A program made the position numbers and the translations under genes. Source: Desulfobacterales bacterium (GTDB lineage: Bacteria; Desulfobacterota; Desulfobacteria; Desulfobacterales; JAHEIW01). Taken from it: 64,000 nucleotides of DNA. A model generated the notes under the pieces. That model searched no databases and had not been told where the DNA came from. It saw nothing but the letters and a program-made list of their open reading frames with translations. Where the stretch lies: NCBI GenBank assembly GCA_030066985.1, contig JASJAN010000005.1, forward strand, positions 1-64,000. The letters are read 5' to 3'. Within the stretch, counting starts at the first letter, position 1; each line of letters starts with the position of its first letter. Shown here piece by piece: positions 1 to 64,000 of this stretch.

Positions 1-803
1 GGGCCGAGGAACCATCCGCGCGGCACTCCCACCGCAAGCTGAACATGCAAGTCGCTTAGCGCTATTCGCAACTCCTGAAAAAAACAGGTCAGGTATTCTC
101 CTAAGAGGTCGCGCCATCGTTGTAAATCAAAATCTTCTGTTCGAATGTCGCTCCCATAGCGTCTTAAAAATTCGCTCTGAATGGGGTCATTAAACCCGTA
201 TTGATCCGCATGTTCTGCAGGCCTGGATTGTGAGCGCAGGCAGACGAACAATCCATCAAATTCCCCTTTTTGCAGAAGTCGAAGGTATCGCCGAATCATA
301 TGTTTGCGAACTTCAGCGTACGCCAAACATAACACTCCCCATTGCTTCTGATGCAATGAGCGATCAACCACCGTATATTGGGGATTCTTCCTGCTAAAAT
401 CGCTTTGCCAGCTCACATGTTGACAATGCATCCGATTGTGATAGCTAACCTCCCTTGTTTTTTTAGGTAGAAGTGGCCAGCCTTCATCAAACAAGGATAC
501 ATATAAGTACACCTGCATGCCATGCTGGTGGGCGATTTCCGGTACGACCTTGAAATCATCCCAATCGACTTGCGATTTGGCAGCCGTATAAAAATGTTTG
601 TAGCCCCGGCCCTGGTAAAATCGGCCATTTATTCGATCCCGAGTGCAGCGCCAGTGGATAATGTCAACATTTAACGCCTTTTGCCAGCATTTCATCCGCC
701 GGGTTAGTGCTTCTACGGTTCTTAGCCGGCCATCGCCTTCTCCGAAAATTAGATGATCGCCCCATGAAACGCTGACGATATTGCGACGTTCAGCCGTTCG
801 CAT
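1..803 (-). CDS. Glycosidase-like (TIM-barrel-type) protein, C-terminus cut by window edge
   Basis: An open frame runs leftward from ATG at 803 to the window edge without a stop, so only the first 267 residues are visible. It begins MRTAERRNIVSVSWG. Visible stretches such as HGMQVYLYVSLFDEGWP and FDGLFVCLRSQ look like beta-strand/loop units of family-10-like or GHL10-type glycosidases, in which a strand is followed by a description of the actor's path. No catalytic residue can be assigned. It is the last gene on the minus strand of the lipid/envelope cluster but is separated from the HAD gene by 187 bp containing a palindrome, so co-transcription is uncertain. A role in glycan turnover is a guess; a non-enzymatic barrel protein is also possible. 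Confidence 0.55.
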   Translation of the reverse strand, partial: MRTAERRNIVSVSWGDHLIFGEGDGRLRTVEALTRRMKCWQKALNVDIIHWRCTRDRINGRFYQGRGYKHFYTAAKSQVDWDDFKVVPEIAHQHGMQVYLYVSLFDEGWPLLPKKTREVSYHNRMHCQHVSWQSDFSRKNPQYTVVDRSLHQKQWGVLCLAYAEVRKHMIRRYLRLLQKGEFDGLFVCLRSQSRPAEHADQYGFNDPIQSEFLRRYGSDIRTEDFDLQRWRDLLGEYLTCFFQELRIALSDLHVQLAVGVPRGWFLG

Positions 804-853
804 GCAAATCCTTTAACATAGAGAAACGAAACACTCTTCAAGAAAAGAATTCA

Positions 854-927
854 TCACGAAAGCACGAAAGTAAGGAAACACGAAACAAAAAATGTTTTCG
901 TGCTTTAAGTGTTTCGTGTTTTCGTGA
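854..927. repeat. Imperfect palindrome built from CACGAAA words
   Basis: The left arm (from 854, TCACGAAAGCACGAAAG) and the right arm (ending at 927, TTTCGTGTTTTCGTGA) are near-complementary over about 33 bp with a short A/T loop. Each arm consists of degenerate copies of the 7-mer CACGAAA. It sits between two minus-strand genes and lacks a clean T-run, so it is better called an intergenic palindromic repeat than a terminator. Confidence 0.7.
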
Positions 928-990
928 GTCATATTTGAATTCTCATCATTTAAATTATAAACGATTATTTAGGATCTAATTTCTAATTCT

Positions 991-1503
991 TCATTTGGCC
1001 AGCACTTGTTCAAATAGATCGCAAATCTCACGCACGGCGCCATGCCCGCCTAAATTTTTGGTCTGATAGTGTGCCATCGAGACCACATCCGCATGCGCAT
1101 CTTTGACAACAATAGGCAGCCCCACATGTTTCAAGCACACTTGGTCATTAACATCATTGCCGACAAATGCGATCTCTTCCAATGAGATGCCGAGTTCGTG
1201 GGCAACGCTTTTTAGTTTCTGAAGTTTATCCTCACAATTTTGGTAACAGCGGATTTTCAGTTTCTGCGCCCGGGCCGACACCACCGGGTTGGCTTCGGTT
1301 GAAATAATAACCGTTTCGATACCCATTTTTTTTAATTTCTGCAAACCAATCCCATCACTGCGATTGCAGCGCACCGCCTCCGTGCCATCCTGCAAAACAT
1401 ATACCATGTTGTCGGTAAAGACGCCGTCAAAATCAAGTGCCACTAACCGAATCTGACGTATCGCTTCCTGTAAAACAGGATCAATGTCTTTATAATCAGT
1501 CAT
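991..1503 (-). CDS. KdsC-like HAD phosphatase (3-deoxy-octulosonate-8-phosphate phosphatase family)
   Basis: This is a cap-less HAD hydrolase of about 170 residues. The nucleophile motif is LDFDGVFTDN (Asp24 and Asp26 from the ATG used), followed by a motif II serine/threonine in VIISTE, a lysine in CEDKLQKLK and the metal-binding GNDVNDQ. The family contains KdsC, which makes Kdo, and the HAD domains attached to sialic-acid-type cytidylyltransferases; DFDGVFTDN resembles the latter more than the usual DVDGVLTDG of KdsC. I chose ATG 1503 because it gives the normal family length. A TTG at 1545, 3 nt after the preceding ABC gene, would add 14 residues but has no ribosome-binding site. It is the last visible gene downstream of the two ABC exporters and is probably co-transcribed with them. 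The true substrate (Kdo-8-P, a nonulosonate phosphate or a lipid head-group phosphate) is not shown by the sequence. Confidence 0.8.
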   Translation of the reverse strand: MTDYKDIDPVLQEAIRQIRLVALDFDGVFTDNMVYVLQDGTEAVRCNRSDGIGLQKLKKMGIETVIISTEANPVVSARAQKLKIRCYQNCEDKLQKLKSVAHELGISLEEIAFVGNDVNDQVCLKHVGLPIVVKDAHADVVSMAHYQTKNLGGHGAVREICDLFEQVLAK

Positions 1504-1548
1504 TTTTACAAACCGTTTACGATCGCCACCGTTTTGCAGGTCCAAGCA

Positions 1549-3312
1549 CTAAACGATGGCCGTGGTGCCATCCAATTCTTGAATGTCGGTCGTCAACAAA
1601 TCCGGTACCAACGCTGCTTTTCCGTCGATCAGGCGATACGCCCGTTCAGCTACGCCCAATATAGCCGGTTGGTGGGAAATGGCTAAGATGGTCAGTTGCC
1701 CTTTAAGCTTACGCAATGTTTCACAGATAATGGTTTCATTTTCCGGGTCAAGGGCGGTTGTCGCTTCATCTAGAATCAGCAACTTGGGTTTATGTACAAG
1801 TGCCCGGGCAATTGCAATGCGTTGCCGTTGCCCGCCTGATAGCTTGTGGCCGCGCTCACCAACTTGTGTAGCTATGCCTTTTGGAAGTTCTTGAACGAAA
1901 TCCCAAGCCCCGGCAGCTTGCAAAGCGACTTTGGCATCTTGAAATTTGAATTCTTGTTCACCCAGCGTGACATTAACGAACACACTATCATGCAGCAACA
2001 GAGTTTCCTGGGGTACGTAACCGATCATCTTGCGCCAGTTTCTTAGATTGATTTCAGATAGAGGGATACCATCAATTAATATTTGGCCCTCTTGTGGCTG
2101 CAGCAATCCAGTTATCAGATCAACGACTGTTGTCTTACCGGCTCCAGAGGGTCCCACAATCGCTGTGAAGGAATTTGCTGGAATATCGAACTCGGCCTCT
2201 GCGAGTATCCAGCGTTCTGTGTAGGCGAAGTGAACTTGCTCCAGGCGAATAGAATGATTCAGAGAGGGTCGTCGTTTACCGGAGGTCGTTTCTTTCTCTG
2301 CTAAAGCACTTTTGAGTTTAGTCTCATAAGACCAATAGGCCGCTTCGGAGGCAACCACCTGCTGATACAGACTTTGGACCTTCTGAATTCTTTTCATCAA
2401 CTTGGAAAACATATAAACTAAAACCAAAACGCTTGCTAAAGGCATTTTCCAGACAACTAGAACTGCATAAAGACCTACAGCCGTCAATGCCACCGTTGAA
2501 GGTTCTTGAAAGGCCGACAGCGCAACCTTGTTCAATACCTGCTTTTTGATGGTCCTTTTTAACTTTTCGGTTTTCTTTTCCAATGCAGCACGGGCCAGAT
2601 GCTCGCGGGCCATGGTTTTCAGTGGTTTGATCATGATCAAGCTATCGGCCAAGTATTTCATTAATGATTGAGATATAGCGACCATACGCTGGCCTGCACG
2701 TTTTGACCTCCCAATGAAAGGTCGCACAATCAACGAGATTAAGATGCCCGCTATTATAGCCACCACAGTTGCCTTCCATGAAACCAGAGATACAATTACT
2801 CCGTAAACCACCGCTTGCAGGGCCACCGCCATCATTGTAACGCCGTTTAGATAGGCTCTTGCAGCTGATGCAGTCTCGCCTCTAATAGAATGGAGAATAC
2901 TTCCGACCGGTTGGCGTATAAAAAATTCCCAGCGGGAGCCGAAAAGTGCTTGGAGCAATTCTAAGCGCAAATCGGTGCCGACTTGTGCGACCATAAAACC
3001 AACCCGCCTGTTCATAATCAGAGTAAAAAGTGCTTTTAGGGTCATGCAAACGACAAATATAATGAGCAGAATGCCAATTGTCGGCGTGATGTCGATCGTT
3101 TCAAATATATTGTAAACAATTTGACTAAGCTTTGAGCCAGCGCCACTAGCAATTTCGCCGCCCGTACCCGCGTTCACATCAGCAGCAATACTGAGCAACG
3201 GCAACAACATCGAAATGCCGACGCCTTCACTTAAACCGGCAAGAATTATGGCACCCAGTGTGATGGCACTTTGTATGGGATAGGCACGTAAAAATATGAT
3301 TAATAAACGCAT
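1549..3312 (-). CDS. ABC exporter, fused transmembrane and ATPase domains (MsbA/lipid-exporter type), copy 1
   Basis: A 587-residue half-transporter. The N-terminal half (about 1-310) has roughly six hydrophobic segments. The ATPase half has Walker A GPSGAGKTT (387-395), the signature LSGGQRQRIAIARAL, Walker B LLILDEATTALD and the switch histidine in ILAISHQ, so it should be catalytically competent. Such proteins dimerise in the inner membrane and export lipids, glycans or peptides. It lies 117 bp downstream of a clearly related second copy (594 aa): both begin with a short basic stretch and a G(V/I)G(I/L)S motif followed by LLPLLS. The pair could form a heterodimer or two homodimers. The position immediately downstream of serine palmitoyltransferase suggests export or flipping of the sphingolipid product. 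The ATG at 3312 is preceded by an AGGAA element. Confidence 0.88.
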   Translation of the reverse strand: MRLLIIFLRAYPIQSAITLGAIILAGLSEGVGISMLLPLLSIAADVNAGTGGEIASGAGSKLSQIVYNIFETIDITPTIGILLIIFVVCMTLKALFTLIMNRRVGFMVAQVGTDLRLELLQALFGSRWEFFIRQPVGSILHSIRGETASAARAYLNGVTMMAVALQAVVYGVIVSLVSWKATVVAIIAGILISLIVRPFIGRSKRAGQRMVAISQSLMKYLADSLIMIKPLKTMAREHLARAALEKKTEKLKRTIKKQVLNKVALSAFQEPSTVALTAVGLYAVLVVWKMPLASVLVLVYMFSKLMKRIQKVQSLYQQVVASEAAYWSYETKLKSALAEKETTSGKRRPSLNHSIRLEQVHFAYTERWILAEAEFDIPANSFTAIVGPSGAGKTTVVDLITGLLQPQEGQILIDGIPLSEINLRNWRKMIGYVPQETLLLHDSVFVNVTLGEQEFKFQDAKVALQAAGAWDFVQELPKGIATQVGERGHKLSGGQRQRIAIARALVHKPKLLILDEATTALDPENETIICETLRKLKGQLTILAISHQPAILGVAERAYRLIDGKAALVPDLLTTDIQELDGTTAIV

Positions 3313-3429
3313 TCAAAAAGGTTCCTATTTGCTGTATCTGGGATTATCTCGCAATTTCGCCTGTTGTCTTAACCGTCAGCTTTCCGCCATCACCAGAACA
3401 ATAATCGACAGACATGATGTTTAATACCG

Positions 3430-5214
3430 CTAATTGGGGTTATCGGCCGCTTTCAATTTTTGGTCCGTGCCCGACGCATTCTCCGCTAAATTCAGATTCG
3501 ATGATGAATCCTCTTTGATAACCGGCACAGCTGAGCCATTTTGCATCTGATAAGCACGATCAGACACCTCTAATACTGCTGGCTGGTGTGAAATCGCCAG
3601 GATCGTTAAGCGGCCACGCAGCTCGCGCAGGGTATTGCAGATGGCCATCTCGTTTTCCGGATCCAAGGCGGTCGTAGCTTCGTCCAGAATCAACAATTTG
3701 GGTTGGTGAACCAGAGCCCGGGCAATGGCGATGCGCTGTCGCTGTCCCCCGGATATCTTACCGCCGCGTTCGCCGACAGTGCTGTTTATTCCTTGTGGCA
3801 TTTTTTGTACGAAATCCCAAGCACCAGCAGCTTGCAGGGCCTGGATGGCATCTTCTGTCGACAGTTCCGGATCACCCAGGGTGACGTTGTTCAGCACGCT
3901 ATCGTGCAGCAACCAGGTCTCTTGCGGAACGTAGCCGATCATGTGTCGCCATTTTCGCACATCGATCTGATCCAGCGGAAGATCATCAATCAAGATTTCA
4001 CCCTGCTGGGGTCTCATCAGGCCAATGACGAGATCCGCAACTGTGGTTTTGCCCGAGCCCGATGGGCCCACAATGGCCGTCATCAATCCGGCCGGAAAAT
4101 CGAATGACGCATTTCGCAACACCTGTCTACTTTCATAGGCAAACGAAATCTGACTTAGCTGAATCCCTTTATCCAAAACAGGCAATTGCGTGCCGAATTC
4201 AACTTCCCGATCTGCCAAAGCCTCATTGATCTTATTTCTCAATGATGAGTAGGCACTCTCGTAGGTGACCATTTTCTGGTATTCATCCTGCACTTTACCC
4301 AGCTGCATCAGAATGCGGGCAATCAAAAAGATAAACACCATCAGGGTTGTCACCGGCAGCTTCAGGTATTTAAAGGTAAAATAAAAGCCCAGCAGCAGGA
4401 AAATAAATCGCAACGGCTCGGAAAAAGCGCGCAAATATTCCTTGCTGAGAACTTGCTTGCGAAATGTTTTGTTGAGTTTGTTGGTTTCTTTGGCCAGCAC
4501 CAATTCAGCCAATTTTTCAAGTGCCATGGCTTTCAGCGGCTTTATGGATTGCAAACTGTCAACCAGTTGCCCCACCAATGATTTCATGACCTTGGTCTGG
4601 CGCTTGCCGGCCCGTTGCGCCTTTTTGATCAAACGCTTCAACACAAAAAAAATAAAAAAGCCGCCTGCCAAAGCGGCTAAGGTTGCCTGCCAGGAAACCA
4701 AAAAAGACACAATGGACAGGATGATCACCTGAATTAAGAAGATGATCATGGAGGCACCGCTCAGATACGCTTTGCTGGTTCGGCTGCTTTCGGTTGTCAT
4801 GGCATTGGCCAGTGCACCAACGGGTTGTCGCAGATGAAACGCCCAGCTTGAGGCCAGCAAAGCCCGCAGCAATTCCAAACGATAGTCGGTTGCCACCTGA
4901 GCAACGGTGTAGCCCACCTGTTTTTTGGCCAGTAAGATAAGGAAACATTTGATCAAAATCGCAAAAAAAATGACCAGCATAAGAACTTCTAATGTCGGCG
5001 GAAGACCCAACTCCTCAAGGCCCTGTCTGACAATGCGTTCGGCCGCTGGACTCGTGCCGTCACCACCGCCGGCCTCGCTGCCAACAGCCGTACTCAGCAG
5101 GGGCAACATGGCAGATAAACCGATTCCTTCCGCCACGGCAGCCACCAGCATGGCAAACAGCATCAAAATGCTTTTTATCGGATAGCGTCGAAATAAGGAG
5201 ACAAGTATATGCAT
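3430..5214 (-). CDS. ABC exporter, fused transmembrane and ATPase domains, copy 2
   Basis: A 594-residue paralogue of the neighbouring exporter with the same layout: hydrophobic N-terminal half, then Walker A GPSGSGKTT, signature ISGGQRQRIAIARAL, Walker B LLILDEATTALD and ILAISHQ. All catalytic motifs are intact, unlike many heterodimeric exporters in which one partner has a degenerate site. It starts 52 bp after the serine palmitoyltransferase-like gene on the same strand, so it is very likely in its operon. The C-terminal tail (about 30 residues after the ATPase, rich in S, N and D) is longer than in copy 1. Its substrate is inferred from context to be ceramide or a modified sphingolipid; a polysaccharide or peptide cannot be excluded. 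Confidence 0.88.
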   Translation of the reverse strand: MHILVSLFRRYPIKSILMLFAMLVAAVAEGIGLSAMLPLLSTAVGSEAGGGDGTSPAAERIVRQGLEELGLPPTLEVLMLVIFFAILIKCFLILLAKKQVGYTVAQVATDYRLELLRALLASSWAFHLRQPVGALANAMTTESSRTSKAYLSGASMIIFLIQVIILSIVSFLVSWQATLAALAGGFFIFFVLKRLIKKAQRAGKRQTKVMKSLVGQLVDSLQSIKPLKAMALEKLAELVLAKETNKLNKTFRKQVLSKEYLRAFSEPLRFIFLLLGFYFTFKYLKLPVTTLMVFIFLIARILMQLGKVQDEYQKMVTYESAYSSLRNKINEALADREVEFGTQLPVLDKGIQLSQISFAYESRQVLRNASFDFPAGLMTAIVGPSGSGKTTVADLVIGLMRPQQGEILIDDLPLDQIDVRKWRHMIGYVPQETWLLHDSVLNNVTLGDPELSTEDAIQALQAAGAWDFVQKMPQGINSTVGERGGKISGGQRQRIAIARALVHQPKLLILDEATTALDPENEMAICNTLRELRGRLTILAISHQPAVLEVSDRAYQMQNGSAVPVIKEDSSSNLNLAENASGTDQKLKAADNPN

Positions 5215-5266
5215 CAGCGTTTCACATCATGCCCTTTATGATCGGGCGTTTTTAAAAACCCGCGTT

Positions 5267-6463
5267 TTAAACGGTTTCGCCCTCCAAAACAACTTCTTTG
5301 AGCACTGCAAACGCAGCACCAATTTGATCAATCTGCTCTGTACTGTGGCCGGCGCTGACACTGCAGCGCAGCAAACAGCCCCCATCCGGCGTAGCCGGAG
5401 GTGTCACCAGATTGACATATACACCGTTTTCTAAAAGGCCCTTCCACAGGGCGACGGCCTGTTCGACATTGGCAACCCGCACGGCAACGACCGGGCTGAT
5501 TTGCGGGCCAAGCTGAAATCCAAGCCCTTGCAGCTTTTGGTATAAACGTTGGGCATTACCCCACAATCTTTCGCGCAATTCGGGTCGTGCTCTTAATACC
5601 TTCAACGCTTCGCGGGTTGAGGCGATGGTTGAAGGCGATGAGGAAGCGGTGAAAATGTAAGGCCGTGCCGCCAGGGGAACCAAATTCATCGCTGCCTGGT
5701 TGCTAACGCAAAATCCACCGATGGCCCCCAGGCTCTTGCTGAAAGTGCCGACAATAAAATCAACGTTTTGCTCTACACCAGCCTCTTCGGCCAACCCGCG
5801 GCCGTTTGAACCCAAGACCCCCAGCGAATGTGCTTCATCAACCAGCAGACAGGCACCGTATTGTTCTTTGACCCCCACAATTTCGGCCAACGGAGCGCGA
5901 TCGCCCATCATACTGTAGATGCCCTCCACCACAATGAGTGTATTGGCTGTGCGTTCACCCAGCCGCTGAAGTCGTTTGGCCAGATTGTCTGGATCATTGT
6001 GCCGAAATCGGATAATTTCAGCGCCGCTCAGACGGCAGCCATCATAAATGCTGGCGTGGCTGTCGGCATCAATTAATAGGACATCACCCGGACCGGTGAG
6101 CGCTGATAACATGGCCAAATTCGCAATGTAGCCGGTCGAAAAGACCATACCGTATTTGCAGCCGAAAAAATCGACCAGCTCTTGCTCCAATTTTACGTGC
6201 TCTGAATAGCTGCCATTGGCCATTCTGGAGCCAGTCGTTCCGGTGCCTTGTTCTTTGACGGCCTTAGAAGCGGCCTCGATACAATCCGCATCAAATGTCA
6301 GACCCAGGTAATTGTTGGTTCCGGCAAGGATCACAGTACGGCCGTTAATAATCGCCTCTGTGGATGAGACCACTTTTTCCATGATCACGTTTGATCGTAT
6401 CCCTTTTTCAACCAATGACCGTCGCGCCGCCGCTATCTGCTCAAATTTATCAAAAAGGCTCAT
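5267..6463 (-). CDS. spt: Serine palmitoyltransferase-type alpha-oxoamine synthase
   Basis: A 398-residue PLP enzyme of the AONS/KBL/SPT family, which condenses an acyl thioester with an amino acid and releases CO2. Visible hallmarks are the fold-type-I core, a cofactor-stacking histidine in DADSHASIYDG (His136), the Asp/His pair in LLVDEAHSLG (Asp209, His212) and the Schiff-base lysine in GTFSKSLGAIGGF (Lys243). TFSKSLG followed by GGFC is characteristic of bacterial serine palmitoyltransferases. The adjacent acyl carrier protein, CerR-like reductase and acyl activating enzyme are the known partners of bacterial SPT, whereas no biotin-synthesis or threonine-degradation gene adjoins it. The expected product is 3-ketosphinganine from serine and an acyl-ACP. 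The start is ATG 6463, preceded by AAGGAAG at good spacing. 8-amino-7-oxononanoate synthase is the main alternative, disfavoured by context. Confidence 0.86.
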   Translation of the reverse strand: MSLFDKFEQIAAARRSLVEKGIRSNVIMEKVVSSTEAIINGRTVILAGTNNYLGLTFDADCIEAASKAVKEQGTGTTGSRMANGSYSEHVKLEQELVDFFGCKYGMVFSTGYIANLAMLSALTGPGDVLLIDADSHASIYDGCRLSGAEIIRFRHNDPDNLAKRLQRLGERTANTLIVVEGIYSMMGDRAPLAEIVGVKEQYGACLLVDEAHSLGVLGSNGRGLAEEAGVEQNVDFIVGTFSKSLGAIGGFCVSNQAAMNLVPLAARPYIFTASSSPSTIASTREALKVLRARPELRERLWGNAQRLYQKLQGLGFQLGPQISPVVAVRVANVEQAVALWKGLLENGVYVNLVTPPATPDGGCLLRCSVSAGHSTEQIDQIGAAFAVLKEVVLEGETV

Positions 6464-6493
6464 TCTCTAACTTCCTTCGTGTTTGGTATTTGG

Positions 6494-6542
6494 TATTTAG
6501 TGTTTAGTGTTGGGGGTTCGGTCTTTTACTAAACACTAAATA
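6494..6542. repeat. Short palindrome between ACP and SPT genes
   Basis: TATTTAGTGTTTAGT (6494-6508) is repeated in inverted orientation as ACTAAACACTAAATA (6528-6542), a perfect 15-bp match with a 19-nt loop. The arms are made of TTTAGTG words. It could attenuate transcription between the two genes, but there is no T-run. Confidence 0.75.
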
Positions 6543-6546
6543 CTCC

Positions 6547-6792
6547 CTATGGACTCACTAATTTTTGAAGTTGCATGACAAAATCTTTAATTGTTTGTAC
6601 ATCGGGAAGAATATTCAAGGGTATGGATATATCATACTCATCCTCAACCTGTTCCACCAATTTCATAACTTTGAGCGAATCAAAATTTAGATCAGCCACA
6701 AAATCTGAATCTTCCCGTAAAGCAGTTCCTTGTTCAACAAAGGGAACCAACAGTTCACAGACGCGCTTAAGTAAGCTTTCGTAGTCCTGCAT
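6547..6792 (-). CDS. Acyl carrier protein dedicated to sphingolipid synthesis (AcpR-like)
   Basis: A small acidic four-helix carrier protein of 81 residues. The phosphopantetheine attachment serine lies in NFDSLKVMKLVE, the classic DSL motif. I use ATG 6792 because a GAGA element lies 9 nt upstream and the length is normal; in-frame starts at 6801 (ATG) and 6846 (TTG) have no properly spaced ribosome-binding site. Bacterial sphingolipid loci carry a specialised ACP that is loaded by an acyl-ACP synthetase and feeds serine palmitoyltransferase. Here it lies directly between the CerR-like gene and the SPT gene on the same strand, which supports that role rather than general fatty-acid synthesis. 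Confidence 0.88.
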   Translation of the reverse strand: MQDYESLLKRVCELLVPFVEQGTALREDSDFVADLNFDSLKVMKLVEQVEDEYDISIPLNILPDVQTIKDFVMQLQKLVSP

Positions 6793-6830
6793 AGGCTTCA
6801 TCTCTTTGCGATCCGTTTTTAGTAAGGTTT

Positions 6831-6902
6831 CACGCAAAGACGCCAAGGCGCCAGGTGCAATTAGTTCTTAACACAAAATCTTTGCTTGGCGCGCTTTGCG
6901 TG
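6831..6902. repeat. Imperfect palindrome of CACGCAAAG/CGCCAAG words
   Basis: CACGCAAAGACGCCAAG from 6831 is matched in inverted orientation by CTTGGCGCGCTTTGCGTG ending at 6902, with a 36-nt interior. It fills the gap between the CerR-like and ACP genes. Its arms are built of CACGCAAAG and GCCAAG words, the same style as the other short intergenic palindromes in the window. Confidence 0.65.
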
Positions 6903-6926
6903 AGGATAACCGTATCATTACCTTTT

Positions 6927-7871
6927 CTAACAGGCATTCGTTTTGTTAAAACCGAGTGTTCTCTTGAGGCCGTCTGCAAGCGATACCCGAGGTGTCCAAC
7001 CGATTTCGCGCGTAATCGCTACATTCTCACACACCCAGTCGGGATGTGTGAGTTCCCGCAGCTTTGCCGGTGTCAACATGGGTTGATAACCCCATAACCG
7101 GGCAGCGATAAGATTCAGCGCTGCCACCAGCCGAACTCCTGCAACGGGCACGTGAACCCGTCGCACACGATTGACGCCTAAATGATGAAACGTTTCAATG
7201 ACATCCTGCCACGAGTAGCCATTGGGGTGCCCATCATGAAGTTCGAAGACCTGGTTTTTAGAATTGCAATGTCGCAACCAGTGTTGAATGGCATCGGCCA
7301 GGTCGTCAACATACAGCATTGAAAACCGGGTGTCACCGGTCCCTAGGATGAACGCAAAACCGCGTGCCATCCACTGCATCAACGGAAGCATCTCGCGATC
7401 TTCAGGGCCATATACGGCCGGAGGTCTGAGGACCGACCAGGGGATCTGTCCACTGTGAGTGGCCAAAACAACCTCGCCCTGCCGCTTGCTGGAAGCATAA
7501 AGTGAAAGATCGGGTTCCCGGGCTGCCAGAGACGATATCAATAAAAAACGCGGCACCGGGTGCTGTTCACTGACTGCCTGCACCAACCGAGCCACGCCAT
7601 CAACATTCATACGATCAAAATGGGCCTGAGTCGCACCACGAACAGCGCCGGCACAATGAACCACAGCATTCGCGCCGTTCACCAGACGTTTCAAGCTATT
7701 AAGGTCTTCGAGCGCACCTTCGACCCAATGAATATTTAAATCTAATAGACGGCTTCGATCCGATGTGCTACGGGTCAGCGCCTGGACTTTGCATCCATCC
7801 GCTATAAGCCGCCGGGCTACGCTGCTGCCAATAAAACCCGTTGCCCCCGTTAAGGCGATTGTGTTTTTCAT
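6927..7871 (-). CDS. NAD-dependent epimerase/dehydratase family reductase (CerR-like)
   Basis: A 314-residue extended short-chain dehydrogenase. The Rossmann glycine motif GATGFIG lies at the N-terminus, a serine pair lies in LLISSLAA, and the catalytic Tyr/Lys lie in LYASSKRQGE. The C-terminal half is the variable substrate domain. In characterised bacterial sphingolipid clusters a member of this family (CerR) reduces the 3-keto group during ceramide formation. I assign that role here by context, because the gene lies between the acyl activating enzyme and the ACP/SPT pair on the same strand. By sequence alone it could be a sugar-nucleotide epimerase. The start is ATG 7871; no strong Shine-Dalgarno sequence is visible. 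Confidence 0.78.
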   Translation of the reverse strand: MKNTIALTGATGFIGSSVARRLIADGCKVQALTRSTSDRSRLLDLNIHWVEGALEDLNSLKRLVNGANAVVHCAGAVRGATQAHFDRMNVDGVARLVQAVSEQHPVPRFLLISSLAAREPDLSLYASSKRQGEVVLATHSGQIPWSVLRPPAVYGPEDREMLPLMQWMARGFAFILGTGDTRFSMLYVDDLADAIQHWLRHCNSKNQVFELHDGHPNGYSWQDVIETFHHLGVNRVRRVHVPVAGVRLVAALNLIAARLWGYQPMLTPAKLRELTHPDWVCENVAITREIGWTPRVSLADGLKRTLGFNKTNAC

Positions 7872-8016
7872 GAAGTTGCTGCGGATACCTTTTTTAACCA
7901 GGGGAATGTCAGCTGATGGCCGTCTCGCCCAATTTAACGCTATTGGCTACCCGGTTGGTTTCCGCTGCCACCTATCTATTTAGAAAATTAAAAGGGAATC
8001 GACTGGCATAAAACAA

Positions 8017-9813
8017 TTAGCCCGCCTGTACCCGTCTACCCGTAAAAATTAAAGGGCGGCGTGATGACGGCTGTCGTTCCCTTTCAGTCCGCTTTAAAAA
8101 TTCTTTTCGGGCCTTCGATCGGGATAGCTTACCGGAAGTGGTGCGGGGCAATGTATTGCGCGGCACCAGATCGATATAGCATTCAATCCCGAGCTCCTGA
8201 TAAATCAAGCGCTGTATGCGCTCCCGCAACTCGGCGCGTTCTGGATCGCTGTTCACCCGGCACTGGACCATCATCACCGTCTTTTCCTGTCCATCCGGTC
8301 CCGGTACGGAAAAGGCCGACGCATCCCCGGTGCGAACCTCAGGCTGCTGTTCGGCGGCAAATTCAAGATCCTGCGGCCATATGTTACGACCATTGATGAT
8401 GATCATATCTTTTTCGCGGCCGGTAATAAAAAGGCCGTTTTCAACAAAATAGCCCAAATCTCCTGTGTTAAACCACCCATCGTCGGTTAACACTTCTTGG
8501 GTTAATTTTAGATCACCAAAATAACCGGACATAACGCTGGCCGCTTTTACATAAATGGTGCCCACATGTCGCTCAGGCAGCTGATGGCCGCTACCATCGC
8601 GAACTTCCACCTGGTAATCCGGCAAAGGTGTGCCGCAATCCACAAACCAGCTCGATCGAATTTCACTTTCAGGCATGTGAGTTGCCACCGGCAAGGCCTG
8701 ACGGTGTTCAGAAAGATAATCGCCATCTACGGCGTCGATGTTTAACCCATTGCTGAGTGGTGCAAAGCTGACCGCCAGCGAGCATTCGGCCATTCCGTAA
8801 CAGGCACAGAATGCCTCTTTGTTAAATCCGCAGGGCTCCAGCATTTCAGCAAACTTGAATAACGGCGCGGGTCTTATGGTTTCAGCGCCAACACCTGCCA
8901 GGCGCCAAGCGCTCAAATCAAATTTTTCGATATCACTTTGACGCAGCCGCTGCTGGCACAGCTCATAACCAAATGGAGGCCCAATTGAAATCGTTGCTCG
9001 ATTCTCGGTCATCAATGCCAGCCATAATCTGGGACGCATGGCAAAATCACGGGTTTTCAAATAATCAACCGATAATTGAGCTGCCAGTGGCGCCAGAACA
9101 AGCCCCACCAAACCCATATCATGGTAAAACGGCAGCCATGAGGCCCCTCGATCACCCGGTCGAATCTTGCAACCCGATTTAACGATGGCGGCCAGATTGT
9201 TTAATACCGCCGACTGGGTAATCATAACCCCCCGGGGAAATTTGGTGCTGCCGGAGGTGTACTGGATGTAAGCCAGCTCTTTGGGCCCCAGCGGGCTTAG
9301 CGGAATCGATGATTTGGCAAGTTCGTCGAACGCTTGAGGCGTTCCGCAAAATCGGAGGTCAAGACCTTCGGCGGCTTCATTCAAGAATGGAAAATAATCA
9401 TCCGTTGCCATGGCGGCATTGGCTCGGCAGCTGATCAGCAGACGATGCAACTGGTCCACGTATGTTTTACGTCCGCCCATATGAATGGATGCCGGCAACG
9501 GAACGGGAATGAGGCCGGCATACTGACAGGCAAAGAAAAATCGGATGAAATCTGGATGGGTATCGGCTACCAGCGCCATGCGCGCACCGCGTTCAAGGCC
9601 CAGGCCGATGAGCCGTTGAGCCAGCTCTTGGGCTTCGTCACGCAGTTTTGAATACGGGAGAACGGCAGATATTTTGCCGCGCCCATCGTAGAAATTGTAA
9701 CCGGTTTGACCCTGAGCCGCATAATTGAGCGCCTCAGGCAAAGTAGAAAAGTCTCCAGCTCGTAAGGGTATATTACTTCCAGTCGGCGTTGCTTCCATAG
9801 TCACTTCATCCAT
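8017..9813 (-). CDS. Fatty-acyl-AMP ligase / acyl-ACP synthetase (AasR-like)
   Basis: An adenylate-forming enzyme of 598 residues. The P-loop-like motif YTSGSTKFPRGVM lies near residue 187, the SWLPFYHDMGL and YGMAECSLAVSF motifs are typical of fatty-acyl-AMP ligases, and the hinge/C-terminal motifs FNTGDLGYF and TTSGKLSRSK (catalytic lysine) are present. These enzymes activate a fatty acid as acyl-AMP and pass it to a carrier protein rather than CoA. The likely acceptor is the ACP encoded two genes downstream, making the acyl-ACP used by serine palmitoyltransferase. It is the first gene of the minus-strand operon, and 145 bp separate it from the CerR-like gene. Three in-frame starts are possible: TTG 9846 has no ribosome-binding site, ATG 9813 directly abuts AGGAG, and ATG 9798 lies 16 nt after it. 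I used 9813. Confidence 0.85.
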   Translation of the reverse strand: MDEVTMEATPTGSNIPLRAGDFSTLPEALNYAAQGQTGYNFYDGRGKISAVLPYSKLRDEAQELAQRLIGLGLERGARMALVADTHPDFIRFFFACQYAGLIPVPLPASIHMGGRKTYVDQLHRLLISCRANAAMATDDYFPFLNEAAEGLDLRFCGTPQAFDELAKSSIPLSPLGPKELAYIQYTSGSTKFPRGVMITQSAVLNNLAAIVKSGCKIRPGDRGASWLPFYHDMGLVGLVLAPLAAQLSVDYLKTRDFAMRPRLWLALMTENRATISIGPPFGYELCQQRLRQSDIEKFDLSAWRLAGVGAETIRPAPLFKFAEMLEPCGFNKEAFCACYGMAECSLAVSFAPLSNGLNIDAVDGDYLSEHRQALPVATHMPESEIRSSWFVDCGTPLPDYQVEVRDGSGHQLPERHVGTIYVKAASVMSGYFGDLKLTQEVLTDDGWFNTGDLGYFVENGLFITGREKDMIIINGRNIWPQDLEFAAEQQPEVRTGDASAFSVPGPDGQEKTVMMVQCRVNSDPERAELRERIQRLIYQELGIECYIDLVPRNTLPRTTSGKLSRSKARKEFLKRTERERQPSSRRPLIFTGRRVQAG

Positions 9814-9846
9814 CTCCTCGTTTGATATTCCAGTTTTTCCAGACAA

Positions 9847-10637
9847 GTTAAGTCAACAAAATGCAGCGCTAACTTAATTCATCGAAAACAGGGTGTCGCT
9901 TCCTTTATCTGCAGCCTAAAAACTTGGTGAAGCAATTTCTTATATAGAAACTTATCTAAATAAAAAATGGATGTCAAATAATTTATTATAATTTTACTAA
10001 CTTACAGCATTTTGGCGTTTTCTGAGGAGTCATTTTTTGGCGACAGCAACCCTAAAATCACAAAATTTCACGCTTAAGGCCTTTAGCTCACTAAACACCT
10101 TAATTTATTATTTTTTTATGAATAACCAGCCCAAATATTGAAAAATTTGTCAAATACGAAACTTGGGGGTGTGTCCAATCCGACACACAATATGAAGGAT
10201 ATGTGCCCATTTTGAAACATTTGATCAAATCCCATTGTTTCAAAAAAAAATGTCAATATTGGCCTTATCACCCCATTTTTTGCCAAATCGGCCGACGATG
10301 GGTGCAAAAATAATGTTGGCTTTTGAATCCGCATTGTTGGAAATGGACTTTAAAATGAGAAAGTCACGTATGGCAAAATACGGGTCATTCCCTAACGCAT
10401 ATAGTCAATGCAGTTATTTTAAAAAATTAAGATGACTAGTCATCGTTTCATTTCAATTCGTGCGTTAAACCGTCTCCTTACTGCTTCAAATAAGCGTTGA
10501 ATGACCCGGAAAGATAATGCTTGATAAAACATTTAACATTTGACAAAGTCGCGGGGGTATTTGATGAGCGCGGTGGCCTCTTTTACTGGGCCTAACGTTA
10601 AACCGCAAATCGATCTTTCAATAAAAGAGACCATCTT
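9847..10637. promoter_or_regulatory. 790-bp AT-rich divergent control region of the ceramide genes
   Basis: No credible gene is seen here. The stretch separates the leftward acyl-ligase operon from the rightward GNAT gene and should hold promoters for both. Notable dyads are ATTTGTCAAAT at 10145-10155, GTGTGTC-N6-GACACAC at 10169-10188, and TTTGAAACA/TGTTTCAAA at 10211-10244 enclosing the perfect palindrome ATTTGATCAAAT (10219-10230). TTTGCCAAA occurs at 10279-10287 and ATTTGACAAA at 10538-10547. The repeated TTTG-N(1-2)-CAAA pattern looks like multiple binding sites for one dimeric regulator. The regulator is unknown and no cognate gene is nearby. Confidence 0.45.
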
Positions 10638-11765
10638 ATGCTGCACGTCAATCGGGTCAAAACCCGGCATCAGTTACGACAGTTTATCCGGCTGCCCTGG
10701 TCTATTTACGCAGATGATCCCGCATGGATTCCGCCATTGATTCTGGAACGAAAAGAACTTTTGTCGCCGCGAAATCCTTATTTTGAGCATGCCCGTTTTC
10801 AATCCTGGATCGCATATCGCAAAGAGGCGCCGGTGGGTCGCATCAGCGCCCAGATCGACCAATTGCACCTTGATCAGCATCAGGCAGATGAAGGTTTTTT
10901 CGGAATGCTTGAATCAGAAGACGATGCTGAAACGTTTGCAGCACTTTTCCAAACTGCTGAGCGTTGGTTGCGTGACCAGGGGATGCACCGGGTTCTAGGG
11001 CCCTATAATTTATCGATCAACCAGGAACCGGGATTGTTGGTGGACGGCTTTGAAACGCCCCCCTATTTTTTGATGGGGCATGCGAGACCTTATTATGCGA
11101 TGCATATGGAAAAAAATGGCTTTCAGAAACAAAAAGATTTATTGGCCTATCGCGTGGCCGTTGATGATTTTACACTGACACCGGCCATGCAGGCGGTCAC
11201 CAAAAGGGCAAAAAAACGGGTCAAGATACGCTCTTTGCGAAAAACAAATTTTGACGAAGACCTGCAGAATATCGGCGACATTTTTAATGACGCTTGGTCG
11301 CAAAACTGGGGATTTATTCCCTTTACCCCAAAGGAGTTTAAACAGCTGGGCAAAGAGTTTAAATTGGTGTTGAAATTTGAAATGGTCAAAATTGCTGAAA
11401 TCGACGGTAGACCAGCGGCTTTTATGGTGATGGTGCCCAATATCAATGAAACCATACGTGATTTAAACGGCCGATTAATGCCTTTCGGCTGGCTTAAGTT
11501 ACTGTGGCGTTTGAAAGTCAAGTTTCCACAAACAACGCGCATCCCATTTATGGGGGTTCGACAGCAGTATCAGGATAGCCTCATGGGGGCGGCAATGGCG
11601 CTGATGATGATCCAGGCGTTATATCCTCCGGCAATCAAACACAGGGTAAAAGATGTCGAAATGTCCTGGATATTGGAAGATAATAAGGGCACGCGAGATA
11701 TCATTGAAGGGATCAAGGGCTCGGCATACAAGCGCTATCGAATATATGGTAAAAACTTAATCTAA
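10638..11765 (+). CDS. GNAT-fold acyltransferase, bacterial ceramide synthase (bCerS)-like
   Basis: A 375-residue soluble protein. The N-terminal region (RQFIRLPWSIYADDPAWIPP, then a PVGRISAQID strand) belongs to a GNAT-like family annotated only as hypothetical in many genomes. Published bacterial ceramide pathways include an N-acyltransferase outside the eukaryotic CerS family that attaches the second acyl chain. The location, divergent from the SPT operon, suggests this gene plays that part. No catalytic residue can be named with certainty. It ends 23 bp before the nucleotidyltransferase gene and is probably co-transcribed with it. The start is ATG 10638 with an AGAGA element about 10 nt upstream. 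Confidence is high that it is a GNAT-like protein and moderate that it acylates sphingoid bases. Confidence 0.68.
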   Translation: MLHVNRVKTRHQLRQFIRLPWSIYADDPAWIPPLILERKELLSPRNPYFEHARFQSWIAYRKEAPVGRISAQIDQLHLDQHQADEGFFGMLESEDDAETFAALFQTAERWLRDQGMHRVLGPYNLSINQEPGLLVDGFETPPYFLMGHARPYYAMHMEKNGFQKQKDLLAYRVAVDDFTLTPAMQAVTKRAKKRVKIRSLRKTNFDEDLQNIGDIFNDAWSQNWGFIPFTPKEFKQLGKEFKLVLKFEMVKIAEIDGRPAAFMVMVPNINETIRDLNGRLMPFGWLKLLWRLKVKFPQTTRIPFMGVRQQYQDSLMGAAMALMMIQALYPPAIKHRVKDVEMSWILEDNKGTRDIIEGIKGSAYKRYRIYGKNLI

Positions 11766-11788
11766 AACCATCCTGATTTAGGAGACCG

Positions 11789-12595
11789 ATGACGGCACAA
11801 CAGACAAGCCGATTTAGCGCAATCATTCTTGCCGGAAGCCGTCCGGGTCAGGATCCGGTGGCTCAGGCCGCCGGAGTGACCTGTAAATCATTTGCGCCCA
11901 TCGACAATCGACCGATGGTGCATCGGGTCTTAGATGCCTTATCGGCTGCCCAGCAGGTTGACACCCTGATCTTATGCGGACCCTCCCGGCCTTTAGTTGA
12001 GCGGGAGCCTGAACTACAAGCCCGTCTCGATAAAAATGAATTCAAATGGATTGCCAGCCAAGCGACGCCCAGTTTGAGCACCTATAATGCCCTGCAAGCT
12101 TTCCCGGATAATAAACCAATGCTGGTCACCACTGCCGATCATGCACTCTTAACCCCACAGATCGTAGATTTTTTTTGCAACGCAGCGTATCAACTAGAAT
12201 GTGATGTCGCGGTCGGTCTAACAGCATATGAGGGTGTCATAGCCGCATTTCCTGAAACCCAACGCACGGCCATAAAATTCAAAGATGGGGCCTATAGCGG
12301 CTGCAATCTGTTTGGTTTTCTCAACTCTCGTTCTGATCAGGCGGCTCAATTCTGGCGCCGCATAGAACAGGAGCGCAAAAAACCGCTGCGCCTTATGCAG
12401 CTCCTGGGTTGGTGGACCGTGGCGCGGTACCTGTTAGGCAGAATCTCGTTGAAGGATGGTTTAGAAACGCTTTCAAATAAGATGCAGGTTCGCCTGCTTC
12501 CTGTGCTGCTGCCCTTTCCGCAGGCGGCTATAGACGTTGACAGCGTCGATGACTGGGAGTTCGTGCAACGCCTGACGCAAAAGCAGGCTTTTTAA
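11789..12595 (+). CDS. MobA-like NTP transferase (sugar-/alcohol-phosphate nucleotidyltransferase fold)
   Basis: A 268-residue protein beginning with the nucleotide-binding motif IILAGSRPGQDP followed by CKSFAPIDNRPMVHRVLDAL, the LAGG-x-G...K-x-(F/L)-x-(P/I)-(V/I) pattern of nucleotidyltransferases that activate sugar or polyol phosphates. A metal-binding aspartate probably lies in VTTADHALL. The GG of the consensus is replaced by GS. ATG 11789 follows AGGAG closely and lies 23 bp after the ceramide-synthase-like gene, so the two are an operon. It may supply a CMP- or other nucleotide-activated head group for the sphingolipid; molybdenum cofactor guanylylation (MobA proper) is unlikely in this context. 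The substrate is not readable from sequence. Confidence 0.72.
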   Translation: MTAQQTSRFSAIILAGSRPGQDPVAQAAGVTCKSFAPIDNRPMVHRVLDALSAAQQVDTLILCGPSRPLVEREPELQARLDKNEFKWIASQATPSLSTYNALQAFPDNKPMLVTTADHALLTPQIVDFFCNAAYQLECDVAVGLTAYEGVIAAFPETQRTAIKFKDGAYSGCNLFGFLNSRSDQAAQFWRRIEQERKKPLRLMQLLGWWTVARYLLGRISLKDGLETLSNKMQVRLLPVLLPFPQAAIDVDSVDDWEFVQRLTQKQAF

Positions 12596-12661
12596 ACAGC
12601 CGGTTTGCGGCGAAAACGTTGCATACGTTTAAATCGTCTTCTTCTCCCCGGCAAAGGATCC

Positions 12662-14131
12662 TCATTCAAAATACTCATATATGGCTTTAGCCAGATTCAT
12701 CGCATTTTCTTCAGGTGAAATCAGCCCCATCTGCTCATATACCGGATCGATGTATCCCCTGTAAGAGTTTTGCTCCACAACATGCGCAAAACATTTGATC
12801 TCCTCAGGATCAATTTTAAACCCATTATTAATGGTTTCAATCGCTGATTGACAGTCTTCAATCGAATGGGCCATAAATACGCCCTTGCAAGCGCTAAACC
12901 AGCTTTGGCCAAAAAGCAGCACTGGTTTGCCCCTTACCAGGCTTTCCCACCCCACGGTGCCCGCAACCGTTACTGTCGCTTGTGCATGATCGATGAGTTC
13001 AAATGACGATGTGTCTAACGATACCAATTCTACATTCGGCATACTGGCAAGGTATTCATAAGATTCAACGGTCTTGGAGCGCTCTGCTGATTGGTATTTT
13101 TTAAACTGAGATCGATGTTCTTTAACATAAACTTTCCAGCCCTGCGGCACCAGCTTGGACAGCAGGTCGACCATCAAATATTGGTGTGTAAACACCCCCC
13201 CCACCGGGCAGGATTGGCGTTCAGGCTCACACTGCAAAGCGACAAAAATATAGGGGACGTTTAAATCCACGCTGTTAGCCAGCTGATGGTAATGCGCCTG
13301 GAGCTTTTTGCGTTTGATTTGTCCCAACCGATTGTGGAATTTCATTTTGCGATACTCACTGTCCCATTTATCAAACAGCGTTCCTTTGACCTGATCGTAT
13401 ATTAGACGCCATACGATTCCAATAGAGGCACCGAATTCACCACCGCTGTATCGTTTCTGCTTGTATTGCTCATGAAATGGCATGGCCTGCTCGTAGGGTT
13501 TGGCCAGTTTTTCCAGATGAGCAGAGACTTCAGGCGACACTGAGATAACCGCCCCACTCTCCCTTGCTAAGCACTCAAGGTATTTTTTCTTGATGACCGG
13601 TGATTGATCCTCAAAAGATCCCACCGGAAATACCAGACCGGGAATCGTCGGCCTTTCAAACATTAGGGTGTCGATCCCCATAACGCGGCAGAGTGAATAT
13701 AAGACATAATCATGGCACATATGCGGTGCCATCCGAAACACCACCAAGTCCGGTTTAAAGTGTTCGATAACCCCATTCCAGTACATTAGTTGCTTGTGGT
13801 ATGTCGCAATGCGCTCTTGGTAGCTTAGTGTCCGGTTATAGTTAAAGCGATCCATCATTTTGATGTATATCGACTCATTCGAGGACAAAGCCGTGATTAA
13901 ATTTTTATCCAATGGTGACGGTTTGACTGCCTCGCATCCCTTGGGTACCCGAATGCGTTTGGCGTCAGCATGGGAGTGAAATATGGCTTCCGGAAAATGC
14001 TTTTGGGTTTTTTCTTGATGGGTTCCCCCAATGAAATAGCAGATTTCCCAGCCATAATCGTCCCGCAGCCTTATGGCAGCGTCATCCCAGAAGGTCCAAC
14101 CGGCATGAGCAAATATCACTTTTTTAGACAT
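12662..14131 (-). CDS. Capsule-polysaccharide-type glycosyltransferase (Capsule_synth/KpsC-KpsS-like)
   Basis: A 489-residue protein without an evident signal peptide. The second half has strands typical of the capsular polysaccharide family: YIFVALQCEPERQSCP, a lysine/histidine strand VYVKEHRSQF, and a final nucleotide-sugar-binding-like block TVAGTVGWESLVRGKPVLLFGQ. In characterised members (KpsC, KpsS) this fold transfers Kdo onto a phospholipid anchor. Here it could add a sugar to a lipid carrier such as the ceramide made by the neighbouring genes; this is inference. The start ATG 14131 is preceded by GGAGA. It follows the sulfotransferase gene on the same strand with a 160-bp gap. It ends 66 bp from the convergent nucleotidyltransferase gene. 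Confidence 0.7.
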   Translation of the reverse strand: MSKKVIFAHAGWTFWDDAAIRLRDDYGWEICYFIGGTHQEKTQKHFPEAIFHSHADAKRIRVPKGCEAVKPSPLDKNLITALSSNESIYIKMMDRFNYNRTLSYQERIATYHKQLMYWNGVIEHFKPDLVVFRMAPHMCHDYVLYSLCRVMGIDTLMFERPTIPGLVFPVGSFEDQSPVIKKKYLECLARESGAVISVSPEVSAHLEKLAKPYEQAMPFHEQYKQKRYSGGEFGASIGIVWRLIYDQVKGTLFDKWDSEYRKMKFHNRLGQIKRKKLQAHYHQLANSVDLNVPYIFVALQCEPERQSCPVGGVFTHQYLMVDLLSKLVPQGWKVYVKEHRSQFKKYQSAERSKTVESYEYLASMPNVELVSLDTSSFELIDHAQATVTVAGTVGWESLVRGKPVLLFGQSWFSACKGVFMAHSIEDCQSAIETINNGFKIDPEEIKCFAHVVEQNSYRGYIDPVYEQMGLISPEENAMNLAKAIYEYFE

Positions 14132-14291
14132 ACAAAAATTTCTCCAAATAGCGTCTCTTTAGGCTGACCACCCTGCATTGAGCACAGAATTTCAAGGCAG
14201 AAAGATGAACGAAAATTAGCATATTTTAAGCGTTTATTGAATAAATTTATAGGCCGGCCATGGGTCGAGTTGTAATTGGATGATTCAGTAA

Positions 14292-15236
14292 CTATGGGAA
14301 CCGCCACTCATCAAAGGAACGATCCAAAAGTTTTTCGAGAGTGGCAATATGCGGCGCATAGCGGTCGTTTAGTCTTTGCCGGAGCGTTTCGGGCAACGGC
14401 ACCCGCCGCATTGATTGACGAAAAGGCTTTTGTAGAAAATTGCGCAACAGTCGTCGGGAATCCCTTGACGGGGTTAGTACTCTGGCAAGTGCGTTGGTCA
14501 AACTCTCATAACCACTCACCACAGGCGCTATTGCCGAGTGATGGGTCCACGGTCGCGGTATAGTGGCCCAACCTTTATTGCGACGCGATTCTGACTGTTG
14601 ATGCCCCAGTTCCGGGTCTACACCCACGAAGCGATAAATTTTTTCTAGTGTTTTACGTGGCTGGGCGATTTTTTCTTCAAGTGTAATGACCAGCACCTGC
14701 TCAGGTGGAATGAACTTGAAGAACCGCTGCAAGTTTTGATCATAAAAACCGCGTGCCAAATAGGAAAGATGGTAGCCGGCCCATTTGTTTTGTTTGGCGC
14801 GTTCTTCCTCTGCGTCCAGAGCCGCCTCGAAATCAAGCGTTTCCCGACCTTTGGCACGTTCAAACCAATAATGCGACCAAGCTCGATTGACCGGATTTCT
14901 TAACGAAAAAATGAAGCGCGCCTTGGGCACAAACCGGGCAATGCGTTCATGCGCTGGCTGCCAGAAAAGCAAATCGGCACCCTTGTGGCCAATGGCGCGA
15001 GCACGTATGTCAACTGGAAAAAGAGCGGCGTAATCATCTACAGTATGCGATGTGTCCCAATGATCTGGCGCATCGAAATGGTCAGGCCATTTGCGCCCTT
15101 TAACATCTTTTTCCACAAAGTAATTGAGTTCAGAATGCGGGTAAAGATAGATTTGCGGGTGCTCATTGATGGCGTAATACAACGAGGTAGTCCCACCGCG
15201 CCGGACGCCGCCTATGATGAAGGTGGGCAGTGGCAT
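14292..15236 (-). CDS. PAPS-dependent sulfotransferase
   Basis: A 314-residue sulfotransferase. The 5'-phosphosulfate loop is RRGGTTSLYYAI (from residue 12) after a hydrophobic strand TFIIGGV, and the 3'-phosphate-binding motif is FIFSLRNPVNRAWSHYWF. A C-terminal strand VLVITLEE with K-x-L-E-K-I-Y-x-F-(V/L)-G follows, the usual order for the Sulfotransfer_1 family. It transfers sulfate from PAPS to a hydroxyl on a glycan or lipid. ATG 15236 puts the PSB loop at the normal distance; GTG 15248 is an alternative, and neither has a clear ribosome-binding site. Upstream lies a strong promoter closely resembling that of tRNA-Lys in this window. The position between two sphingolipid modules and next to a capsule-type glycosyltransferase suggests a sulfated glycan or glycolipid product. 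Confidence 0.85.
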   Translation of the reverse strand: MPLPTFIIGGVRRGGTTSLYYAINEHPQIYLYPHSELNYFVEKDVKGRKWPDHFDAPDHWDTSHTVDDYAALFPVDIRARAIGHKGADLLFWQPAHERIARFVPKARFIFSLRNPVNRAWSHYWFERAKGRETLDFEAALDAEEERAKQNKWAGYHLSYLARGFYDQNLQRFFKFIPPEQVLVITLEEKIAQPRKTLEKIYRFVGVDPELGHQQSESRRNKGWATIPRPWTHHSAIAPVVSGYESLTNALARVLTPSRDSRRLLRNFLQKPFRQSMRRVPLPETLRQRLNDRYAPHIATLEKLLDRSFDEWRFP

Positions 15237-15366
15237 AATAATGTTCACATATCGGCAGCAAGTAGATTTTTTGCTGAAACGGTTATTATCGAATAGACCT
15301 CAATCATGAAAATATTGCCCCCATTTGTGGGGACTTGAATCGTTTGCCCCAAATGCGGGCCCTCCC

Positions 15367-15416
15367 AACGGCCCGACGGGGCCATCTTACCTAAACATCT
15401 GGTTGGTCGTTGTCAA
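15367..15416 (-). promoter_or_regulatory. Promoter and first 8 nt of a tRNA-Lys gene, apparently left as a relic upstream of the sulfotransferase
   Basis: Read on the minus strand: TTGACA (15411-15416), 17 nt, TAGGTA (15388-15393), 13 nt, then GGGCCGTT (15374-15367). The intact tRNA-Lys(UUU) locus at 23.3-23.4 kb has TTGACA, 17 nt, TAGATA, 13 nt, GGGCCGTT with the same spacings. About 28 of 35 promoter positions are identical, including the TTGACAAC start and the TGTTTAG and TAAGATGG blocks. After GGGCCGTT the similarity ends. The element lies 130 bp upstream of the sulfotransferase start, on the right strand to drive it. Both hexamers and the spacer are near ideal for a sigma-70-type promoter. 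Confidence 0.65.
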
Positions 15417-15442
15417 TAAAAAAAGAAACCCGTGTTTCATCG

Positions 15443-16375
15443 CTAGGTTGTTAGATGATATTCATCCTCGGTCTCGAAACGGTTTTCGTCAGAGCGATAA
15501 CACCGCACACATACCCGTATATCGCATCCACCTGATGCCGGCGATAGGGTGTAAAGATGATAGCGAGCACGACGACTGAGATTCTCGCCGACTGCTGATG
15601 CTGATGGAACACCGATCACCGGGATGCGGCCATCAGTCGTATCCAGATAGGACTGGGATGGATGGTGGGAGTGGCCATGCAGAATCAATTCTGCCCCACA
15701 ATCATACAATAGCTTTTGAAATGATCGGGCATCGGTGAGTCTTTTGCGCCAGCTGACCACACCGGATGTTGGGGGGTGATGAATCAAAACGACTCTCAAC
15801 AGGTTCTTTTGACCGGTTTCGAGGAGTATCTTTTCTAGGCGCTGCAATTGTTCATGACCGATGCAGCCAACCGCCAGAAAAGTCGAACACGGTTGGGCCG
15901 TGGAGATACCAATGAGCGCCACGCCATTGCGTATGCGCAAACTTGGAAATATGGCATCTTCATCGCCGGGGCTATCATTGCACGTCTTGACCCCATCGCC
16001 CACCATATAATCCGCCCATTCAACCAAGCGGCAATCCAGAGCCCCATCAACATAAGCATCATGATTTCCGGGGATGATGGTCACCTGAAATGCGGAACCA
16101 AGGGTTTCCAGCATTTTCTTGGCTTTGGCATATTCGGCTGGCAGACCCAGGTGAGTCAGGTCCCCGGTAACAACGATATGATCGGGCTGAGCGGACAGGA
16201 CGTCATCGATCATGCTGGTCAGAACGAGGTCATGGTGCTCAGACTGGCGTTTTAGACGCCACTTTAGATACCCGAAAAAGCGTTTGTTTAAAAAATCGGA
16301 TAATCGGCTACCGCCGGGATGCGCCAGGTGAGGGTCTGAAATGTGCGCCAAGGTGAACGGTTGGTTAGGATTCAT
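15443..16375 (-). CDS. Calcineurin-like metallophosphoesterase
   Basis: A 310-residue enzyme with all five metal-binding blocks of the family in order: HISDPHLAH, VVTGDLTHLG, IPGNHDAY, VLIHHPP and LHGHSHHP. Members hydrolyse phosphodiesters or phosphomonoesters; in lipid clusters they include LpxH-type and phospholipid-processing enzymes. I start at ATG 16375, just before the first conserved strand; a GTG at 16462 would add 29 residues unlike the family and has no ribosome-binding site. It is transcribed divergently from the lipid kinase gene (245 bp between starts), so it may share control with the kinase/nucleotidyltransferase pair. The substrate is unknown; removal of a phosphate or hydrolysis of a CDP-lipid are reasonable guesses. 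Confidence 0.82.
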   Translation of the reverse strand: MNPNQPFTLAHISDPHLAHPGGSRLSDFLNKRFFGYLKWRLKRQSEHHDLVLTSMIDDVLSAQPDHIVVTGDLTHLGLPAEYAKAKKMLETLGSAFQVTIIPGNHDAYVDGALDCRLVEWADYMVGDGVKTCNDSPGDEDAIFPSLRIRNGVALIGISTAQPCSTFLAVGCIGHEQLQRLEKILLETGQKNLLRVVLIHHPPTSGVVSWRKRLTDARSFQKLLYDCGAELILHGHSHHPSQSYLDTTDGRIPVIGVPSASAVGENLSRRARYHLYTLSPASGGCDIRVCVRCYRSDENRFETEDEYHLTT

Positions 16376-16619
16376 CAGTTTGGATTTCAGATAACCGGTT
16401 TTAGAAACTCGGATTGGGTTGACTTTACAAAAAGACAATATCTCGTATATAATAGCAAACACTTTTTTGCAATGACGTCATTGACCAGTCGGTTATCCCG
16501 TTTGAATAAACGCATGTTTGGCAGTGTAAAATAATGCGGGCAGATCATCCGCGTGACATTTCACATCAATCGACTGGTTGAAAAACCCAACATTATATTG
16601 AGACTATTGTTGTAATTTT

Positions 16620-17597
16620 ATGGCACCCAATTCAACAATACGGATGGGAATGCTGCACAATCCATTGAGTGGCGGCAACCGCAATGGTTTGAAAAAAATC
16701 CGTGCGGCGGCCGCAGCGCAAACCGGGGTGCTGCAGCGCGAAGTTCAAACCCCAGCGGATGTGTCTGAGGCCCTGGCGGACTTTGCCCGTCAGGAAGTTC
16801 ATCTTCTAGTGGTCAACGGTGGAGACGGGACGGTCCAGGCCGCTTTAACGGCGATTTTTAACAACCGTTTTTTCGAAACAAACCCGCTGCTGGCTGTTCT
16901 ACCGTCTGCCGGCACCACCAGTATGATTGCCGGTGATGTGGGTTTGAAGGGATCTCGCTTAAGTGCCCTTCAAAGACTTTTCAGCTGGGCACGTACATCA
17001 AACAACAGCGCCACCAGCATCCATCGGCCGGTATTGAAGGTCCAGATGCCGTCGCTAACATCGCCGGTCTATGGGATGTTTTTCGGAGCAGCCGCCATTT
17101 ATCAGGCAACCCATTTTTGCTTTGAAAAAGTTCATACACGGGGCGTGCGTGGTGAATTCGGCGCCGGTGTAGCCCTGGCTCGATTTTTATGGGCGGTACT
17201 ATCAAAAGACCGCAAGGTGGTATCCTCCGTGCCCATCAGTATCAGTTTAAATCAAAATGCCGCGCAAGAACAAAAATACCTTTTGCTTTTGATCACATCT
17301 CTGCAACGCTTGTTCTTGGGTCTGCGGCCTTTTTGGGGTGTGCAAGCCAAACCGTTGCATTACACGGCTGTGAGTGCCAATCCCCGTCATTTTCTGCAAG
17401 TGCTTCCGGCTGCGATGCGGGGTCAACAAAATCGTTATAACAAACCAGCAAACGGCTATGTCAGCCATAATATCGAAAAGGCCCATCTGACCCTGGACAG
17501 TGGGTTTAATCTTGATGGTGAATTATACAATCCTGACAGCAAACTCGGTCCTGTCGTGGTCGGTTGCGGCGGACAGGCCTCTTTTCTGCAAGTATAA
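16620..17597 (+). CDS. Lipid kinase of the diacylglycerol/sphingosine kinase family, probable ceramide kinase
   Basis: A 325-residue protein with the catalytic-domain nucleotide loop VVNGGDGTVQAAL (Asn66-Thr71), an N-terminal NPLSGGNRNG strand-loop (the family's NP-x-(S/A)-G) and a second-domain DGE-type motif, LDGELY, near the C-terminus. The family includes YegS, DgkB, LCB5 and bacterial ceramide kinases; it phosphorylates a lipid hydroxyl with ATP. Caulobacter carries a ceramide kinase of this superfamily in its sphingolipid locus. The context here (ceramide genes upstream, cytidylyltransferase-like gene 2 nt downstream) points to ceramide or a sphingoid base as substrate. The start ATG 16620 has no obvious Shine-Dalgarno sequence. 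Diacylglycerol is the main alternative substrate. Confidence 0.78.
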   Translation: MAPNSTIRMGMLHNPLSGGNRNGLKKIRAAAAAQTGVLQREVQTPADVSEALADFARQEVHLLVVNGGDGTVQAALTAIFNNRFFETNPLLAVLPSAGTTSMIAGDVGLKGSRLSALQRLFSWARTSNNSATSIHRPVLKVQMPSLTSPVYGMFFGAAAIYQATHFCFEKVHTRGVRGEFGAGVALARFLWAVLSKDRKVVSSVPISISLNQNAAQEQKYLLLLITSLQRLFLGLRPFWGVQAKPLHYTAVSANPRHFLQVLPAAMRGQQNRYNKPANGYVSHNIEKAHLTLDSGFNLDGELYNPDSKLGPVVVGCGGQASFLQV

Positions 17598-17599
17598 CC

Positions 17600-18550
17600 A
17601 TGCCCACAGACACCAAAATTTTTGATCAGATTGCCCAACAGGCTTTTCAGCCGGCCTCACCGGCGATACACGCTCTGGCAGATCGTCTTTTAACAGATTA
17701 TGGAGCAGCCATCGAAGCCATTGTGTTTTACGGTTCATGTTTGCGAACCGGCGAAGATCGGGGTGGATTGGTTGACCTTTATGTATTGGTGGATCGGTAT
17801 CGTGACATTGAAGAGCGTTGTCTGCTGGCAGCCCTGAACAAAATGCTGCCGCCCAATGTATTTTATATCGAAGTGCCTTTTGAAGATCGCGTCGTGCGCG
17901 CCAAATACGCCGTGCTGTCACTCAATGATTTTAGCGCGGGTGCGGCCCGCTGGTTTCACTCCTATATCTGGGGAAGATTTGCCCAACCGGTGGGATTGAT
18001 ATATGCCCGCAACGATCAAATTGTCGAACGGATTCAATCCATTTTGGTACAGGCGGTATTGCGATTCGTTACCCGCGTGCTGCCGCGAATGCCGGCCTCT
18101 TTTAGGACCCGCGAGTTATGGCAACTGGGATGGACCCTCAGTTATCGGGCTGAACTTCGCGCTGAGCGACCGGAAAAATTGGCCGGTCTATTTGAAGCCG
18201 CACCGCAATATTACGAGCAATTGACCCGGACCGCGCTAGAAAATCTATCCTATCCTATTGAAACTCACAAAAAAAATGGCACATATCGCTATACGATATC
18301 AATTCCTGAGCGTTCTCGTCGCATGAGTCGTTTGGACTGGATGGTGCGGTCATGGCAGGGCAAATTGCTATCTGCGTTAAGGCTGTTAAAGGGTCTGTTG
18401 ACATTTCGTGGCGGGATCGATTACATCCTTTGGAAAATCGAGCGCCACTCGGGTGTGAAAGTCGAAGTGCCCTTGAAGCTAAAACGGTATCCGCTGCTGG
18501 CCACCTGCGTGATTTTCTGGAAGCTGTATCGCAAAGGGGCATACCGTTGA
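17600..18550 (+). CDS. Tam41-like nucleotidyltransferase, possible CTP:ceramide-phosphate cytidylyltransferase
   Basis: A 316-residue protein that I would otherwise call hypothetical. It has a polymerase-beta-type nucleotidyltransferase motif, IVFYGSCLRTGED followed by LVDLYVLVD, where GS and the later acidic residue are the usual metal/NTP site (the second Asp of D-x-D is Tyr here). A later block, VRAKYAVLSLNDF, then a Trp/Tyr-rich helix and GRFAQPVGLIY, resembles the KYGV...W...Y..GR..KP arrangement of Tam41, the mitochondrial CDP-diacylglycerol synthase. ATG 17600 lies 2 nt after the lipid kinase stop, implying translational coupling; a TTG at 17564 inside the kinase is less likely. Inference: it activates the kinase's product to a CDP-lipid. 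The Tam41 relation is from remembered motif layout and needs a structure comparison. Confidence 0.55.
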   Translation: MPTDTKIFDQIAQQAFQPASPAIHALADRLLTDYGAAIEAIVFYGSCLRTGEDRGGLVDLYVLVDRYRDIEERCLLAALNKMLPPNVFYIEVPFEDRVVRAKYAVLSLNDFSAGAARWFHSYIWGRFAQPVGLIYARNDQIVERIQSILVQAVLRFVTRVLPRMPASFRTRELWQLGWTLSYRAELRAERPEKLAGLFEAAPQYYEQLTRTALENLSYPIETHKKNGTYRYTISIPERSRRMSRLDWMVRSWQGKLLSALRLLKGLLTFRGGIDYILWKIERHSGVKVEVPLKLKRYPLLATCVIFWKLYRKGAYR

Positions 18551-18570
18551 AATTATTTTAAATTCATCCG

Positions 18571-18599
18571 TTGACACCTTTACTTTTCTCTGTTACTGA
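18571..18599 (+). promoter_or_regulatory. Candidate sigma-70-type promoter before the LpxL-like gene
   Basis: TTGACA at 18571-18576 and TACTGA at 18594-18599 are separated by 17 nt. The -35 is perfect and the -10 is weak. It lies 73 bp upstream of the acyltransferase ATG in a 122-bp gap. Confidence 0.35.
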
Positions 18600-18672
18600 G
18601 GGTGCAAATTTCCGTCATTGTAAAATTCAAGGGTCATATTCCCTTTCAAAATGCACCTGAAGAACGACGCCA

Positions 18673-19665
18673 ATGACAAACCACAACAATACATCCAATA
18701 GTCATCATATTTCCCCCTTGACGACCCGTCGAAATCCCTTGAAAACTAAGGTTGCCAGAATACCCAGATCACATCTGATGGGAATGGGCACATTCATTGG
18801 CAATCTGTTGTATCGTATCGCACCAACGCAGCGATATATCGTGCGGCGCAATTTACAATTTTCCCAGGTCCTATCATCGCCGGAGCTAATCCAGGCTATG
18901 TCGAAACAGGTTTTTCAGCATATCGGGATCACCTTAGTAGAGTTTTTGCAAATGGGGTGTTTAACACGACAAGAACTCATTGCAAAAGTGCGTATCGAAA
19001 ATGAAGACACCTTAAATCAAGCGCTGGCCAAGCACAAAGGAGTTGTTATCGTTACGGCCCATCTGGGAAACTACGAAATGGCGGCGCAAGTCTTCCCCTG
19101 TCTTTTAGAGGTGCAAATGGCCAGCGTCGCCAAAAAAATGCGAAACATTTATCTTAACCAGCTGATCCACAATTTGCGCACGCGTTTTGGCAACAAGATT
19201 ATCTATAAGAAAGGTGCCCTGCCGGAAATGATGCAAACGTTGCGTCAGGGGGGGATGGTCACCATACTGATGGATATCAGCCGGCGATTTGAGGGTGTTG
19301 AGGTCAGATTCTTTAACCGCCGGGCAACGGCCACACCGGCGGCCGCCCTGCTGGGTCTTCGCTGCAAGAGCCCGATTATTCCCGGGTTCTGTCATCGCAA
19401 TCCACAAGGCGAACTGATTGTGCAAATTGAGCCCCCTGTTGAAATGCAGAGAACCAACGACCTGCGGCTCGATTTGCAAATCAATACCCAGCGAATCACC
19501 GACTGCGCCGAGCTCGCGATTCGAAAACATCTGGGCCAATGGAATTGGATGCTGAAACGTTGGAAAGATTTTTATCCAGATCTTTATCCGGAAACAGAAA
19601 GACGCCTGAGGAGCATTAAACGAAAAGAAAGAAGGGGAAAGAAACCCGTCGGTCCGAGCAGATAA
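18673..19665 (+). CDS. LpxL/HtrB-family lysophospholipid or lipid A acyltransferase
   Basis: A 330-residue protein with the H-x4-(D/E) catalytic motif TAHLGNYEMAA, a downstream glycine/aspartate block GGMVTILMDISRRFEGVEVRFFNR and the usual positively charged substrate region. LpxL-type enzymes transfer an acyl chain from acyl-ACP to a lipid hydroxyl at the inner membrane. The N-terminus lacks a long hydrophobic anchor but has a moderately hydrophobic segment near residues 35-50; the C-terminus is very basic. It follows the kinase/cytidylyltransferase pair on the same strand, with its own promoter candidate. It may acylate lipid A or, given the neighbours, a sphingolipid. ATG 18673 gives a slightly long, Asn/His-rich leader, so ATGs further in are possible. 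Confidence 0.8.
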   Translation: MTNHNNTSNSHHISPLTTRRNPLKTKVARIPRSHLMGMGTFIGNLLYRIAPTQRYIVRRNLQFSQVLSSPELIQAMSKQVFQHIGITLVEFLQMGCLTRQELIAKVRIENEDTLNQALAKHKGVVIVTAHLGNYEMAAQVFPCLLEVQMASVAKKMRNIYLNQLIHNLRTRFGNKIIYKKGALPEMMQTLRQGGMVTILMDISRRFEGVEVRFFNRRATATPAAALLGLRCKSPIIPGFCHRNPQGELIVQIEPPVEMQRTNDLRLDLQINTQRITDCAELAIRKHLGQWNWMLKRWKDFYPDLYPETERRLRSIKRKERRGKKPVGPSR

Positions 19666-19783
19666 TTTTAGCCGGTACGGTTTTGCGAGTGACCATCACG
19701 AACAAAGGTGCTATCAGCAAGTGGCTTCTTCGCAAGACCAACATTTCTAGAAGGATACGATGACGTAACTATTCAAATTAGAT

Positions 19784-21241
19784 ATGAATTATTCCTCTAT
19801 CGCAAATGTCCTTGGAAAATTATTAATTGTCACCGGCTTCTCGATGGTGTTTCCGGTCATCTGCTCACTGTATTACCAAGAAGATGATCTGTTTGCGATC
19901 GCCATCACGGGAGTCATCTCCATCGCTTTGGGTGTGCCCCTGTGGCGATTTTTTCGCCGGTCCCACCAATTAAATCTGAAAGACGGCTATTTCATCGCCG
20001 TCTTCGGATGGGTTCTGATCTCCGCGATTTCCGGTCTGCCGTTTATGTTCCACGGCGCCATCCCCGCTTTTACCGATGCTTTTTTTGAGATGATGTCCGG
20101 CTACACCACCAGCGGTGCGACCATCCTGACGGATATCGAAGTGGTCCCGCACGGCTTGTTGTTCTGGCGCAGCCAGACCCACCTGCTCGGCGGAATGGGA
20201 TTTTTAACATTAACCGTTATTTTTCTGCCCCACGGCATGGGGGGCTTGCGCTTATTTCGCGCCGAGTCCAGTCCCGGGCAGGTGATCACCCGCGAAAAAT
20301 TCATTCCCCGCAACCGGGATACCATGATCTGGCTGTGGGGCATCTATATGACCCTGAACCTGCTCGAAACCCTTTTGCTGTGCCTGGGGGGCATGTCCCT
20401 TTTCAGCTCATTATGCCATTCCTTCGGGACCGTATCGACATCTGGCTATTCACCCTGGAATGCCAGCATTGGGCACTACAACAATGCTTACTTTGACTGG
20501 GTGATCATCGTTTTTATGTTCCTAGGCGGCATGACGTTCATGCTTTTTTACCACATGCTGCTGGGTAATTGGCGGGTCGTTAAAATCAACACTGAATTCC
20601 GCTGGTATGTCGGATTCATGCTCTTCTTTTGCGGCATGGTGTCATGGATTTTGTGGAAGGAGCAAACCTATCCCAGCCTGATGGAATCGATCCGGTTTGC
20701 CACTTTCCAGGTTACCTCACTTCTGACAACCACTGGATTCACCACAGCTGATTATGAGCAATGGCCGCAGGCGGCACAGATGTTTCTATTTGCGGTGTGT
20801 TTTATCGGCGCCTGCGCCGGATCGACCACCAGCGGTATTAAAGTCGTTCACTATGTCCTTATCTGCAAATTTGGCGTCGCAGCCATCAAGCGCATCTTTT
20901 TCAGGCCCATGGCGGTCATGTCCATTCGATTGAACCGGCGCCCGGTGGAGTCTCAAATCGTCGATCTGGCCGTGTGTTATTTTATCGTTAACATTTTCCT
21001 GATCCTGGCCGGGGGGTGCTTTATGGTGATCGTGGACCAAATGGATTATCTGACCGCCATGAGTTCTGTCATCGCCACGCTGATGAACATCGGCCCAGGA
21101 TTCGGTGGAGTGGGCCCGTCCCAGAATTACGCCCATATTTCAGATGTGGGCAAATGGTTTTTATCCTGGAATATGCTGGTGGGTCGTCTGGAGATGTTTT
21201 CAGCGCTGGTTATATTCTATCCGTCATTCTGGAAAAGATAA
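19784..21241 (+). CDS. trkH: Trk-type potassium uptake channel subunit TrkH, copy 1
   Basis: A 485-residue membrane protein with the four pore-loop repeats of the KtrB/TrkH family. The filter glycines are in TTSGATILTD, STSGYSPWN, TTTGFTTAD and NIGPGFGGVG. It conducts K+ across the inner membrane and is gated by a cytoplasmic TrkA-type ring. The matching trkA (21417-22823) is convergent rather than co-directional. ATG 19784 lacks a Shine-Dalgarno sequence. Just upstream, AGAAGGATACG precedes the minimal reading frame ATG-ACG-TAA (19759-19767), so translation may depend on reinitiation or be weak. The gene's last codons form one arm of a long hairpin (21233-21392). Confidence 0.92.
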   Translation: MNYSSIANVLGKLLIVTGFSMVFPVICSLYYQEDDLFAIAITGVISIALGVPLWRFFRRSHQLNLKDGYFIAVFGWVLISAISGLPFMFHGAIPAFTDAFFEMMSGYTTSGATILTDIEVVPHGLLFWRSQTHLLGGMGFLTLTVIFLPHGMGGLRLFRAESSPGQVITREKFIPRNRDTMIWLWGIYMTLNLLETLLLCLGGMSLFSSLCHSFGTVSTSGYSPWNASIGHYNNAYFDWVIIVFMFLGGMTFMLFYHMLLGNWRVVKINTEFRWYVGFMLFFCGMVSWILWKEQTYPSLMESIRFATFQVTSLLTTTGFTTADYEQWPQAAQMFLFAVCFIGACAGSTTSGIKVVHYVLICKFGVAAIKRIFFRPMAVMSIRLNRRPVESQIVDLAVCYFIVNIFLILAGGCFMVIVDQMDYLTAMSSVIATLMNIGPGFGGVGPSQNYAHISDVGKWFLSWNMLVGRLEMFSALVIFYPSFWKR

Positions 21242-21392
21242 AAGCTATCCCCAAAATGCATCTTACGTCCAATGGCTGCGTTGCGATTTGGTTTGCAATG
21301 CTCACGTACGAAATGTACGCTCCGCTTACAAACAAAATCGACGCCTTGCCCTTGAACGTAATCTACTATTTTGTGGATAGCTTTTGTCTTTT
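21233..21392. repeat. Long hairpin element A of the 145-160-bp family, overlapping the trkH-1 stop
   Basis: The outer arms 21233-21257 and 21368-21392 are inverted repeats of 25 bp with about two mismatches (core AAAAGCTATCC/GGATAGCTTTT), and the left arm includes the last codons and stop of trkH-1. Inside is the family core, here on the minus strand: GCGGAGCGTACA ending at about 21314, followed by GTACGTGAGCAT. Elements at 23679, 38800 and 46602 share this core. It lies between convergent trkH-1 and trkA-1 and could act as a bidirectional terminator. Confidence 0.8.
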
Positions 21393-21416
21393 CAAAAAAA
21401 GGTGGTCTAAGTGGTT

Positions 21417-22823
21417 TCAGGCTGAAAATAAGGTCTGGACGTCTTTTAATTGCGGTGACAGACAGACTGCAATCACGCGCTCATTTTCTTGAATATGGGT
21501 GTCGCCGACGGCGACTTGCCAGACGCCATCACGATAAATGCCCCCTATCATTAATTTTCCATAATAGAACGGGTCCAATTTGGAGAGAGGTTTGCGGGTA
21601 ATCGGTGAATCCGGAGCAGCGGCGATCTCAACCACTTCGGCATCAAATCCGTGCAGGTGCGCCACGGATATCAACTCGCCACGACGGATAAACTTGAGAA
21701 TTTCATTGGCGGCCAAAATTTTCTTGTTCAGCGCAATATCGGATCCCATTGTCGCAGCCAGTACCAGGTAATCTTCCTTATTCACCAGGGCAATACATTT
21801 TCCCTGCTTGCCGCGCAGTTTGCCGTTCGGTGAATTCATCAGGTGCTTAGCCAGAACACAGCTCATGATATTGGTTTCGTTTTCACCGGTGGCCGTTATA
21901 AAGGTGTCCATTTCAAGCAGTCCCGCTGACACCAGCACATTTGAATCCGACCCATCGCCATGCAGAACTTCGGTATTCGACAGCTCATAGGAAAGTTCCT
22001 GGGCCGAGCGTTCATTTTTTTCGATCAACCTGACCTCCACCGATTTGTCGAGCAGCTCTGCCAGACGCCGTCCCACCAGGCCGCCGCCCAAAACCATCAC
22101 CCGATGGCGTTTCTGCTGCTCAACGCCTGTCAGACCCATCAGGCGGGGCAGATTCTCGTTGCTTGCCATAAAAAAGGCTTGATCCTGGGGTAACAGCTCA
22201 TGCTCACCACCGGGAATCAAGGTCGTAATTCCCCTTGCAACCGCCACGACCCGGAATGGAAACTCACGGTGCTCTTTGGAGATATCTTTCAGTTTGCGAT
22301 AGGCCAGCGGCGATTTTTCATGAATGCGGGTGGCCATAACCTGAATTTGTCCTTCGGCCACATCGATGATTTCGTTGCCGGCTCTCAATTTAATCAATCG
22401 GTATATTTCCTGGGCCGCCAGCTCTTCTGGATGAATGATCAAATCAATCTTGAGGTCGTCGGTTTTAAGAAAAGAGTCTTCGCCACCCCACTCCAGCGAG
22501 CGGACGCGGGCTATTTTGCGCGGTATGCCAAAACGGTCGGCAATCAAACAGGCCATCATATTGACGGCATCGTTATTGGTGACCGCAATCAGATAATCCA
22601 TCTTAGTGGCTTCGACCTCTCGCCAGCATTCAATGCTCATGGCATTGCCTTGAATCATGCGGGCATCTAAAATCCCATCGGCCTGCCGAATCATTGCACG
22701 CTCTGACTCGATAGTGGTAATGGCATAGCCTTCATGCACCAGGCGTTTGGCCAGATAATAGCCAATGCCGCCCAGCCCCAGGATTAAGATGTTCGTCGAT
22801 TTTGCCGGTTTATTCCCATTCAT
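21417..22823 (-). CDS. trkA: Trk potassium uptake regulator TrkA, copy 1
   Basis: A 468-residue cytoplasmic protein with two tandem RCK units: Rossmann motifs ILILGLGGIGYYLAKRL near the N-terminus and VMVLGGGLVGRRLAELL in the middle, each followed by a TrkA_C domain. It binds nucleotide and gates TrkH. It faces trkH-1 across a 175-bp gap filled by hairpin A. ATG 22823 and GTG 22838 are both possible starts; neither has a good ribosome-binding site. It is clearly distinct from the second copy (25271-26635), so the two are old paralogues rather than a recent duplication. Confidence 0.9.
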   Translation of the reverse strand: MNGNKPAKSTNILILGLGGIGYYLAKRLVHEGYAITTIESERAMIRQADGILDARMIQGNAMSIECWREVEATKMDYLIAVTNNDAVNMMACLIADRFGIPRKIARVRSLEWGGEDSFLKTDDLKIDLIIHPEELAAQEIYRLIKLRAGNEIIDVAEGQIQVMATRIHEKSPLAYRKLKDISKEHREFPFRVVAVARGITTLIPGGEHELLPQDQAFFMASNENLPRLMGLTGVEQQKRHRVMVLGGGLVGRRLAELLDKSVEVRLIEKNERSAQELSYELSNTEVLHGDGSDSNVLVSAGLLEMDTFITATGENETNIMSCVLAKHLMNSPNGKLRGKQGKCIALVNKEDYLVLAATMGSDIALNKKILAANEILKFIRRGELISVAHLHGFDAEVVEIAAAPDSPITRKPLSKLDPFYYGKLMIGGIYRDGVWQVAVGDTHIQENERVIAVCLSPQLKDVQTLFSA

Positions 22824-23045
22824 GGCTACAATAGTCACAAAAATAGAGCGTTATGAAATGCTTTTAAGGTTTCAAATTATCAGCATATAAAGGGCAGGAT
22901 GATAAACGAATCGGCCTCCACTCCGATCTGGGCAATGATAATGAAATACTCAATGCAGCCCTATTTGTCAACTTCACAGGTCTGGGGCATCACCTGTTTT
23001 CGCATCACAAGTTAAACTGAATACGTGATCCCAACAAATATAAAG

Positions 23046-23076
23046 AGAAAAGGGCACCGGCCTGTGCCAGTGCCCC
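23046..23076 (-). terminator. Rho-independent terminator of the tRNA cluster
   Basis: On the minus strand GGGCACTGG, a short loop and CCGGTGCCC form a strong stem, followed immediately by TTTTCTCTTT. It lies 15 nt after the 3' end of tRNA-Glu. Confidence 0.75.
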
Positions 23077-23090
23077 TCTGTGATAAATGA

Positions 23091-23168
23091 TGGCGTCCCC
23101 AAGGGGATTTGAACCCCTGTTGCCGGCGTGAAAGGCCGGTGTCCTGGACCAGGCTAGACGATGGGGAC
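23091..23168 (-). tRNA. tRNA-Glu(UUC)
   Basis: A 78-nt cloverleaf with encoded CCA. The acceptor is GTCCCCA/TGGGGAC, the anticodon stem-loop is CCGGC-CTTTCAC-GCCGG (anticodon TTC), and the T arm is AGGGGTTCAAATCCCCT. Its 5' end is at 23168. It is the last member of a minus-strand tRNA cluster, followed by a terminator. Confidence 0.95.
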
Positions 23169-23202
23169 GCAATTGAAACTGGGCATCTTTTTTTGATATC
23201 GG

Positions 23203-23301
23203 CGTCCCCAAGGAGATTTCCTTCGACAAACTCAGAGCAGGTAAACCCTGTTGTCCCGCATGCAATGCGGGATGTCCTGGACTAGACTGGACGATGGGAA
23301 C
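23203..23301 (-). pseudogene. Broken tRNA-Glu copy with a 22-nt insertion in the T arm and anticodon TGC
   Basis: The ends match the intact tRNA-Glu 35 nt downstream (GTTCCCATCGTC at the 5' end, CCTTGGGGACGCC at the 3' end). Three changes break it. A 22-nt segment at 23220-23241 splits the T loop. The anticodon arm reads CCCGC-ATTGCAT-GCGGG, giving TGC (Ala) instead of TTC. CCA is replaced by CCG. The insert (CCTTCGACAAACTCAGAGCAGG split at the plus strand as CCTTCGACAAA and CTCAGAGCAGG) resembles common REP-type intergenic repeats. Probably a nonfunctional tandem duplicate. Confidence 0.8.
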
Positions 23302-23321
23302 GCAACAAACCAAAACAGTTA

Positions 23322-23397
23322 TGGTGGGCCGTGCTGGGCTCGAACCAGCGACTCTCTGCTTAAAAGGCAGATACTCTACCGACTGAGTTAACGGCCC
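23322..23397 (-). tRNA. tRNA-Lys(UUU)
   Basis: A 76-nt tRNA with encoded CCA. The acceptor is GGGCCGT/ACGGCCC, the anticodon loop is CTTTTAA (anticodon TTT), and the T arm is GCTGGTTCGAGCCCAGC. It is the first gene of the minus-strand cluster Lys - broken Glu - Glu and has a near-ideal promoter 13 nt upstream. Confidence 0.95.
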
Positions 23398-23410
23398 GCT
23401 AAAACCATCT

Positions 23411-23439
23411 TATCTAAACATTTGGTCTAGAGTTGTCAA
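23411..23439 (-). promoter_or_regulatory. Promoter of the tRNA-Lys/tRNA-Glu cluster
   Basis: TTGACA (23434-23439), 17 nt, TAGATA (23411-23416) on the minus strand, ending 13 nt before the tRNA-Lys 5' end. A closely similar copy with the same spacings lies upstream of the sulfotransferase gene. Confidence 0.75.
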
Positions 23440-23447
23440 CAAAAAAC

Positions 23448-23591
23448 TGAGGCCTTTGAAAAACATCCCCTTTTGCCCTATTTCAGTGTTCGGCATAAAT
23501 TTTAATCCTCTAAATACTTTATGTATGCCTGTGGTTAAAATTTATGCCTGCCTTGAAATAGAGCAAAATTGAACATTTTTCAAAGGCCTCA
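23448..23591. repeat. Long hairpin element E (different family)
   Basis: The outer arms TGAGGCCTTTGAAAAA and TTTTTCAAAGGCCTCA are perfect inverted repeats. Further in, CCCTATTTCA pairs with TGAAATAGAG, and GGCATAAATTTTAA pairs with TTAAAATTTATGCC. The total is 144 bp. It does not contain the GGAGCATACA core of elements A-D. It lies upstream of the tRNA-Lys promoter, in a 424-bp gap that also contains element B and no gene. Confidence 0.75.
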
Positions 23592-23678
23592 ATCATGTAA
23601 ACGCCAAACAGAATCTACAGAAAATTTTTAAGTCTTATGAAATTATTTAAAAATTAATATATTTTGGATAGTTATATT

Positions 23679-23822
23679 AAAACTTTCTCAAAAATAGTAG
23701 ATTACGCTCAAGGGCGCGACGTAAACCGATTCGAAAACGGAGCATACACGCTAGTATTCGAGTATTTCGAATCGGTTTACAACAAAGCCCTTGGGCGTAA
23801 GATGCATTTTCGAGAAAGTTTT
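23679..23822. repeat. Long hairpin element B, abutting the trkH-2 stop
   Basis: The outer arms AAAACTTTCTCAAAAAT and ATTTTCGAGAAAGTTTT (one mismatch) enclose nested inverted segments GTAAACCGATTCGAA and TTCGAATCGGTTTAC. The core CGGAGCATACACG (23738-23750) is identical to that of element D. The right arm runs into the stop codon of trkH-2. Same family as A, C and D. Confidence 0.85.
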
Positions 23823-25270
23823 TATTTTCTCCAGAATTCCGGTACCACCAGTATAATAACCGTAAAAACTTCCAATCGGCCGAGTAACATACACCAGATG
23901 AGCAACCATTTGCCCAGATCCGGTATTTGAGCATAATTGCCCGCCGGTCCCACCAGACCGAAGCCGGGGCCAATATTGCCGATGCTGGCGGCGATGGCGG
24001 CAAATGATGTTGTAAAATCCACCCCCAAACCGGCCAAGGCCACCGAACTCAGGGCAAACAATCCCATATACAGCGCCAAAAAGCCGACCACGCTGCGCAT
24101 GACATCATCCGGCACAGTTTGGCCGCCGATTTTTATCGGCGAAACCGCCCGGGGGTGAATCAAGCCAAACAATTCCCGATAACAAAATTTAAAACACAGC
24201 ATGATTCGCAGGCATTTCATGCCGCCGCCTGTAGATCCAGCGGATGCGCCGATAAACATGCACAGCAAGAGGATCAACTGCGACATGGCCGGCCACAGGG
24301 TATAATCGGCTGTGGCAAAACCGGTGGTCGTAATAATGGATACCACCTGAAAAGTTCCATAGCGCAGTGCGTTGCCGATGCTGGTGTATACCGAGCCGTA
24401 TAGGTTAATCGTGACGACAATGGTCAGGAGCAGGACCGCCCCCAGGAAAAAACGGCACTCCGAGTCCCGCCAGAATGCAAGTGGTTTGCCCTTTAAAAAT
24501 TGATAGTGCAGGGAAAAGTTAATACCGGCCATCAACATGAAAAGAATAAAAACACTGTCAAAATAAATACTGTCAAAATGGGCTATGGATACATTTTTAG
24601 TGGAAAATCCGCCGGTGGGCATGGTTGTAAAGGTGTGGCAGAAGGCATCATATAAACTCATGCCCCCCAACAAAAGCAACACCGTCTGCACCAGTGATAT
24701 CAGGGCATATACCTTCCACAGGATCATGGCCGTTTCGCGAATACGGGGCTTGAGTTTATCCGGAACCGGGCTGGGGACTTCGGCTTTGTATAGCTGTATG
24801 CCCCCGACTCCTAAAAAGGGCAAAATGGCGACCGACAGTACGATGATACCCATGCCACCGAGCCACTGGATAAAACTGCGCCAGAAAAGAAGACCTTTTG
24901 AAACCGATTCAATGTCGGTCAATACCGATGCCCCGGTGGTGGTAAAACCTGAGACCGATTCAAAGACTGCGTCAACAAAACAATCGAGTCCACTGTCAAA
25001 ATAAAACGGCAAGGCCCCGAAGAGTCCTACGGCGGTCCAGCCGATGGCGACAATGGCCATGCCTTCCCGCTGACTGATGACCTCGGCTTTACTACTTCTA
25101 AAAATGAGGTGAAGACCCAAACCGCTGAACACGGTAATGCCAATGGACTTCAGCAGCGGCGCAACGCTCTGATCGCGGTAATACAGGCCAACGACAAGGG
25201 GAATCAACATCGTTAGCCCGAAAAAAAAGGACATCACCGCAACGGTGTTGAGGATATAGCGCCAGCGCAT
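23822..25270 (-). CDS. trkH: Trk-type potassium uptake channel subunit TrkH, copy 2
   Basis: A 482-residue membrane protein with four pore loops: TTTGASVLTD, PTGGFSTKN, TTTGFATAD and NIGPGFGLVG, the K+ filter glycines of the family. It starts at ATG 25270, directly next to the stop codon of trkA-2, so the two are translationally coupled and form a complete Trk system. Its stop codon lies in the arm of hairpin element B. Differences from copy 1 are spread along the whole length, so the two systems probably differ in affinity or regulation. Confidence 0.92.
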   Translation of the reverse strand: MRWRYILNTVAVMSFFFGLTMLIPLVVGLYYRDQSVAPLLKSIGITVFSGLGLHLIFRSSKAEVISQREGMAIVAIGWTAVGLFGALPFYFDSGLDCFVDAVFESVSGFTTTGASVLTDIESVSKGLLFWRSFIQWLGGMGIIVLSVAILPFLGVGGIQLYKAEVPSPVPDKLKPRIRETAMILWKVYALISLVQTVLLLLGGMSLYDAFCHTFTTMPTGGFSTKNVSIAHFDSIYFDSVFILFMLMAGINFSLHYQFLKGKPLAFWRDSECRFFLGAVLLLTIVVTINLYGSVYTSIGNALRYGTFQVVSIITTTGFATADYTLWPAMSQLILLLCMFIGASAGSTGGGMKCLRIMLCFKFCYRELFGLIHPRAVSPIKIGGQTVPDDVMRSVVGFLALYMGLFALSSVALAGLGVDFTTSFAAIAASIGNIGPGFGLVGPAGNYAQIPDLGKWLLIWCMLLGRLEVFTVIILVVPEFWRK

Positions 25271-26635
25271 CTAAAAATACTCCAGCTTCACGGAAAGAAG
25301 TTTTTCAATTTTGGGGATAGCTTCTTTTCTGGCAAAAATAATGACACGGTCATTGGGCTGGATGATGCTCTCGCCGGTTGGAATAATGATGGCGTCTTTG
25401 CGAATAATACCGGCCAGCATGGCCCCTTTGGGAAAGGCAATGTCACGCAGCGGTTTTTCAACAATATCAGATGTCTCCAAGGCAACCGCTTCAATGACCT
25501 CCGCCTGCTCCCCTTTGATGGAAATGGCGGATAGCACCTTGCCTTTGCGGATGTGCTGCAAAATGGTGTTGATGGCGGACAACCGCGGGCTGACGACCTG
25601 TTCGATACCAATGGCATTGGTCAGCGGAAAATAGCTGAATTTGCTGATACGAGTGATGGTTTTGCGCGCACCCATGCGTTGCGCCAGCAAAGATGCCAAA
25701 ATATTGGTTTCCTCATCATGGGTGAGGGTAATGACGATATCCATATCTTGGATATTTTCCTCTGAAAGCAGTTCTTGATCTGAGCCGTCTCCACTGAGCA
25801 CGATCGCCTTGTTCAGACGTTCGGCCAGGTAGGTGCACCGCTCCGGGTTTCGTTCTATGATCTTGCAGTAAATTGAATGTTCTTCCAATAACCGCGCCAG
25901 CCGATAACCGATACGTCCCCCCCCAACAATGAGGGCCCGCTTCAGGGGCTGGGCAATTTTATTAAAAAGCGAAAGCGTGTCTAATAGTTTGTCTTCTTCA
26001 CTGATGAAATAGACCAGATCCCCGGCCTTGATTTGATCGTCGCCTCTGGGGATAATAAATTCGTCTTCGCGGACCAGAGCGGCGATCAGCGGTCGGTCAT
26101 CTCCAAGGATCTTTGGCAGGTCTGAAAGCCGCGCACCGGCCAGCTCTGAATCATCTTCTAAGTTGACACCCACAAACTTAAGGCGGCCATCGGCAAACTC
26201 TCCGATATCAACTGCGCCCGGTACGCTCATCATGCGGTGGATGGTCTTTACCACTTCAATGTCCGGATTGATAATGGTGTCAATGTGCGGCGCAACCTCC
26301 CGAAAATTTCGGTGATAATTATCAAAATCAGCGTCACGGATTCTGGCCAGTTTCTTGGTAGAAGGTGACACAATATTGGCCACCAGGCAGGCTACCAGAT
26401 TCGTTTCGTCACTATTGGTGACCGCCAGCATGATTTCAGCGTTTTGTATGCCGGCCTCTTCTAAAACAACCGGGCTGCTGCCCGAGCCTCTGATGATCTG
26501 AACATCGAGATTATCAGAGACCCGTCGCAGTGCGTCCGGGTTTTTATCGAGGACCACCACATCCTTGTTTTCCAACGCCAAATGACTGGCAATGTGAAAT
26601 CCGACCTGCCCTGCGCCGACAATAATAATCTTCAA
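25271..26635 (-). CDS. trkA: Trk potassium uptake regulator TrkA, copy 2
   Basis: A 454-residue protein with two RCK units: MKIIIVGAGQVGFHIASHL at the N-terminus and ALIVGGGRIGYRLARLL in the middle, each followed by a TrkA_C domain. It gates the TrkH encoded immediately downstream. The start is a TTG at 26635, chosen because a strong GGGGAGGT lies 6 nt upstream and the Rossmann motif follows at once. It heads the trkA-trkH operon. Confidence 0.92.
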   Translation of the reverse strand: MKIIIVGAGQVGFHIASHLALENKDVVVLDKNPDALRRVSDNLDVQIIRGSGSSPVVLEEAGIQNAEIMLAVTNSDETNLVACLVANIVSPSTKKLARIRDADFDNYHRNFREVAPHIDTIINPDIEVVKTIHRMMSVPGAVDIGEFADGRLKFVGVNLEDDSELAGARLSDLPKILGDDRPLIAALVREDEFIIPRGDDQIKAGDLVYFISEEDKLLDTLSLFNKIAQPLKRALIVGGGRIGYRLARLLEEHSIYCKIIERNPERCTYLAERLNKAIVLSGDGSDQELLSEENIQDMDIVITLTHDEETNILASLLAQRMGARKTITRISKFSYFPLTNAIGIEQVVSPRLSAINTILQHIRKGKVLSAISIKGEQAEVIEAVALETSDIVEKPLRDIAFPKGAMLAGIIRKDAIIIPTGESIIQPNDRVIIFARKEAIPKIEKLLSVKLEYF

Positions 26636-26995
26636 GAAGTACCTCCCCGCGTTAGTAAGGATGGTAAAGTCGATTAAATCTCAAACAGCCGGAAATTAAA
26701 ATAGTAAGTTCCAGGCTTAAAATGACGATTCGGCCTGAGCTCCTCGCAGGCCAATCAATTCAGCGGCTTACGCCTTACACTAGTGTTTTGTACCTGTCAA
26801 TTATGTGCCGGTTTGGTTGCCCTTGTCAAACCGTTTGCCAAAAAACAAAAGCCACTTTAGCTTTTCTTCTTTAATCGACCAGTATAGAATCTATGGATTG
26901 TCAGAATTTAGATCAGTGAGGCAAAAAAAATGATGACAGGCAGGTATTTAAAATTTCATCCAGTCGTCGGGGCCGACTGGCAGCGTCAACACATC
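26636..26995. other. 360-bp gap between trkA-2 and the EcfT gene
   Basis: No convincing gene. The right edge (near 26960-26980) has a small hairpin CCAGTCG-N7-CGACTGG downstream of the EcfT stop on the minus strand, followed by A/T-rich sequence, which could be a weak terminator. The part nearest 26640-26800 should contain the trkA-2 promoter, but no clear hexamer pair stands out. A 38-codon frame from 26930 overlaps the EcfT gene antisense and is not supported. Confidence 0.4.
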
Positions 26996-27751
26996 TTAGA
27001 GGTGCAAAACCGAGCCGCTGATGGCGATCAGGACAACAAGGGCTAGCCAATCTTTTCGGGTTGCACATAAAATGGGGTCTGTTCGATCTTCAGAATAGCA
27101 GCGGGCCTCCATGGCAACGATTAACCTGTCGGCCTGCTCGAAAGTTCTGCGGATCAGGGGAATCCCCAAGCGTATCAGACGAGATAACGGATTTTTCCTG
27201 TTTTCCGAACAGCGGGCCCGCTGGGCTTCAGCGGTTTCTTTGGCCTGGTTAAAAATGACGGGTATAAATCGGACAATTAATCCCATCATGGTGGCAATAT
27301 GTTGGGCCGGTATAAGTCCAAACGGTTTCAGAAACCATTGCACGGCCGCTTTGATCTGCGAGGAGCGAGTCGTCAATACAAAAAGGTATCCCAGCAGTGC
27401 GATTGTGATCAGCCGCCAGCCAATGCGCAGACCCGCCACCAGTCCCTGCCGGGTAATTGCCACGGGCCCAAATTCAGCTAGGGTCATCCCGGGCGTGGTG
27501 AGCATACGGGAAATTAAGATCAACAGCAGCAAAATTAAAAACCAGCGAAACTCTTTAATCGCGGAGCGAAACGGCAGTCGCAAATGAACGCTCAGCGCCG
27601 TCAACAGAGTCGTGAGAATACCCAGTCCGACGAATCCAGCTCCTAAAGTGGCAAGGCTGATCAGGATCAAAAAAAGAATCTTAAAGCGCACGTCCAATTG
27701 GTACAGCACTGAAGTCCCAGCTTGAAAGCCAAAACTTGTCAGTTCAGCCAT
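26996..27751 (-). CDS. ECF transporter transmembrane subunit EcfT (BioN-like)
   Basis: A 251-residue membrane protein of the CbiQ/EcfT family. Several hydrophobic helices precede the coupling region with AEAQRARCSENRK and the later A-x-x-AR segment EARCYSEDRT; these Ala-Arg motifs are what the family uses to engage the ATPases. ATG 27751 is chosen because GGAGG lies 8 nt upstream; the longer frame has no support. It overlaps the end of the ATPase gene by 13 bp. With that ATPase and BioY it makes a biotin-specific ECF importer. Confidence 0.88.
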   Translation of the reverse strand: MAELTSFGFQAGTSVLYQLDVRFKILFLILISLATLGAGFVGLGILTTLLTALSVHLRLPFRSAIKEFRWFLILLLLILISRMLTTPGMTLAEFGPVAITRQGLVAGLRIGWRLITIALLGYLFVLTTRSSQIKAAVQWFLKPFGLIPAQHIATMMGLIVRFIPVIFNQAKETAEAQRARCSENRKNPLSRLIRLGIPLIRRTFEQADRLIVAMEARCYSEDRTDPILCATRKDWLALVVLIAISGSVLHL

Positions 27752-28488
27752 GAACGAACCTCCAGGCCCAGATGAGAAGCACAAGGTGCCCTGACGCCAT
27801 AAGTTTCAATGTCGCCAAGGATTTCAGCGGGTGCCCCATCTTTTACAATTTTTCCATTCTGCATAATCACGAGGCGGTCGGCGTGGGCAAGGACCTTTTC
27901 CAAATCATGGGTAATGACTATAATGGTGTGACCGCCTTGATGTAAGGCCAAAATCTGCTTGAGAACCTGTTTCACGCCCGGATAATCCAAACTGGCAAAG
28001 GGTTCATCAAAGACGATCACTTTGGGTTCCATTGCCAGAATACCGGCAATCGCCAGTCGCCGTTTTTCGCCGCCAGACAACATATGGGGTCGCCGATTCG
28101 CATAATCTTTCAGACCGACGGCCTCCAGTGCAGCAGACACGCGCGCATTGATTTGATCGACATCCAGTCGCAGATTTTCAGGGCCAAATGCCACATCGTC
28201 ACGAACCGTTTCACCAACGATTTGGCTGTCAGCATCCTGGAACATCATGCCCACCAGGCGTCTGGCCCGCAACAGATCTTTCTGAACCGAAACCCCCTCC
28301 ACAAAAACGCGCCCAGACGTAGGCTGCAGCAGTCCGTTTAAATGCCGGATAAGCGTCGTTTTACCGGAACCATTGGGACCAGCAACCACCACAAAAGCAC
28401 CGGCTTCAATATTCAGGTTAATCTGATCTAACCCCAGGGTACCATTTGAAAAACGGTGCTGAAGATTTTCAATTGCAATAATGTCCAT
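27739..28488 (-). CDS. ECF transporter ATPase EcfA (BioM-like)
   Basis: A 249-residue ABC ATPase with Walker A GPNGSGKTTLIRHLNG, Q-loop MMFQDADSQ, signature MLSGGEKRRLAIAG, Walker B VIVFDEPFASLD and switch histidine in VITHD. The Q-loop form MFQ(D/N)-P/A-D is typical of cobalt/biotin ECF ATPases. Only one ATPase gene is present in the module, as in BioMNY systems. It lies downstream of bioY across an 84-bp gap containing a palindromic repeat. Confidence 0.88.
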   Translation of the reverse strand: MDIIAIENLQHRFSNGTLGLDQINLNIEAGAFVVVAGPNGSGKTTLIRHLNGLLQPTSGRVFVEGVSVQKDLLRARRLVGMMFQDADSQIVGETVRDDVAFGPENLRLDVDQINARVSAALEAVGLKDYANRRPHMLSGGEKRRLAIAGILAMEPKVIVFDEPFASLDYPGVKQVLKQILALHQGGHTIIVITHDLEKVLAHADRLVIMQNGKIVKDGAPAEILGDIETYGVRAPCASHLGLEVRSWLN

Positions 28489-28498
28489 TTTTCCATTC

Positions 28499-28613
28499 CG
28501 AGTTGCGGGTTACGGGCTGCGAGTTACGGGTTACGAGTTGATGGATGCGTTTTTTGAATATCTGAATTCGACTTATTCTGAACTCGTAACCCGCAACGCG
28601 GAACCCGTAATAC
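28499..28613. repeat. Palindromic repeat of GGGTTACGAGTT words, overlapping the bioY 3' end
   Basis: The left part (from 28499, CGAGTTGCGGGTTACGGG and repeats) and the right part (28579-28613, ACTCGTAACCCGCAACGCGG) are inverted degenerate copies of the same words. The right arm encodes the last dozen or so residues of BioY and nearly reaches its stop codon. Confidence 0.7.
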
Positions 28614-29136
28614 TGATGACCGGCCGCAAGGCTTTGGCAATAGCGGCAGCAGCAGCAATTTTTAGCGCATCGCCAATCAAAAAGGGATACATGCCCAGCA
28701 CCAAAGTTTTTGCCAAAGACATTCCTGAGACGACTTTCAACCACAAAACGCCGCAGGCATATAATACCAGCGTTCCGCATATCATGGCCACAACATCGGT
28801 CATCCATCGCGGACGAGCATTATGCGCAATTTTGCCGATGATAAATACTGTCGGCAGATATCCGATCAGATAACCACCGGTCGGTCCAATCAAACGACCT
28901 ACGCCACCGAGCCCGCCGGCAAATACCGGCAAGCCGACAGCACCGGCCAGCAAATACACCCCCACACTCGCCAATCCCCAACGACTGCCCAGTAGCAGGC
29001 CGGCCAGAAAGACAAACATATTCTGAAGTACAATGGGAACCGGACCGATGGGAAGCGCTAAAAAAGCGCCCACTGCAGTTAACGCTGCAAATAAAGAGGC
29101 GTAAACCATCATGCGTAGTTGGTTCGATGCGCCCAT
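28573..29136 (-). CDS. bioY: Biotin transporter S-component BioY
   Basis: A 187-residue integral membrane protein with the BioY hallmarks near the N-terminus (ALTAVGAFLALPIGPVPI, then QNMFVFLAGLLLG) and the glycine-rich GPTGGYLIGY block. It binds biotin in the membrane and docks onto EcfT. ATG 29136 is used; a GTG at 29142 is also in frame. The last residues (ITGSALRVTSSE) are encoded by the arm of an intergenic palindrome, so the C-terminus appears to have been captured from a repeat. The gene heads bioY-ecfA-ecfT and follows birA on the same strand. Confidence 0.92.
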   Translation of the reverse strand: MGASNQLRMMVYASLFAALTAVGAFLALPIGPVPIVLQNMFVFLAGLLLGSRWGLASVGVYLLAGAVGLPVFAGGLGGVGRLIGPTGGYLIGYLPTVFIIGKIAHNARPRWMTDVVAMICGTLVLYACGVLWLKVVSGMSLAKTLVLGMYPFLIGDALKIAAAAAIAKALRPVISITGSALRVTSSE

Positions 29137-29192
29137 AATCACCGTTCCGTTTTATAGAAATACTATCCGAAGATGCCTTAAAATGAATAGTG

Positions 29193-29311
29193 CCTAAAAT
29201 GACTAAAATGATCTAAAATGCCTAAATTTAAAGTGTCGCTACGCTCCATCTGTTTAATAAAATGGACAGAATTCCTCAATTTTAGGCATTTTAGATCATT
29301 TTTAATTTTAG
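29193..29311. repeat. Palindromic repeat of CTAAAATG words between birA and bioY
   Basis: CTAAAATGATCTAAAATGCC and its surroundings (29193-29228) pair with GGCATTTTAGATCATTTTTA (29278-29311). About 50 nt of unrelated sequence forms the loop. Arms are built of the word CTAAAATG. Confidence 0.75.
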
Positions 29312-29377
29312 CTCATTTGTTGTTACTTGTAACTTTACCGGCAATGATTCCTCCGCGGAGGCTGATTTAAATAGGTT

Positions 29378-30304
29378 CTAATGACTTTGATGGAAACAGT
29401 CTCCGTAGTGGATCGTCTTTAGGGAGCCATCAGAACATTTCAAAATCAATGCACCGGTCTCGTCAACATCGACTGCCTTTCCGGTATAAATGTCACGGGT
29501 GGTTACCACCTTCACATCACGATTCAGGGTAACTGCCATTTGCTTCCACCGCTCAATCACATCCTCATGGGCCCCCGCTTGCATTTGCGCCTCAAATGAA
29601 TCCAGGTAGCGGGACAGGATCTCTTTTTTGGATACCTTGTATCCTAAAATCGTTTTAAGTGATGTCGCCGCCGGCTCTATTGGTGAAGGATCATTATTGA
29701 CGTTCAGACCGATCCCAATATTGATATACGACACCCGATCCGCCTCGGCATCTATTTCAGAAAGCATGCCGCAAATCTTGCGCTCATCGACCAAAAGATC
29801 ATTAGGCCATTTGACCCTGACATTTACCGCGAAAATGTCATTTATTACTCTGGCAAGGGTTAGTGAAGCTAAAAATCCAACCCTGAAACTTAAGACAGGC
29901 GGCAGTTCCGGCCGTAATACCATCGTAAAATACAGACCGCCCTTATCCGAAATCCATTGCCGGCTCAGCCGTCCCCGGCCGCTTGTCTGACAACCGGCAA
30001 TAACAGTTGTGAATTCAGGGCACCCCTTACGGGCAAGGTGTTTGGCCGCATCCATGGTAGAGGGCAATTCGGCATGATAAACTATTTTGTCTTCCCGACC
30101 GGCAAACTCCCATGGATAAGGCACATCAGGTGAATGATTCAAGCGGTACCCTTTGGCAGACGAAGTGATGTCATATCCGAGTGCTTGGAGCTGCTGGATA
30201 TGCTTCCAAACAGACACCCGCGTTATGCCCAGCTGTACGCTTAAGACCTGCCCCGAAATGGGACCCTCTTCTTTTTTCAATTTGGCCAGAATGCGCTTTT
30301 TCAT
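29378..30304 (-). CDS. birA: Bifunctional biotin-protein ligase and biotin-operon repressor BirA
   Basis: A 308-residue protein. The N-terminal winged helix (about 1-60, with ISGQVLSVQLGITRVSVWKH as the recognition region) marks it as a DNA-binding group II BirA. The ligase domain has the biotinyl-AMP loop SGRGRLSRQW and the conserved VKWPNDLLV and KICGMLSE. A C-terminal SH3-like domain completes it. It attaches biotin to carboxylase carrier proteins and, as the biotinyl-AMP complex, represses biotin genes. A candidate operator lies 18-45 bp upstream of its own start. Next to bioY, ecfA and ecfT it makes a self-contained uptake and use module. Confidence 0.93.
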   Translation of the reverse strand: MKKRILAKLKKEEGPISGQVLSVQLGITRVSVWKHIQQLQALGYDITSSAKGYRLNHSPDVPYPWEFAGREDKIVYHAELPSTMDAAKHLARKGCPEFTTVIAGCQTSGRGRLSRQWISDKGGLYFTMVLRPELPPVLSFRVGFLASLTLARVINDIFAVNVRVKWPNDLLVDERKICGMLSEIDAEADRVSYINIGIGLNVNNDPSPIEPAATSLKTILGYKVSKKEILSRYLDSFEAQMQAGAHEDVIERWKQMAVTLNRDVKVVTTRDIYTGKAVDVDETGALILKCSDGSLKTIHYGDCFHQSH

Positions 30305-30321
30305 ATTCGTTAGAATAAATG

Positions 30322-30349
30322 GTTAACTATTTAAATTGGGCAGGTTAAC
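30322..30349 (-). promoter_or_regulatory. Candidate BirA operator
   Basis: GTTAACT-N14-GGTTAAC forms a dyad with 6 of 7 complementary positions, matching the two-half-site, 14-15-nt-spacer layout known for BirA boxes (GTTAACC/GTAAACC halves). It lies just upstream of birA, which carries the winged helix needed to read it. Confidence 0.55.
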
Positions 30350-30395
30350 GAAATTAATACGGCGTGTCAATCGGAATGTGATTAGTAGGAAAGTG

Positions 30396-30525
30396 TTCAG
30401 GTGTCAGGGAATCTAAGATTAAAATCAGAAAACAACGAATACAATCGACCGTTATGGCTGATGAGTTGCAAGTGCTGAAAACTGGCCGCCGATGGCCTGA
30501 CACCTGACACCCGAAACCTGAAACC
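30396..30525. repeat. Palindromic repeat of CAGGTGTCAGG words
   Basis: TTCAGGTGTCAGG at 30396-30408 is matched in inverted orientation by CCTGACACCTGACACC (from 30496) and its tandem variants to 30525. The same words form the repeat at 43577-43723. The 235-bp gap between the acyltransferase and birA otherwise holds the birA operator. Confidence 0.7.
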
Positions 30526-30539
30526 TAAAGAAGGAGCCG

Positions 30540-31361
30540 TCAATCAGAATGAGTGCGAATCTCAACGCCCCAGGACGCTAAATTCTGAGCGATAAATTCA
30601 ACCACGCTGTTATGGGCGGCCTGCCCGTTGCCAACAACCGGGATGGGATTACCAAATTTAAAAAATATCGGCCGCTCGGGATAAACCGGACCGATATCTT
30701 TTACCCAGCGGCCACTGCCGTGAAAATCTGTTTTAAGCGCGATTGGTACCACCGGCACCCCGGATTTGCGCGCCAATTTTACGCCCAGCGTGTTAAATGA
30801 TTTCACGTCGAATGTGGTACTGCGGGTGGCCTGCGGAAAAACCACCACCGAGCATCCCTTCTGAATACGGCGTTGGCCTTCGTTCAAAACGATTTTTAGA
30901 TCTTCGCGGGGATTTTTACGGTGGACGGCGATAAAATCGAGGGCTTGCATCACCCAGCCGATGACCGGATAGTGCCGCAATTCGTCTTTGATGATAAAGG
31001 TGATGTCGGTATAAGGTAAGGTTAATGAAGGCAGAATAACGGTTTCAAGAATGCTCATATGATTGGCGATAAAGACCAGCGGGCCCTTATGGGTACTCAG
31101 GCCTTCAAGACCCGATACGGTCAGTCTTCCACCGGCGGACTCGGCGGCCTTCATACAGCTCAACGATGCGCGCAGCCATCTTTCATTATTTAAGGTCCCG
31201 CGTTTGCCCGCCAGGCCTTCTTTGAGAAACGCCAGGGCAATGCGCGCATAAAAAATATAGACCGGCCATCCCGGCACGTGTTTTGCCAACAAACGCCGTC
31301 GAAGCGGTGTCCGATAGCCGTGTTCGGTTGCGATCATCTGCCGGAATAAAGTTTCGTTCAT
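30540..31361 (-). CDS. 1-acyl-glycerol-3-phosphate acyltransferase family protein (PlsC-like)
   Basis: A 273-residue acyltransferase. The catalytic motif reads FIANHMSILET, so the usual N-H-x4-D has Glu instead of Asp, and the phosphate-binding block reads VVFPQATRSTTF instead of FPEGTRS. Later strands (GVPVVPIALKTD) follow the family. It is probably an acyl transfer enzyme of phospholipid or other lipid synthesis at the inner membrane. The altered FPQATRS suggests an acceptor other than lysophosphatidate. The start is ATG 31361. It stands between birA and mpl without obvious operon partners. Confidence 0.8.
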   Translation of the reverse strand: MNETLFRQMIATEHGYRTPLRRRLLAKHVPGWPVYIFYARIALAFLKEGLAGKRGTLNNERWLRASLSCMKAAESAGGRLTVSGLEGLSTHKGPLVFIANHMSILETVILPSLTLPYTDITFIIKDELRHYPVIGWVMQALDFIAVHRKNPREDLKIVLNEGQRRIQKGCSVVVFPQATRSTTFDVKSFNTLGVKLARKSGVPVVPIALKTDFHGSGRWVKDIGPVYPERPIFFKFGNPIPVVGNGQAAHNSVVEFIAQNLASWGVEIRTHSD

Positions 31362-31528
31362 TGGTGTTGGATTTTAAATACGGTGTTGCCCGAAAGCGCA
31401 AATCGTTTTTGGCCCCAAAAAGAACTCAGCGCTTCTGGCCGTCAGGATGTGTTTCGCTTATCCCATGTTCAGGTAGTGTCACCGTAATGGAAACAGCGGG
31501 GGAGTGTCAATTGAATATTTCAGAGAGG

Positions 31529-32950
31529 CTATAATCGGTCAAGCAGCTTGTCATGGATATTGTCAAAGCCGCCATTGGACATCACCAGTATAAGGTCGCC
31601 GGGAAGAGCACGCTGCACAAGGAATTCAATAATGGATTCTGTATCTTTGAAATAATGGGCATCCTGGCCGCGCTGCCTTAAGTCGGCAACAAGTTTTTCA
31701 GATGAAAATCTTTCAGCAACGGGGATTTTTTCCAATAACGGCGGTTGGCGAATACAGATCAGATCAGCAAAATCAAATGCCAACGGATAGACATCCTGAA
31801 AAATATCACGCATACTTGAGTTCGTGCGCGGCTCGAAAACGGCTATCAGGCGTGGGGGGCAATGAAATGATTTGACAGCAGCAACGGTTTCACGCACGGC
31901 CGTCGGGTGATGAGCAAAATCATCCATTACTGTTATTTGATTTTTGCGACCACGGATTTGCTGGCGGCGTTTAACACCTTCGAAGCTCTCCAGGGCCGCA
32001 GCCATGTCGGCAGGCGACATTCCCAAATTATCTGCGATGGCAATAACTGCCAGGGCATTGTACAAATTGTGATGGCCGACCATTTGCGTTTTAAAACGGC
32101 CAAAGGGATATCCGGCTTTCAGTACTTCAAATTTGCTCCAGACACCATCCCTCTGAATATCTCCCAGACGCCAGTTGGAACGATCGTCACTACCATAATA
32201 TTCGATTCGGCACTGGGCATCGGTAATAATGCGGCGGATATTTTCATCGGCATCAAATGCGAGCAGCAGACTGGCGGGTTTAAGCTGCGACAGAAATCGG
32301 CTAAATACCGCTTGAACATGATCAAGATCGCGGAAGATATCGGCATGGTCAAATTCGACACTGGTCAACACGGTTGCCGCCGGCTGATAGTGCATGAATT
32401 TGGGACCTTTGTCGAAAAAGGCCGTGTCGTATTCGTCGCCTTCGATAATGATAGTGTCGCCTTCACCCAATCGGTAGTTGCTTGCAAAGTTCTGCAAAAT
32501 GCCGCCGATCATAAACGACGGATCCAATCTGCCTTCATACAGCATCCAGGCCAAAATAGAAGCGGTGGTTGTTTTGCCGTGGGTTCCGGACACCAGAAGG
32601 GTTTTTTTATCACCAGCGAAAAAGTGGTTCAAGGCCTGGGGCATGGAGCAAAAGGGGATTCCCATTTGCCTCATTTTCTTCACTTCCGGGTTTTCGCGGA
32701 CAACGGCGTTACCTACAATGATCAGATCCGGCCCATAGGCGATATGGGCCGCATCGAATCCATCCTTTATGTGAATTCCCTGTTCTCGCAAAAAATCACT
32801 CATAGGCGGATAGACTTTTTGATCCGAGCCAGAAATTTCAAATCCCAGGCGTTTAAGCATACTTGCCAGCGCACCCATTCCGGTACCGCAGACGGCAATC
32901 AGATGGATTTTTCGCACGTGCTCAGGAATAACATTTTGACTTTCAGGCAT
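31529..32950 (-). CDS. mpl: UDP-N-acetylmuramate:L-Ala-gamma-D-Glu-meso-DAP ligase (murein tripeptide recycling)
   Basis: A 473-residue Mur ligase. The N-terminal glycine motif is IAVCGTGMGALASML, then the ATP loop VSGTHGKTTTASILAW, the ligase block IIIEGDEYDTAFFDKGPKFMHY and the C-terminal NGGFDNIH. IEGDEYDTAF distinguishes Mpl from MurC. It ligates recycled tripeptide to UDP-MurNAc in the cytoplasm. ATG 32950 is chosen with AGAGGG upstream; a TTG at 32968 would add six residues. It implies a DAP-type Gram-negative wall with murein recycling. Confidence 0.93.
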   Translation of the reverse strand: MPESQNVIPEHVRKIHLIAVCGTGMGALASMLKRLGFEISGSDQKVYPPMSDFLREQGIHIKDGFDAAHIAYGPDLIIVGNAVVRENPEVKKMRQMGIPFCSMPQALNHFFAGDKKTLLVSGTHGKTTTASILAWMLYEGRLDPSFMIGGILQNFASNYRLGEGDTIIIEGDEYDTAFFDKGPKFMHYQPAATVLTSVEFDHADIFRDLDHVQAVFSRFLSQLKPASLLLAFDADENIRRIITDAQCRIEYYGSDDRSNWRLGDIQRDGVWSKFEVLKAGYPFGRFKTQMVGHHNLYNALAVIAIADNLGMSPADMAAALESFEGVKRRQQIRGRKNQITVMDDFAHHPTAVRETVAAVKSFHCPPRLIAVFEPRTNSSMRDIFQDVYPLAFDFADLICIRQPPLLEKIPVAERFSSEKLVADLRQRGQDAHYFKDTESIIEFLVQRALPGDLILVMSNGGFDNIHDKLLDRL

Positions 32951-33058
32951 CGATGGGTTCCCTCTCAATGGTAGATGAACCAGCGACCTGGGATGGTTTT
33001 TCTACTGGCGAGTTGACGGTATGTCAAAGGCAGGTCAAACCGTAACAGCAAACAGGGT

Positions 33059-34975
33059 CTATTTCCCTTCCAATATCGCCCTTATATTTTGTGACAGGTT
33101 TTGCAAATTAAACGGTTTTTGAATAAATCCGTTACACCCCCGATTCAATATTTCAGAGGCCTGGCCGTTAATGCTAAAGCCGCTGGACAATAACACCTTG
33201 GCATCGGGTTTGATTTGCTTTATGCGGTCGTAGGTTTCACCGCCCCCCATCTTCGGCATAATCATATCCAATACGACCAGGTCAATGTCCGGGTGCTTTT
33301 GGAAAATCTCGATGGCCTTATTACCGTCTCTGGCAATAAAGACCTGATAGCCCAGCTTTTTGAGCATACGCCGACCAACATCAATGATCATGTCCTCATC
33401 GTCCACCAGCAGGACTGTCTCTTGGCCCTCTACAAACTTTTCTCTGGCTTTTTTAGGGGGTGGCACGGTTTTACCCGAAGCCGGCAAATAGATCTCAAAC
33501 TTTGTGCCCTGCCCCTTCTTACTAGATACGTTAATAAAACCTTCATGATTTTTGACGATACCATACACCGACGCCAATCCGAGCCCGGTCCCACGCCCCA
33601 TTTCTTTGGTCGTAAAAAATGGGTCAAAAATACGTTGCTGAATTTTTTCATCCATTCCGACACCGGTGTCAGCAATGGTTATTTTGATGTAATTGCCAGC
33701 TCTGACAAAATAAGGACTGTATTGGTCCCTATCGATGGTGACGTTTGCAGTTCGCGTGGTTAGTGTGCCGCTGCTCGGCATGGCCTGCAGCGCATTCAAA
33801 TAAAGGTTCATTAACACCTGCTCGATCTGACCGCGATCCGCTTCGACGCTCCACAAATCTGGTTTGGCTTCATTTTTGAAAATAATATCCTTGTTGGTGC
33901 GCCCAAACATAAGATTCTGCTCTTTGATCAATTCATTTAGATTGAGCAAGCTGATTTCGTATTTGCCCCCCCGGGCAAAGCCCAGCAATTGCTTGGTCAG
34001 ATCCACGCCATTTTGAACGTATTGTTCTATTTTTTTCAGATTCTTGACCAGCGGTGAGTTGGGCTCAATATCCAATAAGGACAGCGAAATATTGCCTTGG
34101 ATGCCCATGAGCAGATTGTTAAAGTCATGGGCGATCCCGCCGGCCAGGGTGCCGATGGCTTCCATTTTCTGGGCCTGACGCAGCTGCCTTTCCAAACGGA
34201 CTTCATGCGAAACATCTCGTTGAACGCTAACGTAATTGGTAATTGCCCCGGATTTGTTCATGATCGGGGATACCGTGGCTTCGGTTTCGTAAAGCGAATG
34301 ATCTCTGCGTTTGTTAACGATTCGGCCTTTCCATATGTCTCCCTGCTGCAAGCTATCGATAATCGAGCTGAAAAAAGCCTTCGTGTGCTGCCCACTGTCG
34401 AGTAATTCGATGTTTCCACCCAGAACTTCGTGGCGCGAATAGCCGGTTATTTTTTCAAAAGCCGGATTGACATATTCGATAATCCCTGCTGGATCGGTGA
34501 CGATGATGGACTCCGCCGCATGTTCAACCGCTGTGACCCGCTGCGTTTGTTCTTCAAGGTTGCGTTTGAGCCCGGAAACATCAATACCAAAAACAGCCAG
34601 TCCGCTGTCGGTGGCCGATGGGTCAAGCGCGGACACGCTCAGCTGTACCGTTGGTGTCGGTCCCATTTTGCATCGGGCTGTGGTTTCAAAAGTCAGCGGG
34701 GTCTGGCGTGCCAGACACTGCGCAATCGATGATTGCTGCTCGGCAGTCAGATCAAACAAGATGTCAAGTGAACGCCCAATCATGTCAGATTGATCCAGAC
34801 CGCTGATCTGAATGGCAGCTTGGTTGGCGAACACAATCCGGCCGTGGCGGTCGGTGGTGACGGCAAAACCGCTGAAATGATCTATCAGGGATGTCGTTGC
34901 ACCGGTTGAGTTGGCATGCAAAAAATGTGGCTGCGGCGATGCAGTTTTATTTCCGGGGGTTAATTTGGCCATAAG
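33059..34975 (-). CDS. Hybrid sensor histidine kinase (PAS-PAS-HisKA-HATPase-REC)
   Basis: A soluble protein of about 638 residues with no membrane segment. Two PAS domains come first (FAVTTDRHGRIVFANQAA and IIVTDPAGIIEYVNPAFEKITG, with a PAC-like FVSVQRDVS). Then follow the phospho-acceptor helix GTLAGGIAHDFNNLL, the ATPase boxes (NLYLNALQAMP, DTGVGM, GTGLGLASVYG) and a C-terminal receiver domain with DDEDM, VVLDMIMPKMGG and the KPF lysine. It would sense a cytoplasmic signal and autophosphorylate. No partner regulator is adjacent. ATG 34975 is used; a TTG at 35029 would add 18 residues. Confidence 0.9.
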   Translation of the reverse strand, partial: LMAKLTPGNKTASPQPHFLHANSTGATTSLIDHFSGFAVTTDRHGRIVFANQAAIQISGLDQSDMIGRSLDILFDLTAEQQSSIAQCLARQTPLTFETTARCKMGPTPTVQLSVSALDPSATDSGLAVFGIDVSGLKRNLEEQTQRVTAVEHAAESIIVTDPAGIIEYVNPAFEKITGYSRHEVLGGNIELLDSGQHTKAFFSSIIDSLQQGDIWKGRIVNKRRDHSLYETEATVSPIMNKSGAITNYVSVQRDVSHEVRLERQLRQAQKMEAIGTLAGGIAHDFNNLLMGIQGNISLSLLDIEPNSPLVKNLKKIEQYVQNGVDLTKQLLGFARGGKYEISLLNLNELIKEQNLMFGRTNKDIIFKNEAKPDLWSVEADRGQIEQVLMNLYLNALQAMPSSGTLTTRTANVTIDRDQYSPYFVRAGNYIKITIADTGVGMDEKIQQRIFDPFFTTKEMGRGTGLGLASVYGIVKNHEGFINVSSKKGQGTKFEIYLPASGKTVPPPKKAREKFVEGQETVLLVDDEDMIIDVGRRMLKKLGYQVFIARDGNKAIEIFQKHPDIDLVVLDMIMPKMGGGETYDRIKQIKPDAKVLLSSGFSINGQASEILNRGCNGFIQKPFNLQNLSQNIRAILEGK

Positions 34976-35287
34976 GTCATCGGCTCCGTTTCTTCCTCCT
35001 GGCGTCAAACCGGTCTGGATTTTATTCAACCGGATTTTAAGTTACCGTGGTTGAACGACCGGTAAGCCTTCAGGCCCAAACCTCGTAGAATAAATGCAAA
35101 GACCTTACGCGAAACTGCGGGCTGGCACCCGCACATCAACCCCCCTCTTGGCCAATTGCTTTAGTTCATTATGGCAAATATTTGCATATAAATCAATACA
35201 TTTGAATCAGCGGCCACCCACTTTGCATGCAGCCATAATTTTTCCGCCATCGGCGCTAAAAGACAGCGGCGCGCAGTGCTCCAACCG

Positions 35288-36280
35288 CTAAGCAAGTGCC
35301 TTGATTCTTTCCATCAAGCTGTCGTCGAGTGGCTGTTCCCATTTTACATTGATAAAGTATTCGTTAAACAATTGGCCATGCACACCGATGATACGGCCTT
35401 CTTGATCGACGCTAATTTCCGGAAAAACACCGTGCACGGTAAATTTCAAATTCAGACGACGCCCCAGCAACGATTCAGCCGCAGTGGGGGATGTATTCAT
35501 GATGAAAGATACCCCGCTAACAGAAATATCTGAGAGTTCGCCCTTAAAAGCCTTAGTGCCCTGACGGTCCAAAATTTGAATCACAGCACTGCCGGCAATC
35601 TCATAGCGTGGATGCGCCCGACGCTCGAGCTCTTTCTTATGAAGCAGATCCTTAACTGATTCCAGCTCGTTGCAGTAATCCAGCAGTTTATTCGCCAGAT
35701 TGGGTTTTTCAGCCCGCCATTTCTGCAAAACAGCCTTTTCTAAAATGTTTAATTTGACTGTCGAATCGGCCATTACGGATATCGTACAGGTTGAATTGGT
35801 GAAAAAGGTATCCGCACCTGCAAGGTCGCCGGGTCCCAGAGTGTGCAGCAGAATGGCATGTTTGTCTGTATGATAAAACATTTTAACCTGGCCGGCATTG
35901 ATGAAATACAATGTGGGGTTCATGTCGCCCTGCCGAAAAATAATCTGCTCTGATTCATAGACGGCCGGTTGCAACCCATAGTAAAGGTCAATCGATTCAT
36001 CCTTTGTGAAACGTTTGTAAAGCTGAGACCAGGTTTCCATATGCGCCGGATCCATGGCACTCAATTTGGCATTTTCGATGACGTCAGCCGATTTGACAAT
36101 TTCATCTAACGCCATGGAATCGACTTGAAATAGCTTTTCGCGCAATGATTCGGCTTTAGCAAAATCCTGGATTTGCGCGTATTCGACAATCAGATTAAAC
36201 AATAACTCAACGGCCTCATCCTTTTTATCGTCCTTTAAGTAGGTCTCAATTAATTTTTCCTGAGAACTGAGATCTTCCAT
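35288..36280 (-). CDS. Cyclic-nucleotide-binding domain plus PilZ domain protein
   Basis: A 330-residue protein with a helical, TPR-like N-terminus (about 1-100) and a CRP-type effector-binding barrel (ESEQIIFRQGDMNPTLYFI...GPGDLAGADTFF). The C-terminal PilZ domain has the c-di-GMP motifs RRAHPRYEI and DISVSGVSF. There is no DNA-binding helix, so it is a signalling protein rather than a CRP-type regulator. It could integrate a cyclic nucleotide or other ligand with c-di-GMP. The ATG is preceded by GAGGAG. It stands between hemL and the histidine kinase on the same strand. Confidence 0.85.
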   Translation of the reverse strand: MEDLSSQEKLIETYLKDDKKDEAVELLFNLIVEYAQIQDFAKAESLREKLFQVDSMALDEIVKSADVIENAKLSAMDPAHMETWSQLYKRFTKDESIDLYYGLQPAVYESEQIIFRQGDMNPTLYFINAGQVKMFYHTDKHAILLHTLGPGDLAGADTFFTNSTCTISVMADSTVKLNILEKAVLQKWRAEKPNLANKLLDYCNELESVKDLLHKKELERRAHPRYEIAGSAVIQILDRQGTKAFKGELSDISVSGVSFIMNTSPTAAESLLGRRLNLKFTVHGVFPEISVDQEGRIIGVHGQLFNEYFINVKWEQPLDDSLMERIKALA

Positions 36281-36393
36281 TTATGCGCTCTCCTCTTTGG
36301 TCAATTTAATAAAATCAATGCCATGCTGCCGCATTGCTAGCCCAGTATTCATTTGGTAAGATGGGCGGACAAATCCTGGTTCAAAGTCCAAAA

Positions 36394-37680
36394 TCACTTC
36401 AGTTGTGAAAGTACACGCTCAGCTGCTGCAATAGTCGCTTCGATGTGCTCGTTCTGATGTGCTGCCGAAACAAACAAAGCTTCAAACTGAGAGGGTGCCA
36501 CGTAGACACCTGCTTGGCGCAATCCGTTATAGAAAGTGGAAAATTTTTCTAAATCGCTGGTTTTGGCATCATCGAAATTTTTAACGGCACGGTCGTTAAA
36601 AAAGAATCCTAGCATAGAGCCGACCCGCTGCGCCTGTGCCGGTATGCCGGCTTTTTGGGCAGCTTCTTCCAGTCCTTTCAGCAGGCGATCGGCTGTCTGG
36701 TCCAAGGCCTCATAAAAACCCTCTTTTCGAATTTGGTCAAGGGTTGCGATGCCGGCTGCCATGGCCACCGGATTGCCGGATAAGGTGCCGGCCTGATAGA
36801 CAGATCCCCGGGGTGCAACCTGGCACATCAAATCTTGCTTACCTCCGTATGCGCCCACCGGCAGTCCGCCGCCAATGATTTTGCCAAAGCAAGTTAGATC
36901 CGGATAGATACCATACAGGCTTTGGGCGCCCCCATAGGCCACCCGAAAACCCGTCATGACTTCATCAAAAATCAAAATCGACCCGTGTCGGTCACACAGC
37001 TGCCTGAGCGTCTCCAGAAAACCTTTGTCCGGACGCACCAGACCCATGTTGCCCGCCACAGGTTCCACAATAATGCCGGCGACCAATTCTCCCTTTTCAG
37101 ACATTACCCGATTGATGGCGTCCACATCATTATAGGGAAGTGACAGCGTGTGCTGGGCAATGGAATCAGGAATTCCCGGACTGCCAGGAATGCCCAATGT
37201 CGCCACGCCCGAGCCTGCCGCAACCAACAGCGTATCGGCATGCCCGTGGTAGCAGCCATCAAATTTTATAATTAATTCCCGCTCTGTGACCCCCCGTGCC
37301 AGCCGCACCGCGCTCATGCTCGCTTCAGTACCTGAATTGACCATGCGCACAATTTCAACTGACGGAACTGCATCAACGACCATCTGCGCGAGCTGCACTT
37401 CCAAATCAATCGGTGCGCCAAAGCTGGTTCCGCGTTCCAGCACGGCGCTTACCGCTTCAATTACCGCCGGGTGTCGGTGTCCAAGAATCATTGGCCCCCA
37501 TGAACCGATGTAATCAATATACCGGTTACCGTCAGCATCAAATATAAAACAGCCCTCGGCGCGATCGATGAACAGTGGTTCGGCACCCACTGATTGGCAT
37601 GCCCGCACAGGACTGTTGACGCCTCCGGGAATTAACTTTTGCGCACGATCAAACAATTTTTTTGACTTGGCAGAATCCAT
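36394..37680 (-). CDS. hemL: Glutamate-1-semialdehyde 2,1-aminomutase
   Basis: A 428-residue PLP enzyme of tetrapyrrole synthesis that converts glutamate-1-semialdehyde to 5-aminolevulinate. Diagnostic blocks are PGGVNSPVRAC near the N-terminus, NSGTEASMSAVRLARG, the cofactor aspartate in IFDEVMTGFRV, the Schiff-base lysine in FGKIIGGGLPVGAYGG and GTLSGNPVAMAAG. The start is ATG 37680 with AAAGGATG upstream. It is monocistronic by appearance and points to C5-pathway haem or corrinoid synthesis. Confidence 0.95.
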   Translation of the reverse strand: MDSAKSKKLFDRAQKLIPGGVNSPVRACQSVGAEPLFIDRAEGCFIFDADGNRYIDYIGSWGPMILGHRHPAVIEAVSAVLERGTSFGAPIDLEVQLAQMVVDAVPSVEIVRMVNSGTEASMSAVRLARGVTERELIIKFDGCYHGHADTLLVAAGSGVATLGIPGSPGIPDSIAQHTLSLPYNDVDAINRVMSEKGELVAGIIVEPVAGNMGLVRPDKGFLETLRQLCDRHGSILIFDEVMTGFRVAYGGAQSLYGIYPDLTCFGKIIGGGLPVGAYGGKQDLMCQVAPRGSVYQAGTLSGNPVAMAAGIATLDQIRKEGFYEALDQTADRLLKGLEEAAQKAGIPAQAQRVGSMLGFFFNDRAVKNFDDAKTSDLEKFSTFYNGLRQAGVYVAPSQFEALFVSAAHQNEHIEATIAAAERVLSQLK

Positions 37681-38009
37681 TCGATTGACATCCTTTCATT
37701 TAAAATAAACCTCCGCGCTCTGTGGCACGATTTTCGGCCGCTTAGCGCCCCGCAACCACCGATACCGATGGCCATGGGTTATGCAATGTTTCGGTGAGCC
37801 TTCAATCGCGGCGACAAACAACAAAAACTTGACATTTCTAATGGTTATGAAAAATATCAGATAGAATAAAACAAATCAAGATGACATCTGCGCTTAGTCC
37901 GTTCGGTGGTGTTACCTGTAGCGCCGTAAAAGGCTGCCAAAGAAGAAACCGCCGATTAGCTGGTTTGCAACTTTATGCAACAAAAGGCCGTTTTCGCAAG
38001 AAGGAAAAG
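37681..38009. other. 329-bp divergent gap between hemL and the KptA-like gene
   Basis: This should contain promoters for both genes. A TTGACA occurs near 37830 on the plus strand, but the -10 region that follows is poor. A reading frame in front of the KptA-like start (beginning near 37881) is in frame but looks like non-coding extension (Arg/Cys-rich, no family match). Confidence 0.35.
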
Positions 38010-38771
38010 ATGACCAAAACCAAGACGCCCCAGAGCCTTGCAAAATATCTGGTTTACATCCTTGAGCGCCGGCCCGATGAATTCGGGTTGGTCACAGATA
38101 AACAAGGTTATGTTAAAATCAAGGAACTGTTAAAGGCCCTTAAGGAAGAAAAAGGGTGGAAGCACGTTCGCCGATTCCATCTAAATGAGATCCTATACAG
38201 TATTCCCAATCCAGCTTTTGAAATATTGGACAACCGCATTCGCGCCAAGCGGCGTGAGCATTTGCCCCGTCCTAATGCGGACCCGCATCTGCCTAAACTT
38301 TTATACACCTGTGTGCGCAGGAGGGCCTATCCCCATGTGGCGCAAAATGGCATATCCCCCAGCGGGCATCAACAGGTCGTTTTATCGGTCAAACAAGACA
38401 TGGCGGAGCGAATGGGCAAACGAGCCGATTCTCAACCCATAATGCTCACCGTGCATGTACAGGCCTCAGTGGAGCATGGCGTGTTGTTCCAGCAAATCGG
38501 CGAATTGCTTTTTGTGGCCCCATTTATTCCCACAGACTGTTTTAGCGGCCCTCCCCTGCCTAAGGAAAAACCTCGGGCCAAAACCACCGAACCCCCATCT
38601 AAAGCTGAAAAGCCAGGGCAAATGGGCAGTTTTGAAGTCCAGCCGGACAAAGTGGCCAATCAATTCGGAAGGTCGGCCAAATCTCAAAAAACAGCATCCG
38701 GGTGGAAAGGCAAAAAGGAGCGCCGTAAAAAAATGAAACGCAAACGGGAACGCCCCCCCTGGCGCAAATAA
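38010..38771 (+). CDS. Divergent RNA 2'-phosphotransferase (Tpt1/KptA)-like protein with basic tail
   Basis: A 253-residue protein. The N-terminal winged-helix part matches KptA (SLAKYLVYILERRPDEFGLVTD, then KELLKAL and IPNPAFEILDNRIRAK), as does the ADP-ribosyltransferase-like part (KLLYTCVRRRAYPHV..GISPS, VVLSVKQDMAERMG, ELLFVAPFIPTDCF). KptA removes an RNA 2'-phosphate using NAD+. The usual LRH of helix 1 and the RA-x-QGHS catalytic motif are not intact: here they read LERRP and RAKRREHLP. The last 50 residues are a lysine/arginine-rich tail. ATG 38010 follows AAGGA. A perfect terminator follows the stop. It may have altered or lost catalysis. Confidence 0.68.
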   Translation: MTKTKTPQSLAKYLVYILERRPDEFGLVTDKQGYVKIKELLKALKEEKGWKHVRRFHLNEILYSIPNPAFEILDNRIRAKRREHLPRPNADPHLPKLLYTCVRRRAYPHVAQNGISPSGHQQVVLSVKQDMAERMGKRADSQPIMLTVHVQASVEHGVLFQQIGELLFVAPFIPTDCFSGPPLPKEKPRAKTTEPPSKAEKPGQMGSFEVQPDKVANQFGRSAKSQKTASGWKGKKERRKKMKRKRERPPWRK

Positions 38772-38794
38772 AAGGACGCCCGTAGCGTCCTTTT
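38770..38794 (+). terminator. Rho-independent terminator of the KptA-like gene
   Basis: AAAAGGACGC, a 5-nt loop and GCGTCCTTTT form a perfect 10-bp stem ending in T4. It begins at the stop codon of the KptA-like gene. Confidence 0.85.
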
Positions 38795-38799
38795 GTTAG

Positions 38800-38948
38800 A
38801 ACGTATCTCAAAAATGCATCTAACGCTCAATTACTGCGTTATAAACCGATTCAAAATGCTCGAATACTATTCCGCCGGAGGCGGACTCCACTTTTGAATC
38901 GGTTTAAGCCTTGTACTTGAGCGTGATCTGCTATTTTTGAGACACGTT
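38800..38948. repeat. Long hairpin element C
   Basis: The outer arms AACGTATCTCAAAAAT (38800-38815) and ATTTTTGAGACACGTT (38933-38948) match with one mismatch. Inside, ATAAACCGATTCAAAA pairs with TTTTGAATCGGTTTA. On the minus strand the centre carries the family words AATAGTATTCGAGCATTTTG. It follows the KptA-like gene's own terminator. The gap to tRNA-Lys(CUU) has no other feature. Confidence 0.8.
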
Positions 38949-39101
38949 GTAGTTGTTATTGGTTATTTGTTAATGGATATTGAAATGATATTGTCAAATC
39001 AGGATGACCGGAGGACTTTGTTCTTGATCTGCAAAAAAAAAATTGACATCCGACAGCGAACTTGTTACCAAAATTTTCCGATTGGCCAAAACGGCACCCG
39101 C

Positions 39102-39178
39102 GGGCCACTAGCTCAACTAGGCAGAGCACCTGACTCTTAATCAGTAGGTTATAGGTTCGATTCCTATGTGGCCCACCA
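39102..39178 (+). tRNA. tRNA-Lys(CUU)
   Basis: A 77-nt tRNA with encoded CCA: acceptor GGGCCAC/GTGGCCC, anticodon loop CTCTTAA (anticodon CTT), T arm ATAGGTTCGATTCCTAT. It is followed 8 nt later by a perfect terminator. Together with the UUU species the window supplies both lysine anticodons. Confidence 0.95.
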
Positions 39179-39185
39179 GAACAAT

Positions 39186-39220
39186 AAAGGGGAATTAGAA
39201 TACGGTTCTAATTCCCCTTT
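39186..39220 (+). terminator. Terminator of tRNA-Lys(CUU)
   Basis: AAAGGGGAATTAGAA and TTCTAATTCCCCTTT form a perfect 15-bp stem with a 5-nt loop. The A-rich start and T-rich end make it usable in both directions. Confidence 0.85.
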
Positions 39221-39288
39221 CACATTTGCTAATTTTAAGGTTTCAAGAGCAATGCCAGATCCGCTGGCTCAGACTTGATTGCAGGATT

Positions 39289-39507
39289 TTATACGAGGCA
39301 AAAGCCCAGGAGTGTCCCTACCAAGCCTACCAGTATATCGGCTGCATCTGGTGTTCGATGCGGCATAAATAACTGAACCCCTTCAATAACAAAAGGATGG
39401 ATCAATATCAGCGCTAAATAAGGATATTTAAAGCGCTTAAAGGTTGGGTATGACAGCGCCATCATCATACCTAATATGAAATGTTGTAGCGTTGCTTCAT
39501 CGATCAT
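39289..39507 (-). CDS. Small VanZ-like membrane protein
   Basis: A 72-residue protein with two or three hydrophobic segments. The tail pattern EGVQLFMPHRTPDAADILVGLVGTLLGF matches the glutamate-glutamine, Arg-x-x-D-x-x-D and final glycine-rich helix of VanZ-like proteins, though VanZ domains are longer, so this is a short version. ATG 39507 is preceded by GGAAG at good spacing, which supports it as real. Function unknown; VanZ-like proteins are of uncertain role outside glycopeptide resistance. It is alone on the minus strand, convergent with the tRNA terminator. Confidence 0.65.
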   Translation of the reverse strand: MIDEATLQHFILGMMMALSYPTFKRFKYPYLALILIHPFVIEGVQLFMPHRTPDAADILVGLVGTLLGFCLV

Positions 39508-39624
39508 GGGTTTTACTTCCTCATATTGAACTTGGCCTGGGTATTTAAATAGTACAAAAACCGACCCTATGACAAGCTTTAAATCAGCTTTTTGGAAAGA
39601 TATGATTTTTGGCTGAAATTCGGC

Positions 39625-39653
39625 TTGACACGGTCATTTTATTAATGTTAATA
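39625..39653 (+). promoter_or_regulatory. Strong promoter of the rpsF operon
   Basis: TTGACA (39625-39630), 17 nt, TTAATA (39648-39653), about 89 bp upstream of rpsF. The -35 is perfect and the -10 keeps the key A2 and the final bases weakly. Confidence 0.65.
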
Positions 39654-39741
39654 AGTTAGTTTTTAATTTCAATGCCATATAACGGCGTCACTTTCCTTGC
39701 TCTGGAATAAACCAGGGCTTTATTAGCCACAAGGAGGTTTT

Positions 39742-40296
39742 ATGCGACGATACGAAACCATTATTATCACGGATCCGGATTTGTCAGCGGAACAGCGTGA
39801 GCCGATCCTAAAAAGGGTTGGAGATGTCATCAGCCAGGAAAACGGTTATCTGGCGTTAATTGATGACTGGGGTGCCCGCAAGCTTGCCTATGAAATAAAA
39901 AAGAAACCACGCGGATACTACACCCGCTTTGACTTTTGCGGAACAGCAGCGGCGGTAGATGAAATAGAGCGGTTTTTTCGCATCGATGACCGCGTGTTGA
40001 AATATATGACCGTTTTGCTCGATAAGACCGCTGATATCGAAAAAATCAAAGAAGAGATCGCCAGCACCCAAAAAACGGTTGAAACACCTGCAATAGACAC
40101 TCCTGTAGAAACAAAAGCCTCACAAGAGACAACTGATACGGCCGAATCAAATGCACCGGACGCACCTTTAGCGTCGGCTGAAGAGCCGGTCGCATCACCT
40201 GAAGAACCGGTTGATGCGGAACCATCGCAGGCACTCGAATCTAAGACGGATGAGAGCCAAGCCACTCCAACTGAAACCAAAGAGGAGATTAAATAA
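39742..40296 (+). CDS. rpsF: Ribosomal protein bS6 with long acidic C-terminal extension
   Basis: A 184-residue protein. The first 105 or so residues are a normal bS6 ([15 protein letters not shown] at the start, [13 protein letters not shown] near its end), which binds 16S rRNA with bS18 in the small subunit. The remaining 75-80 residues are a low-complexity tail rich in Ala, Glu, Thr, Pro and Ser, with no fold evident, roughly doubling the usual length. A strong AGGAGG precedes ATG 39742. It heads rpsF-rpsR-DUF2232-rplI-dnaB. Confidence 0.96.
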
Positions 40297-40297
40297 A

Positions 40298-40573
40298 ATG
40301 GTTGCCAATAAGAGCAGAACCGGACGACGGCCAAAGCGGAAAAAACGTATCTATCACCGGCGCAAAGTCTGCCGCTTTTGTGCGGATACCAGTCTGGTCA
40401 TCAATTATAAGGACCCTAAATCGCTCAAGCATTTTATCACCGAGCGCGGCAAAATTATTCCCCGACGGATATCCGGTTGTTGTGCAAAGCATCAACGGTC
40501 GTTGACACACGCTATCAAGCGCGCGCGGACGATCGCGCTGCTGCCCTATGTCGGATCGATAGACTTGCATTGA
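40298..40573 (+). CDS. rpsR: Ribosomal protein bS18 (zinc-binding form)
   Basis: A 91-residue basic protein with CRFCAD and SGCCAKHQR, the cysteine arrangement of the zinc-binding (C+) form of bS18, and [15 protein letters not shown] in the middle. It pairs with bS6 on 16S rRNA. The true start is ATG 40298, 1 nt after the rpsF stop and preceded by AGAGGAG; a longer in-frame opening inside rpsF is not used. Confidence 0.95.
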
Positions 40574-40631
40574 TACGATCACTTTCGATACGGGAAAGAT
40601 AGGCCTTAAACGTCTGGGGTATGCCAGAGAC

Positions 40632-41555
40632 ATGTTAAAGGATATCGCAAATGGTGTTCTGATCACCTGCCTGATTTTGGCTGCTTCTGTTTTGCTTCCG
40701 ATTATCGGAATTTTTTGCAGCCTGCTGCTTCCTTTGCCGACACTTTACTATCGAATTAAACTGGGCAGAATCTTCAGTACTCTGATCCCCATCATCAGTT
40801 TGGTTATATTGATGATCGCAATGAGGGCCTTTCCCTTTGATATTGTTTTTGTTGCCGTACTGCTGATCATCGGATTCAGTTTAGGGGAACTGCAGGAGTT
40901 AAAATTCTCTATCGAAAAGACCATGCTGCTGACCTGTGGTCTGGCTTTTTTGGGCGGCGCGGTGAGTCTGATTCTATTCAGCGCGTCCACTGGTCACAGC
41001 CTGTTGGCTGATTTTTCCCAGTCGGTGGCCCATAACCGCGAATTTCTGCTGCAATTGTACCGCAGCATGGGTATGCCCGCTGAAAGCATCCCGGATTTTG
41101 AACGCTTTTTAAATGAGATTCAAAGTATAGTGATCAGAATTCTGCCGGCTCTGATCATAACGACCACGCTGTTTGTCATCTGGATCAATATACTGCTGGG
41201 CAGGTATCTGCTAAAAAGCAGGAACCTCGGATATCAAGCGTACGGCAAGTTGAACTTGTGGCAGGCGCCGGACTATTTGATTTGGGGCGTTATTGGGTTT
41301 GGTTTGTTGATGCTTATCCCCGATGATTTATCCAAAACGATCGGGCTCAATGGTCTGATGACCATGATGATGGTTTATTTCTTCCAGGGCGTGGCCATTG
41401 TTTCATTTTTTTTTGAAAAAAAACAGGTCCCGCAGTTTGCAAAAATTATGCTTTATGCGCTACTCATTTTGCAAGAAGTTTTACTGGTGGTTATTGCAAT
41501 TGGTTTTATTGACGTGTGGGCCAATTTCCGAAAATTAGAACCATCGACATCTTGA
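40632..41555 (+). CDS. DUF2232 (YybS-like) membrane protein
   Basis: A 307-residue protein with about eight hydrophobic segments from the N-terminus onward and a more polar middle loop (residues about 130-165). It has the layout of DUF2232/YybS proteins that are often encoded between rpsR and rplI in deltaproteobacteria and Firmicutes. Function is not established. It lies 58 bp after rpsR and 86 bp before rplI on the same strand and is presumably co-transcribed. Confidence 0.82.
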   Translation: MLKDIANGVLITCLILAASVLLPIIGIFCSLLLPLPTLYYRIKLGRIFSTLIPIISLVILMIAMRAFPFDIVFVAVLLIIGFSLGELQELKFSIEKTMLLTCGLAFLGGAVSLILFSASTGHSLLADFSQSVAHNREFLLQLYRSMGMPAESIPDFERFLNEIQSIVIRILPALIITTTLFVIWINILLGRYLLKSRNLGYQAYGKLNLWQAPDYLIWGVIGFGLLMLIPDDLSKTIGLNGLMTMMMVYFFQGVAIVSFFFEKKQVPQFAKIMLYALLILQEVLLVVIAIGFIDVWANFRKLEPSTS

Positions 41556-41641
41556 ATGAACGGGTCGGTCAAGACCTGAACCGAACGTTAAAATAGTGCA
41601 TCAGATTCACCCGCATTGACACGTGACATGGAGGTTAGAAA

Positions 41642-42085
41642 ATGAAAGTCATTTTAAAAGAAACGATAGATTCTCTGGGTATCATTGGCAGCGAAGTTCG
41701 CGTGGCAGACGGTTATGCCCGCAACTACCTTTTGCCCCAGAACAAAGCCGTTCCGGCAACGCCTCAAAATCGCAAGATGCTAGAGCGCGACCGTGCCAAA
41801 TTCGATTTGCAAATCGCCAAGGAACGCAAAGTGGCCGAGGAAATGGCTCAGCGACTGGAAGCCGTAGCAGTTACCATTGCCGCCAAAGTAAGTGAAGAGG
41901 ATCGGCTATACGGTTCTATTTCAGTGCGCGATATCATCGATGCGCTGGCCAAACAGGATATCGTTGTTGAAAAACGCATGGTCCTGCTAAAAGAACCCAT
42001 CAAAACCATTGGGACGTACAAAGTTCCGATCCGGGTTTACAAGGAGGTTGAACCCGAAATTAGTGTTGAGATTGTCTCGGAATAA
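41642..42085 (+). CDS. rplI: Ribosomal protein bL9
   Basis: A 147-residue protein with the full two-domain bL9 layout: the N-terminal rRNA-binding domain (MKVILKETIDSLG, then VRVADGYARNYLLPQNKA), the connecting long helix and the C-terminal domain. Strong GGAGG 10 nt before the ATG. It sits between the DUF2232 gene and dnaB. Confidence 0.96.
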   Translation: MKVILKETIDSLGIIGSEVRVADGYARNYLLPQNKAVPATPQNRKMLERDRAKFDLQIAKERKVAEEMAQRLEAVAVTIAAKVSEEDRLYGSISVRDIIDALAKQDIVVEKRMVLLKEPIKTIGTYKVPIRVYKEVEPEISVEIVSE

Positions 42086-42197
42086 ATTGGCGTTTACAAA
42101 CGATTCGAGAGCGTGTAGAAAGATCGTTATACGCGTCAGCATGCATTATGACGTCATTTAACAGGGCTGTGCCCCTTTACACCACTGGTTATCACCT

Positions 42198-43577
42198 ATG
42201 GCGGACCAACAATCGCAAAGCCAAAAAGATCCATCGCTTCTGCACTTGCCCCCCCAAAGCATTGAAGCTGAAGAATCCTTGCTAAGCGCCATCTTGGTCG
42301 ATAACAATACCCTGCTCGATGTTGTTGAAATTCTCTCAGCAGCCGATTTTTATCGAAGTGCCCATCAAAAAATATTTGCAGCCATTATGGATCTCTTCGA
42401 TCGGGGCGAGCCCGTCGATCTGGTAACCCTGGCCAATAACCTAAAAGAAAAGGGCCATTTGGATGCCATCGGGGGTGCGAGCTACCTGGCCAGATTAGTT
42501 GATGCCGTACCGGTGGCTGTCAATGCTCAGCATTATGCTAAAATCGTCGCCGATAAAGCCTCCCTAAGGCGTCTGATTGAAAAAGCCAACGCGATCACCA
42601 AACGCTGCTATGAAGATCGTGGCGATGTCGACAATGTCATTGACTATGCTGAAACCTCTATCTTTGAAATTTCAGAACGAAAGTCCAATCAAGGGTTTTA
42701 CCCGCTCAGTCGGCTGATCATCAGCAATATCGAAACACTGGAAGAAAAGCAGGGCAATAAAAGTTTGGTGACCGGCGTACCAATGGGCTTTGGGCAGTTG
42801 GACAACCTCACCTCCGGGTTGCAAAATTCCGATCTCATCATTCTGGCAGCCCGCCCGAGCATGGGCAAAACAGCGTTGGCCTTAAACATCACCCGAAATG
42901 CTGCTGTTGATGCCAATGTTCCGGTGGCCTTTTTTTCCCTGGAAATGTCAAAAGAGCAGTTGTCCCTGCGAATGCTGTGCGCAGAGGCTCGTCTGGATTC
43001 ATCCCGCATGCGAGGTGGTTTTTTCAGCATGGATGACTGGCGCCGCTTAACCGATGCGGCCGGCATTTTATCGGAAAGCCCAATTTATATAGATGATTCA
43101 CCCAGCCTGACAGCCATGGATATACGCGCAAAAGCGCGGCGGCTTAAAATGGATAAAAATATCGGGCTCGTTGTTATTGATTATTTGCAGCTCATGCAGG
43201 CCCGCGGTGGCGTTGAGCGCAGGGATCTTGAAATATCGGAAATGTCACGATCGCTGAAAGCATTGGCCAAAGAGCTTGAAATCCCGGTCTTGGCGTTATC
43301 TCAGCTCAACCGGATGCTTGAACAGCGCACGGATAAGCGTCCCAAACTATCTGATCTGCGGGAATCCGGTGCGCTCGAGCAAGATGCGGATGTGGTCGCT
43401 TTCATTTACAGAGACGAGATCTATAACCAGGATGAAAATAACCCCCTCAAAGGAACAGCCGAAATCATATTAGCCAAGCAACGCAACGGCCCCACCGGTA
43501 AAGTCCTGCTCACTTTTCTGGATGCATACACCCGTTTTGAAATTATGGCGTCTGAGGATATGGTCGACAATATGTAG
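42198..43577 (+). CDS. dnaB: Replicative DNA helicase DnaB
   Basis: A 459-residue protein. The N-terminal domain (PPQSIEAEESLLSAILVD) binds primase; the RecA-like core has Walker A ARPSMGKTALALN, the VPVAFFSLEMSKEQL block, Walker B LVVIDYLQLM and the arginine-finger region LSDLRESGALEQDADVV. It forms the hexameric ring that unwinds DNA at the fork. There is no intein or insertion. ATG 42198 has no strong Shine-Dalgarno sequence. It is the last gene of the rpsF operon and ends in a palindromic repeat. Confidence 0.96.
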   Translation: MADQQSQSQKDPSLLHLPPQSIEAEESLLSAILVDNNTLLDVVEILSAADFYRSAHQKIFAAIMDLFDRGEPVDLVTLANNLKEKGHLDAIGGASYLARLVDAVPVAVNAQHYAKIVADKASLRRLIEKANAITKRCYEDRGDVDNVIDYAETSIFEISERKSNQGFYPLSRLIISNIETLEEKQGNKSLVTGVPMGFGQLDNLTSGLQNSDLIILAARPSMGKTALALNITRNAAVDANVPVAFFSLEMSKEQLSLRMLCAEARLDSSRMRGGFFSMDDWRRLTDAAGILSESPIYIDDSPSLTAMDIRAKARRLKMDKNIGLVVIDYLQLMQARGGVERRDLEISEMSRSLKALAKELEIPVLALSQLNRMLEQRTDKRPKLSDLRESGALEQDADVVAFIYRDEIYNQDENNPLKGTAEIILAKQRNGPTGKVLLTFLDAYTRFEIMASEDMVDNM

Positions 43578-43723
43578 GTTTCAGGTGTCGGGTGTCAGGT
43601 GTCAGGCAGCCGGCTTTTGATCGCTGGCAATCGGCTATTGGTTTCTTGTCGTTTGTTTAATACAAAGTCCTTAACATTCGGTCTTTATTATTTCTGACAC
43701 CTGAAACCTGACACCTGACACCT
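43577..43723. repeat. Palindromic repeat of GGTGTCAGG words after dnaB
   Basis: GGTGTCAGGTGTCAGG (from 43591) and its variants from 43577 are mirrored by CTGACACCTGAAACCTGACACC (43694-43723 region) with about 85 nt between. The first bases abut the dnaB stop. It uses the same words as the repeat at 30396-30525. The rest of the 291-bp gap to hflX shows nothing further except an AT-poor stretch. Confidence 0.75.
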
Positions 43724-43868
43724 CAATCGTTAGGCTTTGCTATTCGGAGCATTTTCGGCACACTGCATACCGGGGTACCCCGCTAGTCCCCTTAAGAATC
43801 GGAACTACCAATCCGGTCAGACTTGCAACAGATATTGAATTGACATATTATCTGACCTGGATGTTGTC

Positions 43869-45524
43869 ATGAAAAGACTTTATGGAAATACCGTCGGTCT
43901 TAAAGCCAACCAGATTCGGCGACTTGAAAACCTTTACCGCCGCCGCATTCAGCCCCAGTTTTTAATCAGTGCGGAGCTGGCGCGCGACCTGAAGCTGTTG
44001 TCCGACGAAATTCGGCGACAGATCGGCTTGCTGATCAATCGTCAGGGCAAGGTGGTTTATGTTATTGTCGGCGACCACAAAAAGATCGTTATTCCTGCTA
44101 TCAGTGAGTACCGAGCGGCACCCGGCCGCTTGAACGGGCTGCGATGTATTCACACCCATTTGACCAATGAACCGTTGACCGATGACGATCTGACCGACCT
44201 GGCTTTGCTAAGGCTTGATATGATGGCAACTGTCGCCGATGGCACAACTGAATCTCGCCCTCATATCCATATCGCTCACATTCTTCCCAAAAACGCGAAC
44301 AATCATCCCTACCGCATCCTAGATCCGCTAACACCTTCGCAACTTGATATCAACTGTCTGGAAATGATCCAGGCCCTGGAGGCTGAGCTGGCGCGGTTGA
44401 GTAAGGGCTACAGCCCGGATTCTGGTAAAGAGAGAGCATTGCTCGCAAGCGTGTCCTCAACATCAAAACGCAAAGCGCTCGAATCGCTTACCGAATTGAA
44501 GGCTTTGGCAGAATCCAGCCAAATTGAGATTGTTGACTCTCTGGTTCAACAGCGCAAATCCAAAAATAAACAGCGGTTAATCGGACCGGGAAAATTGCAG
44601 GAACTTGCGATTCTGGCATTGCAGGCGGCGGCAACTGTCATCATTTTTGATCAGGAATTGAGCCCATCGCAGATTCGTATCATAACCGATCAGATCGATC
44701 TGAAAGTCATCGACCGGACGCAATTGATTTTAGATATATTTGCCCAGCGCGCCAAAACACGAGAAGGCAAATTGCAGGTTGAACTGGCACAATTGAAATA
44801 TTTGCTGCCGCGCTTGATCCTCAAAAATACAGCCATGTCGCGTCTCACAGGTGGCATCGGTGGACGTGGACCCGGTGAAACAAAACTGGAGATAAATCGA
44901 AGACGCGCACGAGACCGAATTGCACGTCTCGAACAAGAACTGTTGGCAGTGCGCAAACATCGCAAGCAACAAAGGGCGCAACGCCAGAAAAAAGGGCTGC
45001 CGATTATTTCCATCATCGGTTATACCAATGCGGGCAAATCCACATTGCTCAACACCCTAACCCGCAGTAATGTCCAGGCGGAAAGCCGACTTTTCGCTAC
45101 CCTGGACCCATCTAGCCGACGGCTAAAATTTCCCAAAGACAGCGAGGTCATTATCACTGATACAGTCGGTTTTATTAAGGACTTGCCGGAAGACCTGTTG
45201 GTCGCTTTTCGCGCCACGCTTGAAGAGCTGGAAAGCGCTGACCTCCTGTTGCATGTTATCGATATCAGCAACCATCAATATGAGTCCCAGATTGATTCGG
45301 TCGAACGCATTCTCGCCGATCTTAAACTGCAGCATATCCGAACCATTCGGGTGCTCAATAAAATGGACCGCGTCAATCCCAACAACATTCAACATCTGGC
45401 GCGAAAACTTGACGGAATGGCCATTTGCGCTAAACAAAAATCGACACTATTGCCGCTCATTGATCGAATGGAGGCGATCTTGTTTGAAAAGCCAATCTTA
45501 AAGGCAGACGCTTATGGATCTTGA
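43869..45524 (+). CDS. hflX: Ribosome-associated GTPase HflX
   Basis: A 551-residue protein. The N-terminal and HflX-specific domains carry the diagnostic GIGGRGPGETKLE in the helical region before the G domain. The GTPase motifs are G1 GYTNAGKSTLLN, G3 DTVGFIKDLP and G4 NKMD. It splits or rescues stalled 70S ribosomes. It is longer than the usual 420-450 residues because of an extended N-terminal region (about 1-190) that includes a histidine-rich segment HIHIAHILP. It overlaps the start of the next gene by 11 nt. Confidence 0.94.
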   Translation: MKRLYGNTVGLKANQIRRLENLYRRRIQPQFLISAELARDLKLLSDEIRRQIGLLINRQGKVVYVIVGDHKKIVIPAISEYRAAPGRLNGLRCIHTHLTNEPLTDDDLTDLALLRLDMMATVADGTTESRPHIHIAHILPKNANNHPYRILDPLTPSQLDINCLEMIQALEAELARLSKGYSPDSGKERALLASVSSTSKRKALESLTELKALAESSQIEIVDSLVQQRKSKNKQRLIGPGKLQELAILALQAAATVIIFDQELSPSQIRIITDQIDLKVIDRTQLILDIFAQRAKTREGKLQVELAQLKYLLPRLILKNTAMSRLTGGIGGRGPGETKLEINRRRARDRIARLEQELLAVRKHRKQQRAQRQKKGLPIISIIGYTNAGKSTLLNTLTRSNVQAESRLFATLDPSSRRLKFPKDSEVIITDTVGFIKDLPEDLLVAFRATLEELESADLLLHVIDISNHQYESQIDSVERILADLKLQHIRTIRVLNKMDRVNPNNIQHLARKLDGMAICAKQKSTLLPLIDRMEAILFEKPILKADAYGS

Positions 45525-46296
45525 ACATGCAAAAAGAGTGGGTATTCAGGCGGCTTATAGCGGTGCAAAGGCACTGAGAGATCGTTTTGGTCATATATCG
45601 CAGATTGGTCAAAAAGGCGCCTTTGATCTTGTGACGGAAGCGGACACCGCTTCTGAAAAAATCATCATACAAACGATACGCAATGCGTTCCCAGACCATG
45701 CCATTCTGGCGGAAGAAAGCGGTGTTAATCATGGAAATTCTGAATTTCTATGGTTTATCGATCCCCTTGATGGCACAACCAATTACGCCCACCAGTTGCC
45801 GATTTTCTCCATCGCCATTGCATTGGCCATACGGGATCAGATGATGCTGGGATTGGTGCTCAATCCAATGGATGGCGAACTTTTCGCTGCCGTTAGCGGG
45901 AAAGGCGCTACGCTTAACAACACGCCCATCCGTGTATCGGAAACGACTTCTGTTCACGAGAGCTTGCTGGTAACCGGTTTCCCTTATGATTTCAGCGAAA
46001 TCATTGAGCCGGTAATGAAACGATTCAGTGTTTGTCAGGATTCATCACAGGGCGTGCGCCGGCTGGGTTCGGCTGCCCTTGATATTTGCTATGTGGCCTG
46101 TGGTCGCTTCGATGCATTCTGGGAGCAGAACCTTAAACCCTGGGATAAAGCGGCAGCGGCAGTAATCGCCACAGAGGCTGGCGCGGTGATTACCGATTTT
46201 GCAAACCGACCTTTCGCCATAGATCAAAAAGAAATCCTGGTCAGCAACGGCGCCATCCACCAGGAAATGCTCTCCCTGCTTGAGCTATCAGACTAG
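45514..46296 (+). CDS. suhB: Inositol monophosphatase family protein (SuhB-like)
   Basis: A 260-residue phosphatase with the metal-binding blocks of the family: EADTASEK, ILAEESG, WFIDPLDGTTNYAHQLP and the C-terminal KPWDKAAAAVIATEAG. It hydrolyses myo-inositol-1-phosphate or related phosphomonoesters; SuhB proteins also assist rRNA transcription. ATG 45514 overlaps the hflX stop, so the two are translationally coupled. I use the symbol for the family, not a proven substrate. Confidence 0.9.
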   Translation: MDLEHAKRVGIQAAYSGAKALRDRFGHISQIGQKGAFDLVTEADTASEKIIIQTIRNAFPDHAILAEESGVNHGNSEFLWFIDPLDGTTNYAHQLPIFSIAIALAIRDQMMLGLVLNPMDGELFAAVSGKGATLNNTPIRVSETTSVHESLLVTGFPYDFSEIIEPVMKRFSVCQDSSQGVRRLGSAALDICYVACGRFDAFWEQNLKPWDKAAAAVIATEAGAVITDFANRPFAIDQKEILVSNGAIHQEMLSLLELSD

Positions 46297-46346
46297 CGCG
46301 TTCCCTTTAGTTTCATTTGTTTCACCTTAACCGGTCATATCAATTC

Positions 46347-46497
46347 CTGATAGGCGATATGAATTTTATGTCGCCGATGGCCAAATATTTGGGATAAATC
46401 TCACGCTATGGCTTAACTTAAAGGCCAAACTGCCTATCATCCCAAATATCCGGCCATATCATCTCTTCTATTAGCCCATCAACATATCGCCTATCAG
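46347..46497. repeat. Long hairpin element F (separate family)
   Basis: CTGATAGGCGATATG (46347-46361) is perfectly mirrored by CATATCGCCTATCAG (46483-46497), and inside CCAAATATTTGGGAT (46381-46395) is mirrored by ATCCCAAATAT (46439-46449). Total 151 bp, no GGAGCATACA core. The 449-bp gap between suhB and dnaA contains this and element D and no gene. Confidence 0.8.
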
Positions 46498-46601
46498 AAA
46501 AAAATATGCCCGGTTCGCGTTGAAACGCTTCTACCTATTGAATGACTGTTGACTATGAGCAATGAAGTACGCCGAGAACTGATCGGTTGAAACAATATTT
46601 T

Positions 46602-46746
46602 AAATCCCATCGTAAAAGTGTGGATAAGGGTTCATGGCAAGGCGCGGATCGGCGAAAAAGCGGAGCATACACGATAGTATGTGAGCATTTTGAGGTGATC
46701 TGCAACGCCGCCATGGGCGCTTAGACGCGCTTTTACGATGGGATTT
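46602..46746. repeat. Long hairpin element D, abutting the dnaA stop
   Basis: The outer arms AAATCCCATCGTAAAAG and CTTTTACGATGGGATTT are a perfect 17-bp match, and the right arm ends at the dnaA stop codon (TAA at 46746-46748 read on the minus strand). The core CGGAGCATACACG (46661-46673) is identical to that of element B. A TGTGGATAA word (46619-46627) occurs next to the left arm. It could terminate dnaA. Confidence 0.85.
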
Positions 46747-48089
46747 TAGAATTTGCCCGATTCAAGTTTCTGATTAAAGAATTCAACCTGCTTCTGAATC
46801 GCACTGTTTTCTTTTAATCCCCGTTCAATCGAATGAATGGAATGGAGGGCGGTGGCATGGTAGCGATTAAAGGCCTTGCCAATACTTTGCAGAGGGGCAT
46901 CCGTATAGCGACGCGATAGATATATGGCCATTTGTCTGGGCCTGACAAGATGTTGCTTGCGCGAGCGCGAAACCATATCTTTAAGGCTGCAGTTATAATA
47001 TTTGCATACCATCTTTTTGATCGCTTCAATGGTGATCTTTTTGCGTTGACGGACCATGTTTTTGACGACGCTTTCTGACAGGTTCAAATCAATCGGAGCG
47101 CCGAGTAAGGATGATTTGGCAGCGACACCATTTAAACCACTTTCAAGTTGCCGGATGTCCTCTGTCAGTTCGCCGGCCAGATATTCGATAATGTTGTCGG
47201 GTACCTGATAGCCATTGCTCAGCGCTTTTTTTCTTAAAATCCGGACCCGTGTCCTGAAATTAGGCGATTCGATTCTGGATATCAAGCTGCAGGACAGCCG
47301 CGATCTCAGTTTATCATTTAATTTGGGAATATCGCCGGGCAAATAACAACTGGAGAAAATAATTCGTTTGCCGGCTTCAAACAGCGAATCCAATGTCAAT
47401 GCCAGCTCCAGTTGCGTCCTTTGCTTGCCACTCAGGTAATGGATATCTTCCAACAGCAGAACATCACAGTTATTTCTATATTTTCCTTTAAATTTATTGA
47501 TGGAATCTTGGCGAAATGCCTGTACCATTTCATTGCTGAAATCCTCGGCCGTTATATAGTAGACGCGCTCGTCGGGATATTCGGACAGGACATGATGGCC
47601 AATTGCCTGGGAAAGATGACTTTTTCCCATGCCGGTATTGGAAAGCAGCAATAGCGCATTTTGCTGATATTCTCTACGTGAAGCCAGCGACAAAGAGGCT
47701 GAATAAGCAAAATCATTGTTGGCGCCCACAACAAATTCATCAAATGTGAATTCCCGGCGCAAAAAACGACCGCTGTGAGGTCGAATAGAGGCGTTTGGAA
47801 GCGATAATTGGGGATTCAAAGATTTTTTATTTCTGGAATCCTTGTATTTTTTTACACCGACTTTAAAGGATAGCTGGCACACATTTCCGGTTACTTTTTT
47901 CAATTCGGAAACGAGCAGTTTGCCATAAAGATCGTTGACCCGCTTTTTAAAAAAGAAATTTGGACACGCCACGGTCCAGTTATTGGAATCGTTTTTTAAC
48001 AATTCCAGCGGCTCGATCCACATTTGAAAACTGTGTTTCGGTATCCGATCTTTGATAACGGATTTAACTTTTATCCAGACGGCTTCCAT
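46746..48089 (-). CDS. dnaA: Chromosomal replication initiator protein DnaA, atypical
   Basis: A 447-residue DnaA with all four domains: domain I (1-75), a short linker, the AAA+ core and the C-terminal DNA-binding domain. Deviations are notable. The P-loop reads SNTGMGKS (150-157), so the first glycine is Ser. Walker B reads LLLLEDIHYL instead of LL(I/L)DD. The DNA-reading motif at 408-417 is NRYHATALHS where the usual form is GRDHTTVLHA, changing two of the residues that contact DnaA boxes. It should still bind DNA, perhaps with different specificity. It is divergent from uvrA and flanked downstream by element D. A second, canonical dnaA elsewhere in the genome is possible. Confidence 0.88.
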   Translation of the reverse strand: MEAVWIKVKSVIKDRIPKHSFQMWIEPLELLKNDSNNWTVACPNFFFKKRVNDLYGKLLVSELKKVTGNVCQLSFKVGVKKYKDSRNKKSLNPQLSLPNASIRPHSGRFLRREFTFDEFVVGANNDFAYSASLSLASRREYQQNALLLLSNTGMGKSHLSQAIGHHVLSEYPDERVYYITAEDFSNEMVQAFRQDSINKFKGKYRNNCDVLLLEDIHYLSGKQRTQLELALTLDSLFEAGKRIIFSSCYLPGDIPKLNDKLRSRLSCSLISRIESPNFRTRVRILRKKALSNGYQVPDNIIEYLAGELTEDIRQLESGLNGVAAKSSLLGAPIDLNLSESVVKNMVRQRKKITIEAIKKMVCKYYNCSLKDMVSRSRKQHLVRPRQMAIYLSRRYTDAPLQSIGKAFNRYHATALHSIHSIERGLKENSAIQKQVEFFNQKLESGKF

Positions 48090-48624
48090 CGGCTTTTAGA
48101 TAACCCTGTTTAACACAAAATGAGCAATGAAGCTATTTTAGAAAGAATTTTAATGAAATAGGTGTCGAAGCTAAACGGTTCGGAAGGTTTGATTTTGATT
48201 TTTTTACAATCAAAAAACAGGAGCATATTTATGGCATGAGATAGATTCAGTCAACTCTGATAAAAGCTGTTTTAGAGCGCATCATGAGGCGGTTTTGAAC
48301 AATTTATATCTATTTGTTATCATTTGACTAAATAGTTAACAAGCGTCAAGTATCGTTAAACACGACCTTTGTAAATGAAGGGTATTTTTAAGTATTTTAA
48401 GTATATCCATATTCTGCACAAAGTTATGAACAAAAAATTTTTCTTTGAAAAACATCTATTTTCTTCTATTATCTTTGATTTTTGAAAAAAATATTTTTCC
48501 TTTTTTAAAAATATTCTTGAACGATGGAATACCAGGGCTTTACCTCCTTTCCAGAAATATGTTTGAATTTTTTTTTTATGCCAGCTAAACTCAAAACAAT
48601 AAATTCACCAGAAAATTGACCATT
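48090..48624. other. AT-rich divergent gap between dnaA and uvrA
   Basis: No gene is seen in 535 bp. It is strongly A/T-rich from about 48360 to 48610, with long A/T runs, and would contain the promoters of dnaA and uvrA. I looked for clustered DnaA boxes (TTATCCACA and close variants): only scattered weak matches occur (TTATGAACA near 48424; TTATCCAGA near 48071, inside dnaA). The region resembles a candidate origin by composition but lacks the expected box array. Confidence 0.4.
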
Positions 48625-51435
48625 ATGGCAAATAAAATAATCATCCGGGGCGCCCGGCAGCACAATTTAAAAAATGTCGATGTTGATCTGCCGCGCGAAA
48701 AACTGGTGGTGATCACCGGTCTTTCCGGCTCGGGCAAATCGACACTGGCATTCGACACCCTGTATGCCGAGGGCCAGCGCCGCTATGTTGAATCGCTGTC
48801 CACCTATGCTCGGCAGTTTTTGGAGCGCATGGAAAAGCCCGATGCCGAATTGATTGAGGGCCTTTCGCCGGCGATCGCCATCGAGCAAAAAACGGCCGGG
48901 CACAACCCGCGTTCAACGGTTGGTACGGTTACTGAAATCTATGATTATCTGCGACTGCTGTATGCACGTGTCGGCACCCCGCATTGTTATCAATGCGATC
49001 AGGAAATTAGATCTCAAACGCTGGATCAGATTGTAGACCATGTCATGTCATTGGGCGCCGATACCCGAATCATCGTTTTAGCCCCTCTGGTAACAGATCA
49101 GAAAGGAGCGCATGAAGGCCTATTAAAAGGACTCAAAAAGGACGGTTTTGCCCGAATCCGCGTAGATGGTGAGATGTTTGATATTGAAGATGTCAGCCGA
49201 CTGGATAAAAACAAAAAGCATTCGGTGGATGTCGTCGTCGATCGGCTCGTTATCAATAGTAAGATTAAAAACCGTTTGGCGGATTCACTGGAATTGGCCA
49301 TGGCGCAATCCAATGGTCAGGTGAGTGTTGACACGCAAGCGCATGGCACCATCCTTTTTAATGAAAAGGCGGCCTGCAACCGATGCAAGATCAGCTATCC
49401 GGAATTTACCCCTGCCAGTTTCTCATTTAACTCGCCCCAGGGCGCCTGCTCCGATTGCGACGGGCTGGGCGCAATGACGGCATTTGATTCGGCCCTTATC
49501 ATTCCCAATCCTGAACTGACACTGCGCGAAGGCGCCATTGCCCCGTGGGCCAATCGAAATAGTGTCCATTTCACAGAGTTTCTGGACGCCCTTACCCGGC
49601 AATATGGCACCGATATTTACACCGCATACAAGGACTTGCCGGAAGAATTCAAACAGGTGTTGTTATACGGTTCTGGCGATACGCCGATAACCTTTTATTT
49701 TGAAAATGATCATCGCCGCATCAGCTATCAAAAACCCTTTGAAGGCATCATACCGAATCTGCAGCGCCGCTACCACGAAACCGGCTCAAGTTGGTCAAGA
49801 GAAGAAATAGGGCGCTACATGAATTTTCAACCCTGTCGGCAATGCAACGGTGAGAAGTTAAATCGCGCTAGTCGATCCGTCAAAGTGGGGGGGCTGACCA
49901 TTTCGCAGTTAACCGCCTTGTCAATCGCCAAGCTACGTTCCTTTTTTCTGGATTTGAGGCTTGACGGCAAAAAAGAGATCATTGCCCGGCGCATCCTCAA
50001 AGAGATCGTCGAAAGGCTGGGGTTCCTGGATAATGTCGGACTTTCCTACCTAACGCTGGACCGTTCAGCCCAATCGCTTTCAGGCGGTGAAAGTCAGCGG
50101 ATTCGTCTGGCCACGCAGATCGGGTCCAAATTAACCGGTGTACTGTATGTGTTGGATGAGCCCAGCATCGGACTGCACAGGCGCGATAACAAGCGCTTAT
50201 TGGATACCCTCATACAGATGCGTGATCTCGGAAATACGGTACTGGTAGTTGAACATGATGAGGAAACCATCCGGGCAGCCGACTATGTCGTCGATATCGG
50301 ACCGGGGGCCGGCATAAATGGCGGTCGTATTATCTTTGCCGGACCGCCATCAGAATTGTTTAACCATCCAACCTCACTGACGGGCCTATATCTTTCGGGT
50401 CGTAAACAGATTGAGGTGCCTGCCGCCCGGCGGCACATTGGGGACAGCCATTTAATCTTAAAGGGGGCTTCAGCTAACAACTTAAAGACGATTGATGTTA
50501 CATTCCCACTGGGCTGTTTTATCTGTGTAACGGGCGTATCTGGTTCAGGCAAGTCCACCCTCGTTCTTGAAACGCTTTATCGAGCGCTGATGCAAAAGTT
50601 GTATCATGCTCGAGTGCCGGCCGGCACCTACCAGCAAATCGATGGGGTAGAAAACATCGATCGCGTCATCCACATCGATCAAAGTCCGATCGGCCGAACC
50701 CCCCGTTCAAATCCGGGCACCTATACGGGCGCTTTTACCCATATCCGCGAACTTTTTGCGCGCACGCCCGAAGCCCGGATGCGGGGTTACAAACCCGGTC
50801 GCTTTAGCTTCAATGTTAAAGGCGGTCGCTGTGAAGCGTGCCAGGGAGATGGTATCATTAAAATCGAAATGCATTTTCTGCCCGATGTTTATGTCACCTG
50901 TGATGTCTGTCAGGGCCGACGCTACAACCGGGAAACCCTTGAAGCCCGCTATAAGGGTAAAACCATTGCCGAAATTCTAAACATGACCGTCAACCAGGCG
51001 CTCTCTTTTTTTGGGCGGATCACTAAAATTCAGACGATCATGCAAACCTTAGTGGACGTCGGCTTGGGCTACATCGAGATTGGTCAACCGGCAACCACGC
51101 TATCTGGCGGTGAGGCACAACGTGTAAAACTATCAAAAGAACTCAGTAAACGCGCTACCGGAAAAAGCGTATACATCCTGGATGAACCTACGACCGGATT
51201 GCATGCCGATGACATTCAAAAGCTGCTGCGGGTCCTTAATATGCTGGTTGAGCAGGGCAATACCGTTCTGGTGATCGAACATAACATGGATATTATTAAA
51301 ACCGCAGATTACATTGTAGATTTGGGCCCGGAAGGTGGAGATCAGGGCGGATACATAGTGGGGTGCGGAACACCTGAGGCGGTAGCTGAAATGAAAAACT
51401 CCTACACCGGCCAATATTTAAAAGCAATTCTGTAA
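48625..51435 (+). CDS. uvrA: Excinuclease ABC subunit A
   Basis: A 936-residue protein, normal for UvrA. Two ABC ATPase modules are visible: Walker [21 protein letters not shown] at about residue 30 and [18 protein letters not shown] in the second half, signatures [12 protein letters not shown] and [12 protein letters not shown], and the zinc-binding C-x2-C pairs [26 protein letters not shown] and CEACQGDG. It scans DNA for bulky lesions in nucleotide-excision repair. ATG 48625 is chosen; a TTG at 48616 would add three residues. Its stop lies 2 nt from that of the convergent HDOD gene, leaving no room for a separate terminator. Confidence 0.96.
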
Positions 51436-51437
51436 AT

Positions 51438-52298
51438 CTAGATATCGGCTTCCAGAAAAAATGAATAGGCCGCTTCGATTTCATCGGTCAATCCTGTATA
51501 CCAGTCACCGACATCTTCCATCATATCCATCATAAATTTGATCACATCAGGATGCATGGTTGAAAGGTCCAATCGCAGCTCCGGATCCAGATCATAGGCA
51601 TTAACGATGAAATTGGCCAGATAAATATTTTGGACAAAATTGGCACTTTTGCTTTCGGGTTTAAAATCATGATGCCATCGAATGGCTTCAATCAGGTCCG
51701 CGGGCAGTTGCCATTTAGTCACCAGATGAGCACCGATGACGGCATGATCGATCGGCAACTTTTTCTTCTCGGCTTGGTAAAAAGTCAAATGTTCGTTTTG
51801 CAGGGTTGACCATACGTTTTCAAACAGTTTCGGAAAATATTGCGCCAAGATGACTTTACCGACATCATGCAGCAAACCGCCGACAAAACAATTGTCCGGT
51901 GATTCTTTTTTGGATAGCTGCGCAATGTTCATACTGGTGACCGCCACCGCCAGGGAATGCTTCCAAAACTGGGAGATATCAAAATCCATTAATTTGACGC
52001 GTTTGGGAAAAGAATTAATCACCGATATTGAGACGATGGCATTGCGCACCGCGTTATAACCCAACAAGACGACGGCATTGCGCAGGTCGCTGATTTTGCT
52101 TTTAAATCCATAAAAAGCGGAATTGACCAGTTTTAAAATCTTCAGCGTGATGGCCTGATCTTTTTCGATGGTGTCACAGACGGTTTTAATCGAGGTATCC
52201 GGGTCCCGTAAGTATTTATTGAGCTCAAATACAATCGTGGGTAAGGTTGGAATTTCTCTGATACGGTCAATTTTAGTTAAAATTTGCTGTTCATTCAT
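51438..52298 (-). CDS. HDOD-domain signalling protein
   Basis: A 286-residue protein. The HDOD core (IPTLPTIVFELNKYLRD, then TLKILKLVNSAFYG and LRNAVVLLGYNAVRNAIVSI) is followed by an HD-type helical region with LLHDVGKVILAQYFP and HAVIGAHLVTKW. These proteins are thought to act in signal output, often with c-di-GMP or two-component systems; enzymatic activity is unproven. ATG 52298 is selected because AGGAGA lies upstream; the 96 extra residues of the longer frame overlap the atpE terminator region and are not real. Convergent with uvrA, 2 nt apart. Confidence 0.88.
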   Translation of the reverse strand: MNEQQILTKIDRIREIPTLPTIVFELNKYLRDPDTSIKTVCDTIEKDQAITLKILKLVNSAFYGFKSKISDLRNAVVLLGYNAVRNAIVSISVINSFPKRVKLMDFDISQFWKHSLAVAVTSMNIAQLSKKESPDNCFVGGLLHDVGKVILAQYFPKLFENVWSTLQNEHLTFYQAEKKKLPIDHAVIGAHLVTKWQLPADLIEAIRWHHDFKPESKSANFVQNIYLANFIVNAYDLDPELRLDLSTMHPDVIKFMMDMMEDVGDWYTGLTDEIEAAYSFFLEADI

Positions 52299-52462
52299 TA
52301 AATCTCTCCTGTAGTCGGTGTCGCTGCGATGTCGATCTGAGTTCGGTATATAATAATTGTAACATAATTGAAAGCATGAGATGAATTTTACAAGCAATTC
52401 AGGTGCCTTAAATGATTCCATAGCCCGAATTTGCAGCGTTTGCGGCGGCCATCGCAAATAAA

Positions 52463-52505
52463 TAAAAAAAACGGGGCGCAACCGAAAATCCGGTTCGCCC
52501 CGTTT
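52463..52505 (-). terminator. Terminator of the atpZ-I-B-E operon
   Basis: On the minus strand AAACGGGGCG-A-ACCG and CGGT-T-GCGCCCCGTTT form a long G/C-rich stem (one internal mismatch), followed by a run of T. It begins 29 bp after the atpE stop. Confidence 0.85.
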
Positions 52506-52533
52506 GGGGGTAAAAAATGGAAAAAGGAATCGA

Positions 52534-52821
52534 CTAGCCGCCTTGCGCAAACAATGCGGCAATCGATGCTGCCTGCGGATGGGCAAAGATCAGGATCAAT
52601 GCAACAACCAGTGCGTAAATACACAACGATTCGATCAGCGCCAAGCCGATAATCATGGTAACGGTTACCTTACCCGAGGACTCTGGATTACGCGCGATAC
52701 CTTCAACTGCAGACCGCAGACCGATACCCTGGGCAATACCACAGCCAAATGCCGCGATGGCGATTCCAAATCCAGCTGCTGTAACGCAGGCAATAAAAAA
52801 CTCTAATGCTTTAGCTTCCAT
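52534..52821 (-). CDS. atpE: ATP synthase subunit c
   Basis: A 95-residue hairpin protein of the rotor ring. Helix 1 has the glycine-rich [16 protein letters not shown], the polar loop is ARNPES, and the ion-binding carboxylate is Glu64 in [13 protein letters not shown]. Gln31 in helix 1 and Ser65 next to the glutamate occupy positions that bind Na+ in sodium-driven rings, and Tyr69 is also kept, but the threonine of the strict Na+ motif is Leu here. A short C-terminal extension follows helix 2. A strong AAGGAGG precedes the ATG. It is the last gene of the Fo cluster, before a strong terminator. Confidence 0.96.
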
Positions 52822-52889
52822 ACGATCGTCTACCTCCTTTTCTGAATATATTGTTGGGCTTCTTCTGTTATCCCATTAACAGCAAATTT

Positions 52890-53579
52890 TTAGTGGGCGT
52901 GTTCCATGGCTCCCGAAAAATAAATAATGGACAGCAGCAGGAATACGAAAGCCTGTAGCAATGCCACGAAAATGCCCAGCGCCATGATCGGCAAGGGCGC
53001 AAAAAATGCACCGGCCAACAAAAATAAAATGCCCAGCACCAGTTCATGGCCGGTGATGTTGCCAAAAAGACGAATCGACAATGACAGAATCCGTGCAAAA
53101 TGGCCAATGAGTTCAATGATGAATATTAACGGTGCCAGCCACCAGACTGGCCCCAAGAAATGTTTGATATACTTGGCGCCATGAAATTTGATGCCGATCA
53201 CATGTGTAAAAACAACCACTGTCAGCGCACATGACAATGTGGTGTTAATGCTTGCGGTTGGCGGATAAAAGCCGGGAATTAGACCCAATAAATTGCAGGT
53301 GGCAATGTAGAGAAATACTGTGGCGATAAGCGGAAAAAACGGACGCCCTTCTTCGCCGGTAATTTCGACCATAAACTCTTCTATTCCCGAAATAAGGATC
53401 TCAAACACATTTTGCGCTCCGGACGGAATCATGTCTATTTTACGTACCGCCAAGAAGGCTAAGACAATCAGTATGATCATCACAAACCAGGAGTAAATCA
53501 CCCAGGGATAAGCATGGGCAAAATGCCCAAATCCGATCAACTCAAAAAATTTAACAATCAACAAATAGGGATGTTCCAT
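52890..53579 (-). CDS. atpB: ATP synthase subunit a
   Basis: A 229-residue membrane stator subunit. The essential arginine is in LSLSIRLFGNITGHELVLG, and the earlier block NLLGLIPGFYPPTASINTTLS is typical. It forms the ion half-channels next to the c ring. GGAGG lies 10 nt before ATG 53579. It follows atpI by 2 nt. No F1 genes are in the window; these are usually at a separate locus in deltaproteobacteria. Confidence 0.96.
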   Translation of the reverse strand: MEHPYLLIVKFFELIGFGHFAHAYPWVIYSWFVMIILIVLAFLAVRKIDMIPSGAQNVFEILISGIEEFMVEITGEEGRPFFPLIATVFLYIATCNLLGLIPGFYPPTASINTTLSCALTVVVFTHVIGIKFHGAKYIKHFLGPVWWLAPLIFIIELIGHFARILSLSIRLFGNITGHELVLGILFLLAGAFFAPLPIMALGIFVALLQAFVFLLLSIIYFSGAMEHAH

Positions 53580-53581
53580 CC

Positions 53582-53968
53582 TTAGACAGCCTCCTTAAAT
53601 AGAAGTTTCTTAACTTCACATATGGTTGCTAGAATAATACTGAAAACGACAATCGAAAGACCGATAACCAACCCAACAGGATGTACAATGTGGCCGGCAA
53701 TCAACAGGAAGATGATAAAACCGCTGACCATGAATCGGAGATAGTATTTGGCCAGTACGACGTTATGAGAGGCGAGGTGGGGTGGTGTCAGCGCTTTTCT
53801 TAGTGTTTTGGCCAACAAATGGAAATTGATGGTGACCAGCAGGCCGCCAAAAAGAATACCAAAGGCAACGCCCCGTGAAAACATCGCGAAGCCGGCAATG
53901 CTGGCTACCGCGAACAATATCCAATTGGCTCGGGTGACAAAATGAATGATGCGTTGCTGAATATCCAA
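53582..53968 (-). CDS. atpI: ATP synthase subunit I-like membrane protein
   Basis: A 128-residue protein with about four transmembrane helices, matching the AtpI/ATP synthase I family that helps assemble the c ring. No ATG suits: the TTG at 53968 has AGGA 8 nt upstream and gives the normal length, whereas the frame's first ATG at 54088 would overlap atpZ by 88 nt and add a non-family leader. It lies between atpZ and atpB with 32 and 2 nt gaps. Confidence 0.85.
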   Translation of the reverse strand: MDIQQRIIHFVTRANWILFAVASIAGFAMFSRGVAFGILFGGLLVTINFHLLAKTLRKALTPPHLASHNVVLAKYYLRFMVSGFIIFLLIAGHIVHPVGLVIGLSIVVFSIILATICEVKKLLFKEAV

Positions 53969-54000
53969 AATGGTTTTCCTGTTATGTTGTCGACGGCCGA

Positions 54001-54219
54001 TTAGAATTTTCTTGATTTGCGAATAACAATCGCAATATTGCGAAAGCCTGCGATGATCCCAAGGACCAAAAAAATGAGGGTACACCACGGCGCAGTTTCA
54101 AATCGGCGATCCAGATAAATCCCCACAGCTAGACCGATAAAAATGGCAAGGGCAACTGAAAATCCCAGACTGCTGTAATACGACAGCTCCCTTAGCATCC
54201 GTTTTGTTTCTTTTTTCAT
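54001..54219 (-). CDS. atpZ: AtpZ-like small membrane protein
   Basis: A 72-residue protein with two hydrophobic helices separated by a short basic/acidic turn (IYLDRRFETAPW). GLAVGIYLDRRFETAP and LGIIAGFRNI are hallmarks of the AtpZ/AtpI family (magnesium or calcium transport has been proposed). The start is ATG 54219; the in-frame TTG at 54228 is less likely. It is the first gene of the Fo cluster and has a promoter candidate about 60 bp upstream. Confidence 0.85.
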   Translation of the reverse strand: MKKETKRMLRELSYYSSLGFSVALAIFIGLAVGIYLDRRFETAPWCTLIFLVLGIIAGFRNIAIVIRKSRKF

Positions 54220-54281
54220 GGAAATCAAGCAGCTTCCATCCGGGCAGGAAGGTTGCCGCCAAACACATATGAAGATTGAGC

Positions 54282-54309
54282 AACTAACATAGGATCACGC
54301 CCAAGTCAA
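54282..54309 (-). promoter_or_regulatory. Candidate promoter of the atp cluster
   Basis: On the minus strand TTGACT (54304-54309), 16 nt, TTAGTT (54282-54287), in the 231-bp gap before atpZ. Confidence 0.35.
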
Positions 54310-54450
54310 CGTTAATTTTGCTCTAATTTATTATAAAATATGGATGAAATGGTAGAAACCGCTTACCGCATTATCACCACAAAAGACCACATATGGCTAC
54401 CCCTCTTATCCACTGTTGGGCCGCAGATGGGTTTTCTGCCGGGCCCCAAT

Positions 54451-55257
54451 TTAAATGTTGAGATCACGGGTATCGAAAACGGGACCATCTTTACAGGCGT
54501 GCAAAAATCGATCGGGGCTCCTTCGGCTATGCACGGCACATCCCAAACATGCCCCCATGCCACAAGCCATCATGGTTTCAATCGAAACCTGGCAGTCAAT
54601 GTGGTGTCTTTTTGCAATTCCAGCAACACAGGCCAGCATCTCCATAGGGCCGCAGGCAAAGATCATATCCGCAGGATTTTTCGCTACTGCCGCATCCAGC
54701 GGGTCTGTGACCAGACAATGATCGCCGGAGCTTCCGTCATCGGTGGTCACATGGACCGGCAAACCGATGGCCGAAAATTCCGACAGACATAAGACATCTG
54801 CTTTGCTTCGACCGCCGATATAAACCTCGACTGATGCTGGTTTGGTCTTTGATTTGCTCAGTGTTTGGGCCAAAAATACCATCGGGGCCACACCGATACC
54901 CCCAGCCACAATTTTGGCACTTGCCATCTGCGCCGGAATTTCAAATCCTTTACCCAAAGGCCCGGTAAGGCTTAACAGATCCCCGGGCTGCTGCAGCGAA
55001 AGCGCCTGAGTGCCTTTTCCGACCACCTTATAGAGCAGTTCCAGCGCTTCAACCAAACCTTTATTTTTGATGAGTTGATGAATCGAAAACGGACGCGGCA
55101 AAAGCGGGTCATTCTGCTCTCCAGTGCGAACCATGACAAATTGACCGGGAACCGCATCAGCATAATTTCGCTGGCAGCTTAAACGGATTCGATGAATCCC
55201 ATTGCCCAGAGCAACGTTGGACTGCACCTCAACGGTTTGATATCTCATCAAGATCAT
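54451..55257 (-). CDS. pyrK: Dihydroorotate dehydrogenase electron-transfer subunit PyrK
   Basis: A 268-residue FAD and [2Fe-2S] protein. The FAD-binding domain has RPFSIHQ, the NAD-binding part has IVAGGIGVAPMVFLA and IFACGPMEM, and the iron-sulfur cluster cysteines are in MMACGMGACLGCAVHS plus a later HAC. It passes electrons from the PyrD flavin to NAD+. The usual partner pyrD is not in the window: the sequence downstream of PyrK is the atp promoter region. The start is ATG 55257. Confidence 0.92.
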   Translation of the reverse strand: MILMRYQTVEVQSNVALGNGIHRIRLSCQRNYADAVPGQFVMVRTGEQNDPLLPRPFSIHQLIKNKGLVEALELLYKVVGKGTQALSLQQPGDLLSLTGPLGKGFEIPAQMASAKIVAGGIGVAPMVFLAQTLSKSKTKPASVEVYIGGRSKADVLCLSEFSAIGLPVHVTTDDGSSGDHCLVTDPLDAAVAKNPADMIFACGPMEMLACVAGIAKRHHIDCQVSIETMMACGMGACLGCAVHSRRSPDRFLHACKDGPVFDTRDLNI

Positions 55258-55368
55258 ATTGAAACTCTTTCAAATAAAATTTTGGTTGTCACCCAACAGG
55301 TATTAATCCCAACTCCTCTCAAGCGACCCCTTTGATTTGAGCTTTCGAAGTCAGGCAGATGATAGGGT

Positions 55369-56223
55369 CTACGGCATCCGTTTGGACGCGTTGTGTCCAT
55401 TGCCAGAAGATGACGGTTGCAAACCGATAACCGAAGCAAATCGCCCCGTCTGCCCTTCTGCACGGTAGGAGAAAAAAAGGGCTGTGTTGCACCGTGTACA
55501 GATGTTGCTGATTTCAATGTTTTCCAGCGAAATTCCCGCATCAGCCAATTGATCGCGACTGATAGCCCAGAAATCAAAATGATTATTGGCCCGTTTGTAT
55601 GACCACAACATCTTCGGAATCTCCTTGCGATAATGAACAAATTCAGCGCAACAGGGGCCCAATGAGGGCCCGATTCCGGCAAAAAGATGCCTCGGATCGC
55701 TATGAAAGGTTTCTTGCATTGCCGCCACCGTTTGTCCGGCAATATTGCGAATACTTCCGCGCCAGCCCGAATGGATGTTGGCCACGACCTTTCGGGTCGC
55801 ATCATACAATAAAATGGATTGGCAATCTGCCAGCTGAACCATCAAAAATTTTCCGGTGGTCGCGGTCACCAAAGCGTCACCGGTTCCCAAAAGACCATCA
55901 CCGGCAGCGCATCCATCAGATTGATCCGGATCCAAAATGAGCACTTGATCGCTGTGGACCTGCTCTGCGGTGATTAGAACATTGCCGCCGATTGCGCGTG
56001 CGATGGCCTGGCGGTTATGCTTTATATGCGTATCTGCATCCCCCAGTCCGGCACTGACATTTAAACTATCAAAAGGGGCGGGACTGCATCCAAAATGGCG
56101 CGTGAAGACGCCATGCCGGAGATCAGAAAATTGCGCCAGGTTTTCAAATTGGTAAAATGATGCCCCATTGTTATGATTTAAAATCACAAATCCGTCTCCA
56201 TTTTCAATCAGCAACCAGCTCAC
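55369..56223 (-). CDS. pgeF: Peptidoglycan editing factor PgeF / YfiH-type multicopper-like nucleoside phosphorylase
   Basis: A 284-residue protein of the DUF152/YfiH family. The copper/zinc histidines and cysteine are in AEQVHSDQV, LADCQS, NIHSGWRGS and GPSLGPCCAEF. Members have purine nucleoside phosphorylase and adenosine deaminase activities and, in E. coli, prevent wrong peptidoglycan precursors. The first codon is a GTG at 56223 without a visible Shine-Dalgarno sequence, so the start is uncertain. It is 111 bp upstream of pyrK on the same strand. The C-terminal tail is rich in Ser/Asn/Gly. Confidence 0.88.
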   Translation of the reverse strand: MSWLLIENGDGFVILNHNNGASFYQFENLAQFSDLRHGVFTRHFGCSPAPFDSLNVSAGLGDADTHIKHNRQAIARAIGGNVLITAEQVHSDQVLILDPDQSDGCAAGDGLLGTGDALVTATTGKFLMVQLADCQSILLYDATRKVVANIHSGWRGSIRNIAGQTVAAMQETFHSDPRHLFAGIGPSLGPCCAEFVHYRKEIPKMLWSYKRANNHFDFWAISRDQLADAGISLENIEISNICTRCNTALFFSYRAEGQTGRFASVIGLQPSSSGNGHNASKRMP

Positions 56224-56441
56224 AGAATTGTGCCGTTCACGTTATCGGAGTTGAACCGCAAATGGTTTAACAACTGTGGCACAATGGGCACTTGAAAATC
56301 CCTGCCGTTTTTTCACCCTTGATAGCGGGCACCAGGGATTCCTATTTACGGCAGGCCGGAAATCAGGCTTTGCCGTCTGCGGGCCAGCAGTTCAGCATAA
56401 AGGGTGTCGCTGTGGGGCCCATTAAAAAAATCGATTGGCGG

Positions 56442-56927
56442 TTAACAAAAACGGTTAACGATTTTCTCAATAATGGTGCTGGTTGACACATCCTTAACCA
56501 ACGGCACCCGCACCACACGGCCGCCTCTGGCTTTGACAATATCGGCACCGATGATCTCATCTGCGTCCCAGTCCGCACCTTTGACGAGTATATTCGGCTG
56601 AAGCAGTTGAATTAAGCTAAGTGGATCGGGATCGTCAAAATAAGTGATATAATTTACAACTGTCAGGCTAGCCAGGATTTCCGCTCTATGTTCCTGTGCA
56701 ATGATTGGCCGTTGATGCCCTTTAATTGATTTGACGGATCGATCTGAATTTAGCCCCACCACAAGCAGGTCGCCCGCGTTGCGCGCAGCGGTCAGATAGC
56801 GGACATGACCGACATGCAAAATATCAAAACACCCGTTGGTAAAAACCACCTTTTTGCCGGTTTTTTGGAAACCTTCCAGTATGTCGGCCAACGGCCCAGC
56901 TTCCATTATTTTTGATTGGCTGCCCAT
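56442..56927 (-). CDS. rfaE2: D-glycero-beta-D-manno-heptose 1-phosphate adenylyltransferase
   Basis: A 161-residue nucleotidyltransferase with the VFTNGCFDILHVGHVRYL motif (HxGH) and ILVKGADWDADEIIGA, diagnostic of the C-terminal domain of HldE/RfaE. It makes ADP-heptose for the LPS core. Here it is a stand-alone domain; the kinase half is not adjacent. It supports the presence of a heptose-containing LPS. The start is ATG 56927; a GTG at 56930 is also possible. Confidence 0.93.
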   Translation of the reverse strand: MGSQSKIMEAGPLADILEGFQKTGKKVVFTNGCFDILHVGHVRYLTAARNAGDLLVVGLNSDRSVKSIKGHQRPIIAQEHRAEILASLTVVNYITYFDDPDPLSLIQLLQPNILVKGADWDADEIIGADIVKARGGRVVRVPLVKDVSTSTIIEKIVNRFC

Positions 56928-57025
56928 CACGGGTCTGAAGTCCTTTTTTAGCTATTTTTCTGTCAAACAAACAATGGCATGCCAAATATTCATAACGCCC
57001 AATTGATATTAAATCAATTGGGAAT

Positions 57026-57883
57026 CTAAACGGCGCGCGCCAGTGTTAGGACATCGACGTTTTCAGCACCTGATTGCAACAGCAAACGGGCGCATTCATT
57101 GACGGTGGCTCCGGTGGTATAAACATCATCGACCAACAATACTGTCTTGCCTGCTATGATCTCTGACCGCTGCACACTAAAGGCGCCCTCGATGTTTTCC
57201 TTACGCTCAGAGCGGCCGAGTCCGGTTTGGGGTACAGTTTTCTTATTTCTCAGCAACACATCCGTTCGCAGGCGTTTGCACAAATCGGCCGATATTTTTA
57301 CGGTTGACATCTTTTGCCATTGATCGAGCATCAAATGCGCTTGATTGAAGCCGCGGCGCCGGAATTTTTGGTGATGCAGGGGTACCGGCAAAATGAGATC
57401 GATGGATTCAGGGTGCCAATACCGCAAAAAAGTGTACAGCAACAAAGCGCCAAAAGGCCCTGCCAGCTGTGTCTTGCCGGTATATTTGAATCGCTGAATC
57501 ATCACCATCGATTGCGCGTCATAGGCGATGGCCGCCCGCGCCATCCGAAATTTATGAGGCTGCATCATACAGTCGCTGCAAAAGGCGTTGTCGGCTTGCG
57601 GCTGATTGAACATCATCCCACAATGCTTGCAAAAAGGTTCGGAAATGGCCGCTACTGCATTCAGGCAGCTCTGGCAACAGAGTGCCGTCAGCCATCGCTG
57701 CGCATAGAACAGCACATCCCGCTGTTGGGAAATTGCGGACTCGCTTACGGGATCAGTCGCCGCGGATTGGAAAAGGTGGCCGCACATTAGACATTTTGGC
57801 GGAAAGATCGCATCCAGGAAAATATTCTTTATGGATGTCAACCAATGCGGTGCTGCCGTTTTAGCGCTAGAATTTTGTTGCAC
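57026..57883 (-). CDS. ComF family phosphoribosyltransferase-like protein
   Basis: A 285-residue protein. Two zinc-binding cysteine pairs (PPKCLMCGHLF and FCKHCGMMFN, with FCSDCM) precede the PRPP-type site VLLVDDVYTTGATVNECA. ComF proteins are linked to DNA uptake and amidophosphoribosyltransferase-like activity. GTG 57883 is chosen because AGGAG lies 11 nt upstream and it avoids a long overlap with rlmB; the in-frame ATG at 57988 would overlap rlmB by 71 bp. Confidence 0.88.
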   Translation of the reverse strand: MQQNSSAKTAAPHWLTSIKNIFLDAIFPPKCLMCGHLFQSAATDPVSESAISQQRDVLFYAQRWLTALCCQSCLNAVAAISEPFCKHCGMMFNQPQADNAFCSDCMMQPHKFRMARAAIAYDAQSMVMIQRFKYTGKTQLAGPFGALLLYTFLRYWHPESIDLILPVPLHHQKFRRRGFNQAHLMLDQWQKMSTVKISADLCKRLRTDVLLRNKKTVPQTGLGRSERKENIEGAFSVQRSEIIAGKTVLLVDDVYTTGATVNECARLLLQSGAENVDVLTLARAV

Positions 57884-57917
57884 GCTCGCAAGTTCTCCTG
57901 CACGGTTTGGCCAACCA

Positions 57918-58670
57918 TTATGAATGTTGATCAACCCAGCGCTGTCGGTAAGATTCATACATGGCGATGGCCCCGGCCACCGAAGCATTCAACGAACCGA
58001 TAGTTGTGCGCTGGGGAATGGAAATCAGAAAGTCGCATTTCTTTCTCACCAAAGATCTCAAGCCTCTTTCCTCACCACCGATCACAAGTCCGAGCGCCCC
58101 TGTCATTGGAGCGCTAAAGAGCGATTGCGTGGCGCTTGGGTCCAGTCCCACAATCCACACATCGCGTTCTTTGAGGGATTCTATACAACGCACCACATTA
58201 TTCACCTGAGCCACCTGCATGTGCTCCAGGGCGCCACTGGAAATTTTGCATACCGCTGGTGATGGATACGCAGAGCGATCCTTCGGAATAATAACGCCAT
58301 CAACACCGACACAAAGCGCTGTTCGAATAATAGCGCCCAAATTATGCGGGTCTAAAATATGGTCCAACAATAGCAAAAATGGTGGATGCCCGGTTGATAT
58401 AGCAGATTTAAGGATTTCAGCGACCTCGACCAGCGGATACGGTTTTACGCTGGCCGCAACGCCCTGATGAGAGGCATTTCCAGCTAAGGTTTGCAGTTTG
58501 GGCAGGCTGAGCTTTTTTATGGGGAGTTTTTTGCGTTCGGCCAACAACCGAACATGTTCAATGCGCTTATTCGCGGTTTTCTCGGCAATAAAAATTTCGT
58601 GAAAAGTGCGGCGGCCCGCTTTCAATGCCTCACAAACCGGATGGAAACCATAAAGAATTTCTTCCTTCAC
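57918..58670 (-). CDS. rlmB: 23S rRNA (guanosine-2'-O-)-methyltransferase RlmB/TrmH family
   Basis: A 250-residue SpoU-class methyltransferase. An N-terminal substrate-binding domain is followed by the knotted SAM domain with LLDHILDPHNLGAIIRTA, the glycine-rich LGLVIGGEERGLRSLV and SIPQRTTIGSLNASVAGAIAM. It methylates a ribose in 23S rRNA. The start is GTG 58670 with AAAGGA upstream at good spacing. It lies just before comF. Confidence 0.9.
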   Translation of the reverse strand: MKEEILYGFHPVCEALKAGRRTFHEIFIAEKTANKRIEHVRLLAERKKLPIKKLSLPKLQTLAGNASHQGVAASVKPYPLVEVAEILKSAISTGHPPFLLLLDHILDPHNLGAIIRTALCVGVDGVIIPKDRSAYPSPAVCKISSGALEHMQVAQVNNVVRCIESLKERDVWIVGLDPSATQSLFSAPMTGALGLVIGGEERGLRSLVRKKCDFLISIPQRTTIGSLNASVAGAIAMYESYRQRWVDQHS

Positions 58671-58776
58671 ATCAGCAACTGTCCTTTGAGCACGTAATAA
58701 TCCTCAGCGTTAAGAAGAATCAGGCCTGTATCCCGGCGCCTTGTCATCGGGTTACCTGAAGAAAAATGAGGTGGCC

Positions 58777-59349
58777 CTAAACCGGCTTACGATAGATTTC
58801 TATGACGGATATCAAATCTTCAAGGGCCACTGAAAGCTGTTCATTTACGATGACATGGTGGTACATGTCTTGCTGGGCCATTTCGTTTTCAGCCTGCCCC
58901 ATGCGGACTGCAATCGTTTCCACACTGTCGGTTCCCCTCTTTTCTAAACGCTGCCGCAGCACCTCCAACGATGGCGGCCGGATAAAAATGGCGACACATT
59001 GGCTGTAACGTTCAAGCAGCTGGCGGGTTCCCTGCACATCCAGATCTAGCAGAATATCTTTTCCAGCACGCAGGCCTTCATCGATAAAATCTGCCGAAGT
59101 CCCATAATAATTGTCGTAAACCAAAGCCCATTCAGCCCAGCGACCCGTATCGATGCGATGTTTGAATTCTTCCCGATCGATGAAATGATAGTCAATACCT
59201 TCTTGTTCACTCTTACGGGGATGCCGCGATGTATACGACACCGAATAACGCATATCTGGGAATTGTTTGTGCACCTGCCGACAAAGAGTTGTCTTACCGG
59301 TACCGGATGGCGCTGAAATGATAAACAGATGCGGCGATGGTGAAGGCAT
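58777..59349 (-). CDS. gmk: Guanylate kinase
   Basis: A 190-residue kinase with P-loop SAPSGTGKTTLC, the GMP-binding block YTSRHPRKSEQEGIDYHF and the LLDLDVQGTRQL strand. It converts GMP to GDP. It belongs to the common run yicC-remA-gmk. Confidence 0.95.
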   Translation of the reverse strand: MPSPSPHLFIISAPSGTGKTTLCRQVHKQFPDMRYSVSYTSRHPRKSEQEGIDYHFIDREEFKHRIDTGRWAEWALVYDNYYGTSADFIDEGLRAGKDILLDLDVQGTRQLLERYSQCVAIFIRPPSLEVLRQRLEKRGTDSVETIAVRMGQAENEMAQQDMYHHVIVNEQLSVALEDLISVIEIYRKPV

Positions 59350-59498
59350 ATAAGCGGATATCCCCCGACTTTAAATGGTGTGTATCGGTATTAAGACGCG
59401 CTGTTCAAGGATTTTATGTTGAGTGACCCCAAAACAGCTATTGTTGGCACACGCGGGTCTGGCTATCTGCCCTGTTTTTTGTGAATGGTTGCCAAGCG

Positions 59499-59753
59499 TC
59501 ACACAAGCTCTTTGAGCGTCGCGTAGCGTTGAGATACGGTTTCTGCTTGAATTGCTGACAGAACAACATGATTGCTGTCCATAACAATTATGGAACGCGT
59601 TCTGCGACCATGCGTGGCGTCAATCAGACGCTTTTCTTCTTTGGCCTCATCTTTGAGGCGTTTCATGGGGGCGGAATTGGGCGATACGATCGCAACGACG
59701 CGATCTGCGACCACCGAACTGCCAAACCCAATGTTTAATAACGTCTGGTCCAT
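59499..59753 (-). CDS. remA: RemA-like (DUF370) DNA-binding protein
   Basis: An 84-residue protein starting [20 protein letters not shown] with the later [20 protein letters not shown], the RemA/DUF370 pattern. In Bacillus RemA activates matrix genes; in proteobacteria the function is unproven. Strong GGAGG before ATG 59753 decides the start over the longer frame. It is between yicC and gmk. Confidence 0.92.
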
Positions 59754-59902
59754 GTTACCTCCAGGTTTAATCCAGCCGATCAAGAAAAATCAAGAGCGGT
59801 CTTCACATTTTCTGAAGCGCTGACGCGCTGATAAAACGAAAAAAATAAAACAATCTATCGCGCAGGTTTAATTTGAGGCTATTGGCTTACCATTGCCCGA
59901 AG

Positions 59903-60784
59903 TTATTCTATGTTCTGTATTTGCTCTCTGATTTTTTCAAGCTCCGATTTAACATCAATAATTAAATGGGAGATGGCGGCATTGCCGATCTTGGAACCCA
60001 TGGTATTAAACTCTCGATTAAGCTCCTGCAGCAAAAAATTTAATTTCCGACCCGCAGGCTCCTGGGCCTGCAGAATTTGATCGAATTGGCTCATGTGACT
60101 GGCTGCTCGGGTCAGTTCTTCGGAAATATCGCTTCGATCGGCTAAAATGGCAGCTTCCTGAGCAATCCGTGCTGGATCGAGTTCAACAATGTCTTGCGTT
60201 AAAGCCGAAATTCGCTCTTTGAGTCTTTGCTGATACTGCCCAAAAAGATTTTCAGAGCCTTTCTTGATGCGCTTTAGACAATCATTGATAAAAATAAGTC
60301 GTTGTTTAAGATCGGCTTCAATAAAATCACCTTCTTTGCACCGCATGGCCTCAAGATCATCAAGCGCCGGGACAATGCACGCTTTGACCACTGGCCAAAT
60401 TATTTCGTCGTCTTGCAGTTTTTCAACCGGCTTAATGATACCGCCCGCATTGAGCAATGTGTCCAATGTTATATCATTTTTTAACTCAAATTTACTTTTT
60501 AATTCCTCAAAAATGGCCATTAAAGCATCGGCTCTGGCGTCATCAATTTCAAGGGCAGTGGCTTCCGTTGTGTGATCCTCGATATGTAGCCGCATCTCAA
60601 GTCTCCCGCGGGCGATGCGGGCGGTAATCAGATCTTTAATTTTATCCTCCAGCAATTGGTAAGGTGGCGGAACCCTTAGAAAGATATCGAGGTGCCGGCT
60701 GTTGTAAGATCGGATTTCAACCGTTGCTGATAAATCGTCATTTGTCTTTTCAACTGTGGCAAAAGCGGTCATACTTTTAATCAT
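59903..60784 (-). CDS. yicC: YicC family endoribonuclease-like protein
   Basis: A 293-residue protein with the N-terminal IKSMTAFATVE and NSRHLDIFLRVP blocks, the middle RGRLEMRL and the C-terminal GRKLNFLLQELNREFNTMGSK, all diagnostic of the YicC family (a stress-linked RNase in E. coli). It begins the yicC-remA-gmk run. Confidence 0.93.
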   Translation of the reverse strand: MIKSMTAFATVEKTNDDLSATVEIRSYNSRHLDIFLRVPPPYQLLEDKIKDLITARIARGRLEMRLHIEDHTTEATALEIDDARADALMAIFEELKSKFELKNDITLDTLLNAGGIIKPVEKLQDDEIIWPVVKACIVPALDDLEAMRCKEGDFIEADLKQRLIFINDCLKRIKKGSENLFGQYQQRLKERISALTQDIVELDPARIAQEAAILADRSDISEELTRAASHMSQFDQILQAQEPAGRKLNFLLQELNREFNTMGSKIGNAAISHLIIDVKSELEKIREQIQNIE

Positions 60785-60920
60785 AATGATTGCCTATCTC
60801 CGTTGCTTTTAAAAACGGGTTGTCGGCTGTTTTACTAAAACTGCAAACTTTGTCAAGGCAACCAACCGGGATGCACGTGAAACCGATAGAAGTTATGCAA
60901 CCGATTGAAATTGCAAAATT

Positions 60921-61451
60921 TCAGACATTGGCGCGTCGATCCCATAAATACTTGTTGCGAACCTTTTCAAGAAAATTGAGCATGTTGCTTGCGACATAAT
61001 CCGGATAGGTCCATGGCAGCCGCTGAAAGCGACCCTTTTGAAAGATAAGGGTTAAATCTGCATAAACACCGTCACCAATGTATATGCGATGACTAAAATT
61101 CTTGCCGGATGCCAATACAAGTCTTTCGGACAGCATATAACCCGGATCAATATTAACACGACGTTGCCCGTCATGTGAATAGGCTAGCTCAATTTGGTGG
61201 GTCGCTATTTTTATGCTGACCAGGTCCTGCTGTTGAATCAGTGACGCAAATGAATATACCCGTCTGTGTAAAGGAGATCCCATTTCAGACTCGTAGTATC
61301 GGGTACAATTGAACGACATCCAGGGACTGACCAAATCGATTTGACCAAATTGAGATTTGAATTCCGGTATCAGCTTTTCACTAACTTTAAGTTCGCCCGT
61401 AAAAATTCCGATGATCAATTTTGCCGGCTGGGGCAATTGCAGTACACTCAT
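60921..61451 (-). CDS. DUF4416 family protein
   Basis: A 176-residue soluble protein with an unusual conserved pattern: KLIIGIFTGE near the N-terminus, then TRYYESEMG, NIDPGYMLSERLVLAS and a final WTYPDYVASNMLNFL. This is the DUF4416 layout, seen mainly in deltaproteobacteria and relatives. Function unknown. It precedes the UPF0434 and Lpt genes on the opposite end of the same strand run but is separated by a 166-bp gap with a palindrome. Confidence 0.85.
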   Translation of the reverse strand: MSVLQLPQPAKLIIGIFTGELKVSEKLIPEFKSQFGQIDLVSPWMSFNCTRYYESEMGSPLHRRVYSFASLIQQQDLVSIKIATHQIELAYSHDGQRRVNIDPGYMLSERLVLASGKNFSHRIYIGDGVYADLTLIFQKGRFQRLPWTYPDYVASNMLNFLEKVRNKYLWDRRANV

Positions 61452-61467
61452 CTTTTCACAGATATTC

Positions 61468-61546
61468 GTTATCGGTTATTCGTTATTCGCAACAACTGTA
61501 TCAATCGGACAAATGGCTCAAATTCGAATAACGAATAACAAATAAC
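61468..61546. repeat. Palindromic repeat of GTTATTCG words
   Basis: Left arm (61468-61489, ending TTATTCGTTATTCG) and right arm (61525-61546, CGAATAACGAATAAC onward) are inverted over 22 bp with one mismatch and about 35 nt between. Confidence 0.75.
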
Positions 61547-61617
61547 AATTAACCGTCGGCATTTGTTTGCACAAATGCCTCAACGGCTTGCACAATTCGT
61601 CCAAAACAATACCAGTG

Positions 61618-61794
61618 TCACTCTCCATCAAGCGGTTTGGCCTCATCAATCAGCATAATCGGAATGTCGTCCTTAATCTCGTAAAGCAGTCTGCAGTGAT
61701 CACATATCAGTCCATCTTGGTTATCGTTGAGGTGAATGTCGCCCTTGCATTTCGGACAGGCTAATATTTCTAATAATTCTTGGCTAATGGCCAT
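61618..61794 (-). CDS. UPF0434/Trm112-like small zinc-ribbon protein
   Basis: A 58-residue protein, MAISQELLEILACPKCKG at the start and LICDHCRLLYEIKDDIPIML at its centre. Two C-x2-C pairs (CPKC, CDHC) form a zinc ribbon. It matches the UPF0434/YcaR family, often found near LPS genes. The ATG at 61794 is preceded by GAGGAG. It lies 12 nt before lptG. Confidence 0.88.
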   Translation of the reverse strand: MAISQELLEILACPKCKGDIHLNDNQDGLICDHCRLLYEIKDDIPIMLIDEAKPLDGE

Positions 61795-61806
61795 AAAGCG
61801 CTCCTC

Positions 61807-62895
61807 TTATTCAGCATTTAATAGATTCAAAACAGCATAACATGAAAAAATGATATTTGAAATCCAAGCTGCGATGATCGGTGGCAGTAATCCGCCATAA
61901 CCGAGAGAAAGGCAAAAACTGTGAAGTACCCAATACAGAAATATCATCAGCGCACCATAGGCAATACTCACAGACGGCCCCTCCCGGCCTTTACGTTTAA
62001 CGGCAATCCCGATGCCAATAATGCACACGATTATCGATAAAATAGGCAGCGCAAAACGAGCATGCAGGTCGACCCTAAACGTTGTGGCATCATATCCTTC
62101 AGATTCGACTTCACGAATATAGGAAAATAGCTCGGCAACATTCATCTCTTCGGACTTTGTAAACACACGCTTAAGATCCTCTGGTAGAATTTCGATATCT
62201 GCTTCCTGCTCAGGATAAAACTGCACGGCATAAGTCTCGGTTTCTTTATTCAGCGTTTGTACCATAACTTCGGAAAATACCCACGTGTCATTTTTATACA
62301 CACCGCTGGTAGCATCGATTCTTTTTGAAAGTCTAAATTTGTCATCAAAATAATTCAATGTAACTCCGGAAATTCTATTATGGCGAGGGTTAAAAAATTT
62401 AATAAAGTATATGGCCCGGTTTCCTTTAATCCAAATATTTTTTTGGCGCGTTGCCAAAACCGGCTTTTTTTTAACTTCACTCAGCCAAATTCTGTTGGCC
62501 TTGCTAATGGTTATCGGCACAACGATTTCGGATAATAAAAAAAGGCCCGTACTGATAAATATGGCGATGACCATAACTGCTCTCAATAAAAAATAGATAC
62601 TGACACCACCGCTTTTGAGAGCAATGATTTCATTGTGCTTGTTCATCAAGCCAAATGCAACTAAAACCGCCAAAAGAATGCCAATGGGAGTTATTTGAAC
62701 AATAATCTGGGGTAGCTTTAACTGCAGGTAACGGATTAATCGCGAAATCGATAATCCGGCTTCCATGAAGTTATCGGCCTTGTTGAAAAATTCGACAATG
62801 ATATACAATCCCAAAACGACAGCCAACACAATGACAAAGCACTTGAGAATCTCTTTTAGTAAATAACGGTCTAATATCGTCATGGGATGAGACAT
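61807..62895 (-). CDS. lptG: LPS export permease subunit LptG
   Basis: A 362-residue YjgP/YjgQ-type permease. The first part is a pair of helices followed by NEIIALKSGGVSIYFLLR, the coupling block of the family; a large periplasmic jellyroll region (about 145-260) follows, then RFALPILSIIVCIIGIGIAV and three further helices. With LptF and LptB it drives LPS from the inner membrane. It overlaps nothing; 15 nt separate it from lptF. Confidence 0.9.
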   Translation of the reverse strand: MSHPMTILDRYLLKEILKCFVIVLAVVLGLYIIVEFFNKADNFMEAGLSISRLIRYLQLKLPQIIVQITPIGILLAVLVAFGLMNKHNEIIALKSGGVSIYFLLRAVMVIAIFISTGLFLLSEIVVPITISKANRIWLSEVKKKPVLATRQKNIWIKGNRAIYFIKFFNPRHNRISGVTLNYFDDKFRLSKRIDATSGVYKNDTWVFSEVMVQTLNKETETYAVQFYPEQEADIEILPEDLKRVFTKSEEMNVAELFSYIREVESEGYDATTFRVDLHARFALPILSIIVCIIGIGIAVKRKGREGPSVSIAYGALMIFLYWVLHSFCLSLGYGGLLPPIIAAWISNIIFSCYAVLNLLNAE

Positions 62896-62910
62896 TCCCT
62901 TTGGTGAAGA

Positions 62911-64000
62911 CTACGGTTTCCACCTTGATATCAAATTTTGCAGCCAGCGATAGATAATGTCGAGCTTAAGCGAGCGTTCATTTGCTGTTCGAATGAGAAA
63001 ATACACGCCCAATCCACCGATGATAACATTGGGAAGCCACATGCCGATCTGAGGTGGAAAAGCGCCTGTTTCCCCATAAACTTTGCCCATAGACATCAGC
63101 AAGTTATAAACCAAAAAAATGAGAAGGCCCAAAACAAGGCCAAATGACCGTTTGGCCGACCTGGCCTGTACACCCAGTGAAACGGCAATAAGTCCCAGTG
63201 CAAAGCAACCGAACGGAAGGGAAAGTCGCCGGTGCAGTTCCAGCAGCAAACTAAAATATCGTTCGTCCTTTCTGTCTGCGTCACGGACAGATCGACGCAA
63301 TTCACCAAACCCCATTTCCTTTGGCCGTTTTGGTTTTGCCTTTTTTTTGCCCTCGGACCTCTGGGTATCCAGGCTGATTTCATAAGTGTCAAACTGAATG
63401 GCATGCGCGGTCTTCTCATTGAGGTTGGTTTGATGAATGGTGCCGTTGAAAAGCCGTAAATGGGCAGAAGCATTATCGGGGTCGTTAAAAATGATGCCTC
63501 TGGGGGCAATGACCGTATTGACATTATCAGGTTGACGGTTGTCTTCAATAAAAACGTCAACCAAAGATTTGTTTCTTAGATCGATTTCATTTACGTAAAG
63601 GGTAACGCCATTGAAGCTGTCATCAAATGTACGCTCTTTTAGGCCGATATCAACGCTCTCAGAGACCACTTGGACCGTCAACGCTCTGAGCGCAGACCGT
63701 CCCCACGCCTGTCCATAAAGCGTCATAAAAAGCGTTAAGACAAATCCAATTAGACAAACCGCGCCCACCGGTACCAACAGGCCATACAGACCGATACCAC
63801 CGGATTTAATGGCCAAAATTTCATTTTCACTGGATAATTTTAAAAAGGTCAGCAAAACGGTAATCATAATGGACAGGGGAATGACAAAGATAAGAAAATA
63901 GGGCGTCTGGTAGAAAATCATTCGCAAAATGGTTGACAAATTAATACCGTAATTGACGATCCAATTGGTAATTTGAATCAGTTCGGCCATCAGGAATATA
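62911..64000 (-). CDS. lptF: LPS export permease subunit LptF, N-terminus cut by window edge
   Basis: At least 359 residues are visible. The block NEILAIKSGGIGLYGLLVPV and the C-terminal LSLPFGCFALGLIAVSLGVQ define the LptF/LptG fold; gene order lptF-lptG and the sequence assign it to LptF. The frame is open through the edge (codons for IFL precede the first Met at 63990), and the missing part should be the first helix and membrane anchor, so the Met at 63990 is internal. Confidence 0.88.
   Translation of the reverse strand, partial: IFLMAELIQITNWIVNYGINLSTILRMIFYQTPYFLIFVIPLSIMITVLLTFLKLSSENEILAIKSGGIGLYGLLVPVGAVCLIGFVLTLFMTLYGQAWGRSALRALTVQVVSESVDIGLKERTFDDSFNGVTLYVNEIDLRNKSLVDVFIEDNRQPDNVNTVIAPRGIIFNDPDNASAHLRLFNGTIHQTNLNEKTAHAIQFDTYEISLDTQRSEGKKKAKPKRPKEMGFGELRRSVRDADRKDERYFSLLLELHRRLSLPFGCFALGLIAVSLGVQARSAKRSFGLVLGLLIFLVYNLLMSMGKVYGETGAFPPQIGMWLPNVIIGGLGVYFLIRTANERSLKLDIIYRWLQNLISRWKP

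Follow-up and report, generated by a model that had tools for sequence, protein, structure and literature searches.

The window analysed here (the first 64,000 nucleotides of contig JASJAN010000005.1, assembly GCA_030066985.1, from a Desulfobacterales bacterium) carries a locus that is quite probably a ceramide and phosphoceramide cluster of the Caulobacter type, with a gene content pointing to a lipid with one head group and not to CPG2. The original prediction had recognised a five-gene ceramide set and all five genes were found; the set is however larger, as four genes related to the head-group genes of Caulobacter had been overlooked, and with them the locus extends to about position 18550. 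That the organism can make ceramide, as had been proposed, is supported as the best reading of these genes, and since four head-group genes stand in the locus, plain ceramide is probably an intermediate.

The core of the locus is formed by five intact open reading frames in the arrangement first described, four on the minus strand and a GNAT protein divergent from them. These are spt (5267-6463, minus), for a serine palmitoyltransferase (SPT) of the acyl-AcpR-using (Rhodobacteria) type; acpR (6547-6846, minus), for a dedicated acyl carrier protein with the DSL serine (PP-binding, PF00550); cerR (6927-7871, minus), for an extended short-chain dehydrogenase and putative (oxo)ceramide reductase (Epimerase, PF01370); aasR (8017-9846, minus, start uncertain), for a predicted fatty acyl-AMP ligase or acyl-AcpR synthetase; and cerS (10638-11765, plus), for a putative bacterial ceramide synthase. 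The acpR and aasR genes share one gene run with spt, and cerS lies outside it, divergent at 10638. That these genes are counterparts of the Caulobacter five-gene ceramide set is borne out by their scores against family models, by their order and by comparing them directly with E. coli B. Identities to the E. coli BL21(DE3) proteins are 56% for SPT, 45% for AcpR (spanning 67 residues from residue 19), 46% for CerR, 46% for AasR and 47% for CerS (YghO). The real start of AcpR is likely near 6792, at residue 19, where the E. coli B alignment begins. AasR scored 783 bits against NF006624 (cut-off 600) and its top PDB match is the fatty acyl-adenylate ligase 3pbk. CerS gave no Pfam or NCBIfam match at E 0.001; its AlphaFold model (pLDDT 92.2) is a two-domain GNAT fold whose top Foldseek matches are tandem GNATs. 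The order is conserved in relatives as far as cerR is concerned, which also there lies between acpR and aasR; cerS, however, was not found beside the cluster in four genomes of family f114 (L251, L256, L257 and L259), so the set of five is not kept together in every genome.

The enzyme encoded by spt belongs, as judged from its sequence, to the acyl-AcpR-using subgroup of SPTs, and the SPT type first assigned to this PLP enzyme stands. It reached 631.7 bits against the NCBIfam model NF047599 'serine palmitoyltransferase' (cut-off 500), whereas its scores against the bioF model (344.6 bits, cut-off 426) and the glycine C-acetyltransferase/Kbl model (303.4 bits, cut-off 460) were below the respective cut-offs. 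The top PDB matches are bacterial SPTs (2x8u, 439 bits), above Kbl (205.8) and BioF. An assignment to BioF or Kbl is rejected on these model scores and this PDB ranking. The TFSKS motif and R366 do not vary among nine SPT rows, one from the window and eight from relatives. The second match of this genome to the SPT model (C32:42100-43185, 307 bits) is below the cut-off.

The head-group genes comprise a nucleotidyltransferase in the CC_1153 position directly after cerS (11789-12595, plus; NTP_transf_3, PF12804), a calcineurin-like phosphoesterase similar in kind to CC_1158 (15443-16462, minus; Metallophos, PF00149), a lipid kinase resembling CpgB/CC_1160 and putatively a ceramide kinase (16620-17597, plus; DAGK_cat, PF00781) and a Tam41-like CTP transferase resembling CpgC/CC_1161 (17564-18550, plus, exact start uncertain; Tam41_Mmp37, PF09139), which overlaps the kinase gene. 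These names, the CpgB and CpgC types included, are putative and were given by family, order and relatives. The kinase translation carries a GGDGT motif and gave no match at E 0.001 in the PDB search. The model of the Tam41-like protein (pLDDT 87) matches Tam41 7ecd with Z 18.6 and 3.1 A over 230 residues, at a sequence identity of 15-19%. In relatives the kinase adjoins the Tam41-like gene, and in several of them (such as L242, L250, L251, L259, L294 and L295) the phosphoesterase adjoins the kinase. A genome of the same genus, G270, keeps the cerS-nucleotidyltransferase pair, the phosphoesterase and the kinase-Tam41-lpxL series at 71-85% identity.

The two enzymes assigned to the second phosphoglycerate of CPG2, CpgA and CpgD, were not found in the draft genome (81 contigs, 97.8% complete). 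The best match to the CDP-alcohol phosphotransferase CpgA was 32.7 bits over 71 profile positions, against more than 450 bits in genomes that have it, and the best match to the phosphoglycerate cytidylyltransferase CpgD was 41.4 bits in a 580-aa frame, against more than 270 bits in genomes that have it, with a search profile built from two relatives. No full-length relative of either was found genome-wide in G270 or in G389, a genome of the same family; other genomes with the same SPT type do have both. Among cultivated relatives with this SPT type, Desulfoprunum benzoelyticum DSM 28570 (L060) and strain NaphS2 (L062) each have a cpgA-like gene, and L062 has a cpgD-like gene in addition, so that CPG2 would be expected in L062 at least. 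A LicD-type search for CC_1152 was abandoned, since CpgD is an IMPCT-like cytidylyltransferase (PMC12275187, PMC13228409); the PDB search yielded no CpgD structure. The window nucleotidyltransferase was rejected as CpgD, as its profile and that of CpgD match only weakly, in the N-terminal part (probability 13.5%), and it is absent from the CpgD profile matches.

Among 27 related genomes with the same SPT type, the nucleotidyltransferase was identified in 26 and the Tam41-like gene in 23, CpgA in 13 and CpgD in 12, the last two varying together. Over 26 genomes (G082 was left out as fragmented) 13 had neither, 12 had both and one had CpgA only (Fisher p = 2.7e-6, kinship ignored); supported branches hold just two independent pairs, so a tree-aware test cannot reach significance. 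Judged by this pattern of presence and absence, the CC_1161 and CC_1153 families would form one unit and CpgA and CpgD another.

Two MsbA-like ABC exporters (ABC_tran, ABC_membrane; both minus) belong to the locus. The one at 1549-3312 is a probable flippase with a predicted CC_1166-like role, and 23 of 26 related loci have a relative of it within the sequence retrieved around spt; the other, at 3430-5214, is directly downstream of spt. G270 has a single such copy at its locus. A KdsC-type phosphatase is located at 991-1545. The claim that the organism also has LPS holds for its lptF and lptG part, both genes being present at 61807-63990 (PF03739) and grouping with ordinary LPS-export copies. 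The two PF03739 matches in the genome form one LptF/LptG pair, both in ordinary clades of a tree comprising 28 of the 41 listed matches and two from E. coli B, with rows lacking a locus, fragment L191 and L174 left out. A second pair, of the E. coli B or CPG-linked clade, was not found in the draft genome and is missing from the G270 locus; G389 keeps it.

In the pathway proposed from gene content, families, folds, order, conservation and draft absences, AasR would load a free fatty acid onto AcpR and SPT would condense acyl-AcpR with serine; CerS would then N-acylate and CerR reduce the product to dihydroceramide. The kinase would give ceramide-1-phosphate, and the Tam41-like enzyme with CTP would activate it, most simply to CDP-ceramide. 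The CC_1153-like nucleotidyltransferase may then help to attach a single head group, which the phosphoesterase would trim, and the MsbA-like exporters may flip the lipid. With neither CpgA nor CpgD found, synthesis should end at a single head group, as CPG or an analogue, so that a phosphoceramide with one decoration, and not CPG2, is the probable product. As the search for LptF2/LptG2 gave no such pair, this lipid would stay short of the surface, or exit by the ordinary Lpt route or another one.

CPG formation in Caulobacter requires CC_1160 and CC_1161, and efficient formation of CPG2 requires CC_1159, CC_1158, CC_1153 and CC_1152; the published scheme neither fixes the order of the steps nor names the enzyme that links glycerate and activated ceramide (PMC11324152). 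Of the present findings, the natural split between head-group genes is the more useful one. Tentatively, the joint loss of CpgA and CpgD, with the nucleotidyltransferase and the Tam41-like protein kept, may be taken as a natural experiment separating the first and second head-group steps. The split suggests that the Tam41-like enzyme makes CDP-ceramide; this protein might conceivably be a ceramide-phosphate cytidylyltransferase, yielding a nucleotide-activated ceramide, that in lineages such as the present one forms, with the CC_1153-type nucleotidyltransferase, a self-contained first head-group branch. Another possible consequence is that without CpgA the CDP-ceramide could feed ordinary CDP-alcohol phosphotransferases, giving ceramide-phosphoglycerol or a similar lipid. 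The Caulobacter CC_1153 mutant, which still makes CPG and loses CPG2, fits poorly with a nucleotidyltransferase that persists where CpgA and CpgD are gone. A literature search covering few subscription papers found no mention of CDP-ceramide, and no paper joining serine palmitoyltransferase, Desulfo-, acyl carrier protein and ceramide; for sphingolipid and Tam41, the titles among the matches listed looked unrelated.

The draft state of the assembly would suit a full CPG2 pathway, with CpgA, CpgD and LptF2/LptG2 falling into gaps of the assembly or their roles taken over by unrelated enzymes; the genome also has five PF01066 matches, so the part of CpgA could be played by a different CDP-alcohol phosphotransferase. 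Such a pathway is nevertheless unlikely, as the sites that lptF2/lptG2 and cpgA have in relatives are here within one contig and are occupied by other genes or by a gap of 157 bases, and the same absences recur in G270 (CpgA and CpgD genome-wide, lptF2/lptG2 at the locus) and, for CpgA and CpgD, genome-wide in G389. It is likewise improbable that the ceramide serves another use, glycosylated or sulfated, with the kinase, the Tam41-like protein and the nucleotidyltransferase serving glycerolipids or surface sugars and being nearby by chance. A sulfotransferase and a capsule-type gene do lie inside the locus, and sulfated 1-deoxyceramides have been reported from the Black Sea (PMC11334938); but both genes are absent from the G270 locus and had no match in 80 named loci, many of which end at contig ends. 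Moreover, the four head-group genes cluster near cerS or spt in several families, and the nucleotidyltransferase and Tam41-like genes co-occur genome-wide with the same SPT type. The reading as a phosphoceramide cluster with one head group is preferred.

The Caulobacter crescentus cluster CC_1152-CC_1168 (PMC11324152) has the same five ceramide genes, with cerS also in a separate unit beside a CC_1153-type nucleotidyltransferase, and shares the kinase, the Tam41/CDP-DAG-synthase-like protein, the phosphoesterase and an ABC exporter in the CC_1166 flippase role. Unlike it, the window has the additional capsule-type and sulfotransferase genes, and no CpgA (CC_1159), CpgD (CC_1152) or second LptF/LptG was found. 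The phosphoesterase is present here, whereas the authors of PMC11324152 identified no CC_1158 ortholog in the six other genomes of their comparison. The E. coli B locus yghO-aasR-cerR-acpR-spt-lptG-lptF has all five genes at 45-56% identity with the same divergent cerS, but no kinase, Tam41-like or nucleotidyltransferase match within 45 kb, and its LptF/LptG are of the sphingolipid-linked clade not found in the window genome. Zymomonas mobilis is predicted by the authors of PMC11324152 to make CPG and not CPG2 because CC_1159 is missing, as proposed here; it is however an alphaproteobacterium with scattered genes and only moderate CC_1153 and CC_1152 orthologs. Three-gene SPT-CerS-CerR clusters of the same phylum (L042-L052) have homologous SPT, CerS and CerR adjacent to each other, but lack an AcpR match in 11 of 11 loci, and their SPTs are 40-44% identical and below the NF047599 cut-off.

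The acyl-AcpR-dependent system is experimentally established in alpha- and gammaproteobacteria and was named for alpha-, beta- and gammaproteobacteria (PMC9386255); the present cluster places it in a sulfate-reducer relative that has LPS-export genes as well. The presence of sphingolipid genes in Desulfobacterota has been published before (PMC11334938). Of 247 genomes sampled from the phylum, 10 carry the same SPT type above the cut-off, and in the order 19 of 194 genomes match it at E 1e-130. A partial DNA match to the window spt occurs in 4056 of 5426 complete E. coli genomes. The cluster is thus another member of a published gene type and less unusual than the original prediction implied, and the acyl-AcpR-type system is a patchy minority trait in the phylum, beside the distinct three-gene type. 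In the SPT tree, which left out L040 and L247 (coverage rule) and L056 and L076 (duplicates), the window groups with G270 (100/100); its deeper placement lacks resolution, so the tree does not decide between transfer and inheritance.

After the Tam41-like gene comes an LpxL/HtrB-family acyltransferase gene (18673-19665, plus; Lip_A_acyltrans, PF03279), in the same place in G270 at 71% identity. Its participation in the sphingolipid pathway, adding a third chain to ceramide, is doubtful, although it is kept directly behind the Tam41-like gene in G270 and members lie within or beside the clusters of G427, G365, G161 and G296; in G427 and G365 another strong member is encoded at a different place in the genome, so the cluster copy there could be dedicated. 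In the window assembly and in G270 it is the sole family member found, and the simple reading is an ordinary lipid A acyltransferase beside envelope genes. A tie to the 'acyl' sulfono-ceramides of the Black Sea was abandoned, as 'Ac' there means acetyl. The Rfam search identified three tRNAs.

The Caulobacter-type ceramide set (SPT, AcpR, CerR, AasR and CerS) placed by the original prediction at 5267-11765 is complete in the window sequence, and all five genes are intact. The PLP enzyme is an SPT: it scored 631.7 bits against the curated SPT model NF047599, whose cut-off is 500, the bioF and Kbl models remained under their cut-offs and the closest solved structures in the PDB search were bacterial SPTs. 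The ligase passed the fatty acyl-AMP ligase model NF006624. For CerS neither a Pfam nor an NCBIfam match was found; its predicted structure (pLDDT 92.2) is a two-domain GNAT, and the tandem GNAT enzymes that came nearest in a structure search share about 12% identity with it. Compared directly with the set of E. coli BL21(DE3), whose SPT, AcpR and AasR are described as experimentally tested (PMC9386255), the five proteins were 45-56% identical and each paired with its own counterpart.

The ceramide cluster exceeds these five genes and runs on past cerS. The additional elements, assigned by Pfam family, are a MobA-like nucleotidyltransferase (11789-12595), a calcineurin-like phosphoesterase (15443-16462, minus strand), a DAGK-type lipid kinase (16620-17597) and a Tam41-like protein (17564-18550), the last also by predicted fold. 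The closest structures to the Tam41-like model (pLDDT 87.4) were Tam41 CDP-DAG synthases: three entries aligned over 223-230 residues at Z 16.9-18.6, and no other family scored above Z 7.5. Foldseek concurred. The four proteins are of the same kinds as CC_1153, CC_1158, CC_1160 and CC_1161 of Caulobacter as presented in PMC11324152, CC_1160 being reported as a ceramide kinase (PMC10331486). After spt, two MsbA-like exporters lie in tandem (1549-5214); a genome of the same genus, G270, has just one at that place.

The genes tied to the second phosphoglycerate of CPG2, the CDP-alcohol phosphotransferase CpgA and the cytidylyltransferase CpgD, were searched with profiles built from 3 and 2 sequences of related clusters, labelled by family and gene order. 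In the window draft genome (5.07 Mb, 81 contigs, 97.8% complete) neither was found: the top CpgA match was 32.7 bits across 71 positions, against more than 450 bits in genomes having the gene, and the top CpgD match was 41.4 bits in a 580-aa frame, against more than 270 bits. PF03739 identified two proteins in this genome, the predicted LptF/LptG, present at 61807-63990. A tree built from 30 LptF/LptG proteins placed both with the ordinary copies, and the relatives' copies on cpgA-bearing contigs clustered with the spt-adjacent pair of E. coli B, both branches being supported at 100/100. That pair (9921-12067 of the BL21(DE3) locus) groups with the sphingolipid-linked LptF2/LptG2 (100/100), away from ordinary copies. 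A block retaining lptF2/lptG2 was seen in a relative outside the order (L041) and in a genome of the same family (L291). An LptB-like ABC ATPase was observed in several related clusters (L041 6429-7151, L036 13056-13790 and L060 13127-13849), with 56-57% identity to the L041 copy, and is possibly a third dedicated Lpt part.

Of the 247 genomes sampled from the phylum, 10 have a protein scoring above the NF047599 cut-off, and an SPT profile at E 1e-130 identified 19 of 194 genomes of the order, the union comprising 27 SPT-positive genomes. The nucleotidyltransferase was identified in 26 of these, the Tam41-like gene in 23, full-length CpgA in 13 (plus a contig-edge fragment in G082) and CpgD in 12. 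Both CpgA and CpgD occur in 12 genomes, neither in 13 and CpgA alone in G205, G082 being fragmented. Among the 19 with completeness of 90% or more and contamination of 5% or less, the nucleotidyltransferase is present in all 19, the Tam41-like gene in 18 and full-length CpgA in 11, with the fragment in G082 and none in 7. By these counts, CpgA and CpgD behave as a single unit that a genome may have or lack, and the Tam41-like gene forms with the nucleotidyltransferase a second unit that varies less. These four genes were searched genome-wide and the kinase was read from loci. Kinase and Tam41-like gene are adjacent in 10 of the 13 genomes without CpgA and CpgD; in the other three (G379, G340 and G252, 79-85% complete) no Tam41-like gene was found, and the absences in G252 may be gaps since two relatives of its family carry CpgA. 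The 13 genomes span six families, so independent losses are few and a tree-aware test is without power. In G161 (L035 3053-6499) the Tam41-like gene is flanked by two full-length CpgA-like CDP-alcohol phosphotransferases, and G422 has such a pair as well.

From the observed genes, folds, conservation and absences in the draft, we infer the following enzyme steps. AasR would load a fatty acid to give acyl-AcpR, which SPT would convert to 3-oxosphinganine; N-acylation by CerS and reduction by CerR would follow. The lipid kinase would phosphorylate ceramide, the Tam41-like protein would activate ceramide-1-phosphate with CTP and one head group would be attached, the pathway halting before CPG2. 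CPG without CPG2 has likewise been predicted for Zymomonas (PMC11324152). Against this scheme counts the Caulobacter CC_1153 mutant, reported in the same source to retain CPG and lose CPG2; the nucleotidyltransferase of the window lineage would therefore act in the first branch or serve a different head group.

In relatives the five genes are not always together. G270 keeps cerS-ntp (ntp being the nucleotidyltransferase), the phosphoesterase and kinase-tam-lpxL, at 71-85% identity. Pathway genes are spread over two or more places in G389, G295 and G296, and cerS was not found beside the cluster in four genomes of one family (L251, L256, L257 and L259). In the stretches covered around the best 80 of at least 587 confirmed matches, many of these loci being truncated at contig ends, acpR was identified in 75, cerR in 64, aasR in 62, cerS in 44 and the nucleotidyltransferase in 42. 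Between ntp and phosphoesterase, G270 has fewer than 30 bases and no lptF2/lptG2, and G389, of the same family, has lptF2/lptG2 exactly there. In the window this interval (12662-15248) contains a capsule-synthesis-type gene (PF05159) and a sulfotransferase (PF13469), neither matched in the G270 locus nor in the same 80 loci; the sulfotransferase, given its place among sphingolipid genes, is a candidate for producing sulfated ceramides. PF03279 matches no other protein of the genome than that of the LpxL/HtrB-type gene in the sphingolipid cluster (18673-19665), which is thus more simply read as the lipid A acyltransferase, although G427 and G365 have a second strong copy beyond the one in their cluster. 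A relative was observed inside or adjoining the clusters of G270, G161, G427, G365 and G296.

This kind of system is already known; what the window cluster adds on the open steps of head-group attachment is modest and testable. Sphingolipid genes in Desulfobacterota have been reported from the Black Sea (PMC11334938), and PMC9386255 places the deltaproteobacterial SPTs that it covers (Myxococcus, Bacteriovorax and others) in a subgroup other than the Rhodobacteria type, though it also mentions that myxobacteria have homologs of AcpR and AasR. A second type of ceramide system in the same phylum is formed by the three-gene SPT-CerS-CerR clusters of 11 other loci (L042-L052), with SPTs 40-44% identical; AcpR was matched in none of the 11, and L042 has a weak AMP-ligase match (26%) about 7 kb off. 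Downstream of the window cluster (19784-26635) there are two TrkH-type potassium transporters, separated by two tRNA genes; close to each transporter is a TrkA-like gene, recognised by eye.
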